A DNA stretch of 64,000 nt from Branchiostoma floridae (Eukaryota > Chordata > Leptocardii > Amphioxiformes > Branchiostomatidae). This document shows positions 1-64,000 of the stretch, piece after piece. Both the position numbers and the translations under genes were made by a program. The DNA lies in assembly GCF_000003815.2 (NCBI RefSeq), contig NC_049983.1, forward strand, positions 1,238,546 to 1,302,545, written 5' to 3'. Numbering within the stretch: position 1 is the stretch's first letter; the number at the start of each line of letters is the position of its first letter. Below the pieces are notes generated by a model, which worked only from the letters and a program-made list of their open reading frames with translations, was not told the origin of the DNA and ran no database searches.

Positions 1-870
1 ACGCTAGTAACACCGCCCACACAGACATTTGTGTACATGTAATAGTTTTGGTCGCTGAATATTGAAAAGGAATTGTCGAAAACAGCCTAAAAATCTGTAA
101 AATTCGAGAAAACTTGCAGTGACTTGAAACTAGTAAAACAAGAGTTCGTAGACATCAGGCCTGCATGAAATATATTGGGTGTCTGTAGACCTATTGTGTA
201 TTTTTTTCCTTTTTGTCTACGTGACTTGGTTGGCAAAGTGAGCTTTTTACCGTGTTGGTGAGCGGACCCAAACATGCACCTCTTACTCTCTTCCGTCTTT
301 CTCAGTTACATATGTTACAAATTTGAAAGTCCTGTCACGGAATGTAGTCGATTTATCAACTTTCCTCATTAATTATGCATATAAGCTGTTAATTTGCATA
401 CTTAGTATATCATTACGTAAGTTTTTATCTAGGCTATCTACATACTAAAAATCATGACGATCCGTCAACACGTTCATATTTTGCCATAAATTATGCAAAT
501 GAGGTCATCATTTCTTTCTTTCTCAGCTACAAATGTGACAAGTTTGAAAGTCCTATAAAGGAATGCAGTGGATTTAAAAACTTTTCTCTTTAATTATGCA
601 AATTAGCTGTCGATTTGCATAATTAGAATTCCATCATCTAAGTCTTCCCTTTGGCTATCTACATACCAAAAATCATGACGATCCGTCAACACGTTTATGT
701 TTTCTCATTAATTATGCAAATGAGCCCGTCATTTGCATAATTAATTTTCCTTCATATTTCTCTCTTTCTCATCTATATATGTAACAAGTTTGAAAGTCCT
801 ATCATGGAATGCAGTGGATTTATAAATTTTCCTTATTAATTATGCAAATTAGCTGCTGATTTGCATGTTT
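1..870. repeat. AT-rich tandem/dispersed repeat, about three copies
   Basis: Three related copies, about 235 bp apart (near 296, 531 and 768), share a segment on tolerated pairs such as TTTGAAAGTCCTAT and AATTATGCAAATTAGCTG. Between them lie copies of ATCATGACGATCCGTCAAC. The same short motif recurs near 1320. No coding potential was seen. The repeat family is not recognised. Confidence 0.55.
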
Positions 871-1250
871 GTTTGTTTGTTTGTTTATTTATTCTTTATT
901 TAACCAGGGTAAAGCATGTCGCCTGACGTTTTTCAAAGCCCCCTGGGGGGAGAACCCCGAACATAAATCATACATTAAGTTCAACAAAACCAAATCAACT
1001 TCAATAACATAATCATACATAAAGTTCTATGAAACCAAATTACTTAGGTAACATAAACATAAAGATTGTACAAAATCAGATTTAACTAAGATAACATAAA
1101 ATAATACTGCCAAACGAGTGAACCAAAAGTTTAACCTTAACGTGACATAACACAGGAAACATAACAAAAAGAAGTCAAATTTAAAATCAGGATTGAATTT
1201 GCATATCAATGTTAAGTGCATAAAGGTTTTTGAAAGTCGCTAGCGTTCTG
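866..1250 (-). mobile_element. Possible 3' tail of a retroelement
   Basis: The stretch begins with a GTTT/ATTT microsatellite, followed by CTTTATTTAACCAGGG and a segment rich in ACATAA. Read on the minus strand this resembles the 3' UTR and simple-repeat tail of a non-LTR element. There is no coding part, so the assignment is weak. Confidence 0.3.
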
Positions 1251-1259
1251 GCTGTTTTG

Positions 1260-2640
1260 ATGTGTTGTGGCAGTGAGCATAATTAGTATTCCATTATGTA
1301 CATTGTTACTTGGGCTATCTACATACCAAAAATCATGACGATCCATCAACACGTTCTCGAGTTATTCTCGTCCAAAGTTTGAAAGGAAATCGGCGACTGC
1401 AGTTCCAAAGAAGCCGCTAGGGGGTCCAAACTTACAGCACTTACTCTCTGTCCCAAGGGCTATCTACCACTCAAAAATCACAACCAAAGCATGTGCAGAA
1501 CACGAGATATTAAAGATTGAGGTTCTGCTGCAGTACCTTAACAAGCCACTAGGGGACCCATTATCGAACTTGACCTTCGTTTTCCCGACCCCTATCCACC
1601 TACCAAATATCATTGGGATCCATCCAAGGCTTCTCGAGTTATGCTCTTAACACACTGACACACAGACCCACAAGCCCAAAAGATAACCTTAGCCATTCTG
1701 GCAAAGGTAACCAATTCAGCACCGATATATCATCAGGCAGGAGCAGAAGCATCATCTGGCAGCAGCAGCATCTGGCACAAACAGGGGATACAAAGTAACC
1801 CAATACATTGAAGGTGACCTACATGTAGGCCTCTACTAACCAGATGACCGTTACACAAGTAAACTAAGACCTATCAATCAACCCAAACCCTGGAGCAGTA
1901 ACCTGTTTTCACAACCAAGCAGATGTTAGTGGACCTGCCCCAACCAAGAAAAAAACAGCATCATGCCTACAGTGTCAAGTTCATGCACTAGGAGGCCCAA
2001 AATCAAACCTGACCACCAGGACACCAGCAACAATTCATGTACCAAAAGGCAAAACAATGGCACCTTGCGTTCCGGAGATACAGCGCACGCGCCGTGCCCG
2101 CACAAAAGGTAACCTGGAATGTAAAGTTCAAGCACCAAGGGCGCCAAAATCAAAATTGAGAATTATTCAGCCACCGCCGACACATGTGCCAAATATCATC
2201 GCGCCCGCACCAACCGTTCAGAAGATATAACTCCGGAAAACCCCCTCTCGGACACAAAATTCGACCTGCGTGTCAAGTTCAAACGCGACAAGGCCCAAAG
2301 TCAATCCTAGGCAACAGCTAACAACTTCCCACCCATGCACCAAAAATTGTCGCAATGGCGCGTATCGTTCCAGACACACAGCGCCAAAAGTGCCCAAAAA
2401 AACACAAAAAATGCCACCTTCAATGTCAAGTTCAAGCGCCAGGAGGCCCAAAATCACACCTAAGTGTCAGGCTACCACCCCCAACCCACGTACCAAAAAT
2501 CGTCGTGCTCGCACCATCCGTTCTTGAGATACAGCGCCCTAAATCCCCAGCTTCCAAAAGTTCCCACGCCCCTGAAAACCATACCTGCATACATGCAGGT
2601 AAACAGTTCGTGTCAGTGTTATCTGTATTTTGAGGATTTT
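1260..2640. repeat. Degenerate dispersed repeats
   Basis: Several decayed copies of one noncoding theme: a phrase like CTAGGAGGCCCAAAATC, then a phrase about 40-60 bp later like CACGTACCAAAAATCGTC and an 'TTCTCGAGTTAT' or 'TTCTTGAGATA' phrase. Similar text occurs near 57650-57850 and 61270-61340. Small ORFs here overlap on both strands and look like shadows. 2641-3020 holds nothing I can name. Confidence 0.45.
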
Positions 2641-3020
2641 CGACGTCGGCTTTCTTTATTTGGAGGATTTTTAAGGTACGAGATTCAGACAAGGTCACTA
2701 TTTTACACGTGGAGTTTTTGTTGTAAGGAGAAATATAAGAGACTGAGGAAAGCACGCATGGACACGACTATGTATAGATTGTTCTCAACTATGGTTTCAT
2801 TCTTTGTTACACAAGCAGTCTTCTCATCTTTGCCATGATTACATGATTATATAAACACTATCACATTGACAGTAAAAAAATATGTGCATGTATACTGCTA
2901 CGGGGAAATATACTAATGATTTTTCTTCAAATCCTACTTCAAGGTATTTGTGTGAAAGAAATACAAATCTTAATCTTACTTTTCATTCGAGGCTTGTTGG
3001 TCATGTCGTTGTAACCGCGT

Positions 3021-3981
3021 TTAACCCTATTCAGACCGGGCTTTTTTGGTCATCCCTGGACGGGGGGGGGGGTGGCTTTTGAGGCCCTCCACTTCTAAGT
3101 CCTCTAACTCTTAAACGACGTGTCGTAGGGCCATCAAATTTTCAAGAAATGATATCGGCATAATATCTGATGAATATTTGACGTTTGACGTTAAGTTGAT
3201 GTAAGATGACGTAATTATGACGTCATCAATTTTATTATATTGGCCAGACTCATGAAAAAAAGGGTATTCTCAGAAAACTTCAAGTTATACTACAAAAATG
3301 TAACAACAAGTGCAGATAACAGAATAATAATGTTTATTACGACTTGAATTGCCAATAGCATTATCGATGACGTCATAATGACGTCATAAAATGACGTCAT
3401 GCACATCTAAGATACGACTTAGGCTCCGCCATATTATATCCACCAGCTTGAATTTTTAAAACTACTTTATTTGCAACAAATAATCACAAAGGGCAATGGA
3501 AATAGACTAAATTCATTCGTTTAGATGGTTTTTGATGAAAAAATACCAGGTAGTTACAAATTTTAAGGGATAATTAGCTTGTTATTCTTGATCTGGCCAT
3601 ACGGTCCGCCATCTGGGATTTTGGGCCGATGACGTCATCAAATTAGCATAATTTATGCATATATAATTATGAAAGATATGCTAAATAATATAAGATTTTA
3701 TTTATGTAACAAAATAGCAGTAATATAGCGAATAAATGTGAAAAATACATTGTTAGAACCAAAAATAGTGATTTTTGGCAAAACTACCTGTCAGCAAACG
3801 GTTGCCATGGCAACATGAAATAATGGAACATTTGTCAAACTTCGTAAAATTGTTGGCAACAATATTTTAGGAAAACTCACCAAATTTGGTGGCTTTAGCG
3901 TAAGGCGTCCTAGCGTTATTGGACATCGAAATTGGCGCAGACCTCAAAAGCCCCCCCCCCCCCCCGTCTGAATAGGGTTAA
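3021..3981. mobile_element. TTAA-flanked MITE, family 1, copy 1
   Basis: A noncoding element of 953 bp (3025-3977) flanked by TTAA on both sides. Its ends are inverted repeats: CCCTATTCAGACCGGG on the left and a matching CGTCTGAATAGGG on the right. A run of G follows the left end and a run of C precedes the right end. TTAA duplication plus a terminus starting CCCTA is the signature of piggyBac-type transposition. No transposase is encoded, so it would have to be mobilised in trans. The core has several TGACGTCAT motifs. A second full copy lies at 26112-27069. Confidence 0.8.
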
Positions 3982-4254
3982 GACTAGTGGAACTATCAGC
4001 TAATAGAACAACACAACGTTATAGCGCTAACGTACAGCCCAACTAATATAACACACTGCACGAAAAGCCAGATTTCCGGTACTTCCCAGGCAGGTACACG
4101 TCCGTTAAACATGGCGCGGGCAGGCAGTGGGAAGGACTTTCCCGGTACAGCGTGTGCATACCCTTAAAATCCTGCGTTCTCCTGCACAGTCGGCTGTGCG
4201 GTAATTCGCAGGCCCCGCACAGCCCGACTGTTACCTCGGCAAGTATACCGAAGT
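3982..4254. other. Unassigned sequence
   Basis: No gene, splice structure or known repeat recognised. GC content rises towards the hairpin array that follows. Confidence 0.4.
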
Positions 4255-4760
4255 CACGGGTTCCGCACTGGGCGCCCAGTGCGAAATTCGTGGAGAAAAT
4301 GGCATCGGCACTCGGGGCCCAGTGCGGAAGAAACTTCAGCACAGGAGTTCTAGTGCGGAACGGCTTTGTTCGAGTGCTGAAGACCCGTCAGCACTGGAAT
4401 TCCAGAGCTGAACCTTGTCTCGGCACTAGTTTTCCAGTGCTGAAGTCCGCTCAGCACTCGTTTTCCAGTGCTGGAATCCGCTCAGCACTCGGCTTCCAGT
4501 GCGGAAGGCTGGTTGAAAGGTCGTTCAGCACTGGTTACCCAGTGCGGGGGTCATTCAGCACTGGATAACCGAGTGCCGATCTACCTAAGTCACGGGTTCC
4601 GCACTGGGTTTTCCAGTGCTCGGTGACTTTTCGGCACAGGAAGCCGAGTGCTAAGATCACTTCAGCATTAGAAGCCGAGTGCTATGATCATTTCAGGACC
4701 TTTCAGCACTGGGCTTCTAGTGCTCGTGTCCAAAAAGTACTGGAACTTTCCAGTGTTGAG
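4255..4760. repeat. Array of small hairpin monomers
   Basis: About a dozen monomers, 30-40 bp apart, each containing an inverted pair of the form GCACTGG, a 4-5 base loop, and CCAGTGC (for example AGCACTCGTTTTCCAGTGCT). Loops vary (TTTT, GGCT, TTAC, ATAA) while the arms are kept or change together (ACTCG with CGAGT). The ORFs across it are an effect of the repeat. No transposase or coding gene is linked to it. 4761-5063 shows nothing recognisable. Confidence 0.65.
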
Positions 4761-5063
4761 TTTAAGCTTTTAGACGACAGCGGGATCTAAAAAAACTATC
4801 ATTTTCCCCACGCAAATCTGTTGTTTATACATGTATTGTTGAAAGTTGCCGTCAGTCAGCAGTGGTGCGTAGTATATTTCTAAGTTCTCTGTTTCCTCAA
4901 TTCTGACCATACGTCATTCCAAACCTACCTGTAAAACAACTGTCTTCTGCCGGCTTTCCGCCATGTCACTTGAAAAGAGCAGTGAACACTTATATAAATC
5001 CTCATTGGCGATAATGTAAAAATTAGCAAGTTCAGGGTGTCATAATCTCATCCGTGAACATTC

Positions 5064-5989
5064 CAGGTCATAGGGTTTACGGAAAAGCCTGGGCCCAGGA
5101 GCTGGGCTGGCTAGCCTGAAAGACTACCTTTTCTGGGCCCCAAGGCTATGCATGGGGTTTGGCCTGCAGCCGGAAGTTTTTTTTTATAAAAACTGGGTCA
5201 ATGACAATCCAAGCTGTGGGTGGGATGGGGCTGGGATGGGGAAAGGTAACAGTTGGTCATATTGCTGGGCTTGCAATGAATAACTCAACCAATACTGAAA
5301 GAAAACAATCATAAACTAAATTCCAAGTGTACAATGTTCAGAAAATGCTGGAAATGTTAAGACTGAAGGGGAGGGGTACTAGGCGAAATAAAGAATACTA
5401 GGATCATCATGGGTCAGGAAATGATAGCGCACAACATCAAATTCAAAACAGATGTCTCACACTTTGAGTGAGTGTGTATTGACCATTGTGCATTGTGTGT
5501 AAATGCTGCATGCATGTGTGAGTGTGTGTGTGTGTGTGTTTGTACATGTACAACTTATAGTGCTGTCTGTGCTGTTCCTTTCTTATGTTCAGGATATGTG
5601 ACTGATCTGATAGACACCGTATTCCTTAGACCATATAGGCCTGACTGGCAGCACAGCCACAGGGGATGCAGGAAGTATCTTGTTCACGTTATTAATTGAA
5701 GGTTCACGTAGATGCTGGTTGTTCATTGCTTGATATAATTCCATCACCTCCATTCCCCATTAATGTGATAAGCTGTCACCATCCAGCCAGTTCACCCACA
5801 GCTGGGATTACATTTGACAAAGTTTTTCCTCAAGGAAATTCCACTGTGGCCCAAACCCAGTGCATTTAGGGCTTCAGAAAGGGTAGCATGACAACCCCCA
5901 TGCATACCCTTGGGGCCCAAAAAGGGTAGGCTGGCTACCCTGCAGGCTAGCCTGCTGGGCCCAGGCTTTTCCGTAAACCCCAGGTCATA
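5064..5989. mobile_element. Nonautonomous TIR element with 9-bp target duplication
   Basis: The element spans 5073-5980 (908 bp) and is flanked on both sides by the same 9 bases, CAGGTCATA. The first 26 bases (starting GGGTTTACGGAAAAGCC) match the reverse complement of the last 26 perfectly, and weaker complementarity continues for about 70 bases more. A 9-bp duplication with long terminal inverted repeats fits Mutator-like (MULE) elements better than hAT (8 bp) or piggyBac (TTAA). The interior has no transposase, only a TG microsatellite, so it is a derivative moved in trans. Superfamily assignment is inference. Confidence 0.7.
5519..5541. repeat. (TG)n microsatellite
   Basis: A short TG/GT run inside the TIR element at 5073-5980. 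The small ORF across it is not a gene. Confidence 0.8.
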
Positions 5990-6263
5990 CCCGGGTGAAA
6001 CAGCAGCCCGCTATCTCAAGTGTCCAAAAGTCTAATCTTTAAACTTTCTGACCGGCGGAAGGTCCCACAGCCTTCGTGTTTGCCGCCATCTTGGCATCAC
6101 GTGACCTCAAGTTAGGGACTGACCACTTCAAATTAGGGGTCAGCACAGGCTAAAAAAATCAACCAAAACCTTGTTTTTTTGCCTAATCTGAACGTCTGCA
6201 CCCTACACTGTCTCACCAATATGAAATGTTTCTAACATTTTCCTGCTACAAGTCGAAAATAGG

Positions 6264-6524
6264 CTAAAATACTCGATTTGGGCCTTCTGCGGCTGCGTCA
6301 ATTAGGGTCATTGCCCAAAACATGGCACTGAAGTAGGGGCAGCGAACAGAAAGAACAAACCGAATGGCAGGGAAACTGGCGGCCCTCGACTTCAAGGACG
6401 ACATCCTGCAGTACCCCATCCTTCTGTAATTCACCAATGTTGCAAAAAAAGACCATATAGTCGACGTCTTTGTAAGGAAACGGGCGAACTCCTTTGTGTT
6501 GATTTTCTTGCTCCGCGGCGCCAT
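6264..6524 (-). pseudogene. BTB/POZ-domain exon relic (kelch-like type)
   Basis: On the minus strand, pieces of a BTB/POZ domain are readable but spread over different frames. From an ATG at 6524 the text gives KKINTKEFARFLTKT. A second frame then gives GELQKDGVLQDVVLEVEGR and QFPCH. A third frame gives the typical VLSVRCPYFSAMF. The family normally reads through these blocks continuously (a degradation-adaptor or scaffold domain near the N-terminus of kelch-like proteins), so at least two frameshifts have broken it. No kelch repeats are visible downstream. The two frameshifts could in principle be sequencing errors, but the lack of any partner exon makes a dead fragment more likely. Confidence 0.6.
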
Positions 6525-7185
6525 GTTGATGTTGGACTGTTCTAACAGAAATGGGGGATATTCATTGAATATTTATGACGTCCCTCAGACATCTAACTAT
6601 CGGATTGAAACATGCTGAATTTGGTTCACATATATTCCTTTTAGATTCTAAAATCTATATAATTTTGATAACGCTGAATTATATGAGCGAGCGAAGTAAA
6701 TAAACCACCCCTGCAAACTACTGTGAGTGGCACACCCCACCGAGCTGTAACCACCACTTCCGGGTTCAGCAGTTCAGCAGGCAGGTCGAAGTCCAAAAGC
6801 CTCTTCGGCAGAACACACCACAGGTGAGTTAAAGTTTTGAAACCACATGAATCACAAATTCATGATACTTCTTTTTTCTTCTTCCTCTTAGGTAACTACC
6901 CTTTAAATTACCACCGGCCCAAAACTAAAGTCTTCAACTAAATATATGGGGCTTCTGCAAATAAACAAATGCATGCATGTATGTGCCCCAGTAGAAAATT
7001 ATTCTTGTTCAAGTTGTTAAGTTGTTTTTCAGTTTGATGAGGTGGCCCAAAGGTTACGTACGTGGGAAAAGTTACCGGGATTAAATTGGGATTCGCACTC
7101 GTGGCTATATTTCTGTTTAGTTTGTGTTGCCCTTGCGGCCTGTGGGCTGACTCTTTTTGGTGAGGCTTCAGGGGCGACCCTAATA
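6525..7185. other. Unassigned sequence
   Basis: No coding exon, RNA gene or terminal repeats recognised. A possible GC-rich segment at 6720-6840 has no supporting promoter motif. Confidence 0.4.
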
Positions 7186-7870
7186 GTATAGTTTTAGATA
7201 GCTTTAGAGATGCCTTACATAATAATATACTAAACATGCAAATCAGGGGCTAATTTGCATAATTAATGAGGACAGTTTATAAATACACTACATTTCATGT
7301 TAGAATGCTCAAAAATATGCCATATGTAACTAAAAAAGAGAAATATTAGGCTTACTGTTGAGGATATATCAGATTGGCCAAAATTACTGAAATTCCACAG
7401 GCATTGGTCTGCGCGTGCGCAATTGCACCATCCTTTTAAACGGGAATAACTCGGAAAGGGGTTGACGGATCTTCATGATATTTGGAATGTAGGTAGCTTC
7501 CGATATGCCTTACATAATTAAATGCTTATCATGCAAATTAGGGGCTAATGTGCATAATTAATGAGGACAGTTTATAAATACACTGCATTTCATGTTAGAA
7601 TGCTCAAAATATGCCCTATGTAACTCAAAAAGAGAGAAAATTAGGCTTACTGTTAAGGATATTTCAGATTGGCAAAAATTACCAACATTCCGCGCGTGCG
7701 CAATTGCACCATCCTGTTGAAAGGGAATAACTCGGGAAGGAGTTGACGGATCAACGAGATTTTTGATATGATTATGTAGATAACTTCGGAGGTGCCTTCC
7801 ATAACTGAGGGCTATCAATGCAAACCAGGGGCTAATTTGCATAATTAATGAGCACAATTTGTTAAGTCAC
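7186..7870. repeat. Tandem repeat of about 290 bp, three copies
   Basis: Copies begin near 7212, 7507 and 7794 with GCCTTACATAAT or a variant, followed by GGGGCTAATTTGCATAATTA and AATGAGGACAGTTTATAAA. The interior phrase AATTGCGCACGCGC is also repeated. The minus-strand ORF at 7558-7857 contains a string that looks like a transposase block, but it lies in this noncoding repeat. 7871-8300 continues as AT-rich sequence with no recognised feature. Confidence 0.6.
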
Positions 7871-8421
7871 AGTATTTCAATACTGCTAGGGCACTTAAAC
7901 ATGACAAATGTAATTAGAAAAGAGAAATATTGGTAGACATCAATTATGCAAATTGTTACCTAATTTACATAATGAGAAATTGTTATTGTAGTGTTAAATG
8001 ACGAAAATTCCATTCTTTCGACATTTGGTAGCAACATGTACGTTAAGTTGAACATGCGGCAGTAAGTCGTGCAAATCAGGGTCTCATTTACATAATTTAT
8101 GAGAAAATGCTAATATAGCTTTCTTTGCTAAGATTTGCATGCTTTGAACACATTGTTATTTAGGTAGAGGAAATCAACTGATATCTTTTATGTAAATGAG
8201 AACCTCATTTGTATACTCAATGAGAAACATTAATGATAGGTCACTTGTCACAAGAGATCACTTTTCTTGTTAACACTAATAACAGCAATGCCCAAAAAAC
8301 ATCTATCGCGTAAAACAATCTTCATACATACAGCCAGGCGAAAGGATATAACAACAATCCTTAATACTTATAAACAATAAAAACGTCGCCATGGCAATAG
8401 TTTTTATTGCCACGTTTATTA

Positions 8422-8430
8422 TATAAATAG
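8422..8430 (+). promoter_or_regulatory. Candidate TATA box for the oxidoreductase gene
   Basis: TATAAATAG lies 303 bases upstream of the ATG at 8733, within an AT-rich region that has no competing gene. An untranslated leader of about 270 bases would be needed. There is no transcript evidence, so this is a guess from position and motif only. Confidence 0.25.
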
Positions 8431-8732
8431 CCGATTCTTCTCTTATTGTTTGCTGAATTCCATCAGTGCACTTTAGCTTTAATTATTATTAACCATTCTT
8501 GTCTTTCACAGATTCCTGGCATCAGATTCTTCACTTAATTTTGCTGAATTCTGCTATAGCTTATTAAGATATTCTTGCCTTGTACAGATTCCTGGCACCA
8601 TTGAGATCCAATGTACCAGACCAATTCTTTGTACAAATGTATAACCAGTTTGAGTTGTTTTGTTTTACTTTATTCTATTCTAGTTAATGTTAGATGTTAT
8701 TTTTCCCACTGATCCTTGCCCAGGGTGAAACC

Positions 8733-11700
8733 ATGGCTCCAGTCCGGGCCCTGATAGTCGGTGCAGGGAACAGAGGAGAGGTGTATTCAAGGTTCTCCCT
8801 CGACAACAGTGAGCGTTTTCAGGTGGGTTACAGAACAACATGGAACAATCACCTGTATACAAAATGTACAACCATATCATCCCGATCCTCTATCTTGTAT
8901 TCACGTATATACAAACAGCTTAGGTTAGGAATGTCCCAGATTCAGACTTATAGCCATATTTGAGGATAGTCACACCTCAGGAATGTTACATTTCTTCAGG
9001 TGTGACTCTCCTCAAACATGGGACCTCTGGCTTTATCATTATGTGGAAGGTCACACTTACATGTATAAAAAAGAGTCATGGGTTCACCCCAGTGTGAGTG
9101 GTTCAATTACTTTACAGTCCTGCATACCTATGGCTTTTGCGTACCTATAGCCTCTGCATGCCTATAGCTTCTGCATGCCTATAGCTTCTGCATGCCTATA
9201 GCTTCTGCATGCCTATAGCTTCTGCATGCCTATAGCCTCTGCATGCCTATAGCTTCTGCATGCCTATAGCTTCTGCATGCCTATAGCTTCTGCATGCCTA
9301 TAGCTTCTGCATGCCTATAGCCTCTGCATGCCTATAGCTTCTTTATGCCTATAGCTTCTGCATGCCTATAGCCTCTGCATGCCTATAGCTTCTGCATGCC
9401 TATAGCTTCTGCATGCCTATAGCTTCTGCATGCCTATAGCTTCTGCATGCCTATAGCTTCAGTACAAATTGTTGTATTAGGCCTAAAGGCGGTTCGTCAA
9501 TTATGAAAAACAAGCAAAAGAGCTGCAGCATCAATTGGAAATACTGCATGCGCATCAGCTCCCTAGCTTCATTTTAAATTCTTATTTTCCATTCTTTTTC
9601 TCCCAGCTTTTGGAGAACATGAAATGATGTGTTTTTTTTTCTTTCATTCTGCAGGTGGTTGGTGTTGCTGACCCGCAGCTGTTCAGGTGCCAACGTTTAC
9701 AGCAGCAGTATAACATTCCTCAGGAGAATGTCTTCACAGATAAACCACACGTTACATTGTGTAACACCTGGTTGAATTCAATATATTGATAAAAGTAGAT
9801 CCATAAGATGGGAGATTTGTAATGACCAAGATGGATTCTCACAGAAGAACCATGTTATTATAAGTGAACAGCTGTTCTAAGAAGAACTTATAACTGTTCT
9901 TCGAAGAACTCATAACTATTCTAAGAAGAACTTATATACAGTAATATGTTTCTGCTAGAACAAAAATATGGTGCTGTAAGTTTATAAAAAGCTATCATAA
10001 TAAAAAAACTAGAAAGGCCGACATTTGCTTGAGAGCAAATACAGCATATTTCAGCCATCTCCCTCCTTATGTAACAATGGTTCTCCTGTCAGTTCGACAG
10101 ATGAGCAGGCAGACAGGCATTACCTGTTTTGCCTGACCTGCACATGACTTTTTATGGTGAAGGAGGGGCGTGCAATTCCTTCTCCACCCTCTCGTCTACT
10201 GGAGCACTAAGTCTCACAGGGACAGAACTGTTTGACACGTGTGAGACGGCTTCAGCAGATGCAGCTTTGTTTTTCGGAGTATCCGTCTCCTAGGAGGACT
10301 TCCGACCAAGGATGTAAGGGGTTCCTCCTGCCCCGTGTGCCATGGCGGGTGTGTCATGCCCGAACATGCCCCTAAGGCCTGTCTCGGCCACAAAGCCCCG
10401 CCAAGACCACTAGCCGCAGCTAGATACTCATTTACACCTGAGTTAAGTGAGGAAAGTCGTGTAAAGTGCCTTTCCCAAGGGCACAAGATCGGTGACACTG
10501 CAGTCGGATTCGAACCCGCAACCTCTCGGTCTCGAGCCGAATATGCTACCACTGCGCCACGCGGCCCCACTGTATGTAACAATAGACTGTTCCAAAATCA
10601 CTCATGTGCAAAAATGGAACACTTCTGCTTAAAATGACTTCTAACTACTAATCACACTTATGAGCAAAAATGAATCTTACAAAAACCCCTTCAAGAATGG
10701 ACTCAAAAAAATAGACGACTCCAAAAACACTTCCGCTAAGAAATGGAATTTGGAATCATCAGCCGTCCAAAACCATATTTGCAAAAAATCCCCCCTCTGT
10801 GCAAGAATCGACTCTTCCTGTTATACCCCTATGTAAAGTGGAGCGATCCAAAAATATAGCTAAAATAGTCAGCGAAGTCCACCAAATGAATTTTAAAAAA
10901 ATACCCCCTTCGNNNNNNNNNNNNNNNNNNNNNNNNNNNNNNNNNNNNNNNNNNNNNNNNNNNNNNNNNNNNNNNNNNNNNNNNNNNNNNNNNNNNNNNN
11001 NNNNNNNNNNNNNNNNNNNNNNNNNNNNNAAAAAAGTCCCCCGTGCATGAATGGGCTCTTCCAGATAAAACAAGGCTTGCTGATTGGCTGCCGAATCCTC
11101 CTCATGTACAGTCTTCAGGTGGAGGTAAACTTCCATTTAACAAATGGAATTCGGAATCATCACCCATGTCCAAAACTGATTTTTTTTAAATCCCCCCCTA
11201 TGTGCAAAAATGGACTGTCCCAGTAGTAGTCAAGTGGATCAGTGCGAAAACACTTCCGCTCAAAAAAACATTGGCATTATCACCAAAGTCTAAAAGTAAA
11301 TTTTAAAATACACCCCCTGTCCAACAATGGACTCTTCCAGCAAAATAAGCTCGCTCATTGGCTGGCCATTAATTGGATTCACCTTGTCCACCAACCACCT
11401 GGATGTCTATGGACTAGGTAGGTAGGTAGATAATTAGATCTACCTGGCACACCTGTGGCCCTGACACACCAGAATGACCTAGAGGTCGTTGACCTCGGCA
11501 CTCCAACCTTACCTATCCTAAACTCTCCCACAAAAACCTCCTTAAGGAGCCATTTTGATTTATACTACATATTATACATGGATCCTTTGAATAAGTATCT
11601 AGGGCACCTCTGTGCCAAATTTCAGGTCATTTGGATGTAATACCATGGTACAGGGGGCCAAAATATACAGTCTTGGTCCAAAAGTTGCAATAAAACCTCA

Positions 11701-12511
11701 ATAAAATCATTTAAGGAGCAGATATGAAAAAATTAAAAAAAACACATTTGGGTATTGGCCCACTCTACCCTTGTGCCAAATTTCAAGTCATTTGGTCCAG
11801 AAACGGCGGAGATGAATTGCTTTGAAAATTTGACAGGAGAAAGAAAGAAAGAAAGAAACATTACGAATACAATATATTTCACCATACCTATGGTATGGCT
11901 GAAATATAACAAGGCCTTCATGGAATAATGTTTGTTATGACTGTCAACTTATGCACACCTCCCGCAATTTATGCACACCTCCCGCAACTTATGCACACCT
12001 CCCGCATGTCCAGACTGGCAGCAGGCGGCGGAGAGGGAGAAGTTTGCCGACTGTGTTGTCATAGCAACCCCAGACCAGCATCACAAGGCTCCCGCCGTGG
12101 CGTTCGCTGACCGAGGCTACCACATACTTCTGGAGAAACCCATGGGAGTGCGTGGAAAATAAATTTTGTTTGACAGTAGCAAAAGAGAGGAGACAAGGCG
12201 ATCAGAGATGGCATACTTCAGACCCTTACCCATACTGCGTTGTAGCCCCAAAGACAAAAATAGCAGCACTGAGATATTGGCAATGCTGCATTGTGTATAT
12301 TGAAAAGCACTCACACACACATAGGTACACACATGCACAGACACACACAGAGATACACTGGCAGATACACACATACACCGATACACACAGAGATAAACTG
12401 GCAGATACACAAATACACCGATACACACAGACATACACACAGATACACACTTACTGTACACAGATACACAGATACACATATAGACACAGACACACACACA
12501 CACACAGAGAT

Positions 12512-12545
<34 letters not shown>

Positions 12546-15500
12546 ATACATATAACACACACACGCACCTTTATTCGTGGGGTAACCTAAATCTATTGTT
12601 TTTCGAAATAAATATTGACAGAAGATATTAATTTTCAAATTGCAAGATATATAAAAATGTTGAAAATATTGTTACCGTTGCTGTTGCATTTCCAGGTTAC
12701 AGAGTCAGATTGCCGTGAGATCGTGTCAGCCTGTGAGAGGAACAACGTCATCCTGTCAGTGTGCCACGTCAAATATTGTTACTGTTGCTCCTTACAGGTT
12801 ACAGAGTCAGACTGCCGTGAGATAGTGTCAGCCTGTGAGAGGAACAACGTCATCCTGCCAGTGTGCCACGTCAAATATTGTTACTGTTGCTCCTTACAGG
12901 TTACAGAGTCCGACTGTCGTGAGATAGTGTCCGCCTGTGAGAGGAACAACGTCATCCTGTCAGTGTGCCACATGAAATATTGTTACTGTTGCTCCTTACA
13001 GGTTACAGAGTCCGACTGTCGTGAGATAGTGTCCGCCTGTGAGAGGAACAACGTCATCCTGTCAGTGTGCCACGTCAAATATTGTTACTGTTGCTCCTTA
13101 CAGGTTACAGAGTCAGACTGGCGTGAGAAAGTGTCAGCCTGTGAGAGGAACAACGTCATCCTGCCAGTGTGCCACGTCAAATATTGTTACTGTTGCTCCT
13201 TACAGGTTACAGAGTCCGACTGTCGTGAGATAGTGTCCGCCTGTGAGAGGAACAACGTCATCCTGTCAGTGTGCCACATGAAATATTGTTACTGTTGCTC
13301 CTTACAGGTTACAGAGTCAGACTGCCGTGAGATAGTGTCCGCCTGTGAGAGGAACAACGTCATCCTGTCAGTGTGCCACATGAAATATTGTTACTGTTGC
13401 TCCTTACAGGTTACAGAGTCAGACTGCCGTGAGATAGTGTCCGCCTGTGAGAGGAACACTAGTGTCATCCTGTCAGTGTGCCACGTGAAATATTGTTACT
13501 GTTGCTCCTTACAGGTTACAGAGTCCGACTGCCGTGAGATAGTGTCAGCCTGTGAGAGGAACAACGTCATCCTGTCAGTGTGCCACGTGAAATATTGTTA
13601 CTGTTGCTCCTTACAGGTTACAGAGTCCGACTGCCGTGAGATAGTGTCCGCCTGTGAGAGGAACAACGTCATCCTGTCAGTGTGCCACGTGAAATATTGT
13701 TACTGTTGCTCCTTACAGGTTACAGAGTCCGACTGCCGTGAGATAGTGTCCGCCTGTGAGAGGAACAACGTCATCCTGTCAGTGTGCCACGTGCTGAGGT
13801 ACTATCCACCTGTCAGGAAGATCAAGGTCAGACAACCTTCAATGTTGTAAAACAGTTATTGCAAGCTCGTTTAAATCCTAAAAGATTGAAAGGATCCCAG
13901 ACACACTTTGTTGCAGTCCCCATGGTTTTTATTCTTCTTACCCTCTGTCCTCCACACACAACCTTCTTCTCTCAGGGTTGCTTCCAGACATAATGACCCT
14001 GTCCCCTGCCCCCTCCCCCTAATCTACTTCCTCCCAGCCAGGGATGATCCATCATACATCTGGGGAAAGGAAGTCAAGTCACATCTTGGGAAAGGAAGGG
14101 GAGACCACTTTGGCCATGCATTTTTTCATACACTAACTACTTACTATTCTAAGCATACAACGCATACAACAAGTCACCACTGTGAATTATCATGTTCGGT
14201 CTGATGTTCGTATTATTGAACATTGTCCTAATTTTTGTAGGAACTGATTGACAGTGGAGCCATTGGAGACATAGTTCACATCCAGCACATGGAAGCAGTG
14301 AGAACTATTTCTTTTTCATTTATATCCTAAGCTTGTAGTTTTACCTATTGAATAAGTTTAAATCATGTCTACTTCTATATAATGTGATATTTAGTATGTG
14401 TGCAATAGCTTTCCATGTATACATGTAGTATTACAGGTAACGCTAGTTCACATTTATCAGCAGGGTAACATATATTTTTCGTTGTTTCTAAAAACAAGGT
14501 ATTTAGCAATATCAAGTCAACAGTCGATCGTTTCAAACTGCATTATTTAAAAAAAAATCACAATCTGAATCCACCGGCCAAAGACAAAAACTACAATGGA
14601 TATAGGTCCACCCCGCACCCCCCGAATAAAGGTGAACTAAGTAAACGTTACACCCACTAACAGATTTCAAGTTTAATTGATTGTTTGATTGAATGTTTGT
14701 TTGATTGATTGATTGAATATTGATTGACACAGGAATTCCAGGACACAGGAATAGTGCTTACCTTTCTTACCCAACTCCCAGGTGGGATTCTGGCCCTTTC
14801 CACATGCCTTTGTACGTGGAAACTGGAGAAAAACTGACGACAGTAGCTTCTTGCTTCTCATCAAGAGCTGCCACGATGTCGATCTTATTACGTACTGGCT
14901 CCCTGAGTCAAGGTTAGATTCATAATGGCTGCTTGCTTGTATTAATGCCATGTTGGAACTACTAGTTAGTAACAAACGCCTGAACACAAAGACCATGGTA
15001 CCAACAGATTCTTTATTTTTCTTCTTTCACAATTCATTTTTTGATTTTGAAAGACTTTGCTCCAGATTCAAAATAAATTTTGTTAAAAGCGCAAGTCGGC
15101 AACAAAATCTGTACATTTTATGATAGGAAAAAAAGGTTTGAATGACATTAGTATCTGCCAATGGCCTTCTTGCATTATAATAATAGTAATGCTTTATTTG
15201 CCAGAAGCATTTCGCAGCCTTTCGGCTGAATTGTACACTCCTTTCACATGAGAATCAAAGACATGGAGTCAAAAACTGACTATTTGAAATATAATTAATA
15301 ATACAACTGGTAAAACACTATACTATACATGAAATGTACAGCCATTAGTTTATTTAAAGTATAAAAGTATTTAAAATACTATTGACATGATTTACCACAA
15401 TAAGATGAGCACAACGTTCCAAATGCTTCCTAATCTTGACCATTTTACATTGGCGGTCGATACAATACAAGAACATTAAAAGATTTAAAATTTGATGGGG

Positions 15501-18500
15501 TTTTCATTTACATATCAACTTAATAGAAGTGTTGTACATCATATAACTATGGTCGCGCTTGCAGCATTACTGTATTATTTACATTATGTTGGCATAAATC
15601 ACTTTTGGAAATGGACGAAAATTGATGCACCTTTGAGTGTCATCCATATTAAGTCAAATCAGCATGGCCCAATATGTTATGAATACTCATTGATAATTCT
15701 CCTTTACTGACTCGAAACTGGTGGAAGTCATGGAGGGCAGCAGCTGCTCACTTCTCTCCAAAAGCTGTCACGATGTTGACCTCATACGCTATTGGCTCAG
15801 TGGTGCAAGGTTTGGTGCTGGATGCTTGTATGCCTGCCAAACTTTCCAATGTTCAATTTATAAGTCATTATGTCAAGGGGAACATTGTTTTTGGTGTGTT
15901 CTTCTTGGCTTCTATCCTCTTCTTACGTAATGAACTAATCAGAGTTTCAAACTGCAAGTGGCATTTTAGCTGTTTCAGCAAGTAGGAACAATGCAGCGGT
16001 TGTTACAGTGAATATGAATGAATATAACCTGTAAAAGAAAAGTACCAAATTGAGCTTTGTGGACTTTTCTATTGGTGATGCCTCAAAGTCAAGCCCAATT
16101 TAGTATTGTGTGTAAATATCTTGATAAAAGGCAAATTATTGGGAATGTTGCGCTTCCAGATGAACTTACCATTTTCCCAATCACATGTATGTTCCCAAAT
16201 GTGTTTCGTTTTCGTTTTCATTACACAACTTCCTTTTAATTTTTCCGTAAACGTTTCGACGACTGTCTGTAGCCTTCATCAAAATTCTGTACTGATAAAG
16301 GCGACAGATAGAACTTTTAATTCCATGTGATTGTCTATTTATACAGGTGTGTCAAGGTGTCCTCCTTTGGCAGTCTCATGCACTTCAGGCACGAGAACAA
16401 GGTAAGAGTCACGTCGTTCAACTATCGTGCACTATATACTACATGTAACGGCAGTTCACCTTTCTCCGCATGGTAACCTATATCCGTTGCTTTTTAAAAC
16501 GCGATGTTTAGGTATATCTAGTCTACGTTGGTTTCAAATTGCAATATTTTCATAGCATTCCCGTCTGAAACAGCCGTCTGTCGAATTGATATCCCTAAAT
16601 ACTCCGATTTTATATACAACGGATAACGGTTACCCCAAGGATAAAGGTGAAGTACCGTTATATACAAACAGCAAATTTCCAAAGTACATGTGGGAAGTGG
16701 AAAGCTTAATAATGTATGCAGAATATTTTCCAGACATCTTTCGCTATCTTCAGGATAAAAAAAAGAAACAGTCATGGACACTAGAGCCATATAATAGTGG
16801 ATTGCTTACGGCTGTCACCTGACAGAAACCTTCACTGCAGATTAACATACATTGAAGATTATTGGTCTTGCAATAATGTAACAAGCAAGACGGAAGTTTT
16901 TTTACAACATGTAGTTTCCTTCCAGCCCGCAGGTGCAGCCAGCAGGTGTCTGGACTGCCAGGTGGAGAGCACCTGTCCTTACTCTGCCAAGAAGATCTAC
17001 CTGACGAGGGTGGAACAGGTGACATTACATACTTTTACAGGGCTTGAAATACCACCTGCATATGCAGGTTAGTGCAGGTAAGAGTTGGGCTGTGCAGGTA
17101 TAATTCTGACGCCTACCTGGACCTAACCTGCACCAGACTTTTGAGACTTGTCCTTAAGCTTGTAACTCCTATACATACTGCGGCATGTGAACGCTGCTTT
17201 ACTTTATAGAATGCACCAAAACAGCCTGGCAGTATTTACTATGTTCAAAAAGTTGCTTTATCCTCTTTTGGGATATAACGTTACATTATTTGAATGGTAC
17301 AGGTAACATTTTCTGGTACAGGTAATTTCAAAGGTTTTTGAGCCCTTTTTTAACACTTTAGGGTCTTGGAAGTAGTGTCACTATATTTAAAAGGTCTGAT
17401 TGGCAATTATCACTTGCTGACATGAAGCTATAATTTACCCCTTAGGACAAGGTTTATCACTTTAGCTACTTTTTCTAGTGTTTGTGATGGGCTGTCTCCA
17501 GCTTTAATTTTGTTTCATTGTTTTGGGACCCTTCATGTTCATTTTCATTGCTAAATCTGTCATTGATCTTTAGCCAATGAAAATATATTTTCATCAATTT
17601 TATGTAATGAAGTTCCAATTATTTGGATGGATGGGGTAAAATGTTAGTCTGTCTCAACAAAGGGATGTACATCCCTGCAGGATGGAGTGACGAGGTCTGG
17701 AGACATGTATACCGCTAGCACCGGTTTGTAAACCTTTTCTGATACTCTTTACAATTACCAGGCTGCCAGCCTTTTTAGCTTTATGTCAAAAGCTGAAGAA
17801 ACAATGGTTACAGAGTCGAATAAAGCAATTGTAAAAAAGCTGGCACCAGACTTTACAAAGCTGTGAAGAAAGAAACCAAGAGATGGTGTTGAATGTTGCA
17901 GATGATTAGTTAAGCAGACTTTATTTTTTTTAGGGAATAACGGGCTGGCCAGTCAGTGTAGTGTGTCCTCAGGAACCGGTGGATGTGGAGAGTCTAACCG
18001 AGGCTCTGAGAACTGGACCGTACGGACGTTGTGTGTACGAGTGCGACAACGACGTTGTTTCCAATCAGGTACATTCTGCTATTAACGACCTTTTCACATG
18101 TCCCAGTGGTACAAGTAGTAACGAAACCCCAATGCTTGGCCATTTGGATCAAATTCTGTGACCTGTGGGTCCAAGTAGGATCCTATAGTCGACTTCAGCT
18201 AAGACATGTTGTAACTTGTAAGGAATTACATTTGTCATTTTGGATGGTGACCTAAAGCAGGCGGGCTTGTGTATGCAGAAGCTTCAGGTGTAAGCCTCAA
18301 GTGTCAAACCTCTGCACGTAAAAGAATCCAACACACGTATCAAGAATTAGAAGAGTAAGCGATGACCAAAGTGTGCTTGGCCAAAGCACAAGCCGTTAGA
18401 GCAAAGCCACATCACACATAAAAAGCGGCATGCAAAGCCGATTTGAGCTTTCATGATTAAACAAACTTTAAGGTTTAAACAAACAAACAAACAAACACTA

Positions 18501-21500
18501 TTGGCCATTTAAAGGGGTGTTCTGTCAACCAGTGGAAGAATAGCTCTTTAGTGAGCTCAGCTGGTTGGAGATCACTTTTACATTCTGTGAGATTTTAACA
18601 AGAAAAATGTTGAAAGAATTTTAATGATTCAGGTGTAAAAAATACATTTTTTTTCTATTTTCAGTTTATAGCCAACAACAGGAGCTTTTTGATTCACAAC
18701 CTTGTAATTGTCTTGATTTTGTTTTCCATTGAACCACCTTGAATTGTACTCTTTGACTAATAAATCTTGGTTTAAAATCTCGGGTCAATTTAGATGTCAG
18801 TCCAGTCACTGAAGAAATACTGCAGATGTTGCCGAAAACATCTGTTTCTTGAGTTACTGTTTCCTTACATAGTACCTAGTAGGCAAATGTTGTAGCAACT
18901 TGTAGTAGTATTCAGCAACCTGTACTGATTTTAAGCATGACCTTTCTTTTTACATGAATATCTAGGTGGTTAACTTCCAGTTTGACGGTGGCCAGACGGC
19001 TTCCTTCAACATGGTGGCCTTTACTCAGGAGATCTGTGAGCGACAGACCAGGATCTCAGGAACCAAGGTAATTTTATATGTATAATTTGTGGAGTGTCGT
19101 GTAATGGCAGCGTGTTTGGCTTAGAACCAAATGATCCCGGGTTCTAATCCTGTCATATCACCGACCATTTGCCATTGGGAAAGGCACTTTACATGACTTC
19201 TCATTTCAGTCAGGTGAAAATGAGTACCTAGCTCTCGTTTCGGGACCACCCCTCGGATTGGACATTTGATGGAGTCCCATGTTTGGTTAGAGACACACTT
19301 CAAGCACGTAAAGAACCCCACGGTTTTCAAGAAGTGTAAGGATCCTCTCCTGGGATGGTGTAAGATGACAAAAATCATTCCGGGCAAATAGGCTAGAGTG
19401 TTATCCCGAGCAGCCTTCGTAACTTCTGCTTCGACTATCAAGTCAGTTATAATTAGTCAAGCTTGCTCAATGTTTCTGACATGGGGAGATGCTGCTACAG
19501 TGAGCATCATTTCAGTGTTGAGGAGAGATGCTGCTACAGTGAGCATTATTTTAGTGCTGAGAAGAGATGCTGCTACAGTGAGCATTATTTCAGTGCTGAG
19601 GAGAGATGCTGGTACAGTGAGCATTATTTCAGTGCTGAGGAGAGATGCTGGTACAGTGAGCATCATTTCAGTGCTGAGGAGAGATGCTGCTTCAGTGAGC
19701 ATCATTTCAGTGCAGATGAGAGATGCTGCTACTTTGAGCATTATTTCAGTGCTGAGGAGAGATGCTGCTACAGTGAGCATTATTTCAGTGCTGAGGAGAG
19801 ATGCTGCTACAGTGAGCATTATTTCAGTGCTGAGGAGAGATGCTGCTACAGTGAGCATTATTTCAGTGCTGAGGAGAGATGCTGGTACAGTGAGCATCAT
19901 TTCAGTGCTGAGGAGAGATGCTGCTTCAGTGAGCATCATTTCAGTGCAGAGGAGAGATGCTGCTACAGTGAGCATTATTTCAGTGCTGAGGAGAGATGCT
20001 GCTACAGTGAGCATTATTTCAGTGCTGAGGAGAGATGCTGCTACAGTGAGCATTAGCTCATTGCCGAGAAGTGGTCTATATGGTCTTGCACTAAGAAACG
20101 TTTTAAAAATTAAAGATTTTCCAGTAACTCAATTAACAGAAAATCTGGTTGGTAAATTACTAAATCATTCTTTATTCAATACAAAGGATCTACGTCCAGC
20201 TGATATTTCAATGACGTTCTGGTTTCAATGACTTTATGCCATCAGGGAAATAATGACTCAGGTTCACTGGTGCTCTGCAGTTATAAGTGCCACAGATAAC
20301 TAGCTAGAGCAAGCTTAGCTGTTGAAAATGAGTCTATGCTTGTTGTATTGCTCATCTCATATTCCCATGTTGTATCCTTCCATCCAGGGTGAGCTACGCT
20401 GCTCCGGACCAGGCCCCGTGTATGTCTATGACTTCCTGACGCAGACGTCCACGGAGCATCGCTGTGCAGTGGCGCCCCCTAGCAGGATGGGTGATATGCA
20501 CGGCGGTGCAGACTTCTTCCTCATGGATGCCTTTGTAAAGGCTGTACAGGTAAGGTTATATAAAGTGGGAAAAGATGAGAAGCAAACTTTAGAGCGTTGG
20601 AGAGGTTCATCACTTACGTATGTATCCAGTTACATGTACTATCAATTTTTTTTACAACAGTGACTGTTTTAAAGGTACCGCAAAATTTTCGATGTCTGAC
20701 AGCACATCTTGGTCACGGAGAATGGCCTAGTCTTGATCTCGCGAGAGAACACGAGACTAGGCCAAGCTTGCGTAGATCATCTGCCACCTCCCCCCAGGAC
20801 TTGGGGAGCTCCAAATGAACCGCAATGAGGGTTAGGATATCCCCAAGTCCTACCTACCCCTTCTCCGTAAGATCTCCGTTTGATGTGTTAAAAAATTCCT
20901 ATTTCCCCAGAACTATCGTAGAGTGGAATATGTTATCGCCAAACACAGTAGGGGCGTCTTCTCTGGATAGTTTTAAAGAACACTTGCAGATAGATGTGCA
21001 AAAGTTAGGTGTGACTAGTCATTCTGTGTAATATAACCAGCTGCTGCCGCGCCGCCTGCCTGCGAAGCTGGTGTGTTACGCCGAAGGGCGGTTATACCGG
21101 CTATATAGATACAGATACAGAAGCCTGGCCTTGTTTCTTCTTTTGTATTTTGTGATATACTGTGTATTATGTGATATATTGTGTATTATGAGCATTTCTA
21201 AGGAAAGTTAGAACAAAATGTATATGAGCATCTATATGAGGCAACTATGGCATAATATAGTTGCATTCATTGAACTGTCATGACAGATGAAGAACAAGAA
21301 GTACACACCAGCAAAAAAATATGATTCCCCTATCTAGAAACATACTTTCAAATTGTTCAACTGTATCGTAATATGTATCACTAGAGTTTGGGCCAGCCAC
21401 CAGCCTAAAAATTACAAGAAAACGAAAGATAATAATAGGGTCGGTAGCTACCGACCCTATTTTTTCTGGACTGAAACAGGAAACACAACATTTATATAGG

Positions 21501-22015
21501 CCTAACCATAATCCTCTAAGCCACAGGATGTCAGTGTTGACGGAGTATACTGATATGCGTTCCTACCACATACATTTATTTGCAGTACATTCAACAGCTT
21601 AATATGTAAGATAAAAACATCAAAACATTAACCTCTGGGATTGCCGACAACAGAGAGAAATTGAGGAAGCTTAAATCGTCTTCTCTGCCTCCAACCGAAC
21701 TGTTTTCATCCCCAACTGTGCACCTAATGCTCTAATTCTAAATAACGATTTACCTCTAGCACTCCACCATCAGGCTATTTACCGTTGCCTACTGATAATC
21801 AAAGGAAGTCATTAATAATGAGTAGTAGATTTAACATGATTTTTGGTTTTAGAAAATTACATTATTTTGTGTCATCCTTTCAGAGCGGTGACCGGTCCGA
21901 GGTACTGACCGGACCACAGGACACCTTGCAGAGCCACCTGCTGGTGTTTGCTGCCGAGCAGGCTCGACTTCAGGACAAAGTCATGACTGTACACCTAGAC
22001 GGCTCCTATAGCTAA
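8733..22015 (+). CDS. Gfo/Idh/MocA-family oxidoreductase (StrI-like), 12 exons
   Basis: NAD(P)-dependent sugar/polyol-type dehydrogenase by family; substrate unknown. Exons: 8733-8822, 9655-9739, 12014-12147, 13719-13826, 14241-14297, 14782-14912, 16347-16401, 16926-17018, 17934-18068, 18966-19067, 20388-20549, 21884-22015. Together they give 1284 bases, 427 residues plus TAA, with phases matching at every junction. Residues 10-15 are the Rossmann loop GAGNRG, 75-81 read IATPDQH, and 99-101 are the EKP motif holding the family's catalytic lysine. KSCHD sits at 186-190 and a cysteine cluster [11 protein letters not shown] at 227-237, as in StrI-type relatives. The ATG is chosen because the Rossmann strand starts four residues later. 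No signal peptide, so probably cytosolic. Oddities: the exon 2 donor is AT rather than GT, exon 4 is an 11-fold array, and the last exon is followed by two decayed copies of its end. Confidence 0.88.
8958..9016. repeat. Inverted repeat (hairpin) in intron 1
   Basis: TGAGGATAGTCACACCT is followed about 20 bases later by its near-complement AGGTGTGACTCTCCTCA. Related phrases (GAGGTGTGGCTCTCCTC) recur in the array at 36600-39400, so it may be a mobile-element end. Confidence 0.45.
9122..9462. repeat. 17-bp minisatellite in intron 1
   Basis: About 19-20 copies of a unit reading GCATGCCTATAGCTTCT, with a recurrent CTTCT/CCTCT variant. It lies inside the first intron of the oxidoreductase gene and has no coding role. 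Confidence 0.9.
9740..9766 (+). promoter_or_regulatory. Non-GT donor of exon 2 with in-frame backup donor
   Basis: Family similarity (VFTD followed by WQQ) and phase place the end of exon 2 at 9739, but the next bases are ATAAAC instead of GT. A GTAACA donor 21 bases downstream (exon end at 9760) is in the same phase and has no stop before it. Using it would insert seven residues between VFT and WQQ and change the split codon to Tyr. Either the genome carries a G-to-A change or base error at the first donor, or the second donor is used. Confidence 0.6.
9784..10281. other. Intron 2, 5' part, unassigned
   Basis: Contains a short inverted pair of AGAAGAACTTATA-type repeats near 9870-9940 and no coding exon. 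Confidence 0.4.
10282..10572 (-). mobile_element. tRNA-derived SINE
   Basis: On the minus strand the 5' part resembles a tRNA: TGGCGCAGTGG fits an internal A box and GGTTCGAATCC fits a B box, with tRNA-like spacing. The body includes AAAGGCACTTTACACGAC, a phrase shared with the related copies at 19088-19345, 25545-25710, 36110-36238 and 39990-40190. It lies in intron 2. It should not be annotated as a functional tRNA, because no 3' acceptor stem closes. Confidence 0.7.
10600..11360. repeat. Degenerate short repeats around an assembly gap
   Basis: The sequence repeats phrases such as ATGGACTCTTCCAG and AACACTTCCGCT on both sides of the gap at 10913-11029 (117 unknown bases). The ORFs crossing the gap are artefacts. 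Confidence 0.5.
10913..11029. other. Assembly gap (117 N)
   Basis: Run of undetermined bases in intron 2 of the oxidoreductase gene. Confidence 1.
11510..11900. repeat. Unclassified dispersed repeat with AGAA tract and hairpin end
   Basis: The phrase CTGTGCCAAATTTCAGGTCATTTGG occurs in two variants about 155 bases apart (first 20 bases: CTGTGCCAAATTTCAGGTCA). An AGAAAGAAAG tract follows. The 3' side ends in an inverted pair around TTTCACCATACCTATGGTATGG. Looks like a mobile-element remnant; family not recognised. Confidence 0.4.
11947..12006 (+). repeat. 20-bp minisatellite abutting the exon 3 acceptor
   Basis: Three copies of ACTTATGCACACCTCCCGCA (first base varies), ending eight bases before exon 3 starts at 12014. 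The pyrimidine-rich part of the unit forms the tract in front of the acceptor AG at 12012-12013. Confidence 0.9.
12300..12565. repeat. (CA)n-rich microsatellite in intron 3
   Basis: Imperfect CACACA with interspersed GATACACA and GGCAGATACA units. The long ORFs on both strands here are made only of repeat-encoded residues. A fragment with ACCTTTATTCGTGGGGTAAC follows at 12566-12600 and is related to the small MITE ends at 14438-14650 and 16446-16660. Confidence 0.9.
12696..13826 (+). repeat. Eleven-fold tandem array of exon 4 with splice acceptors
   Basis: Ten units of 102 bp (one is 105) and a final complete unit. Each starts with GTTACAGAGTC directly after a CAG, carries 75 coding bases of exon 4 ([17 protein letters not shown]... 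to VCHV), then 27 bases ending in TGTTGCTCCTTACAG, which is the intron tail and acceptor. The eleventh unit (13719-13826) continues through [11 protein letters not shown] to a GT donor and is the canonical exon. Because 102 is a multiple of three and no stop intervenes, splicing from exon 3 into any of the acceptors keeps the frame and would add 34 residues per extra unit. Differences are few: C-to-W and I-to-K in unit 5, M for V in three units, and one extra codon in unit 8. The nearly uniform copies indicate recent expansion. Confidence 0.92.
13827..14240 (+). other. Intron 4
   Basis: No repeat or exon recognised. It ends in ATTTTTGTAG at the acceptor for exon 5. Confidence 0.6.
14438..14650. 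mobile_element. Small TIR element (MITE), copy 1, in intron 5
   Basis: Left end TAACGCTAGTTCAC, right end GAACTAAGTAAACGTTA, imperfect inverted repeats of about 40 bases; the inner parts AGGGTAACATATAT and ATATAGGTCCACCC also match in inverted order. The same family is at 16446-16660. No coding capacity. Confidence 0.55.
15170..15480 (-). mobile_element. Possible LINE 3' UTR remnant
   Basis: ATAATAGTAATGCTTTATTTGCC reads on the minus strand as a 3' tail with AATAAA-like and ATT repeats (first 20 bases: ATAATAGTAATGCTTTATTT). It sits in intron 6. No ORF remains. Confidence 0.35.
15711..15809 (+). pseudogene. Decayed second copy of exon 6 of the oxidoreductase
   Basis: This stretch reads [20 protein letters not shown] in one frame and RNW in another, matching the true exon 6 at 14782-14912 ([20 protein letters not shown] and GNW). 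It ends in GCAAG followed by GTTTGG, a donor in the same phase as exon 6. There is a two-base indel between the two blocks, and no acceptor AG precedes it. It is therefore a truncated, frame-shifted exon duplicate inside intron 6 and not a usable exon. It could derive from a once mutually exclusive exon. Confidence 0.7.
16446..16660. mobile_element. Small TIR element (MITE), copy 2, in intron 7
   Basis: Ends TAACGGCAGTTCACCTTT and the inverted AAAGGTGAAGTACCGTTA, about 43 bases of good complementarity (GGTAACCTATATCCGTTG against CAACGGATAACGGTTACC). 215 bp, no coding. Same family as 14438-14650. Confidence 0.7.
18250..18780. other. Intron 9, unassigned repeat-like part
   Basis: A segment near 18250-18480 ends in AAACAAACAAAC and looks like a retroelement remnant, but there is no diagnostic end or ORF. 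Confidence 0.3.
19088..19345 (+). mobile_element. tRNA-derived SINE
   Basis: Plus-strand copy in intron 10: GTGTAATGGCAGCGTG (A-box-like) and CCCGGGTTCTAATCC (B-box-like), then the shared body phrase GGGAAAGGCACTTTACATGA. More diverged than the copy at 10282-10572. Confidence 0.6.
19486..20058. repeat. 39-bp minisatellite in intron 10
   Basis: About 14-15 copies of a 39-bp unit containing GATGCTGCTACAGTGAGCAT and TTTCAGTGCTGAGGAGA. Since 39 is a multiple of three and the unit lacks stops in several frames, long ORFs appear on both strands; none is supported as a gene. It lies between exons 10 and 11. Confidence 0.92.
20825..21116 (+). mobile_element. 5'-truncated LINE 3' end
   Basis: The reading [11 protein letters not shown] followed by LDSFKEHL is the C-terminal tail typical of CR1/L2-like ORF2 proteins. 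It is followed by a GC-rich 3' UTR (CTGCCGCGCCGCCTGCC) and ends in an ATACAG microsatellite at 21106-21120, as expected for a 3'-anchored retrotransposed copy. It lies in intron 11. No endonuclease or reverse transcriptase part remains. Confidence 0.7.
21434..21461. repeat. 28-bp perfect palindrome
   Basis: AATAGGGTCGGTAG and its exact reverse complement CTACCGACCCTATT meet with no spacer. It sits in intron 11 between the LINE remnant and exon 12. Could be a hairpin or a mobile-element scar. Confidence 0.9.
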
Positions 22016-22126
22016 ACACAAGTACAGGACAGAGTCATGAATGTACACCCAGATGGTTCCTATAGCTAAACACAACTACAGGACAGAGTCATGACTGTAC
22101 ACCCAGATGGCTCCTATAGCTGAACT
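21971..22126 (+). repeat. Three 54-bp copies of the end of the last exon
   Basis: The unit CAGGACAAAGTCATGACTGT... to TCCTATAGCTAAACACA occurs at 21971, 22025 and 22079. The first copy holds the true stop TAA (22013-22015). The two downstream copies lie in the 3' UTR, ending in TAA and TGA. The 54-bp period would preserve frame if the first stop were lost. Confidence 0.85.
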
Positions 22127-23350
22127 CCTCTAAAAGCCGTTAAAAAGGGGGTATCTCACTGGGCCATGTCTGTTTGCAAAAGAGAATTGTTCACAGTCAC
22201 AAACATGTCGTCAGTTTCTTGCCAACAGGCTCCAACAGGCAACATTCGATTGCCCAAATTGGAAAATGTTTTTTTTTTTTAATCTAAAAATTGCAATTTG
22301 CAAAATGTCCCAAGTGTGCACAATTTATATGCCAACTAGTGTATCAAGGAGGTTGGGTGTGCCAAAAATGCGAAAAGGAACAAAAAGGAACGAAAAGTAC
22401 CGAAAGTGCGAAAAGGAACGGGAACGAAAAGGAACGGAGTAAAGTGAAAATAATCGATGAGAATATAACGGAATGGTCCTGTGAGCGGCAAATGCATATG
22501 AAAGGTGTTTTTTTTTTTCATTTTGCGGCTTGTTTCTCGAAATGCCTAGAGCCCTCAAGGCACCTTCATACCGAATTTAGACCATCATCATCATATCTTG
22601 CCAAATTTCAGATTATTTGACTTAAATGCGGTAACATACATGTAAGTGTCCAAAACATAGTTCTTCTCTGGTAGAACGAAAGTGTATTTGGCAAGTAATT
22701 TTCACAAGTTTAGCCTTTTTATTATCTTTCCTCCCAAAAAAAGCAAAGAAATGTGAGAACAATAATTACTGTGGATTTCTGCCCTCCTACACACCGCTTA
22801 ATATGTAAAATCTCCAAATACTACTCAGTGATGTATTTAGTATATCATATTTGAGAGATACTTAGATGTACGTCCAAACATTACGTTCGTTCAATACATC
22901 ATAAATCCATTAAGTAGGGACTGGGGCTTTAAAAATTGGAAAAAGGGATGCTAATGTCACCAAATGCCAAAGTGAACTCCAAAGTGAATTCCAATGTCCA
23001 AATAAGATGTGAAAGAACAAACATAAAAAAAACAACTGTTGTTCGTTATAGGTATACTGTACTCTGTGCGTCATTTGTTTAACATTCTCAAACACTTAGA
23101 TTTCATCTTGAAGGCATTTATTTTGTGATCAACCTTTTTTTTTATTCGCACGCTCGCATCAGTTTTGGGGTTTACAGTTTTGGGATGTTATATATCAAAT
23201 CAACAAATCCTAATCTTTAATTAGTCCTCGGGGATTCTATGTAACAATCCCGGTCTATTTCTGTCTTAATTTGTACTAATTAGAAAGATCGCATATCAGC
23301 TTTATTAGCAAAACAAAAGATAGAATGCTGGCGCTGCGCAACGTTATCTG
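22127..23350. other. Intergenic, unassigned
   Basis: No gene recognised. A low-complexity purine stretch of GAAAAGGAAC-type units lies at 22365-22445. 23170-23350 begins the 3' flank that is shared with the second paralogue at 33805-33920. Confidence 0.45.
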
Positions 23351-23359
23351 TTTTGTCTT

Positions 23360-23598
23360 CTACTAGCCTCCATAGCAGACTCTCTGGGGTATTTTTGTCG
23401 TCTTTTTTTAGCTCACAATACACTTTTGCTGGCCATTTGTTTTTCTACTGGGTCGCTGATTGCCGGCTGTCGCTCATTACCGGCCCAAGCGACCCAGTAC
23501 AAAAAGAAATGGCCAGAAAAAATGTCTACTATGAGCCAAAACAAAAGGACAAAAAAGGCCCAAGAGAGCCTGCTGTGGAGGCTACGCGTCTACTAGGA
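23360..23598. mobile_element. Foldback MITE
   Basis: TAGCCTCCATAGCAGACTCTC at the left is complementary to GAGAGCCTGCTGTGGAGGCTA at the right (core 23364-23584). Inner arms also pair (CTGGCCATTTGTTTTTCTAC against GTACAAAAAGAAATGGCCAG). The homologous 3' flank of the other paralogue (near 33920) lacks it, so it inserted after the gene duplication. Confidence 0.75.
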
Positions 23599-23791
23599 TA
23601 TACATGAAGCATTTTGTCTGGAATGTTATACAACTGGTAAACAACTGTTACACAATATTCATGTGATTTTGAATTGAGGAAAACCGTCTGGAACGTTACA
23701 CAATTGCCACACAACCGTTACACAACCGTTTCTCAACCGTTGCACGAATGTTTTCGTAACATTGTATGCCTTGTAACACTATTATGTTCCA

Positions 23792-23797
23792 TTTAAT
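23792..23797 (-). terminator. Candidate poly(A) signal
   Basis: ATTAAA on the minus strand, about 90 bases downstream of the TAG of the gene at 23885-25931. Confidence 0.35.
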
Positions 23798-23884
23798 TTT
23801 ATAAACAAAAAAGAGGATCCCAACCTACTGACACTACTTTTTGTAGGACTTGTGTAATCTTAAACACAACATTTTCCCTACGCC

Positions 23885-25931
23885 CTACTGCTGCCCATAT
23901 AGTTGCTTCTTCCGTCGTGATAACGGCAGAACACTTTGTATCAAGTTGCTAATGGTGTCGTCTCGTTCCGAGTTTTCTTCGTTTTCTTCGATCACATTTT
24001 CGAGCTTGTCCAAAGACGAAGTTGTAAATTTTGTCGACCCAATGCTCGCCCTTCTCGTTGGCGATGTTGCAGTTGAACCTGGCGACATAAACGAACCGTA
24101 GTTTGTGGTGGACAGAGACGGCAGGGAGCTTCTCCTGGCCCGAGAGTTAGCACTGGAGCTGGCCGGTGACAGGTAGGTGTTACGCCACGTTTGTTCTCCA
24201 GCATTCAAAGCAGGGAAGCCAACTTTTAACAAGTCAGTCGAAAGATTCGTGGACGCCACGCTTGTTCTGCGCTGGATCTTAGCCGAAGTCTTCTTCTTTG
24301 TTTTCTTTTTCTGTTCGTTCCCATCGGCATTTTCTTGAGTGTCGCCTGCAAGTACTACTCTGAGAGCCGCACCAGCTTTTAGTCTCGCTCTCTGGAAAAC
24401 CTGATCCTGCTTTTCAACAGAAGATTCGTCCACGTTCAAGAGAGATGCGAGAACTTTCGCGTCCATCCTTGGTCGGCGTACCAGTCTGGGTTTGACCCGC
24501 TCCTTGTTGTTTTCTTCGTTAGTGGATTTTGAATGACGTTTGTGATCGTGCTTCTTTTTATTCTTCGACGGCAACTTGTGCAGTGAAATGACATTGTCCT
24601 TTGTGGGTTCTAAATCACTGTTTCCTTCACATTTCACAGGAATATGGTACAAAGTCCGTTGTATGAAGGGATGCTCCGGTAAGGAGGTTGCTCGACTCTT
24701 AAACGGCTTGGTCTTAGAATCGAGTTTTATACTTCCTTGCTTTTGAGTAACGCCGTGGGGGTCTTGATACACGTCTGGGTATATTATACCTATGGCTGCA
24801 TTTTTCTCCCTTTCCTTCGATTTCTTTGAAGACGTCGTGCGTAGGTATCCTTTTTGTAAGGGTGTCGTCGGTTGCACCTGTTGTCTCAAATTCTCCTTGT
24901 TGTTTATGTCCAGAATGCGTTTGTTTATGTTCTCTAGACGAGGCAACAGGTTACTCTGTTCGCCCCTGAAATGTTAAGATAAATAATAAACGTTAAAAGC
25001 AGTCAGAAACTTTCTAATAGAAATATTTCAAAGAGCAAAGAAAATTACTATTTTATGTTATTCTTTATTGCAGACAGTATCTGGCCCATAGTAAAAACTG
25101 ACTTAAATATACGGACCTAAAATAAACTCAACAACGCAAAGACGTAAAATAACATCACTCTGTATATACAGGCGTCTCCAGACGTATATGTTGTGGTATA
25201 GAAAGATGAATAATGGAATAAGAATTAATTCGAACATTGTAAAAGTCGATATACAAAGGAAGAGGACTGTTTACACTATCTGAATTACAAACAATTCGCT
25301 GGCACTGCAGGAACTGAACTGCAGAATTGGCTAATTCATTATTAGGCGAAAACAACAGTAGGCAATGTAACATTTGGATATGACTCTCGATCTAAATGTC
25401 TCGTCTGTCTATATCACTCAAGTATTTTTTCTTTTCTATTAGCTTTTGGGCGAGGACAATGTGGCACTTCACTCAAGTTTAGTAACTTATATTAACAGTG
25501 CCACATACACAGTACAGACAAAAGGTAAAGGTAGTCTTTCCTTCTGCCTCCCGAACCGAAGTCAGGTACCCATTTTTACACCTGTATGAAGTGATGAAGG
25601 CCGTGTAAAATGCCTTTCCCGAGGGCACAACTCCGGGAGCACCGTGGGTATCGAGCTCAGAACCTCTCGGTACCAAGCCGAACGCTCTACCAGTTACGCC
25701 ACACAAGACGCCACAAACTGAAATTCTACATTCACTGAAGTATTTTTCCATGTCGACCATTCCTTACCTGTCAGAGTTCCACGCGATACGTCTTTCATTC
25801 TCCAGCAGGTGCATTTCCAAGCCGTGCTGTTGTTTATCTCCTAGCATCTTTTGACGGTAAGTCTTCATGTCCTTGTCTTCCATGGTATGCACCGCGTGAG
25901 TTTCTACGTCTTCTGCGAACCTGTTCTTCAT
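23885..25931 (-). CDS. Unknown two-exon gene, copy A (414 aa)
   Basis: Exon 1 is 25768-25931 and exon 2 is 23885-24965 (minus strand). The junction joins AG to G in frame across a GTAAGG donor and a CATTTCAG acceptor. The protein starts MKNRFAEDVETHAV; residues about 25-75 are charged and probably helical (LEMHLLENERRIAW, LLPRLENINKRI). The rest is low-complexity and basic, with serine-rich blocks. Blocks kept between the two paralogues include KPFKSRATSLPEHPFIQRTL, PRMDAKVLASLLNVDESSVE and the C-terminal NLIQSVLPLSRRKKQLYGQQ. No signal peptide or membrane segment. I do not recognise the family. Purifying constraint is suggested because both copies stay open for over 360 codons with mostly whole-codon gaps. 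The upstream region is part of the repeated array that also lies upstream of copy B. Confidence 0.75.
25545..25710 (-). mobile_element. tRNA-derived SINE in the intron of copy A
   Basis: Minus-strand B-box-like GAGGTTCTGAGCTCGATACC and A-box-like TGGCGTAACTGG, with the shared phrase AAAGGCATTTTACACGG. A matching insertion is in the same place in the intron of copy B (36110-36238), so it predates the duplication. Confidence 0.6.
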
Positions 25932-26111
25932 TTTTATGGTGTTATCCGAGATGCTTTCTTACGAAATGTTTTATACAACCCGCCCTCGTCCAGACACTAT
26001 TCAAAATGCTATGCAGCTTTCTAGACTGCGACGATATAAGTTGCAGTTTATCTTATCTTATTTATCTTTTCTACTTTGCATTTCCCAAGAGTATCAAACG
26101 GGATGTGTATT

Positions 26112-27069
26112 TTAACCCTATTCAGACCGGGCTTTTTTGGTCATCCCTGGACCGGGGGGGGGGGCTTTTGAGGCCCTCCATTTCTAAGTCCTATAACTCT
26201 AAAACGACGTGCCGTAAGGCCACCAAATTTTTAGGACATGATTTCGACATAATATCTGACAAGTATGTGACGTTTGACGTTACGTTGACGTAAGATGACG
26301 TAATTATGACGTCATCAATTTGATTACATTGGCCAAATCCATGAAAAATGGGTATTCTCAGAAAACTTCAAGTTATGCTACAAAAATGTAACAACAAGTG
26401 CACATAACAGAATAATAATGTTTATTACGACTTGCGTTGCCAATAGCAACATCAATGACGTCAATATGACGTCATAAAATGACGTCATGCACATCTAAGA
26501 TACGAGTTGGGCTCCGCCATATTATATCCACCACCTTGAATTTTTAAAAATACTTTTTTTGCAACAAATAATCACAAAGGGCAGTGGAAATAGACTAAAT
26601 TCATTCATTTAGATGGTTTTTGATGAAAAAATACCAGGTAGTTACAAATTTTAACGGATAATTAGCTTGTTATTCTTGATCTGGCCATTCGGTCCGCCAT
26701 CTTGGATTTCGGGCTGATGACGTCATCAAATTAGCATAATTTATGCATATATGATTATGAAAGATATGCTGAATAATATAAGATTTTATTTATGTAACAA
26801 AATCGCAGTAATATAGCAAATAAATGTGGAAAATACATAGTTAGAACCAAAAATAGTGATTTTTGGCAAAACTGCCTGTCAACAAACGGTTGCCATGGCA
26901 ACAAGAAAAAATGGAAAATTTGTCAAACTTCGTGAAATTGTTGTCAACAATATTTTAGGAAAACTCAACAAATTTGGTGGCTTTAGCGTAAGCCGTTCTG
27001 GCGTTATAGGACATCGAAGTTAGCGCGGGCCTCAAAAGCCCCCCCCCCCCCCGGTCTGAATAGGGTTAA
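26112..27069. mobile_element. TTAA-flanked MITE, family 1, copy 2
   Basis: 950 bp (26116-27065) flanked by TTAA; ends CCCTATTCAGACCGGG and CCGGTCTGAATAGGG. Close to the copy at 3021-3981 along its whole length, with point differences and small indels. The host site is the TTAA of the repeat-unit phrase GTGTATTTTAAAAACT. Confidence 0.85.
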
Positions 27070-27475
27070 AAAAAATACGTATACGTATAAGCTGTTGCCG
27101 AGTGAGTACGTGTGCAAGTTTTCAGCTTATATATTTATTGTGGCCATAGGACAGTAGCGTTCGAGCCACTAACACCGCAAAAAGACCATAACTTTGTCAT
27201 AAGTGTGGTGTTTTTGTTTTTAACTTACTCGAGGTGTGGCACACCTCAAACACAGGACTTTAATTTAGCTTTCTGGACTGGCACAAAATGATATTTAGTT
27301 TATCTTATCTTATCTTTCCTACTTTGCATTTCAAACGTAATTTCCCTAGAGTATCACACGGGATGTGTATTTTTAAAACTATTACCTCTAATCTATGCGG
27401 GAGTACCATATAGCCAGAATTTTCGCGCGATTGCACGTTTTTAGCTTTTACATAAGACTATGTTGATTTGATCAT

Positions 27476-30400
27476 AGTCAAGTCAAGTCAAGTTTATTGC
27501 ACAACGATTGTATCAGGTACAATGTATGGCAAGTAAAATGTATTACTAGCAACTACGAACTATCTACATGAGTATACTAATCTAACATAATAGAAAATAA
27601 GGCGGCATAGTGTATTTTACATTGTTAAACTTAAAGCACGACTTCTCTTTTGCATAGCATTATATATATATTGGCCTAGGTGGACAGATACAGAGTCGGG
27701 ACATGATAGAATTACATTGAATATTTCTCTACTTGTATTAGGTAGTGTTGTTCTGTTGTTACACATGGTCAATAACTTTTTCCTTTCTTCATCATAACAA
27801 GGGCATATCATCAGGAAATGGTATTCATCTTCAATACTGTCTTTGCAGATGGGACACATTCTCTTTTCGGATGGTATATTTTTGTGACGACCCTTTTCAA
27901 TTTCTAAATTTTTCTAAGTTTTGAATTGATAAAAGATAGTTTTCTAGCGCAAAGGCTGTCTTAATTTTCGAATATGTTGCCAGTTTACTAAAGTTTCTTA
28001 TCTTTTGTCTCCAGTTCGAAAGATATGTGTCCTTTAGGCGTTCCTTGAACATGTTTCCAAAATATTTGGCATCGACATTAGGGTTTAGCCAAATATTTTG
28101 GAAACCATGTCTGCATAGTATATCTTGTACATGTGTAATCCATTCATGTTCTTGAGCAACAGCAGTGTCGTACGCTTTTTTAACAATTCTATCATTAGAC
28201 ATATTGTGTAATCTAAGCCAATATTTAATCAGTCGTGTCTGGGTGTCTATATACAGTGGAAACACACCTAGCTCGCCCAGTACAGCAGCGTTAACAGAAC
28301 TTCTAGGAACACTAAGTAATACCTTACAGTAGTTAAGCAGTACATGTTCTAGATCAGGAATCTCGTAGGAAATATTAGGCTGCTCTAGTGTTACGTTCTG
28401 ATTTCTCAGGGCGTCTGATTGATATGTAATATTCAATTTGTCAGTATACTTCTTAAATCGAACAAGAACAGGACGGGTAGATGATGTATCATATTTCCTG
28501 CCAACACGGATAGCCTTAAGTATATTTACATTCGGTCCCAGTATCGGGGCAATGATGTTTGAAACTGTATCCCTAACACTTTCATTCGGATATTCCTTTA
28601 TTCCTTTAAGGATGAGCTCTTTGCTTTGAGCGTTTGTTCCAAGTATTTCCCCGCAGTAGAGCAAGATCGGCTTGACTAGGCTTTGGAATAAATCCAGGGC
28701 AAGAGATATCGAGGGATTATGATTTGATGCTAGCAATGATTTAAGTTTAAAGGATGCTCGCATAGCTTTTACTCTGAGTTGTTTATTGGCACGGTGAAAT
28801 GATCCTGATGGTGTGATGTCTACTCCTAGGTAAGTGTAAAAGTTTGTGAAATTTATAGGTTGTCCTTGTGACTGAAAGGGGGAGCGTTTATTATAGTTAG
28901 CTCGCCCATTTTTTGAAAATATCATAACTTTAGTTTTTTCTCTATTGATCGATAGTTTCCAAGTAGAACAAAATTTATCTAGTCTTTCTAGGCAATGCTT
29001 CAGACCCGTTTCCAATTTTGAGATGAGCACAAGGTCATCAGCCCAGAGAAGGCTACTTATGGGGGTATCGTTTAGTATTACAGGGTCGCATAATGGTGAT
29101 GACAATCTGTCTGGAAGATCATTAACAAATAGATTAAAAAGGAGTGGGCTTAGATTGCATCCCTGTCGTACACCGCAAGAAGATCTAAAGTAATCTGAAA
29201 GGCCGTGAGACGTTTTCACACAATATTCTATATTATCGTACATTGATTGTATAATGTTGAAGAAATTACCACCTATACCCGACGATAAGACCTTGTAGAA
29301 TAAACCTTTTCTCCACACAGAATCAAAGGCTTTCCTGAAGTCTACAAAGCATGTGTATAATTTTCCGCCGGGTACAGATAACTGTTTATCAATGAGAGAT
29401 TTCAGCACAAATATGTTATCACTGGTCCGAAAGTCCTTTCGAAATCCAGACTGAAAGGGGGACAAAATGTTGTTGTTTTCTAAGAAGTGCTGTAAACGGT
29501 TGCTGAGTACTGATGTGAACAACTTTCCGACACAGCTAGAAATGGCAATTCCTCTGTAATTTGAAGGATTCGATGGATTGCAACTTTTGTATATGGGAAC
29601 AAGAATGCTCTGACTCCATTGGTGTGGGAAATATCCAGAGTTAAGGACTATATTAAAGAGTTTTCGCAATGGTGGTATAAGTTTTGTATTGGCATATTTC
29701 AACATTTCATTAATGACGGAGTCTGTTCCACACGCTTTGCTGCATTTTAATTTACGCAGCCCCTCCAAAATTTCTTCATTTGAAATGTCGAAATCTAGAG
29801 GTTTTTCTGTAAGTTTTTCTAGCGTGTGGATAATGTTGTCTGTAATGTTGTCTGCAGGGTCGCTATTCACAGAGTGTGCTTCAGTGCTTTTGGTAGCTGT
29901 CTGGACAAGTTCAGGCCTTACATTGTAGACATGTTGGTGAAAATCTTTATCGGATTTGCTACTTTCAATGAGGTCATTTAAATTTTTAAAGTGGGTTCTC
30001 CACTCTTCGGGGTTAATGTTATCATCAATGTCTTGTTGATCACTTTCATCCTGCTTTTGTAGCTTTAATTCTCTCCAGAACTTTTGAGGATTTTCTTTAC
30101 TGAGTTTGCTTAGTTTGTGCCATTGTCTTTCGTTGAAAAGCCTTTTTTCTGTTTTGATTTTCTTCTTGTAGACTTTTAGATTGCAAAAATACGTATGGCG
30201 GACATCAAGTCTCCACGGACATTTTGAAAATTGGGAAGCTAAGTTATTGATTTTGCGTTTCAGCGAGGCGCATGATGGAGTGTACCATGGCTTACTTTTC
30301 TTTTTCTTTCTTCTTTTGTTCCTGAAAGTGATTTTTCTTAAAGATTTGTCGGCCACACGTGTGATAATGCCAGCAAATTCCTCTACTACACTCTCTACGT

Positions 30401-31400
30401 TGCAGAATGACTTATCCATAAACTTTTGTATGTCATTCAATGTTGATGGATCATGGAGCGCGTCTGAGAATTTCACTTTTGAGTCTTCATCCCAGATGTA
30501 CTTATTTGGCAGAGGATGTGTTGGGATTTGAACCTGCTTAATGTACGGTGAATAATTTGTGGAAATAGAACAAGACAACAAACAATGGTCTGAAAACACA
30601 GAGAGATCATTCACTTTCAAATACTGAACTTTGGATAGAAATTCCGAGCTAACAATGAAGTAATCAACCACACTTGAACCATTATACTTGTGGCAGGTAA
30701 ATTTACCGGATAAGTCTCCTGCGACCCGGCCATTTAGGATATTAAGAGTGGCTGCCGAACAAAGGTCAATTAAATTATTACCGTATCTATTAATTGTTTT
30801 GTCGTAACTCGATCTCTGAGGCGTGTCTTTTAGATCTATGGAGTCGTGGTTTAGACAATCATCTTCAATTACTGTTTCCTGAAGGGACGCTGTTCTGGCG
30901 TTAAAATCACCAAGCAGCATGACATTACCTTGATTTGAGAATTTGCATATGTCATCTTGTACAATATCAAATAGGGAATTGTTTTTCGTTTCTGGGATTG
31001 ATGAGTTTTCCGGAGAGAAATACACACAGCCGACAAACAGATCTTGCTCTAGGCCAAAGAATATCTTATCTAACTTACACCAGAGGATATCTTTGTGTTT
31101 AGATGGTAGTTTTGTAAGACCTTTGGTGAGTTTGTTTTTGAACATAATGACTATCCCGCCTGAACTTCTTTTGGCAGTCTTTTTACATCCCTATCACTTC
31201 TAAAATAATTAAAAGATTCTATTCTACATTTTTCCCCTGGCTTGAGCCAGGTCTCCTGGAGGCAAACAAAATCATATTCTTCTAATCTAGAAACGAACTC
31301 TTCATCTTGACATTTCCTCCTAAGACCACCTTGAACGTTCCAAGAACAGAACTTAAGTGCTACCTTTTGGATAGACATTCTTGGGTCAAAGGTGCCGAAT
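27476..31400 (-). mobile_element. Non-LTR retrotransposon (APE-type LINE), 5' truncated
   Basis: The minus strand carries an ORF2 with endonuclease and reverse transcriptase, then a 3' UTR and a terminal microsatellite of CTTGA units (plus strand: TAGTCAAGTCAAGTCAAG at 27476). Short tandem repeats at the 3' end are typical of CR1/L2-like clades. No ORF1 is visible upstream of 31378, so the 5' part is missing or unrecognised. It inserted within one of the upstream repeat units; paralogous empty text (CTATGTTGATTTGCTCATTA) is at 39418. Confidence 0.85.
27617..31378 (-). pseudogene. LINE ORF2 (endonuclease-RT), broken by two frameshifts
   Basis: From 31378 the reading begins with an APE-type endonuclease start (FCSWNVQGG, then VCLQETW) and is broken by a frameshift near 31150. 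The main open part (31145-27897, 1082 codons) continues the endonuclease (LLGDFNAR, FSDHCLL), then the reverse transcriptase: PSNYRGIAISS, FVDFRKAFD, GVRQGCNLSP and the catalytic LWADDLVLI, followed by KLSINREKTKVMIF. A second frameshift near 27895 separates the C-terminal zinc-knuckle-like CPICKDSIEDEYHFLMICPC (27617-27859). Intact blocks with only two breaks indicate a young but inactive copy, or two base errors in an active one. Confidence 0.85.
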
Positions 31401-32246
31401 TAGGAAGCCGGAGGTATCACAGACAATAATAGAGCATGGTTACATATGAGCGGAGTGTATCAATACAAAATTAACGTAACAATGGGGCATTACACAAGTA
31501 GGTATACATATGTATTCTATATTTTTAGGATCAGGTCAAAATTAGGCTATTATAGTTGAGAAAGTTTGGCGTCGAAAAATAAGAAAGGGATATTTAGTTA
31601 CCTGATTCAGTCAGATTAGTCCGATATGCATCTAATGTGCATTTCTAAGTCAGTATCTCAGAAAGTCCGTCAGCATGTTCACGAGCTTCTCTGCCATGTG
31701 ACGTTTGTCTTCCACGGGCATATCAAATTGCGTCAGTTTCCAAAAAATGCTCTCTCTTCACAACCTGTGGCTGAATTGCGAGAAGTTTGCAATAGGTTAA
31801 CGTTGTTTATATGTACATCGCAAGGGTCTGGAGCGACTGCCGTTCGGCGCTAAGTCAGTAGACCTTAATACGACAGTTATTGCCCCGGTTGCGGCCATAG
31901 GACTGTAGGCTTTGACGAACACCGCGAAGAACCCCTTATTTTTTCGTATTGTGTTTTTGATTTCGTATGGTGTTCTTTAACGCGCTTGAGGTGCGGCTCG
32001 TCTCAAACACCGAACCGCTTGCGTATCTACGTCTTCTTCATCTCATGGTCTTATCCGTGACGCTTTCTTACGAAATATCTTACGAACAAAAAAAAGCAAG
32101 GTGGCTCGATCCTAATCTAGACCATGTTTCAAATGATATGTAACTTTCTGAACTGCGTCAAAATAATTTCCGGTTTATCTTATCTTATCATTGCTACTTT
32201 GCATTTCAAACAGAATTTTCCAAAAGTTTAGCACGGGGTGTGTATT

Positions 32247-33217
32247 TTAACCCTCAAACCACCGTATGGGGTCAAAACTGACCCCAGGCGCATATCAATG
32301 TGTGCCATTATGTCGTTTCTGGTCTAAAACAAATTTCCTTCCAGGAGTTTGTTTGTACATCTGTCCTATAACTTCTTATACGTTTTTACCGAGATTGGCT
32401 AATTGTTAATTAAGTTATCCTCGAAAGTTTATGCATGGTCCAGTGGGGTCAAAACTGACCCCAGCATTTTTTTAAACAAACGTTTGCGACCCACACCTAA
32501 ACTACTTATCGTAGGATCACAAAATTTTCAGAGAATGATGTACATGTAAGCCAAAATTATTGTAACAACTTTTGTGCCATTAACATGTTATATGACGACA
32601 TTATGACGTCATCTAGGTAATATCGGCCGCCATCTTGGATTTTGACTGATGACGTCATCAAATTAGCATAAATAATGAACATTGAGTCCTGAAATTTACA
32701 TTGAATTTCATAAGATGTGATAAACAACTATTATTTGCCAAGAAAACCTTAAAACTTAAATGTTTAATACAAAATTGGAAAATTTCGTAATAAATATGTC
32801 TGTCAGAATTCCGTTGCCATGGCAACATGAAAAATGATGAACATACTTTGTTCACTGAAAATGTTTGCTATCAACATTTTCTAAAAAGTTACTAAGTTTG
32901 GTGGCCCTAGCATAAGCCATTCAGGCGCTATATAGCATTAAAGCTGGTACAGGCATAAAAAACCTCCTTCCCGGTCTGAATAGCGTTTGTGCAAAATGTG
33001 GTCCTCATGATCTTTTGCATAAATTATGATAATGAGCTAAAAGTATTCTCACCTAATTATGTCAGAGTGTCCCATATATATTAATGAAACTATACATATA
33101 TACAAATCACAAAAAGATTCACACAAAAAACTGTATTTGTACAAAACGTTTTGGGGTCAGTTTTGACCCCATACGGTAATCTACGTCACAAAAAAGCTAC
33201 GGTGGTTTGAGGGTTAA
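32247..33217. mobile_element. TTAA-flanked element, family 2 (chimeric derivative)
   Basis: 963 bp (32251-33213) between TTAA sites. Ends CCCTCAAACCACCG and the inverted CGGTGGTTTGAGGG differ from family 1. The left and right ends each hold a hairpin GGGGTCAAAACTGACCCC, and a third lies at 32448-32465. The core (about 32490-32985) resembles family 1, including TTGCCATGGCAACATGAAAA, and the family 1 right terminus CCCGGTCTGAATAG is buried at about 32970. No coding capacity. The site after it, GACTGTTACGTATAATCTGT, matches uninterrupted repeat units at 38625. Confidence 0.8.
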
Positions 33218-33477
33218 GACTGTTACGTATAATCTGTGGTCAAATCGGTCAGAACTTTCGAACATGTGTATAAATAAGTATCAAGCTAGACTTGTTGTTA
33301 TATATGCTGGATGTCCATCGCACTGCGATGTTATATATAAGACTATATTAGTTTGGTTATATGGATGGTATATTATAGGAATTCAATGAAATATTATATT
33401 CCGATTTCTTGATACGTCAATACTGTGCAGTTAGTTACATGTACATGATATGTGTGGGTGTAAAGGTGGTATCTCTA

Positions 33478-33806
33478 ATATCTCACTGCACTTTGGGCAC
33501 CGGTGCGGCACTGCGGGGTTAGGTAGATTACTCAACGAATTTCAGATATAAAGAGCGAATTTTCTATTTTTCTATATTTTGTGGTCTTCTAAGTCGTGCT
33601 TTTACGTATTTTACAATATCTAAATTATTAAAAAAAGTCGGCGAAAAAAACAAAACAGTGCTGCAATGAACGAACCGCATAGTTCTAGGACACTTTTTTA
33701 TTATTTATTTGACACTTATTTTTGCCCGTGTAAAAATTTGCCCGTGAAAATGACGCGCTGTGTCGCGCCGCAGTGTGTCATTATTTTGCCTCGTGTAAAG
33801 CGGCCC
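33478..33806. mobile_element. Diverged relic related to the MITE at 37619-37876
   Basis: The interior phrase CTCAACGAATTTCAGATATA, then TTTTACGTATTTTACAATAT, matches the interior of the element at 37619-37876. The termini are not readily paired, so the copy is old or rearranged. Confidence 0.45.
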
Positions 33807-34384
33807 TATGTAACAATCCCGGTCTTTTTTACGGCTTAATTGGTACTAATTAGAAATATCGCATATCAGCTTTATGGAAAGACAATAGTCAGATTGATGG
33901 CGCTGCGCTACGTTATATATCGGGTCTTTTAGAAAATCATTGAAAGCTTTTTCTTTGGAATGTTACACAACTGTTAACAACTATTACACAATATCTAATA
34001 GAACTGTCTGGAACGTTACACAACTGCAACACAACTGTTACTCAACCGTTACACGAATATTCTTCTGGCATCGTATGTCTTAGGTTCAATCTAATCTAAT
34101 AAAACAAAACAAAACAAAATAGAATATCAACATACTGACCCTAGTGTTACACAACTGGCAAACAACTGTTACACAATTGTTTCGTGTTCTTCACGAGAAC
34201 TGTGACATAACCATTACACAACCGTTACACAACATTACTCAACCGATGTACGAAAGTTTTTGTAACATTGTATGTCTAAGGCTTCATCTAATCTAATAAA
34301 AGAAAGAAAAAAATTAAACGAGGAATCCCCGACCCTAATTTTTTTCAGGAGTGTAACCGTAAACACAACATTCGTTCCTAGGCC

Positions 34385-36372
34385 CTACTGTTGTCCATAT
34401 AGTTGCTTCTTCCGTCGTGATAACGGCAGAACACTTTGTATCAAGTTGCTTATGGTATCGTCCCGTTCAGAGTTATGTAAGTTCTCCTCGTTTTCTTCGA
34501 TCACGTTTTCGAGCTTGTCCAAAGACGAGGTTCTAAAGTTTGTCGACCCGATGCTCGCCCTTCTCGTGGCAGTTGAACCCGGCGCCAAAAACTTACCGTG
34601 GTTCGTGGTGGAAAGAGACGGTAGGGAGCTTCTCCGGACCCGAGAGAAAGAACTGGAGCTGGCCGGTAACTGTTTGGTGTTGGGCCACGTTTGTTTTACA
34701 GCCTTCAAAGCAGGAAAGCCGACTTTTAACAAGTCACTTGACATATGCATGGACGCTACGCTCGCTCTACGCTGGATCTTAGCCGAAGTCTTCTTGTTCT
34801 TCTGTTCGTTCTCTCCTGCATTTTCTTGAGTGTCGTCTGCGAGTACTCTGAGAGCCGCATCAGCTTTTAGTCTCGCTGTCTGGAAAACCTGGTCCTGTTT
34901 TTCAACGGAAGATTCGTCCACGTTCAAGAGGGATGCGAGAACTTTCGCGTCCATCCTGGGGCGGCGGACTAGTCTGGGTTTGACCGGTCCCTTGCTGCTT
35001 TCTTCGTCGGTAGATTTTGAGGAACGTTTGTGATCGCGATTCTTTTTAGTTTTCGAGGGCAACTTTATATGCGGTGAAACGTCTTTGTCTTTTGGTTCTA
35101 AGCGACTTGACCCTTTAGATCTCACGGGAATATGGTACAAAGTCCGTTGTATGAAAGGATGCTCCGGTAAAGAGGTTGCTCGACTCTTAAACGGTTTAGT
35201 ATCAGGGTCGAGTTTTATACCTCCTTGCTTTTGGGTAACGCCGTGCGAGTCTTGAAACACGTCTGGGTATTGGATATCTCCCGTCCAGGTCGAAGACATT
35301 TTAGATATGGCTGCATTTTCCTCCTTTTCGTTCGATTTCTTTGGCAACGCCGTCCGGGTGTATCCTCCTTGTAATGGTGTCGTCTGTTGCACCCGTTTTC
35401 TCGAATTCTCCTTGTTGTTTATGTCCAGAAGGCGTTTGTCTATGTTCTGAAGACGAGGCAACAAGCGACTCTGTTCCAATCTGAAATGTTTAGATAAATA
35501 TTTAAGAGTAACGTTAAGAGTAGTCACAAACTTCCGTATAAAAAAAGATTTTAAAAGAGTTGAGAAAAGTCTAGATTTACTTTTCCTTTATTCTTTATTG
35601 CAAGCACTAACAATATTAATGGCAAATACTAATTAAAAATGGATAATATGATGCATAGACCAACATAAAGACATCAAATCATAGCACTCTCTATACACAG
35701 GCGTCTCCAGAGCTTTTTATGTTGTGGTAGAAAGATCCCGAATAAATACAGCCTGAATAATGGAATACCAAGAGTGGACAAGTCGATATACGAAAGATAG
35801 GACTGTTTACACCATCTGAGATCAAAATTATTGTACGATTAATTGAATACAAACATTTCGCTGGCACTGCAGGATTGATAAATTCAGTATTAGGCGAAAA
35901 CAATTGTTGTAGGCAATGCAATATTTGAATGGGGCTCTCGATCGAAATGTCTCGTCTGACTGAAATTCTTTTTTTTATTTTGGTTTTGGACAGACAAGGA
36001 CAATGTGGCCCTACACTCAAGTTAGTAACTTATTCTAACAGTGCCACATACACAGTACAGACAGAAGGTAAAGGTAGTCTTTCCCTTTACCTCCAAGACG
36101 TCCGAAGTCAGGTACCCATTTTTACACCTGGGTGAAGTGAGCAAGGTCGTGTAAAGTGCCTTTCCCAAGGTCACAACTTCGGGGGCACGGCGGGTATCGA
36201 ACTCAGATTCCAAGCCGAACGCTCTACCAGCTACGCCACAAACTAAAATTCTACATTCATTGGAGTATTTATTCTTGTCGACGACTCCTTACCTGTCGGA
36301 TTTCCAGGCGACTCGTCTTTCATTCTCCAGCAGGTGCATTTCCAAGACATGCTGTTGTTTCTCTCCTGGCAT
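34385..36372 (-). CDS. Unknown two-exon gene, copy B (391 aa model)
   Basis: Exon 2 is 34385-35480; exon 1 ends at 36293 with the same GTAAGG donor and phase as copy A. The first in-frame ATG is at 36372 (MPGEKQQHVLEMHLLENER). The frame remains open back to a TGA at 36427-36429, but the position that holds ATG in copy A reads AAAGACCAAGG here, so the copy A start codon is gone. Exon 2 keeps the conserved blocks KPFKSRATSLPEHPFIQRTL, PRMDAKVLASLLNVDESSVE and the C-terminal SRRKKQLYGQQ. Relative to A it has an insertion (SKMSSTWTGD) and several codon-sized gaps. Function unknown. The N-terminus could instead be supplied by an unseen upstream exon, or copy B may be losing function. Confidence 0.62.
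36110..36238 (-). mobile_element. tRNA-derived SINE in the intron of copy B
   Basis: Counterpart of the insertion at 25545-25710, slightly shorter: a stretch around the tRNA-like anticodon region is deleted (GAACTCAGATTCCAAGCCG). Confidence 0.6.
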
Positions 36373-36496
36373 CTTTTGACGGTAGGTCTTCGTCTCTCTG
36401 TCTTCCTCGAGTAACACGCGAGCGTATCAATAACTGCGCAAGGAGGTTCTCACCTCCTTGGTCTTTTTATGGTTTTCTCCGTGATGCTTTCTTACG

Positions 36497-36566
36497 AAAT
36501 ATATTACGAAATATATTACGAAATATATTACGAAATATATTACGAAATGTATTACGAAAGATATTA
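36497..36566. repeat. 15-bp tandem repeat upstream of copy B
   Basis: Units of TTACGAAATATATTACG type, about five copies of a 15-bp period. It extends the single TTACGAAATATTTTA element found in other upstream units. Confidence 0.85.
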
Positions 36567-36801
36567 CGATAGCACCTCCCTTCAAGGAAAAAAATCAAGG
36601 CGGACCAGCCCCTATCTAGACCACATTTGAAATGTTATGTAACTTTCTAGACTGCGACGAAATAATTTGTAGTTTACCTTATCTTATCTTATCTGTCCTA
36701 CTTTGCATTTCAAACGGGATTTCCCAAGAGTATCGCACTGGATGTGTATTTAAAAAAACTGTTACGTACTGTGGTCGAGTACGGTCAGAATTTTCGCACT
36801 A

Positions 36802-36891
36802 CTAGCATCTTATGACGGTAATTCTTCATCTCATTGTCTTCCATGAGCCCTACTGCGTGCGTATCTACATTTCCGCGAACCTGTTCTTCAT
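36802..36891 (-). pseudogene. First-exon copy 1, broken
   Basis: Homologous to exon 1 of copy A. It starts MKNRFAEM and then meets a stop (ATG TAG). Truncated at the position equal to KMLG, so it lacks the splice donor. Confidence 0.75.
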
Positions 36892-37136
36892 TTTTATGTT
36901 ATTATCTGTGATGTTTTCTTACGAAATATTTTATACACTTCGCCCTCGTCCAGACCGTATACCAAATGTTTGGTAACATTCTAGACTGCGACGAAATAAT
37001 CTTCAGTTTATCTTATCTTATCTTATCTTTCCTACTTTGCATTTCAAACGGGATTTCTCAAGAGTACCACACTGGATGTGTATTTAGAAAAAAAAATGTT
37101 ACGTACTGTGGTCGAATACGGTCAGAATTTTCGCAC

Positions 37137-37229
37137 TCCTAGCATCTTATGACGGTAATTCTTCATCTCCTTGTGCTCCATGAGCACTTCTGCGTGCGTA
37201 TCCACGTCGTCAGAAAACCTGTTCTTCAT
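37137..37229 (-). pseudogene. First-exon copy 2, open
   Basis: Reads MKNRFSDDVDTHAEVLMEHK and continues to KMLG, 31 codons without a stop, and most changes from copy A are conservative. After GGA the sequence runs out of homology; the GTGCGA there is a possible donor but in the wrong phase for exon 2. A stop follows four codons later. Confidence 0.7.
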
Positions 37230-37618
37230 TTTTATGGCATTATCTGTGATGCTTTCTTACGAAATGTTTTACACAATCCGCCCTTGTCCAGACAATGTTC
37301 CAAATGCTAGGTAGCTTTCTAGACTGTGACAATATAATTTGTAGTTTATCTTATCTTAATTATCTTTCCTACTTTGCATTTCAAACGGAATTTCCCAGGA
37401 GTTTCAAGGGATGTGTATTTAAAAAAAAAAACTCTTATCGTACAATCTGTGGTCGAGCACGCCCAGAATCTATGCACTTGTGCAAGTTTTTAGATTGTAT
37501 ATAAGGCTTTCTTGTGGCCATAGGACTGTAGGGTTCGAGTCTCTCACACCGCAAAGGACCATAACTTTTTTTCGAAAATTGTTTGATTTTTTTTCACGTG
37601 CTTGAGGTGTGGCTCTCC

Positions 37619-37876
37619 TTAAAGGCCCCCTCTCACTTGACGTGCGGCACGCTTGCGGCATTGCTGCGTTCGGAAGATGCTCAACGAATTTCAGAGATAA
37701 AGAACGAATTTTCTTACTTGTTGTATATTTTGTCGTCTTTTATGTTATACTTTTACGTATTGCGCATATTGCGCAATATCTGAATCATAAAAAATCGAAG
37801 AAAATAACAGGGAACGAACGCCGCAATGCCGCAAGCGGGCCGCACGTCCGCACGTCAAGTTGAGAGGGGGCCTTAA
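37619..37876. mobile_element. Small TIR element with TTAA/TTA flanks
   Basis: 250 bp. The left terminus GGCCCCCTCTCACTTGACGT and the inverted right ACTTGAGAGG... (ACGTCAAGTTGAGAGGGGGC) pair over about 25 bases, flanked by TTAA on both sides (one extra A on the left). Could be PIF/Harbinger-like (TTA duplication) or TTAA-type. It lies inside one unit of the promoter array. Confidence 0.75.
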
Positions 37877-38037
37877 GCAAGAGACCTCGTTAAAAAGTTA
37901 GGTAACTTTCTAGACTGTGACGAAATAATTTGCAATATATCTTATCCTATCATTTCTGCTTTGCATTTCAAACGGGATTTCTAAAGAGTATCACACCGGA
38001 TGTGTAATTTAAAAACTATTACGTGCTGTGGTCGAGT

Positions 38038-38129
38038 ACTAGCATCTTTTAAAGGTAATTCTTCATCCCCTTGTCTTCCATGAGCAGTACTGCGTGCGTA
38101 TCTACGTCTTCCGCGAACCTGTTCTTCAT
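38038..38129 (-). pseudogene. First-exon copy 3, partly open
   Basis: Reads MKNRFAEDVDTHAVLLMEDK then GMKNYL and a stop, so it is closer to copy A at its start and broken by a TTTTAAAGG change near the end. No donor. Confidence 0.7.
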
Positions 38130-39420
38130 TTTTATGGTGTTATTCGTGATGTTTCCTTACGAAATATTTTATACAATCCGCCCTCGTCCAGACAGTATAC
38201 CAAACTTTCGAGATTGCGACGAAATAATTTGCAGTCTATCTTATCTTATCTTTTCTACTTTGCATTTCAAACGGATTTTCCCAAGAGTATCACACTGGAT
38301 GTGTATTTTTAAAAACTTTTACGTATAATCTGTGGTCGAGTACGGTCAGAATCTATGCAAGTGTACAGGTTTTAGCTTGTATATAAGTTTTTGTTGCGGT
38401 CATAGGACTGCAGGGTTCGAGCCACTCTCACCGGAAAGGACCATAACGTTTTTCGACACGGGACCTCCATTTAACGCAGCCCATGTCTACACCACATTCA
38501 AAATGATAGGTAACTTTCTTGATTGGCACGAAACAGTTTTCAGTTTATCTTATCTTATCTTATCTTTCCTACTTTGCATTTCAAACGGAATTTCCCAAGA
38601 GTATCACACAGGATGTGTATTTTAAAAACTGTTACGTATAATCTGTGGTCGAGTACGGTCAGAATTTTGCACGCTTTTAGCTTATACATAAGGCTTTGTT
38701 ATGGCCACAGGACTGTAGGGCTTGAGCCACTCACACTGCGAAGGGCAATAACTTTTTTTCTATAAGTGTGGTGTTTCTTTTAACGTTCTCGAGGTGTGGC
38801 TCTCCTAAAACACGGGACCTCTATTTAACACAGCCCTTGTCTTGATCACATTGAAATTGTTAGGTAACTTTCTTGACTCAGGCACGAAATAGTTTTCAGT
38901 TTATCTTATCTTATCTTTCCTACTTTGCATTTCAAACGTGATTTCCCAAGAGTATCACACGGAGTGTGTATTTCTAAAACTATTACGTATAATTTGTGGT
39001 AGAGTACGGTCCGAATTTATACGAGTGTGCAAGTTTCTAGCTTATATATAAGGCTATGTTGTGGTCATAGGACTGTAGGGTTCGAACCACTCACACTGCG
39101 AATCTTTTTATATGAGTGTGGTGTTTTGTTTTTTCATGTGCTCTAGGTGTGGCACTCCTCGAACACGGGACGCAGCCCTTGTCTACACCATATTCAGAAT
39201 GATAGATAACTTTCTAGTTGGGCTGTGACGAAATAATTTTCAGAATATCTTATCTTTCCTTCTTTGCATTTCAACCGTGATTTCCTAACAGTATCACACA
39301 GGGTGTGTCACACGTACAGGGTGTGTATTTTAAAAACTGTTGCAAATAATCTGTGGTTGAGTGCGGTTAGAATTTCGCACGTGTGTACTTAGCTGCACGT
39401 GTTGTTATATATAAAGCTAT

Positions 39421-39989
39421 GTTGATTTGCTCATTATGGATGGCATATTCTGGGAATCCCAAGAAATGACGAGAGCGAGCATGCAATATGAAAAAAAAAT
39501 GTGCAAAAAAATACTTTTATGCTGAAATCAAAGTGGTCAGGAAGGTTGAACAAATGACTAAACAGAGTATGGTATACCTAACAATAGATTCATCATTTAT
39601 GTTATTTTGTATCTTCTTCTTTAACCTTGGCATTCTATGATTTTAATAGACGTTTTCCGACGTTTTGTTTGCAATGTGCACAATATCTTTGAACAGTTTG
39701 CAGCTACTTTGTACGCTTTACGTAATGGTTGAATCTTTTTTAACGGCCGAAAATTGATGGCGGTGGGGATGTCATTCATAGAATCAAATCAACATGGCCT
39801 AATGAAAAATAACACGTTCCCCACAGATTATTGCAAAAGTACTGAAGATTACAGAAAACAGAAATAATAAAACGAGATTAGCATATTACTCCCTGTAAAT
39901 TTGGTGATCGTACAGTAAGCCGTTTTGAAATTAGGAAGGGGGGCCGAATGTGGTCGATGGGTGGCTCTCCTCGAACACGGGAGTTCCAT
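39421..39989. other. Unassigned sequence
   Basis: AT-rich, no exon or repeat recognised apart from the end of the promoter-unit array. Confidence 0.4.
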
Positions 39990-40190
39990 TCAACGTCTTA
40001 TCCCAACGTCCTATGCGTAACCGAAGCTTGGTACGCATTTAAACCTGAGTGAAGTCGTGTAAAGAGCCTTTACCAAGGACACGTGGTCGGTGGCACATCA
40101 ACTTGGCGGATTAGAATCGGTAACCCAGGACCTCTGGTTTATGGGCCAAACACCCTTCCGTTATGCCAAAACGACCCAACTATAAAGTAC
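39990..40190 (-). mobile_element. tRNA-derived SINE
   Basis: Minus-strand TGGCATAACGG (A-box-like) and GGTTACCGATTCTAATCC (B-box-like), followed by the shared body around AAAGGCTCTTTACACGAC. Diverged copy of the family at 10282-10572. Confidence 0.55.
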
Positions 40191-41080
40191 TTAAATTGCA
40201 TAGTTTCAATTGGCATGGATTCTGCCAGGTTTGCAGCTTTTAACTAATGACAAAGGAGTGTCTTAGTGGTTCTTCTCCGTATGAAAATCGATATTCTTAT
40301 CAGACCGTAAGTGTTCAGGCTTATAGTTTTACATCATGTGGAATACAAAGTAAAAGTTAGTTCTCCTAACGAGTTTTGGCACTAGCAATACTATCAAATT
40401 CGACACAAAGACAACAAACACGGGTGTGTGGTACCAAAACTGCACATCACTAAAAGCTTCCAAGCAAATGCACATAAACAGTAAACGTAACTAAGCGATC
40501 TGTTCTAGCTGTTTTGCAGCATTTCTACATAATAACACAATAGCACAAAGTTTCGCGCACCTGTACATAGTAACACAATAAAGAAAAATTCCGCGGCACC
40601 TCTACATACATGTAAGGAAGTAGAATATGTCTGCATTAGAAATACAACATAAGGTAAGTTGTAGGTTACATGTAAGAAAAAAATTGCACCCTATAGTAAA
40701 GCTATACTGAACGTAGTGATGTTTCTACCGAATGTACGTTATATCTAGTACAGTAATTAGAAATAAGTTAGTACACTAGAAACATACATTAAAAGCCTTC
40801 GAACAAAATAAAATTTGGTGGTTTGAATCAGAATATGACAAAGTTACTATCAAAACAATTATTACTATATAGGCTTGGTAGCAATTTGCACTGATAATAT
40901 TCCGTAATACACCAATATTCCACAATGTTCCACAGCCAGCCTTACTGCCTCATGTCATCTTTTCAAATCTCATCTCCTAAATTGCCTCTGACTCTGACGA
41001 TTGTAAACTGCAGATATGACGGCCACCGTGTCAAACACAATTACTGCAAAAACCTTCCAAACATCCTCAACAGAACCCCG
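40191..41080. other. Unassigned sequence
   Basis: Low GC, many short A-rich runs, no coding exon, no terminal repeats and no tandem structure noticed before the satellite begins. Confidence 0.4.
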
Positions 41081-41815
41081 AGGTTTTGTCTCTAACACGT
41101 TAACATGTCTGATACACTATAACATTATCCACAGAACCCTGAGGTTTTGTCTCTAACAGGTTAAACATGTCTGACACATTGTAACATTCTCCACAGAACC
41201 CTGAGGTTTTGTCTCTAACAGGTTAAACATGTCTGACACACTGTAACATTCTCCACAGAACCCAGAGGTCTTGTCTCTAACAGGTTAAACATGTCTGACA
41301 CACGGTAACATTCTCCACAGAACCTTGAGGTTTTGTCTCTAACAGGTTAAACATGTCTGATACACTATAACATTCTCCAAAGAACCCAGAGGTCTTGTCT
41401 CTAACAGGTTAAACATGTCTGACACACGGTAACATTCTCCACAGAACCATGAAGTTTCCTCTAACACGTTAACATGTCTGATACACTATAACATTATCCA
41501 CAGAACCCCGAGGTTTTGTCTCTAACAGGTTAAACATGTCTGACACACTGTAACATTCTCCACAGAACCTTGAGGTTTTGTCTCTAACAGGTTAAACATG
41601 TCTGACACACGGTAACATTCTCCACAGAACCCAGAGGTCTTGTCTCTAACAGGTTAAACATGTCTGATACACTATAACATTCTCCACAGAACCCAGAGGT
41701 CTTGTCTCTAACAGGTTAAACATGTCTGACACACGGTAACATTCTCCACAGAACCCTGAGGTTTTGTCTCTAACAGGTTAAACATGTCTGACACACTGTA
41801 ACATTTTCCACAGAA
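41081..41815. repeat. 62-bp satellite, array A (about 12 units)
   Basis: Unit contains GAGGTTTTGTCTCTAACAGG, TTAAACATGTCTGACACACT and GTAACATTCTCCACAGAACC. Variants (CAGAGGTCTTG, CACGGTAAC, GATACACTATAAC) recur in runs, indicating unequal exchange and conversion. Most units contain AAACATGTCT. Confidence 0.92.
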
Positions 41816-42905
41816 CCCCTCAGGCAGTTTAAGGCATGTGACAATTTTGATCGAACATGAAATTGGAACCACTGCGTGACCGCATGTGACCTTGACGGAC
41901 CGGACGGTCCAATGTCAGTATCTAATGTTACATTGCGAAAACAGGAACGTACGTTGCATGGGTCACACTAAATACTTTTCTTGAGACTTATTAATGTTGA
42001 ATATTAAAGATATTGGCCTAGTATTTATCAAATATTGATATAACCAGTTGCGGTTAATAAAAAGGGACCCCCGTGAGAGCCACTTATGGTACCGTCCGAA
42101 CATTCGAACACGCGTTCGGATTCCCCGGGTATAGAGTGGCGGGAAAACAACGGGGCGCGCATACTTCAAGGAAACAGCAAAATAATGCTAAAAATCGATA
42201 TTTCTAGCCCATAATGATTGTATGGCAGTTGACTGATGCCTTACAAGGCTAACTGCTTGCGAATTTCGCATTTATACAGCAGCGATTTGACAGATACAGG
42301 CATATATGAAACATTCATGCTTTACCATCGGTTAACGTTACGTACAGTGAAACATACTTTGGCGCAGTTCTTGTAGGGTAAGTATTGTTTCGTCGGCTGC
42401 TGCCCACATCAGGATACCGGTTGTACGACGAGTTTTGAGCCGATTTACGTTCATTTAGCCTTAGACCTTCGGAAATCAAGCGGGCCTTCTTGCAATATCT
42501 TTGATTTTGGTTGCTGTGTTGATATTAGTACAAAAAATGCCCCAAAATTATCAAAAAAGTATGTTTTTGCCCCAAAATAAAGCCTTACCGATGTATAGCG
42601 GCAAAAGGCCCGGGCACATTAGATATCACAGAGATGTAATCTGTTACTCCAGAAAATATGACTCTGTTAGACAGTCATTTCATAGTGGGCACAGACCCGT
42701 TTTAATAGCATCACTATTTTTTATCAAAAAATGATTTTTTAACCCAAAATATTCAGAATCTAGAATTTTCTTGTCATCTAATTTTGAATATGGGTAAATT
42801 ACGTCAACTGGCCCTACTTTGTTGAAAACTGATGGTTACATCGAAAGTTACAGCCATATAACTGCTAGACTGAAGTATATGCGGGTGTCACAGGCCTTAA
42901 ACTGC
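41816..42905. repeat. Satellite spacer, copy 1
   Basis: About 1090 bp, almost identical to 43344-44434 and 45426-46400. It includes GTGACCTTGACGG, a CpG-rich stretch with TGGCGGGAAAAC and CGGGGCGCGC, and a minus-strand 68-codon ORF (42169-41963) starting MKYARPVVFPPLY that is identical in all three copies. Since the surrounding noncoding text is just as conserved, identity does not show coding function. Confidence 0.9.
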
Positions 42906-43343
42906 TTGAGCCTGAGGTTTTGTCTCTAACATTTTAAACATGTCTGACACACTGTAACATTCTCGACAGAAGCCTGAGATTCTGTCTCTGACAGGTTAAA
43001 CATGTCTGACACACTGTAACATTCTCCACAGAAACCTGAGGTTTTGTCTCTAACATGTTAAACATGTCTGACACACTGTAACATTCTCCACAGAACCCAG
43101 AGGTCTTGTCTCTAACAGGTTAAACATGTCTGACACACGGTAACATTCTCCACAGAACCTTGAGGTTTTGTCTCTAACATGTTAAACATGTCTGACACAC
43201 TGTAACATTCTCCACAGAACCCAGAGGTCTTGTCTCTAACAGGTTAAACATGTCTGACACACGGTAACATTCTCCACAGAACCCTGAGGTTTTGTCTCTA
43301 ACAGGTTAAACATGTCTGACACACTGTAACATTTTCCACAGAA
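42906..43343. repeat. 62-bp satellite, array B (about 7 units)
   Basis: Same unit as array A. Its first unit (CTCGACAGAAGCCTGAGATT) and the last two units are shared with array C and array A, which supports duplication of array plus spacer as a block. Confidence 0.92.
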
Positions 43344-44434
43344 CCCCTCAGGCAGTTTAAGGCATGTGACAATTTTGATCGAACATGAAATTGGAACCAC
43401 TGCGTGACCGCATGTGACCTTGACGGACCGGACGGTCCAATGTCAGTATCTAATGTTACATTGCGAAAACAGGAACGTACGTTGCATGGGTCACACTAAA
43501 TACTTTTCTTGAGACTTATTAATGTTGAATATTAAAGATATTGGCCTAGTATTTATCAAATATTGATATAACCAGTTGCGGTTAATAAAAAGGGACCCCC
43601 GTGAGAGCCACTTATGGTACCGTCCGAACATTCGAACACGCGTTCGGATTCCCCGGGTATAGAGTGGCGGGAAAACAACGGGGCGCGCATACTTCAAGGA
43701 AACAGCAAAATAATGCTAAAAATCGATATTTCTAGCCCATAATGATTGTATGGCAGTTGACTGATGCCTTACAAGGCTAACTGCTTGCGAATTTCGCATT
43801 TATACAGCAGCGATTTGACAGATACAGGCATATATGAAACATTCATGCTTTACCATCGGTTAACGTTACGTACAGTGAAACATACTTTGGCGCAGTTCTT
43901 GTAGGGTAAGTATTGTTTCGTCGGCTGCTGCCCACATCAGGATACCGGTTGTACGACGAGTTTTGAGCCGATTTACGTTNNNNNNNNNNNNNNNNNNNNN
44001 NNNNNNNNNNNNNNNNNNNNNNNNNNNNNNNNNNNNNNNNNNNNNNNNNNNNNNNNNNNNNNNNNNNNNNNNNNNNNNNNNNNNNNNNNNNNNNNNNNNN
44101 NNNNNNNNNNNNNNNNNNNNNNNNNNNNNNNNNNNNNNNNNNNNNNNNNNNNNNNNNNNNNNNNNNNNNNNNNNNNNNNNNNNNNNNNNNNNNNNNNNNN
44201 NNNNNNNNNNNNNNNNNNNNNNNNNNNNNNNNNNNNNNNNNNNNNTTTTTATCAAAAAATGATTTTTTACCCCAAAATATTCAGGATTCTAGAATTTTTC
44301 TTGTCATCTAATTTTGAATATGGGGTAATTACGTCAACTGGCCCTACTTTGTGAAAACCTGATGGTTTCATCGAAAGTTACAGCCATATATCTGTTAGAC
44401 TGAAGTATATGCGGGTGTCACAGGCCTTAAACTG
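43344..44434. repeat. Satellite spacer, copy 2, with gap
   Basis: Second spacer copy; the middle is the gap 43980-44245 (266 N). After the gap it matches copy 1 with a few substitutions (TGGTTTCATCG for TGGTTACATCG). Confidence 0.9.
43980..44245. other. Assembly gap (266 N)
   Basis: Undetermined bases inside spacer copy 2; the corresponding part of copy 1 is 42452-42717, about the same length. Confidence 1.
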
Positions 44435-45425
44435 CTTGAGCCTGAGGTTTTGTCTCTAACATCTTAAACATGTCTGACACACTGTAACATTCTCGACAGA
44501 AGCCTGAGATTCTGTCTCTGACAGGTTAAACATGTCTGACACACTGTAACATTCTCCACAGAAACCTGAGGTTTTGTCTCTAACATGTTAAACATGTCTG
44601 ACACACTGTAACATTCTCCACAGAACCCAGAGGTCTTGTCTCTAACAGGTTAAACATGTCTGACACACGGTAACATTCTCCACAGAACCTTGAGGTTTTG
44701 TCTCTAACATGTTAAACATGTCTGACACACTGTAACATTCTCCACAGAACCCAGAGGTCTTGTCTCTAACAGGTTAAACATGTCTGACACACTGTAACAT
44801 TCTCCACAGAACCCCGAGGTTTTGTCTCTAACAGGTTAAACATGTCTGACACACTGTAACATTCTCCACAGAACCCAGAGGTCTTGTCTCTAACAGGTTA
44901 AACATGTCTGACACACGGTAACATTCTCCACAGAACCTTGAGGTTTTGTCTCTAACAGGTTAAACATGTCTGACACACTGTAACATCTTCACAGAACCAT
45001 GAAGTTTCCTCTAACACGTTAACATGTCTGATACACTATAACATTATCCACAGAACCCTGAGGTTTTGTCTCTAACAGGTTAAACATGTCTGACACATTG
45101 TAACATTCTCCACAGAACGTTAAGGTTTTGTCTCTAACAGGTTAAACATGTCTGACACACGGTAACATTCTCCACAGAACCATGAGGTTTTGTCTCTAAC
45201 AGGTTAAACATGTCTGACACACGGTAACATTCTCCACAGAACCTTGAGGTTTTGTCTCTAACAGGTTAAACATGTCTGATACACTATAACATTCTCCACA
45301 GAACCCAGAGGTCTTGTCTCTAACAGGTTAAACATGTCTGACACACGGTAACATTCTCCACAGAACCCTGAGGTTTTGTCTCTAACAGGTTAAACATGTC
45401 TGACACACTGTAACATTTTCCACAG
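44435..45425. repeat. 62-bp satellite, array C (about 16 units)
   Basis: Same unit; includes the short variant with CATGAAGTTTCCTCTAACAC also found in array A. Confidence 0.92.
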
Positions 45426-46400
45426 AACCCCTCAGGCAGTTTAAGGCATGTGACAATTTTGATCGAACATGAAATTGGAACCACTGCGTGACCGCATGTG
45501 ACCTTGACGGACCGGACGGTCCAATGTCAGTATCTAATGTTACATTGCGAAAACAGGAACGTACGTTGCATGGGTCACACTAAATACTTTTCTTGAGACT
45601 TATTAATGTTGAATATTAAAGATATTGGCCTAGTATTTATCAAATATTGATATAACCAGTTGCGGTTAATAAAAAGGGACCCCCGTGAGAGCCACTTATG
45701 GTACCGTCCGAACATTCGAACACGCGTTCGGATTCCCCGGGTATAGAGTGGCGGGAAAACAACGGGGCGCGCATACTTCAAGGAAACAGCAAAATAATGC
45801 TAAAAATCGATATTTCTAGCCCATAATGATTGTATGGCAGTTGACTGATGCCTTACAAGGCTAACTGCTTGCGAATTTCGCATTTATACAGCAGCGATTT
45901 GACAGATACAGGCATATATGAAACATTCATGCTTTACCATCGGTTAACGTTACGTACAGTGAAACATACTTTGGCGCAGTTCTTGTAGGGTAAGTATTGT
46001 TTCGTCGGCTGCTGCCCACATCAGGATACCGGTTGTACGACGAGTTTTGAGCCGATTTACGTTCATTTAGCCTTAGACCTTCGGAAATCAAGCGGGCCTT
46101 CTTGCAATATCTTTGATTTTGGTTGCTGTGTTGATATTAGTACAAAAAATGCCCCAAAATTATCAAAAAAGTATGTTTTTGCCCCAAAATAAAGCCTTAC
46201 CGATGTATAGCGGCAAAAGGCCCGGGCACATTAGATATCACAGAGATGTAATCTGTTACTCCAGAAAATATGACTCTGTTAGACAGTCATTTCATAGTGG
46301 GCACAGACCCGTTTTAATAGCATCACTATTTTTTATCAAAAAATGATTTTTTAACCCAAAATATTCAGAATCTAGAATTTTCTTGTCATCTAATTTGAAT
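45426..46400. repeat. Satellite spacer, copy 3, ends in gap
   Basis: Third spacer copy with the identical 68-codon ORF at 45781-45575 (minus). It is cut off by the 100-N gap at 46401-46500. Confidence 0.9.
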
Positions 46401-46500
46401 NNNNNNNNNNNNNNNNNNNNNNNNNNNNNNNNNNNNNNNNNNNNNNNNNNNNNNNNNNNNNNNNNNNNNNNNNNNNNNNNNNNNNNNNNNNNNNNNNNNN
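46401..46500. other. Assembly gap (100 N)
   Basis: Exactly 100 unknown bases, the conventional size for a gap of unknown length. The satellite block may therefore continue further. Confidence 1.
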
Positions 46501-46502
46501 CA

Positions 46503-46609
46503 AAGCAGAGGTTGTGTCGCGTACATCTAGAATTAGTCGGAAAAATACACCGGAGCGCCAGTGTAATTTTCCCGACTACTACTATATCTACGCGACTCAA
46601 CCTCTGCTT
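46503..46609. mobile_element. Short TIR/hairpin element
   Basis: AAGCAGAGGTTGTGTCGCGTA (first 20: AAGCAGAGGTTGTGTCGCGT) at the left pairs with TACGCGACTCAACCTCTGCTT at the right, and inner TAGTCGGAAAA pairs with TTTCCCGACTA. A solo end of the same family, AACCTCTGCTAGGAGAGTA, is at 60469-60487. Confidence 0.7.
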
Positions 46610-46674
46610 GGAGAGTACTTATAGCTCTCATGAGTTGTGTGTGTAGAAACATGACTTTTAATACTTGACTTTAA

Positions 46675-47400
46675 TACTGACGAAAGATTGAGGAAACGAG
46701 AGATGAAAGGGACAGATTAACAACATTGAACTGCTACAACAGTTACTACTACTACCAGAGATGGAGAAAGGGAGCGATTGAGAAAGGGGGATTGAGAAAT
46801 GGAGAGACTGAGAGAGGGAGAGATTGAGAAATGGAGAGATTTAGAAAGTGAGAGATTGAGAAAGGGAGAGATTGAGAAAGGGTGAGATTGATAAAGAGAG
46901 AGATGTTGAGAAAGGAAGAGAGATTGTGAAAGGGAGCGGAGAGATTGAGAAAGGGACAGATTGAGAAAGGGAGAGATGTTGAGACGGAGAGAGGTTGCGA
47001 AAGGGAGAGATTGAGAAAGGGAGTGAGGTTGAGAAAGGGACAGATTGAGGAAGGGGCAGATTGAGAAAGGTTGAGATTAAGAAAGGGAGAGAGGTCGAGA
47101 CAGGGAGAGAGGTTGAGAAGGGGAGAGATCTAGAAAGGGAGTGATTTAGAAATGGAGCGATTTAGAAGGGAGAGAGGTTGAGACAGGTAGAGAGGTTGAG
47201 AAACGGAGAGATCTAGAAAGGGAGAGATTTAGAAAAAGAAAGATTGAGACGGAGAGATGGAGATCGACAACGGGAGAGAGGTTGAGAAAGGGAGGGATTA
47301 AGAAAGGGAGAGAGATTAAGAAAGGAAGAGATTTGGATGGAAGAGAGACTGAGATGGAGAAAGATTTTATTGAGAAAGGGGATTTGAGAAAGGGAGAGAA
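46675..47400. repeat. Polypurine tract, GAGA-rich, about 700 bp
   Basis: The plus strand is almost free of pyrimidines except single T in GAGATTGAGAAAGGG-type units. It follows the last exon of the lectin/ZP gene and would be in or just beyond its 3' UTR. Long purine strands of this kind can form triplex DNA; that is established for such sequences in general, not shown here. The minus-strand ORF that runs into it is a consequence of the repeat. Confidence 0.9.
47366..47371 (-). terminator. Candidate poly(A) signal of the lectin/ZP gene
   Basis: AATAAA on the minus strand, 88 bases after the TAG at 47459-47461. It is the only clear hexamer before the polypurine tract. Confidence 0.45.
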
Positions 47401-47458
47401 AGCTTTAGTCTGAAGTCCATCGCTCATGCTGACATTTCGTTCCTCACTCCAGAAACGA

Positions 47459-50400
47459 CTACTCGGGTTTGGTAGTGGCGCTGGCAGCCTTGTCCTTTCC
47501 CCAGAGCTCAAAAGAATAGTTGTCAATACCTGAAATAAAAAGCATGTCGAACAAAACACATCGAATCAAAGAAAAGAAGAGAAATAATTCGGAGATGGAA
47601 TGACCAAATGCTCATTATCATAATGCAACTGTGGGGAAATTAGAGTTCAATCGCAAGATCTGATCTACAATGCTTGAAAAATCTTTTGTGGACAATCGAC
47701 ATCAACTGTCGCCATCAAAACGTATGCATGGTTTAGCTTTTCTGTTGCCTTGCTAAATTAACAAGCAGTCTTTAAACTGTGTCTTACACAGATTCTGTTA
47801 GGCGCATAAATATCGTTCTGACCGTAACGATCCTCGGCCTGCTCCTTGGCGTCACGTCCGCGTCTCTTCCTCGCCAGGAAGGCAGCAGCAGCCACCAGCA
47901 GGACTCCGGCTATTCCCGCAGCTGTGCCCACAGCGATGCCGACAGTGGGGAGGGGGATGGCTGGGGAAACACACAGACATCATGTTCATTATAACATTAT
48001 ACCGACTGCTACCTGACTGTGTACTAGTGTGCTCCGGCTATCCCCGCAGCTGTGCCCGTACCGATGCCGACCGTGGGAAGGGCAACGGCTGAGGAAACAC
48101 ACAGATATCATGTTCATACTGTCTACTCTCCTGACACATAATGCTCATAATGTCAGCTACCTGACACATCATGTTAATACTGTATTCTCTCCTGACACAT
48201 CATGTTCATACTTTCCATTCTCCTGACACATCATGTTTATGCTATCCACTCTCCTGGCACATCCTGTTCATGCTGTCTACTCTCCTGGCAAATCATGTTT
48301 ATGCTGTCCAATCTCCTGACGCATCATGTTCATACTGTCTACTCTCCTGACACATCATGTCCATGCTGTCTACTCTCCTGACACATCATGTCCATGCTGT
48401 CTACTCTCCTGACACATCATGTCCATGCTGTCTACTCTCCTGACACATCATGTTCATACTGTCTCTCTCTCCTGGCACATCATGTTCATATTGTCTACTC
48501 TCCTGGCACATCATGTTCATACTGTCCACAATCCTGACACATCACGTCCATGCTATCTGCTCCTCTATTGTCTACTATAGTGTGCAGTATCAGCACATGC
48601 AGAATTGTACTAGATACTGGACTGTCCTCATCATGGAAAAGATGATATGTGACTAGAAAACTTTCTAAAAGCTTTGAATATGAGATGACATATTCCTGTT
48701 AGTAAAAGCAACAGAACATATTATGGTTAGACGGTCACCACACACTCTATTTGTATTAGAGTGGCACCTTCCTTATAAACAAATGCTATAGCTACCTTCT
48801 TCTTGTGCATTCACAACTTTGAAGGGCCCCTGGGTTATGGTCGTTATGCGGTCCCTTTCGCTGGCACGTCGGACTCGGGCCTCGCTCAGGTCGGACACAG
48901 CACGCCTTCGCCGACTGGGTGAGATGCAGCCCTGACTGCACCGCGAGTCCGGGTCGCTCTGGAAGCAGACCACCATGGTGCAATGGATGTACACCTGCCA
49001 TCGAGGAAAATGTAACATCTTTAGGAATCTGGCACACCACCGTGGGTGTAGTGTCCCCACCAATGACTCTATTGGCTGACAGCTAGCCCTGCCACCACCC
49101 GAGTAATGACTCCCTATTGGTTGACAGCTAGCCCTGCCACCACCCGAGTAATGACTGCCTATTGGTTGACAGCTAGCCCTGCCACCACCCGAGTAATGAC
49201 TGCCTATTGGTTGACAGCTAGCCCTGCCACCACCCGAGTAATGACTGCCTATTGGTTGACAGCTAGCCCTGCCACCACCCGAGTAATGACTGCCTATTGG
49301 TTGACAGCTAGCCCTGCCACCACCCGAGTAATGACTGCCTATTGGTTGACAGCTAGCCCTGCCACCACCCGAGTAATGACTGCCTATTGGTTGACAGCTG
49401 GTCTGCCACCACCCGACCAATGACTCACTATTGTTTGACAGCTGGCCTGCCACCACCCGATCAATGCCTCCCTATTGGCTGACAGCTAGCACTTCCCACC
49501 ACGCGACCAATGACTCCTAAATGGCTGACAGCTAGCCCTGCGACCAATGACTCTCTATTTTACCAGACTGGGATCGTCAATGTCGGGGAAGTGAAAGGAC
49601 TGGATGGAGTAGTATAAGGCCATGTCGTTAGACCGATCTGTGTCTAGCTGAAGCGTGGTGTCGACGTCGCACCTACAGAAGAGAAACTATCGTGAATGCC
49701 ACAGAATAATGGTCTACTGGCCAATCGTACAACGGCCTAGCGGATGCGTTGTGATCATATCGCGCATACAGGACAGAAGTTATTTTTAATGCCACAGAAT
49801 TTACTGTCCTATTTTACAACAGCAGGCTCTTTACTGATTTTACTGAGATGTTTTTAACTGAGAACATTTGTGTTAAACACACTGCTGTTTCCATCTTCTA
49901 ACAAATTTATACCTTCGATGTAAGGAGTTTGACATCAATTCAACACTACATAGAAACCGAAATAAAACTAACCAACTAACTAACTAACCCGTCATGGATG
50001 ATTCTGACACTCGGAGAGTCGTCAGGGTCGGTACTGGGCGTGGCGAGGCAGCGGAGAGCGAACAGCTCCAGGCCGTTCAGAGGTGACGTCACGCTCAATC
50101 CGAAGTGCAGCTTGTCAGATGAAGTCACCTATCCATGCACAAATAAAGGAGAAAACAATAAAATAGACGTATTACATTGGAAGAGGGACAAGTCAGGGAA
50201 AAGAGTGGTTACAATATTTGTAACTAAACAGCATTACGATATTCATTACTTTCCAGCTGGTTTGTACACAAGACGACAATGATATTTTGCACTTGACGAC
50301 AAGAAGACAGATTGGCAAACACTGCTCTAAAAAAAAAACTAAAAACAGCACACCTGCATAGGGTAGTCGTCTGAGTCATATGTCGCAGTGAAGTCTGACG

Positions 50401-53400
50401 ATGTAAACATGTGCATCTCAAAGGTGAAACTGTTTTCCGCGTCCACAACTTGCACACTGTAAACATAGATAAACTATGTGGGCAACTATACAGATAACTT
50501 AATGATAAGTGGGGAACTGTTATGGTCTGACTAGAAACATGGGTTAAGACTTTCAATGTGAATATTAAGCCACGGTCACAAGAATCGTACGACGTCATTG
50601 CGATGGCATATTCCGCATATCGCACGATGATCGCAGTGAATCGCAGGTGAATCGTAATCAAAATCAGCCATCGCAGAGCATCAGATGATGTTAAAAAAAT
50701 TTTAAGCGTCGTGCGATTTTTCACTTGTGTCTCTTCTCAATAGCCGAATGATCGCTTTTGTGGTTCTTTAAGCAACCAAATGTGGACCTAGCTGTTAAAT
50801 ACCTTCCTACAATGTCTTTCACTGTAGAAACAAATTAAAAGAAACCATAAGAACATGATTCTACAAAGGTTCAAATCAAGAACAAGTACGAGGCAATATA
50901 AGCATGGTTATCTCAGCCTTCTTGCTGGCTCTACGAGTCAAGCTTTTTCGAAAATCATATTTTGCTTTTTTGTGATGATATGCTATCCAGAAAAAGAGAT
51001 GCCATCAGACAAAAATTATATCATAAGCATTACGTCATTAGCCTGCCTTTCTGTTCGAGTTTTCCCCATGGTTACAGTCATGTGGTAATCTGACCCGAGA
51101 TTGGCGAGAGACCCACGAATATGTAGCCATCAAACAAATGCATGCATCACCTGTGCGTGATACTGAATCTAATCTGGGCCTAACTAAAGAATGAAACTAG
51201 AAGCTAGAGTCCCATCAGTTATTTTGTACTGACGGTTAAGTTAGCACCGAATTGCAACATCTGTTGACATTTGAAGTGCCCTTCCCTTCTCTGTGAGACA
51301 ACTTAATGACGGAGGAACTTACCGAGGAGACGGGATGTTGTAGAGGATCGCCCTCCTCTGTGAGACCACGTACTAACGGAGGAACCTTGCAAGGAGACGG
51401 GATGTTGTTGAGGATCGCCCTCCCCTGTGAGACCACGTACTGACGGAGGAACTTACCGAGGAGACGGGATGTTGTTGAGGATCGCCCTCCCCTGTGAGAC
51501 CACGTACTGACGGAGGAACTTACCGAGGAGACGGGATGTTGTAGAGGATCTCCCTCCCCTGTGAGACCACGTACTGACGGAGGAACTTACCGAGGAGACG
51601 GGATGTTGTAGAGGATCTCCCTCCCCTGTGAGACCACGTACTGACGGAGGAACTTACCGAGGAGTCGGGATGTTGTAGAGGATCTCACTTCCATGTGAGA
51701 CCACGTACTGACGGAGGAACTTACCGAAGGGCGGGATGTTGCAGATGATCTCCCTCCCTTGTGAGACCACGTACTGACGGAGGAACTTACCGAGGAGACG
51801 GGATGTTGTAGAGGATCTCCCTCCCCTGTGTGACCACGTACTGACGAAGGAACTTACCGAGGAGACGGAACCACGTACTGACGGAGGAACTTACCGAGAA
51901 GACGGGGTGTTGTAGGGGATCTCCCTCCCCTGTGAGACCACGTACTGACGGAGGAACTTACCGAGGAGACGGGATGTTGTAGAGGATCTCCCTCCCCTGT
52001 GAAACCACGTACTGACGGAGGAACTTACCGAGGAGACGGGATGTTGTAGAGGATCTCTCTCCCCTGTGAGACCACGTACTGACGGAGGAACTTACCGAGG
52101 AGACGGGATGTTGTAGAGGATCTCCCTGCCCTGTGAGACCACGTACTGACGGAGGAATTTACACCGGAACCTCTTGCTGAAGGGCGTTCCTCTCACGGCT
52201 CCGTTGTCAGTCGTCACCTGACTGGCGATTGCCACGTTGGTGAATATGAATTTGTCCGCTTCTGATGACTGAAAACAGGGAGAAATAAAAAAAAAAAAAC
52301 TTTCTAACAACCAGAAACCCTCTGTCATGAACTGCTATCGGAAAATATTTTAGCCATAGACATTCGCCACTTTTGACCTTTTCCCACCTTTTTGACTTAC
52401 CAGTTTGCTCATGATTAGTGCAAGGCCACATGGACCACTTCCGGATACTGAACTATCTCAGATTTTCCAGAAAGCTACTCACATCCTGAATGGTCCCGCA
52501 GTCCTGCAGACCTGCCCGCAGAGTCACATCCGTGTCTGTAACTGTCGCGCGGCATCTGGCGTCTAGCATGTGCATGTTGTCCACATCTACCGCTGGTAGC
52601 GCCGCTCTGGGGAAGGTCACGACCATGTAGTTCTCATGACATTCCACGTTTACGATAACCTCAGCTGAAAAAAATATCAATGAATCTCACTGAGCATGTT
52701 ATGTGCAAAATCAATACCTTGATGGTGGTCCTGAGAACAAATTTACTAATAATTACCAGGTCTCAAATCCATGCCAGAAATATGTGAAAAGTCTTGCCCG
52801 AAAGCTTCACGCATTGGGCTTTAACATTATTATGGACTTATGATCTTAACTCCTCGTAAGTCCTACCTTCAATTCAGCCTTTAGCTGCTATTGCTGGACT
52901 TAATCGTTGCTCAATAAACTATTGATGATACATGCATCCCATTGTATCAGAACAAACGGAGACTGTAGTCTTTGTTCAGTCAGTAACATTGAGAGATATA
53001 AGTCTTCCTACACCCACGTCCCATGACTGACCAACCTGTTGTCTCGGTCCCACTGATCTCTCCAACTTCCTGGTCGCCATCTCCAAACGCCGTCAGGGTG
53101 AAGGTGTACTCTGTGTCTGCCCACAGTCCGGGCACGGTGGCCAAGGTGTCGCCCGGGGAGGGCGGGGGAGACAGGTCCTGGTGCGAGGCCCCGGCGTGAC
53201 GATAGCGCAGCCGGTACCGGGTTATATTCAGGTCAGCAGACGCCGTCCAGGACAGGGTCATGTAGTCCATCCCGACATCGGTAAAGACCAGGTCAGAGAA
53301 GCCTGTTGAGTGATAACAAAGAATATGCCTTGTGATAACAAAGAATATGCCTTGTGATAACAAAGAATATGCCTTGTGATAACAAAGAATATGCCTTGTG

Positions 53401-55686
53401 ATAACAAAGAATATGCCTTGTGATAACAAAGAATATGCCTTGTGATAACAAAGAATATGCCTTTTTAGCCACTCACTGTGCCTTTTAGCCACTCAATCAG
53501 TGCTAAAAAAACCTTTTCTCCTCTTCTTTGTGAAAAAGTGATGAGACTATAATTTTCAAAGATCATGTCAGTTTGGCTACAATCTATTTTGTGGATATCT
53601 GTCTGTGGACCTTGGATGTTTTGCAAAATGTTTTCTCTGGTGATATATAATGCAAATTGAAGCAGTTTTTGGGCACTTAATACGCGTGGTACAGTTTGCC
53701 AGTTGTTTGTGTCTCCTGCTCATTCGTCGACATCTGTGGACAAAAAACAGGATAATTTTCCATAGATAAATGATGCTGTGAGAGTGTGAACGTTATGAAA
53801 TGGAGGCAATGTATGAACCTGCAACAATTACTGAATGTACAATCGAGTTCGTTGTTCTCACCTGTACAGGTGCCTATCATTATATTGTACGCTATATAGA
53901 GTCAAAAAGCTCCTACAATGCAGAACTTTCATCATCGTTCTGCAAGATTAGGTTTAGGACTCGCCCCACGTTAAATCTTTACTATTTTATACGTTCTCAG
54001 TTAAGCTAAGTATATATTGTTATGTAGTTACGCTAACAGCACGGAGTAGATGTTGGCCGTTGTCCTGAACATTAAAGAATGGATGTGTCATGCCAAATAC
54101 AAGTCTCTCCAAAAATTGCTAATGTTTTTGCAGCCACAGTATCACTGTCAGTTTGCAATGCACAAAATGTCTGCATCGTTGTACTGGACAAAACTGGCAG
54201 ATGTGAAAAAGTATAAACATTTTGCAGTTCTAATGTCTTTTTCTTACACAACAAGAATTTTGTTTATATGTACCCAACCAACTGGATCAAATCTTGACGC
54301 GCACGCCGTATCTAAGAAAATAACGCCTTCCAGGAAGCCCTGCGGTTCAATTGTACCTTCACCAACCTGCCGTCCCACCATGAAGTGTTTTCTAACCTTC
54401 ACTCACCTGGCGTCCCATCATGCAGTGCTTCCTAACATCTACCCACCTGCCGTCCCATCATGCACTGTTTACCACACTACCAAAACTGCTTTTTCTTGTT
54501 TATCTTGTTTTGCTTCCTCACAGAAAATTTTTCTTCGAAGAAGAAAATTATTCTGTCCCCAAGAAATCTTAGAAAAATGCGCTTGTCCATGGGGCAAGCA
54601 AATTTTTTGCTTTAGTTTTTGAGAAAATTTGAGATTTGTTTTCTTCTCTTTCCAAAAAATGCTTTTCTTGTTTATCTTGTTTTGCTTCCTCACAGAAAAT
54701 TTATCTTCCAGGAAGAAAAAAAATTCTTGTATTTCTTACGAGTTGAATCTGGTTAGAAAAAAACAAGAATTTCTATAATTTTTTTTGCACTGTAAGAAAA
54801 AAGAAGACGATTTTGCTTAAATATCTAAAACAAATTTTGTAGTTTCTCGTTTTGCTTGAATTTTATTCTACATTTTCTTCCTGTAGGAATATTTTTCTTC
54901 ATACAAGACTTGTCCATGGGGTAAGCAAAATAAGAAAAATCATTTTTGGTAGTGCAACCTTCACCATCAAGCTATCCCATCATGCTTCGGAGAGATGGAG
55001 GCTCTATGAATTACGTCATAACCATGTAGACAATTGATTTAATTCCAGTTATGGCGGCAATGTTGGATGTCGAGTAAAGGCTTACCAAGAAATACTTGGA
55101 CTTCGCACAGGGCCAGTATTCGGGAGGATCCAGGAAGACGGACGCCCACATAGCGACCCCGCATGCCCGGACATGAGACGGAAATGGAGGGGTGACTCAC
55201 GTCGATTTGAAGGTCACCTCCACACTGGGGGTTCGTGCTGACCTGGTCGGAATCCCCGATGTGGATGTTGAAGGGGTTGAGTCGTTCGGAGCAACAGTCC
55301 ATGCGGTTGAAGATGACCACACTGTAGATATTGGAGACAGAACGATTTGTTTTAATGTACACATTGTATGTTCCGATGAAGATTCCCATAAATACCATAT
55401 TTTGGGTGTGTAGACTTTGATATATCTACGGTCACTATTATTATCTGCTATGGGACTTGCATCTTGAGCTTTTCTTTCCCAAGCGTTGATTGACTCATTA
55501 AGAGTTATTGCGTTAAATCACGAGACTAAATGCATATACTTACTATATATATATATATAAATGCATATACTTAATATATATATAAATATAGGCAATTAAT
55601 GACGTCATCACATATGGACCATCCAAAGCAAGTAAGTAAGCATACATCACTTAATGCTAATAAAACGTTAAACATTGAGTATGCAC

Positions 55687-55719
<33 letters not shown>

Positions 55720-58700
55720 AACACAAACCTGTCTATAGTGAACACCCAAGTTCCTCAATATACATGCTGGCTTCTATAGACTTGATTATTGAGGCTTGGT
55801 TCAATTGTAAAATATCTGGGACCACAAAAAAGAGGCCACAATAACTAGGAGGTCCTTATGCAGGGTAGAACGGGTTTCTGTTTGTGTATTTGTGCGTCCG
55901 AGTGTGGCATGACTCTTCGCATATTCACTGTAATGATCACATGTGAACATACTGTACATGCGTACATACATACCTGTCAATCACATACGATTGGCCGAGA
56001 TCCACCCACCAGGCGGGGTTAGCCTCTCCATGGACATTGGTGTGTGAACAGGAATCAGCAAGAGTGTCTATGGCACGGCTGGCCTCCCCAAGCACAGCGG
56101 TGCTGGTTTGGAACGTTGGCTTCCCCAGCGCGACATTGACACCTACCACAGGTGAGAGGACTGTCATCAGCACTGTCAGTTTAACATCGATGAATCAAAG
56201 GACAGAAGGTTTTTTATTCTTTACAGAACGATATTGTTGCTCCCGCATACCATGTCACCTTATTGTCCGCCAGGCGTCGCTTTCATGTGGGGTAACCTTG
56301 TTTTTACTGTTGAGTGCAACATTACCATGTTTGGATGGATTAATGCTGTGTTATGGAAATAAAGGGGCGTCTAGCTCTATGAAGAACGTCCAAACTGAGT
56401 CATATCCTGTGTTAGACTGATCTGGGGACATCTGGGTGCCCTGTTTTATTGGTTCTAATTCACAGCAGATGTCATGGGCTAACTGGACACACATGGCCCA
56501 TCGTTACAGCTGCATTGACTTGAACAAGCCGTTAAAGTCAATCAGATTCAACGATGTCTAATAATAAAACCGCTTATCACCATTTGGCACGGACCATAAT
56601 CGAAAACACAGTGCTAATTATCATTTTACTAGGCTACCCGTCATGCAGTATTTCCTAACCTCCATTCACCTGCTATCCCATCATGCAGTTTGTCTAACCT
56701 CCACAATTGTGATGTCCCATCATGCAGTGTTTCCTAACCCCCACCATCTTGCTGTCCCATCATGCAGTGCTTCCTAACTTCCACCATCTTGCTGTCCAAT
56801 CGTGCAGTGTTTCCTAACATCCACCAACAAACTGCCCCATTAGGCTTCGGACAGATAAAGGCTTTATGAATAACGCCATAACTAGAGTTAAGCGACCCCA
56901 TACCTCCATGAAATATTTAGATTTTTTGTAAAGTTTTTGGAAATGACTTACACATTTACATGATGTATGCATGGCCATGTTCATCATTGACTAACGTACA
57001 CATGTCACAAATATAAAATTCCCATCATTAATCACCAAGCGGTTTTGCAATTTTGTATATATAATGCGAATAAGTTCCTTATTTTGAGTTCCTGCATATT
57101 TGGTATCTGCTTATGTTCCACCTTTTATAATTTACATCCGTTAAATTTATTGACGTCCACTTTACGAAAACAATTGAATTATACTATTTTATCCTTAATT
57201 GTAGAAATAAGGTCATCATTTGCATAACTTGTACATCATCATGAACACCTTTGCCAAAGCTACTTGCATGCCTGAATGATAGCAATCCGTCGTTTCTTTC
57301 TGCAGATATCCTCATTGGAGTGTCTTGAGAAAACGCCTCTGCAGTTCCAATATTAAATCCGAGGGAGCTAAAACTTGCCCAACTTTGTAATGACGCTAAA
57401 GGCTATCTACCTTTTAAATTACACCACCACATATTATCCGGAATAAGACAGAAATAAATTGAAAAACTCCTCATAGAATATCCTCATGAATTATGTAAAT
57501 GTACTTCTATTTTGCATACTTAATATTTTATCTTGTGCAACATTGTCTTCGGTACTTATATACTAAAAATCAGTAAAATGCGTTGTTCCCTTCTTGACTT
57601 ATCCTCATGAGGAAGCTTTTGACAAAAATGCCCCTGCTATCCCCAAACTTGCCGCTATATGGGGTCCAAACTTAAGTCACTTCTTTCTGAGCTATCTAAC
57701 ACCCCAAAAGAACACGAGGTAGAAACCTGGAAGTTGTGCTACAGTACGCAGGCAGTCCGTTAGGAGGCCCAACATGTAATCATTTCCAGTGTTCATCACA
57801 CCCCACCGACACATCAAGTATGAAACCAATTCATTAAGCTGTTCTTGAGTTACCTCGTTCACACATACACACACAGACACACAAAGTTAACGCTTAACCT
57901 AGACCTAGTGAATATTTTACCTCCACAATATTTCATGGAGACAACCATGTAAACTAAATGTAGTAAAGGCTTACCAGGAAATACTTGGACTTCGCACAGG
58001 GCCAGTATTCGGGAGGATCCTGGAAGACGGACGCCCACATAGCGCCCCCGCATGCCCGGACATGAGACGGAAATGGAGGGATGGCTCACGTCGATTTGAA
58101 GGTCACCTCCACACTGGGGGTTCGTGCTGACCTGGTCGGAATCCCCAATGTGGATGTTGAAGGGGTTGAGTCGTTCAGAGCAACAGTCCTGGCGGTTGAA
58201 GATGACCACACTGTAGATATTGGAGACAGAACGATTTGTTTTAATGTACACATTGTATGTTCGGATGAAGATTCCCATAAACACTATATATTGAGTGTGT
58301 AGACTGTGATATATCTACTGTCACTATTATTACCTGATATTGGGACTCGCATCTTTGCACTAAATCACGAGACCGAATTCTAAACGCATGTACTGATTAT
58401 ATATAAACATAGACAAGTAATGACGTCATAAACGATGGACCATCCAAAGCAAGTAAGGAAGTAAGCATTCCTCACTTAACCCTATCCAGACTGGGTCATT
58501 CCCTGGCCCGGGGAGGGAGAATCCCGTTGCCACGGCAACATGAAAAATCACAAACCTTTCTACAGTAAACACCCAAGTTCCTCAGTAGACATGCTGGCTA
58601 TAGACTGGATTATTGAAGCTTGGTTCAATTGTAAAATATCTGGGACCACAAAAAAGAGGCCACAATAACTAGGAGGTCCTTATGCAGGGTAGAACGGGTT

Positions 58701-59478
58701 TCTGTTTGTGTATTTGTGCGTCCGAGTGTGGCATGACTCTTCGCATATTCACTGTAATGATCACATGTGAACATACTGTACATGCGTACATACATACCTG
58801 TCAATCACATACGATTGGCCGAGATCCACCCACCAGGCGGGGTTAGCCTCTCCATGGACATTGGTGTGTGAACAGGAATCAGCAAGAGTGTCTATGGCAC
58901 GGCTGGCCTCCCCAAGCACAGCGGTGCTGGTTTGGAACGTTGGCTTCCCCAGCGCGACATTGACACCTACCACAGGTGAGAGGACTGTCATCAGCACTGT
59001 CAGTTTTACAAACTTCGATGACTCCATTTTTTTGTCCCTAAGTGTAGTAGTAGTGGACCACAAGCCTTACCACCTTACTGTCCACCATGCAGTGTTTCCT
59101 AACCTCTACCACCTGCCTTCCCACCATGCAGTGTTTCCTAAACTCTACCACCTGCCTTCCCACCATGCAGTGTTTCCTTACCTCTACCACCTGCCTTCCC
59201 ACCATGCAGTGTTTCCTTACCTCTACCACCTGCCTTCCCACCATGCAGTGTTTCCTTACCTCTACCACCTGCCTTCCCACCATGCAGTGTTTCCTTACCT
59301 CTACCACCTGCCTTCCCACCATGCAGTGTTTCCTTACCTCTACCACCTGCCTTCCCACCATGCAGTGTTTCCTTACCTCTACCACCTGCCTTCCTATCCT
59401 GGACCCGGCGCATCCCCGTCTTGTTTTCAGCTATAAGCAAGTGTATGCCCCAACGGTGCTGTAATACACCGTATGACT

Positions 59479-59509
<31 letters not shown>

Positions 59510-59749
59510 AACTACTACTACTATTACTAAGAACACTTATCCCAATTTCGCATGATACATAACCGGAAGCACCATTTTAATCATAAGTTTCCTAGGCTTT
59601 GCTGTTGAAGATTTCAAGCCACAGTAATGCTGACTATGTTAGAAAGTATGAAATTTCTGTGGGAAAAAAATCTCACCTTGACCATTCGCGCCAGCAGTCA
59701 TAGCGACCAGAACTAGCAGCCCCACGGGTACCACCACTCGCGGGTCCAT
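47459..59749 (-). CDS. F-type lectin x2 / FN3 / ZP-domain membrane protein, 14 exons
   Basis: Exons in order (minus strand): 59749-59677, 58966-58798, 58210-57975, 56142-55974, 55321-55086, 53302-53036, 52664-52483, 52268-52096, 50456-50354, 50128-49989, 49672-49564, 48994-48796, 47960-47790, 47529-47459; 2298 bases, 765 residues plus stop, all phases consistent. Residues 1-24: signal peptide (VVVPVGLLVLVAMTAGANG). 25-160 and 160-295: F-type lectin domains. 295-384: fibronectin III. 384-686: zona pellucida domain with ten cysteines and RRRR at about 647-650, a furin-type site. About 690-715: transmembrane helix (GIAGVLLVAAAAFL) then a basic stop-transfer (ARKRRGR) and a short tail. Expected role: secreted or surface protein able to polymerise through its ZP domain and bind fucose-bearing glycans; immune, egg-coat or epithelial roles are all possible. 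A 5' UTR acceptor at 59771-59772 implies an upstream noncoding exon. Confidence 0.87.
47788..47790 (-). promoter_or_regulatory. Overlapping tandem donors at exon 13
   Basis: The exon 13 end reads ATCTGTGTAAGAC. Cutting before the first GT (exon end 47790) keeps the frame for the short tail IDNYSFELWGKDKAASATTK and a stop at 47459. Cutting two bases later, before GTAAGA, which is the stronger match to donor consensus, gives another frame that starts VLTTILLSSG and runs more than 120 codons into the polypurine tract. The first is preferred because the tail ends neatly. Confidence 0.5.
48024..48088 (-). pseudogene. Partial copy of exon 13: possible alternative last exon
   Basis: This is a duplicate of the 5' part of exon 13, with its own acceptor (TTTCCTCAG) in the right phase. 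It reads LPTVGIGTGTAAGIAGAH and then TAG, against LPTVGIAVGTAAGIAGVL in the true exon. If spliced to exon 12 it would end the protein before the hydrophobic helix is complete, giving a form without a stable membrane anchor. It may equally be a dead copy. Confidence 0.6.
48100..48560. repeat. 31-bp minisatellite in intron 12
   Basis: About 14 imperfect copies of TCTCCTGACACATCATGTTC then ATACTGTCTAC, with CATGCTGTC and GGCACATC variants. It starts right beside the partial exon 13 copy, whose flank CATCATGTTCAT matches the unit. Confidence 0.88.
48796..52664 (-). CDS. ZP domain (exons 7-12 of the lectin/ZP gene)
   Basis: Begins AEVIVNVECHENYMVVTF, typical of a ZP-N start. Cysteines in order: ECHEN, DARCRA, QDCGT in exon 7, FRCKF in exon 8, then LRCLA in exon 10, GCDVD across exons 10-11, and IHCTMVVC plus SRCSQGC in exon 12. 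The last pattern is characteristic of the ZP-C end, followed at once by SPSRRRRAVSDL, the consensus cleavage site, and a hydrophobic TQGPFKVV. ZP domains form filaments after cleavage and release of the C-terminal patch (established for the family). Confidence 0.85.
49085..49480. repeat. 45-bp minisatellite in intron 11
   Basis: About eight copies of a 45-bp unit: ATGACTGCCTATTGGTTGAC then AGCTAGCCCTGCCACCACCC. Each contains ATTGG, the inverted CCAAT box. It begins about 90 bases from the exon 12 acceptor. The minus-strand ORF through it (SHYSGGGRASCQPIG repeats) is a product of the 45-bp period. Confidence 0.92.
50573..50738. mobile_element. Small MITE-like element in intron 8
   Basis: CGGTCACAAGAATCGTACGAC at the left pairs imperfectly with GTCGTGCGATTTTTCACTTGTG at the right (first 20 of each only considered). 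The interior repeats ATCGCACGATGATCGCAGTG-type text. Weakly supported. Confidence 0.4.
51236..52143 (-). repeat. About 13 copies of the end of exon 8 with its splice donor
   Basis: A 67-bp unit (minus strand) reads TACGTGGTCTCACAGGGGAG, then GAGATCCTCTACAACATCCC, then GTCTCCTCGGTAAGTTCCTCCGTCAG (first 20 bases shown by GTCTCCTCGGTAAGTTCCTC). Each full unit therefore carries the last 16 codons of exon 8 and a strong GTAAGT donor. The copy attached to the exon body (donor at 52094-52095) is the one used in the gene model. The 67-bp period is not a multiple of three and read-through meets TAA in the donor, so later donors would not give a full-length product. The outermost copies (51236-51440) are the most diverged. 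Confidence 0.9.
53036..53302 (-). CDS. Fibronectin type III domain (exon 6 of the lectin/ZP gene)
   Basis: One exon of 267 bases coding a whole FN3 fold: LVFTDVGMDYMTLSWTAS, then NITRYRLRYRH, VPGLWADTEYTFTLTAFG and GTETT at the end. Phase 1 at both ends, which makes the domain a symmetric, shufflable module. It links the lectin domains to the ZP domain. Confidence 0.9.
53303..53465 (-). repeat. 22-bp minisatellite touching the FN3 acceptor
   Basis: About seven copies of TTTGTTATCACAAGGCATATTC-type text (plus strand: CTTGTGATAACAAAGAATATG). The last copy runs directly into the polypyrimidine tract and CAACAG acceptor of exon 6 at 53303-53304. Confidence 0.88.
53466..54474. other. Intron 5 of the lectin/ZP gene, unassigned
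   Basis: No further exon seen. 54350-54470 has three decayed copies of a phrase like CCCATCATGCAGTG, related to the minisatellite at 59085-59400. Confidence 0.45.
54475..54954. mobile_element. TIR element in intron 5
   Basis: 480 bp with ends CACTACCAAAACTGCTTTTT and the inverted AAATCATTTTTGGTAGTG. The interior repeats TTTATCTTGTTTTGCTTCCT and TTGTCCATGGGG. A target duplication is not evident. No coding capacity. Confidence 0.6.
55086..56142 (-). CDS. F-type lectin domain 2 (exons 4 and 5)
   Basis: Exon 4 (56142-55974) reads VNVALGKPTFQTS, SRAIDTLADSCSHTN and ends VIDS across the splice; exon 5 reads VVIFNRMDCCSERLNPFNIH to ALCEVQVF. The pieces contain the F-type lectin sugar motif H-x24-R-x-D-x4-R: H of VHGEA, then R-M-D-CCSE-R, with the adjacent CC pair. 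This motif binds L-fucose in the family. The exon lengths (169 and 236) equal those of domain 1. Confidence 0.88.
55683..55732. repeat. (CA)n microsatellite
   Basis: CACACACA with occasional AAACA in intron 4. In the duplicated block the matching place (58476-58545) holds a truncated TTAA element instead. Confidence 0.85.
56143..57974. other. Intron 3 of the lectin/ZP gene
   Basis: No exon seen. 56640-56830 has four diverged copies of a phrase like TCCCATCATGCAGTGTTTCC, also found at 54350-54470 and 59085-59400. 57280-57880 contains the degenerate dispersed repeat described at 1260-2640. Confidence 0.5.
57975..58966 (-). CDS. F-type lectin domain 1 (exons 2 and 3)
   Basis: Exon 2 (58966-58798) and exon 3 (58210-57975) are nearly identical to exons 4 and 5. 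Here the motif reads H of VHGEA, 24 residues, R-Q-D-CCSE-R, so the fucose site is intact. The exon 2 acceptor follows GTGGTAG; the upstream text could also be read as MESSKFVKLTVLMTVLSPVV, which resembles a signal peptide, so an alternative first exon starting at 59024 is conceivable. Confidence 0.88.
58476..58545. mobile_element. Internally deleted TTAA element, family 1
   Basis: TTAACCCTATCCAGACTGGG followed by TGGCCCGGGGAGGG and then a core piece GTTGCCACGGCAACATGAAA; the rest and the right end are missing. It is in only one of the two duplicated lectin blocks. Confidence 0.6.
59085..59400. repeat. 39-bp minisatellite in intron 1 of the lectin/ZP gene
   Basis: About eight copies of a 39-bp unit containing CCACCATGCAGTGTTTCCTT and ACCTCTACCACCTGCCTTC. 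On the minus strand each unit has GAGGTAAGG, a donor-like string. ORFs on both strands are repeat products. Confidence 0.92.
59478..59530. repeat. (CTA)n microsatellite
   Basis: CTACTACTA run with a few interruptions in intron 1. Confidence 0.9.
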
Positions 59750-59772
59750 GGTGTTTCCAGGCTAGCTCACCT

Positions 59773-62380
59773 GGAATAAAAGTCATCAGGAGGGGAGATT
59801 ATCACCTGGATCACTTGCCGCTATTCCATCTTCAAGCATTCAACCAAAGCGTTCTGCAGTTTGAGCAACAGGCGATTAGAAAGATGTTCATATTCAGCAA
59901 AAGCAGCAAGTACCCACAGCATGCGCAGCATGTTTACAAGACAAACTTGACTTCCACAAACCCATATCTTCCTCAAATAAACAAGGGTTATGATAAAGTA
60001 TGTCTGTTTTTGAGACCTTTTAAATTTTGGGTGTTATGATGGTCCAGTCCTATTGTAGAGGTCCTTAACATATTCCACCAAATATCATTAATATCAATCA
60101 ACAACATCTCGAGTTATGTTATTTACAGTCAAACGCACTTACGTACAAAGCTCCCTGGGGACCAGTAGGAAGACGCCAGGTATTCCATTTTTGAACTTGA
60201 TCCTCTTTTTCACAACCGCTACATAGCTACCAAATGTCAAAAATCAAAATCCATCCACAACTTTTTTTAGTTATATGCTGTTGACCTACATATGGACTCA
60301 AAAGTCCAGGCTAACCGTTTCCATAACCCTCTGTCAGTCTGGCGAAGGCAATTGACCCTTAAACTCCTGGGGTTTCAGCTCAGTACACGCCCCCAGTGCT
60401 CCAGTTTCCAGAGAATCCCTTTTAAAAGCGCGACACATAAAGAAAACGTCAAAAAACTGCCGGAGCGGAACCTCTGCTAGGAGAGTAGGCGATTTGAACT
60501 GCCATAGTGTTGTCATTAGCAACTCCAACCTCGTAACAAGTAGTTTAACAGGCTAAAACTGTGCATCAGTGCAGAAACATCTGCCTCGTTGTGACTTAAA
60601 ACAGCAGCCCTAAGGCGGCCCGCGTCCCCAAATAGCAAGTGCCCGTGCCCTGACATGTGTATACACATGTGCTAACTATAACATAACATGTCTCTGCAGA
60701 ATTAAAGCGACATGACATATACCTGAGACGCGACATATTCCCATGATCCCTATAATTATAAAAAAACAGAACACGCCAACTTTTTTACCATTCCTATGAT
60801 AAGTCCCAACTTCTTTGAAAGAAAGTCTTATGCCATACCCCCACTTTAACCCGAAACATCAGGGGTTAATATGCTTTCGCCGCGAGGCATGTTCTCGACA
60901 ACACATCTCCTACTTGTGACATAGTTGAACCATGCTTCACGCTGTGGGTGCACATAAGTTCCATTCTATAGATAGCGAGGAATACTCTCCAATTTGAAGG
61001 CGCTTTTTCCACTGGACCGTGATCGCTGAACGACCAGTGAACTTGAAATCACATGACCCTTGATATTGCAATTGGAATATGATGCACGATGTAACAATAT
61101 GGCTTAACAAACAACAAATATTCTACATTCGTGTATAGAATTTTTCAAAGTCCACACAACAAGCAAATCATTTGAAAGAATGAGCCCAAGAGCTGCCTAT
61201 CTTTGGAAAATCGCAACACTGCCATGTACAAAACACGTGGTAACCAAACTGGGTGTCCTGTTGCAGCACCACGGAACGCCGCTAGGGGGCATAGTCTTCA
61301 TTCTTGCAACACGTCAAATGTCATAAAGATTTATCGAGCTATGCGGACCACAGACAAACGCAAGCAACACCCGCACCAGAAAACAGCCTTCCTGACGAGG
61401 ATAATATAGCGTAATAAGCTTTAGACGTGGCGACGACTTTCGTGTCTTTTCTCACCCCTGCGAGTGGACAAGGTCTTCTGACCCTCCAGCTCATGTCTAC
61501 TAATGCCTTGACGGGCCCTGCATGTTCGACCGTCGGCCGTGTAGGTCGTTACGCCATGTCATTTGTGTGTGCGGGTGGAGATGTGGCCACAATGGCGGGT
61601 TGGCCGTGAAAATCGTCAAAGCGCGGCTTTCTTAGCGCCCGAACGATAGACCGCGACGGCAGCAGGGCAGTCCAGGGCAAGGCGACAAAATATCCGAGTC
61701 CCGTCTTCTTCACATCGCCAGGAAAACTTCCGTGATGTGCACCGTAAAGTCGATTATTGTCAGTCATGGAGATAAGAGATGTACGTCTTTACTTACTTAC
61801 TCTACCGGTCAGTACGTAAGAAAATAGCGCAATGTGGCCACAGGCACAGCCAATCGGTTACGTCTTTTTTCATGTTGCCAGACTGTACGAAAAAAAAGTA
61901 ATGTTACAGAGAAAAATGCAAAGATGTTCTATGCAGAGCTAAGAGCCGGACACAGGCGATGATGACAGGCATAAAGTTTAGCGTCGTCGGTGGGAAATTG
62001 GTCATGGTCCGCCCTCTTTGCTGTGTACGCCTTGTTCGTTGAAAGCAGACCACGATGTACCCACGGTTTAGCTAGTCCTGTAACGTCTGCTTGGATTTCA
62101 AGACGTGCATAATTTACAAGAAAAACGCGGCGTTCCTACACGTACCGTGTGTTGCGCCATACTCGGCTACGCTGCCCAGACAGAAATTTGCACTTGTAAA
62201 TTAGCATGTATTGGTCACACATATATCTGCGATAAAATCTGTTTTCCACATTATATATTAACTGGATCATGGATGTAGATCAGTACCGGCACAACGACAG
62301 TCGGGAAGCCAACGTCCTAAAAGATTACGGACTGACAACGTCGTCAAGAATTGCGGACTGACAACCACATAAGAGGTTTA
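59773..62380. other. Upstream of the lectin/ZP gene, unassigned
   Basis: Should hold the promoter and 5' noncoding exon, but no convincing core promoter is seen. A solo MITE end AACCTCTGCTAGGAGAGTA is at 60469-60487. 61430-61770 is GC-rich and could be a CpG island; a minus-strand ORF there (61767-61549) starts MTDNNRLYGAHHG and resembles nothing I know. Confidence 0.4.
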
Positions 62381-62388
62381 CCTTTTCA

Positions 62389-63310
62389 ATGTCTACCTTT
62401 CTTCATCCAAGAATCTGTGTCCGGTATCCTCGGGCACCGTCACCTTCCACGGAGTATGCCTTTGCTACACCTGTCTCTACACTAGGCATGCCCCTAGAAA
62501 TGGAGTATGCGGATGACGTGGACTTCCTAGATGAGGAAAGAGATCCAGTAGAAAGTCTCCTACCTGTAGCAGCGAAGAATCTTAAAGACTCAAATCTGTT
62601 TGTCAATGAAGATAAAACAGAGTTCACACATGTCTACCTGGCCGACAAACCAATCCGGGGAGAAGAGGAATGGAGGAAAAGTAAAATACTGGGTTCCCTC
62701 CTCTGTAGCTCGGCCGATGTGGAAGCACGCTGCATCATGGATAACATTGCTTTTAGATCCTTCTGCAAGATCTGGGTCCGAAGATCCAGCATACCTTTGG
62801 CAAAGAAGCTACAATCGTACAATGCATGCTAGGTGTCCACTATGCTATATAACTGCAACAGCTAGGCAGCACCAAAGGCAGTTACAGAGAAGTTAGACGT
62901 CTGCCACAGGAAACATCTGCGTGCAATCACAGGACTCCAATGGCCAAAACGCATGGTATCCAACGACACCCTATACCGTATCTGTAACACCATACCTCTC
63001 TCCGAAAGAGCGGGTCAATCAAGGTGGTCTATGTTTGGACACATCCTCAAAATGCCACAAGACACACCTGCACAAAAAGCCCTTGAATTCGCAGTTTTAT
63101 GTTCTAACAGATTCAAGGCAAGCGAGGGAAGACATTGTGTCAACCTGCTCAGCCTGCTAAAAACAGACCTAAAGCACAGAGGTAAAGCTTTTCCCACAAC
63201 AGCAAAGAAACTCCAGGAGCTAACTAAAGGAAGCTCGCAGGATGCAGAGCACAGTGGAGAAAGATGAAGAAAGACTGAATGCAGCTATAGGACTTTCCAG
63301 ACTATAGATG
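62389..63310 (+). pseudogene. LINE reverse-transcriptase relic
   Basis: Frame pieces of a retrotransposon ORF2 C-terminal half: MEYADDVDFLDEE (catalytic YADD), NEDKTEFTHVYL, then after frame changes KHLRAITGLQWPKRM, LYRICNTIPLSERAGQSRWS, FGHILKMPQDTPAQKALEFA and GRHCVNLLSLLKTDL. At least two frameshifts break it, and no endonuclease part is present. It ends close to a TGATGATGATG microsatellite at 63324, as expected for a retrotransposed 3' end. Confidence 0.75.
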
Positions 63311-63334
63311 CAGAACCCAGTGACTGATGATGAT

Positions 63335-64000
63335 GATGGATGTAAAAACAAATGAAAAAAATGATAGAAAAGAGGGTGGAGCAAAATCCAAGTAAGGGTA
63401 GCGAAAATTCGAAAGAAGCAGAAGTGGGCACGAATAAGTATTGGGCGCACATAAATCTGTGATAAAATCCTAACCTCACCGAAAATCCAGTTTCTGCATA
63501 AATAAATGTAAAAACCAAATGAAAAAATGATCTGGATAGAAAAGTGGGTGATGTAAAATCCTACTGCGGGTAAACGTAGCTGAACCACGCAAAAAAAAAG
63601 AATTTAAAACAATAAGTTCAAACGATGAGAACGTCATGGAAACAGTGCCGAAAGAAAACTTACGACGTCGCGGTACACTGTCTTGTGTTGCTTGGCTTTC
63701 CTGACGAGGATCGGTACCGACGTGCTGGCGACAAGTGCCACTCGGACAAGTGTGAGTCCTCCCGACTGAGGCGTGCGCTTGGTCTGACGGCAGTTGATAA
63801 AGACCTTTCCTAGCCTCACCGCAACGTTGAGCGTGGGAACTGAGCGTGGGAATTGGGTGTGGGAGCGTGCAAAGTTGGCGGTAACAAAAAGAAGTTGTGC
63901 TTGCATTGGCGCCTTGAGGTCTTTTGTGTCATTTTGTACCTGACTTCTTCGGTCGACCGTAAATTCTGTCTGTACTGGTAAGATAATTTGTTAACTTGAT
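63335..64000. other. Unassigned sequence
   Basis: A phrase AATCCAGTTTCTGCAT with TGTAAAAACAAATGAAAAAA repeats about 150 bases apart (63340-63540), so it is probably a repeat. No exon is supported on either strand. Confidence 0.4.

Follow-up and report, generated by a model that had tools for sequence, protein, structure and literature searches.

An in-frame array of splice acceptors at exon 4 of an amphioxus oxidoreductase gene is very probably a mirage minisatellite

The window, a stretch of 64,000 bp (C5:1238546-1302545) in a genome of which 513 Mb in 431 contigs were searched, carries on its forward strand a gene for a Gfo/Idh/MocA oxidoreductase. Its exons are exon 1 with the start codon (8733-8822), exon 2 (9655-9739), exon 3 (12014-12147), the final complete exon 4 (13719-13826), exon 5 (14241-14297), exon 6a (14782-14912), exon 7 (16347-16401), exon 8 (16926-17018), exon 9 (17934-18068), exon 10 (20388-20549), and exon 11 with the stop codon (21884-22015). 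The joined exons encode 393 residues with an N-terminal NAD-binding Rossmann domain (PF01408, 78.5 bits against a cut-off of 24) and the C-terminal domains of the family (PF22725, 32.3 bits, cut-off 27; PF02894, 26.7 bits, cut-off 22.9). The best PDB match of the protein is 6z3b, and in the alignments shown (two chains of 6z3b, of 72 sequences matched) exon 3, the final exon 4, and exon 5 join without gaps. Exon 3 (134 bp, as in the three paralogs B, C, and D) ends in ...EKPMG and is followed by the donor GTGCGT and an intron of phase 0; the final exon 4 (108 bp, VTESDC...VRKIK, donor GTCAGA) is backed by the paralogs and by 6z3b. All exons are preceded by AG and followed by GT, the exceptions being the positions before exon 1 and after exon 11 and the donor of exon 2, which is AT (9740-9741) in the window copy vs. 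GT in the paralogs. In our reading of the sequence, GTAACA lies in frame 21 bp downstream of this AT, and the window copy therefore need not be dead.

With the last repeat unit and the final exon 4 as DNA query two more loci were found on the same contig, and a peptide query led to one locus on contig C14. The window copy is referred to as paralog A, and the others as B (C5:2.765 Mb), C (C5:1.171 Mb, minus strand), and D (C14:8.370 Mb). Over exons 1-9 (with exon 6a; exon 10 was tabulated separately for A, B, and C only, and exon 11 was omitted), the pairwise Ks of A, B, and C is 0.15-0.16, that of each with D 0.64-0.80, and Ka/Ks among A, B, and C ranges from 0.10 to 0.24. Exon 11 of paralog C was not found in the stretch examined. 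Private changes in exons 1-9 (amino-acid-changing:synonymous) number 17:16 in A, 3:12 in B, and 7:14 in C, the contrast of A with B and C combined being borderline (Fisher p 0.052). Exon 6 is paired in B and C (6a and 6b, both 131 bp and of equal phase; in B at 9210-9340 and 9886-10016 of L009+L010), and each pair may represent mutually exclusive exons. In the window copy this second exon 6 is degraded (about 15700-15811, with acceptor and 5' part lost), and in D 6a and 6b both match a single place. Because of its private changes, its AT donor, and its degraded second exon 6, paralog A seems to be under the weakest constraint among the three array-bearing copies, and it is here that the longest array stands. 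Two further features were observed within the window gene. Intron 9 contains a 39-bp array of 14.6 copies (19486-20055) that is open in three frames, and the stretch 10081-10571, which includes a tRNA-Ser call on the minus strand (10494-10566), has relatives at another place in B and C and is perhaps, given that location, a dispersed tRNA-derived repeat.

The start of exon 4 belongs to a tandem array on the forward strand (12693-13793; TRF period 102, 10.8 copies, 96% matches, score 1993), which is far beyond chance. Each array unit combines 75 bp from the start of exon 4 with a 27-bp acceptor tail downstream of them, and with the final exon included the assembly shows 11 copies, so that the repeat spans the exon-intron boundary of an exon that is itself backed by paralogs and homology. 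There are 11 instances of the string CAGGTTACAGAG in the window, and exon-4 starts are found at 12696, 12798, 12900, 13002, 13104, 13206, 13308, 13410, 13515, 13617, and 13719, that is, nine spacings of 102 bp and one of 105 bp. The left edge is formed by a first, diverged intron tail with the first acceptor (12661-12695), which has a counterpart in paralog B and is truncated in C. Units 1-7 (12696-13409) have 102 bp each, unit 8 (13410-13514) has 105 bp due to 3 extra bp in its exonic part, and units 9 and 10 (13515-13718) again have 102 bp each. The tail, AAATATTGTTACTGTTGCTCCTTACAG, is invariant at all ten places preceding acceptors 2-11, and the one preceding acceptor 1 is a diverged version of it. 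The splice signal is repeated with the unit, since CAG followed by GTTACAGAG is present in all 11 copies. In conceptual translation every one of the 11 acceptors is in the frame of exon 3 and stop-free through exon 10, and depending on the acceptor used the insert has 0 to 341 residues. The original prediction of an exon-4 array with eleven in-frame acceptors, each with its own CAG, is thus borne out. Its 105-bp unit exists as well, the 102-bp units being nine rather than the ten that its wording could mean; the conceptual range of 0 to 10 inserts also stands, except that one of them has 35 and not 34 residues.

Arrays of the same unit stand at the matching place in the three paralogs of one contig and are absent from the 20 kb examined around the fourth, on another contig. 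There are 11 copies in A, 6 in B (spacings 102, 102, 95, 102, and 102 bp), and 4 in C (102, 104, and 102 bp), where copy 1 is without acceptor and exon start; in D, exon 4 is present once. The final exon 4 has 108 bp in all four, and 36 of 36 encoded residues are identical among A, B, and C. Just left of the array, the intron sequence of both B and C is TTTGTG followed by AAATATGG, and that of the exon at the unit end is CACGTG followed by CTGAGG, so that GTG is common to both ends of the duplicated segment; the left flank in A is TTG followed by AAAATATTG. Visual comparison shows similar first tails in A and B, distinct from the unit tails, and this points to a single origin of the arrays predating the split of A, B, and C, with inter-locus conversion as the alternative. 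We infer that the array arose before these three paralogs separated, by a duplication with the short GTG at both ends (as in B and C), and that it would then have expanded and contracted through unequal exchange or conversion, carrying along the 5' part of the real exon. Over the 75 exonic bp, final exon and last internal unit are identical in A (A10 = A11) and in B (B5 = B6), but C3 differs from C4, and turnover therefore seems to include the real exon.

The exonic 75 bp of the 21 copies show 15 variant states, counted with the altered codon of A unit 8 (the codon insertion) and the first 18 bases of C copy 1 (the deletion) masked. All four variants that separate the three final exons are synonymous. 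Of the 11 array-only variants, 6 are synonymous and 5 amino-acid-changing, against a neutral expectation of 24-28% synonymous (p = 0.026, 0.041, and 0.062 at transition weights of 1, 2, and 4, respectively), and among those confined to A synonymous changes account for 2 of 5. This synonymous excess could be a weak sign of constraint, hinting at translation of the units, and could equally be explained by spread from real exons. In A, variable sites are found at 0 of 27 tail positions vs. 9 of 75 exonic positions, a difference that is not significant (Fisher p 0.11).

The reading frames of the three arrays differ. In paralog B, acceptors 1-3 of the six shift the frame and reach a stop and acceptors 4-6 are open, and C has three intact acceptors, of which the first leads out of frame and to a stop and the remaining two are open (conceptual translation). 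Only array A is in frame throughout, and array translatability is therefore not kept among the paralogs. Paralog C even does without its first acceptor. Use of the last acceptor yields the conserved protein in each of A, B, and C, and with it the conceptual joining of exons 1-10 gives a collinear protein in all four paralogs; that of D has an in-frame stop in exon 8 (in this assembly; L026) and one extra codon in exon 10.

The last acceptor is not singled out by sequence alone. A crude scoring matrix, derived from 32 acceptors in these genes, gives 13.3 for each of acceptors 2-11 of A and 8.3 for the first; those of B score in order 9.8, 12.2, 13.3, 3.2, 12.2, and 12.2, and the intact ones of C 13.3, 8.3, and 13.3. 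Its value for the single exon-4 acceptor of D is 5.1, which shows the matrix to be weak. In NAGNAG-type acceptors the competing AGs lie a few nucleotides apart, and the window acceptors, at 102-105 bp from each other, are not of this type. The position relative to the downstream donor does differ, as the exon formed with it would have 108 nt from the last acceptor vs. 1131 nt from the first, and the exon-definition rule would favor the former.

Taken together, we consider the exon-4 array to be an acceptor-side mirage minisatellite, a further member of a published amphioxus class, with a probability of roughly 0.85. Mirages are amphioxus minisatellites across exon/intron boundaries with duplicated splice signals (PMC3087553), and the mirage passages of that paper, which cite Adh3 (Canestro et al., 2002) and other mirage loci, describe those of Adh3 and the globins as appearing not to interfere with regular splicing. 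The corresponding passage on PGBD5 (PMC3902484) also cites mirages of Adh and troponin C and holds regular splicing to be undisturbed. The spliceosome would join exon 3 to the last acceptor, which together with the downstream donor defines the normal 108-nt exon, and the internal units would be removed together with the intron. Because the 102-bp period is a multiple of three, the window array would be translatable by coincidence. Of the two roles originally offered for the array, that of a hypervariable minisatellite whose last acceptor is used gains support from the 11, 6, and 4 copies of the paralogs, the 95- and 104-bp spacings, the deletion of one first acceptor, and the identical protein of the final exons. 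The other, a source of length isoforms, does not, as only the A array is fully in frame and A shows signs of relaxed constraint.

A minor addition compatible with the mirage reading is that the last acceptor dominates and its neighbors are used at a low level as functionless noise. The identical tails before acceptors 2-11 cannot tell these acceptors apart, and the last three acceptors of B and the last two of C are in frame, which would allow for such leakage; other mirages are, however, reported with regular splicing in the passages cited above (PMC3087553; PMC3902484), and we regard leaky splicing as somewhat unlikely. Quite improbable is a generator of length isoforms, in which several acceptors are used and the protein gains between 0 and 10 inserts, each of 34 residues apart from one of 35. 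It could draw on the 11 in-frame, stop-free acceptors of the window copy, on the tail that is invariant in ten of ten copies, and on the mild synonymous excess of the array-only variants. Repeat-retaining transcripts are also known from human cases, according to the part of PMC2812944 concerned with them, so that occasional use of an inner acceptor is conceivable. Against it stand the sister arrays, in which spacings of 95 and 104 bp disrupt the frame and one of which is without its first acceptor, as well as the position of the insert, which would interrupt a segment aligned collinearly in four paralogs and gapless relative to 6z3b, and the seemingly least constrained state of the very copy that has the open array, as judged from the private changes and their borderline p value. 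The reading frames of the paralog arrays led us to reject length isoforms as the main reading. We find it very doubtful that several of the eleven window acceptors are truly used and that an unstable copy number would lengthen or shorten a Rossmann-domain enzyme by 34 residues at a time.

Long near-identical units are difficult to assemble, yet an assembly artefact is highly improbable, as the units bear distinct variants and arrays of other sizes, with variants of their own, are present at the matching place in two further loci. Hardly credible, finally, are tandem mini-exons, cf. the published mirage intron-gain model, with units as 72-nt exons and the GT in CAC/GTNAAA as donor: GT is found at the donor place in seven of the ten internal units of A (GTG in 3, GTC in 4), and CACGTGAAA and CACGTCAAA score 5.3 and 3.8, respectively, with a matrix built from 35 real donors (range 2.2 to 12.1 over 36 scored sites, one of them the AT site), but three of the ten units have ATG at this place, the intron between adjacent units would be 30 nt, which is too short, and the final exon requires the last acceptor regardless.

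The window contains many other arrays. Eighteen of them, the exon-4 array included, were hand-picked from 55 TRF rows for a period of at least 17 bp and about 3 copies or more, overlapping rows being merged and simple or short-period arrays, such as the one of 16 bp at 46757-47333, and two-copy arrays being excluded. Eight of these 18 have one or more of their six frames open, among them the 39-bp array of intron 9 with its three open frames, and an open frame was for this reason rejected as evidence of coding. Expansion of an exon start together with its acceptor also has precedents, namely the published amphioxus mirages. A second mirage lies in the window on the donor side, at the 3' end of a ZP-N domain exon (51283-52162, minus strand), and consists mostly of 67-bp units with a GTAAG donor each. 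The exon itself (PF23344; start at 52268, minus strand) has 12 exact GGTAAGTTCCT donors including its own, with 8 of the 11 spacings being 67 bp. Elsewhere, one 62-bp unit recurs in three arrays within 4.4 kb (41060-41818, 42911-43346, and 44441-45430), and arrays of related 39-40 bp units are found near exons for galactose-binding domains (F5/F8 type C-like) at 54355-54470, 56637-56826, and 59068-59394, the minus-strand units of the last one containing GAGGTAAGG.

Since the mirage class has already been published, the biological novelty of the exon-4 array is modest. Mirages nevertheless lend themselves to testing how the splicing machinery selects one of many near-identical acceptors, and the oxidoreductase locus suits such a test, with one acceptor array in three paralogs, 11, 6, and 4 copies, and one first acceptor deleted. 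As turnover seems to include the real exon, to which A10 and B5 are identical in their 75 exonic bp, arrays of this kind may feed changes into coding exons.

Several known systems resemble the array described here. At an Adh3-like exon of the same genome (L031), with human class III alcohol dehydrogenase as best PDB match, there is an acceptor-side 59-bp array of 6.9 copies (5464-5868) and, at the opposite end of the exon, a donor-side 33-bp array of 9.8 copies (6054-6377). These are of the published kind, their identity with the arrays of Canestro et al. (2002) being presumptive, and unlike the unit of exon 4 the 59 bp of the acceptor array are not a multiple of three and shift the frame. A 26-bp array with TTTACAG units (5028-5275) in the same locus reaches the apparent preceding exon. 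The 60- and 108-bp repeats of lancelet PGBD5 also overlap splice sites, according to the repeat passage of PMC3902484, with 2 and 3 copies in one assembly and 7 and 6 in another. In contrast to the repeats here they abut 5' splice sites and have fewer copies, and an additional exon annotated from part of the 108-bp repeats was omitted by the authors. In human segmental duplications, as far as the tandem-repeat section of PMC2812944 describes them, the copy number likewise differs between recent paralogs and repeats can sit at exon-intron boundaries, and 66% of the repeat-related intron changes are also supported as a repeat-keeping transcript; unlike the situation proposed here, such repeats are thus often retained in an alternative transcript. 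A further comparison is with the globins BflGb6 and BflGb9, for which the mirage passages of PMC3087553 describe tandem repeats across the exon-intron boundary on both acceptor and donor sides, BflGb6 having the intron 3' end and the 5' part of the exon repeated as in exon 4. The copy numbers of the globin mirages vary as well (6 and 3 between haplotypes), and their units are longer (150-160 bp vs. 102 bp). Relative to these globin mirages as described there, the oxidoreductase array stands out in that the same mirage is present in three paralogs and in that the window copy is in frame throughout.
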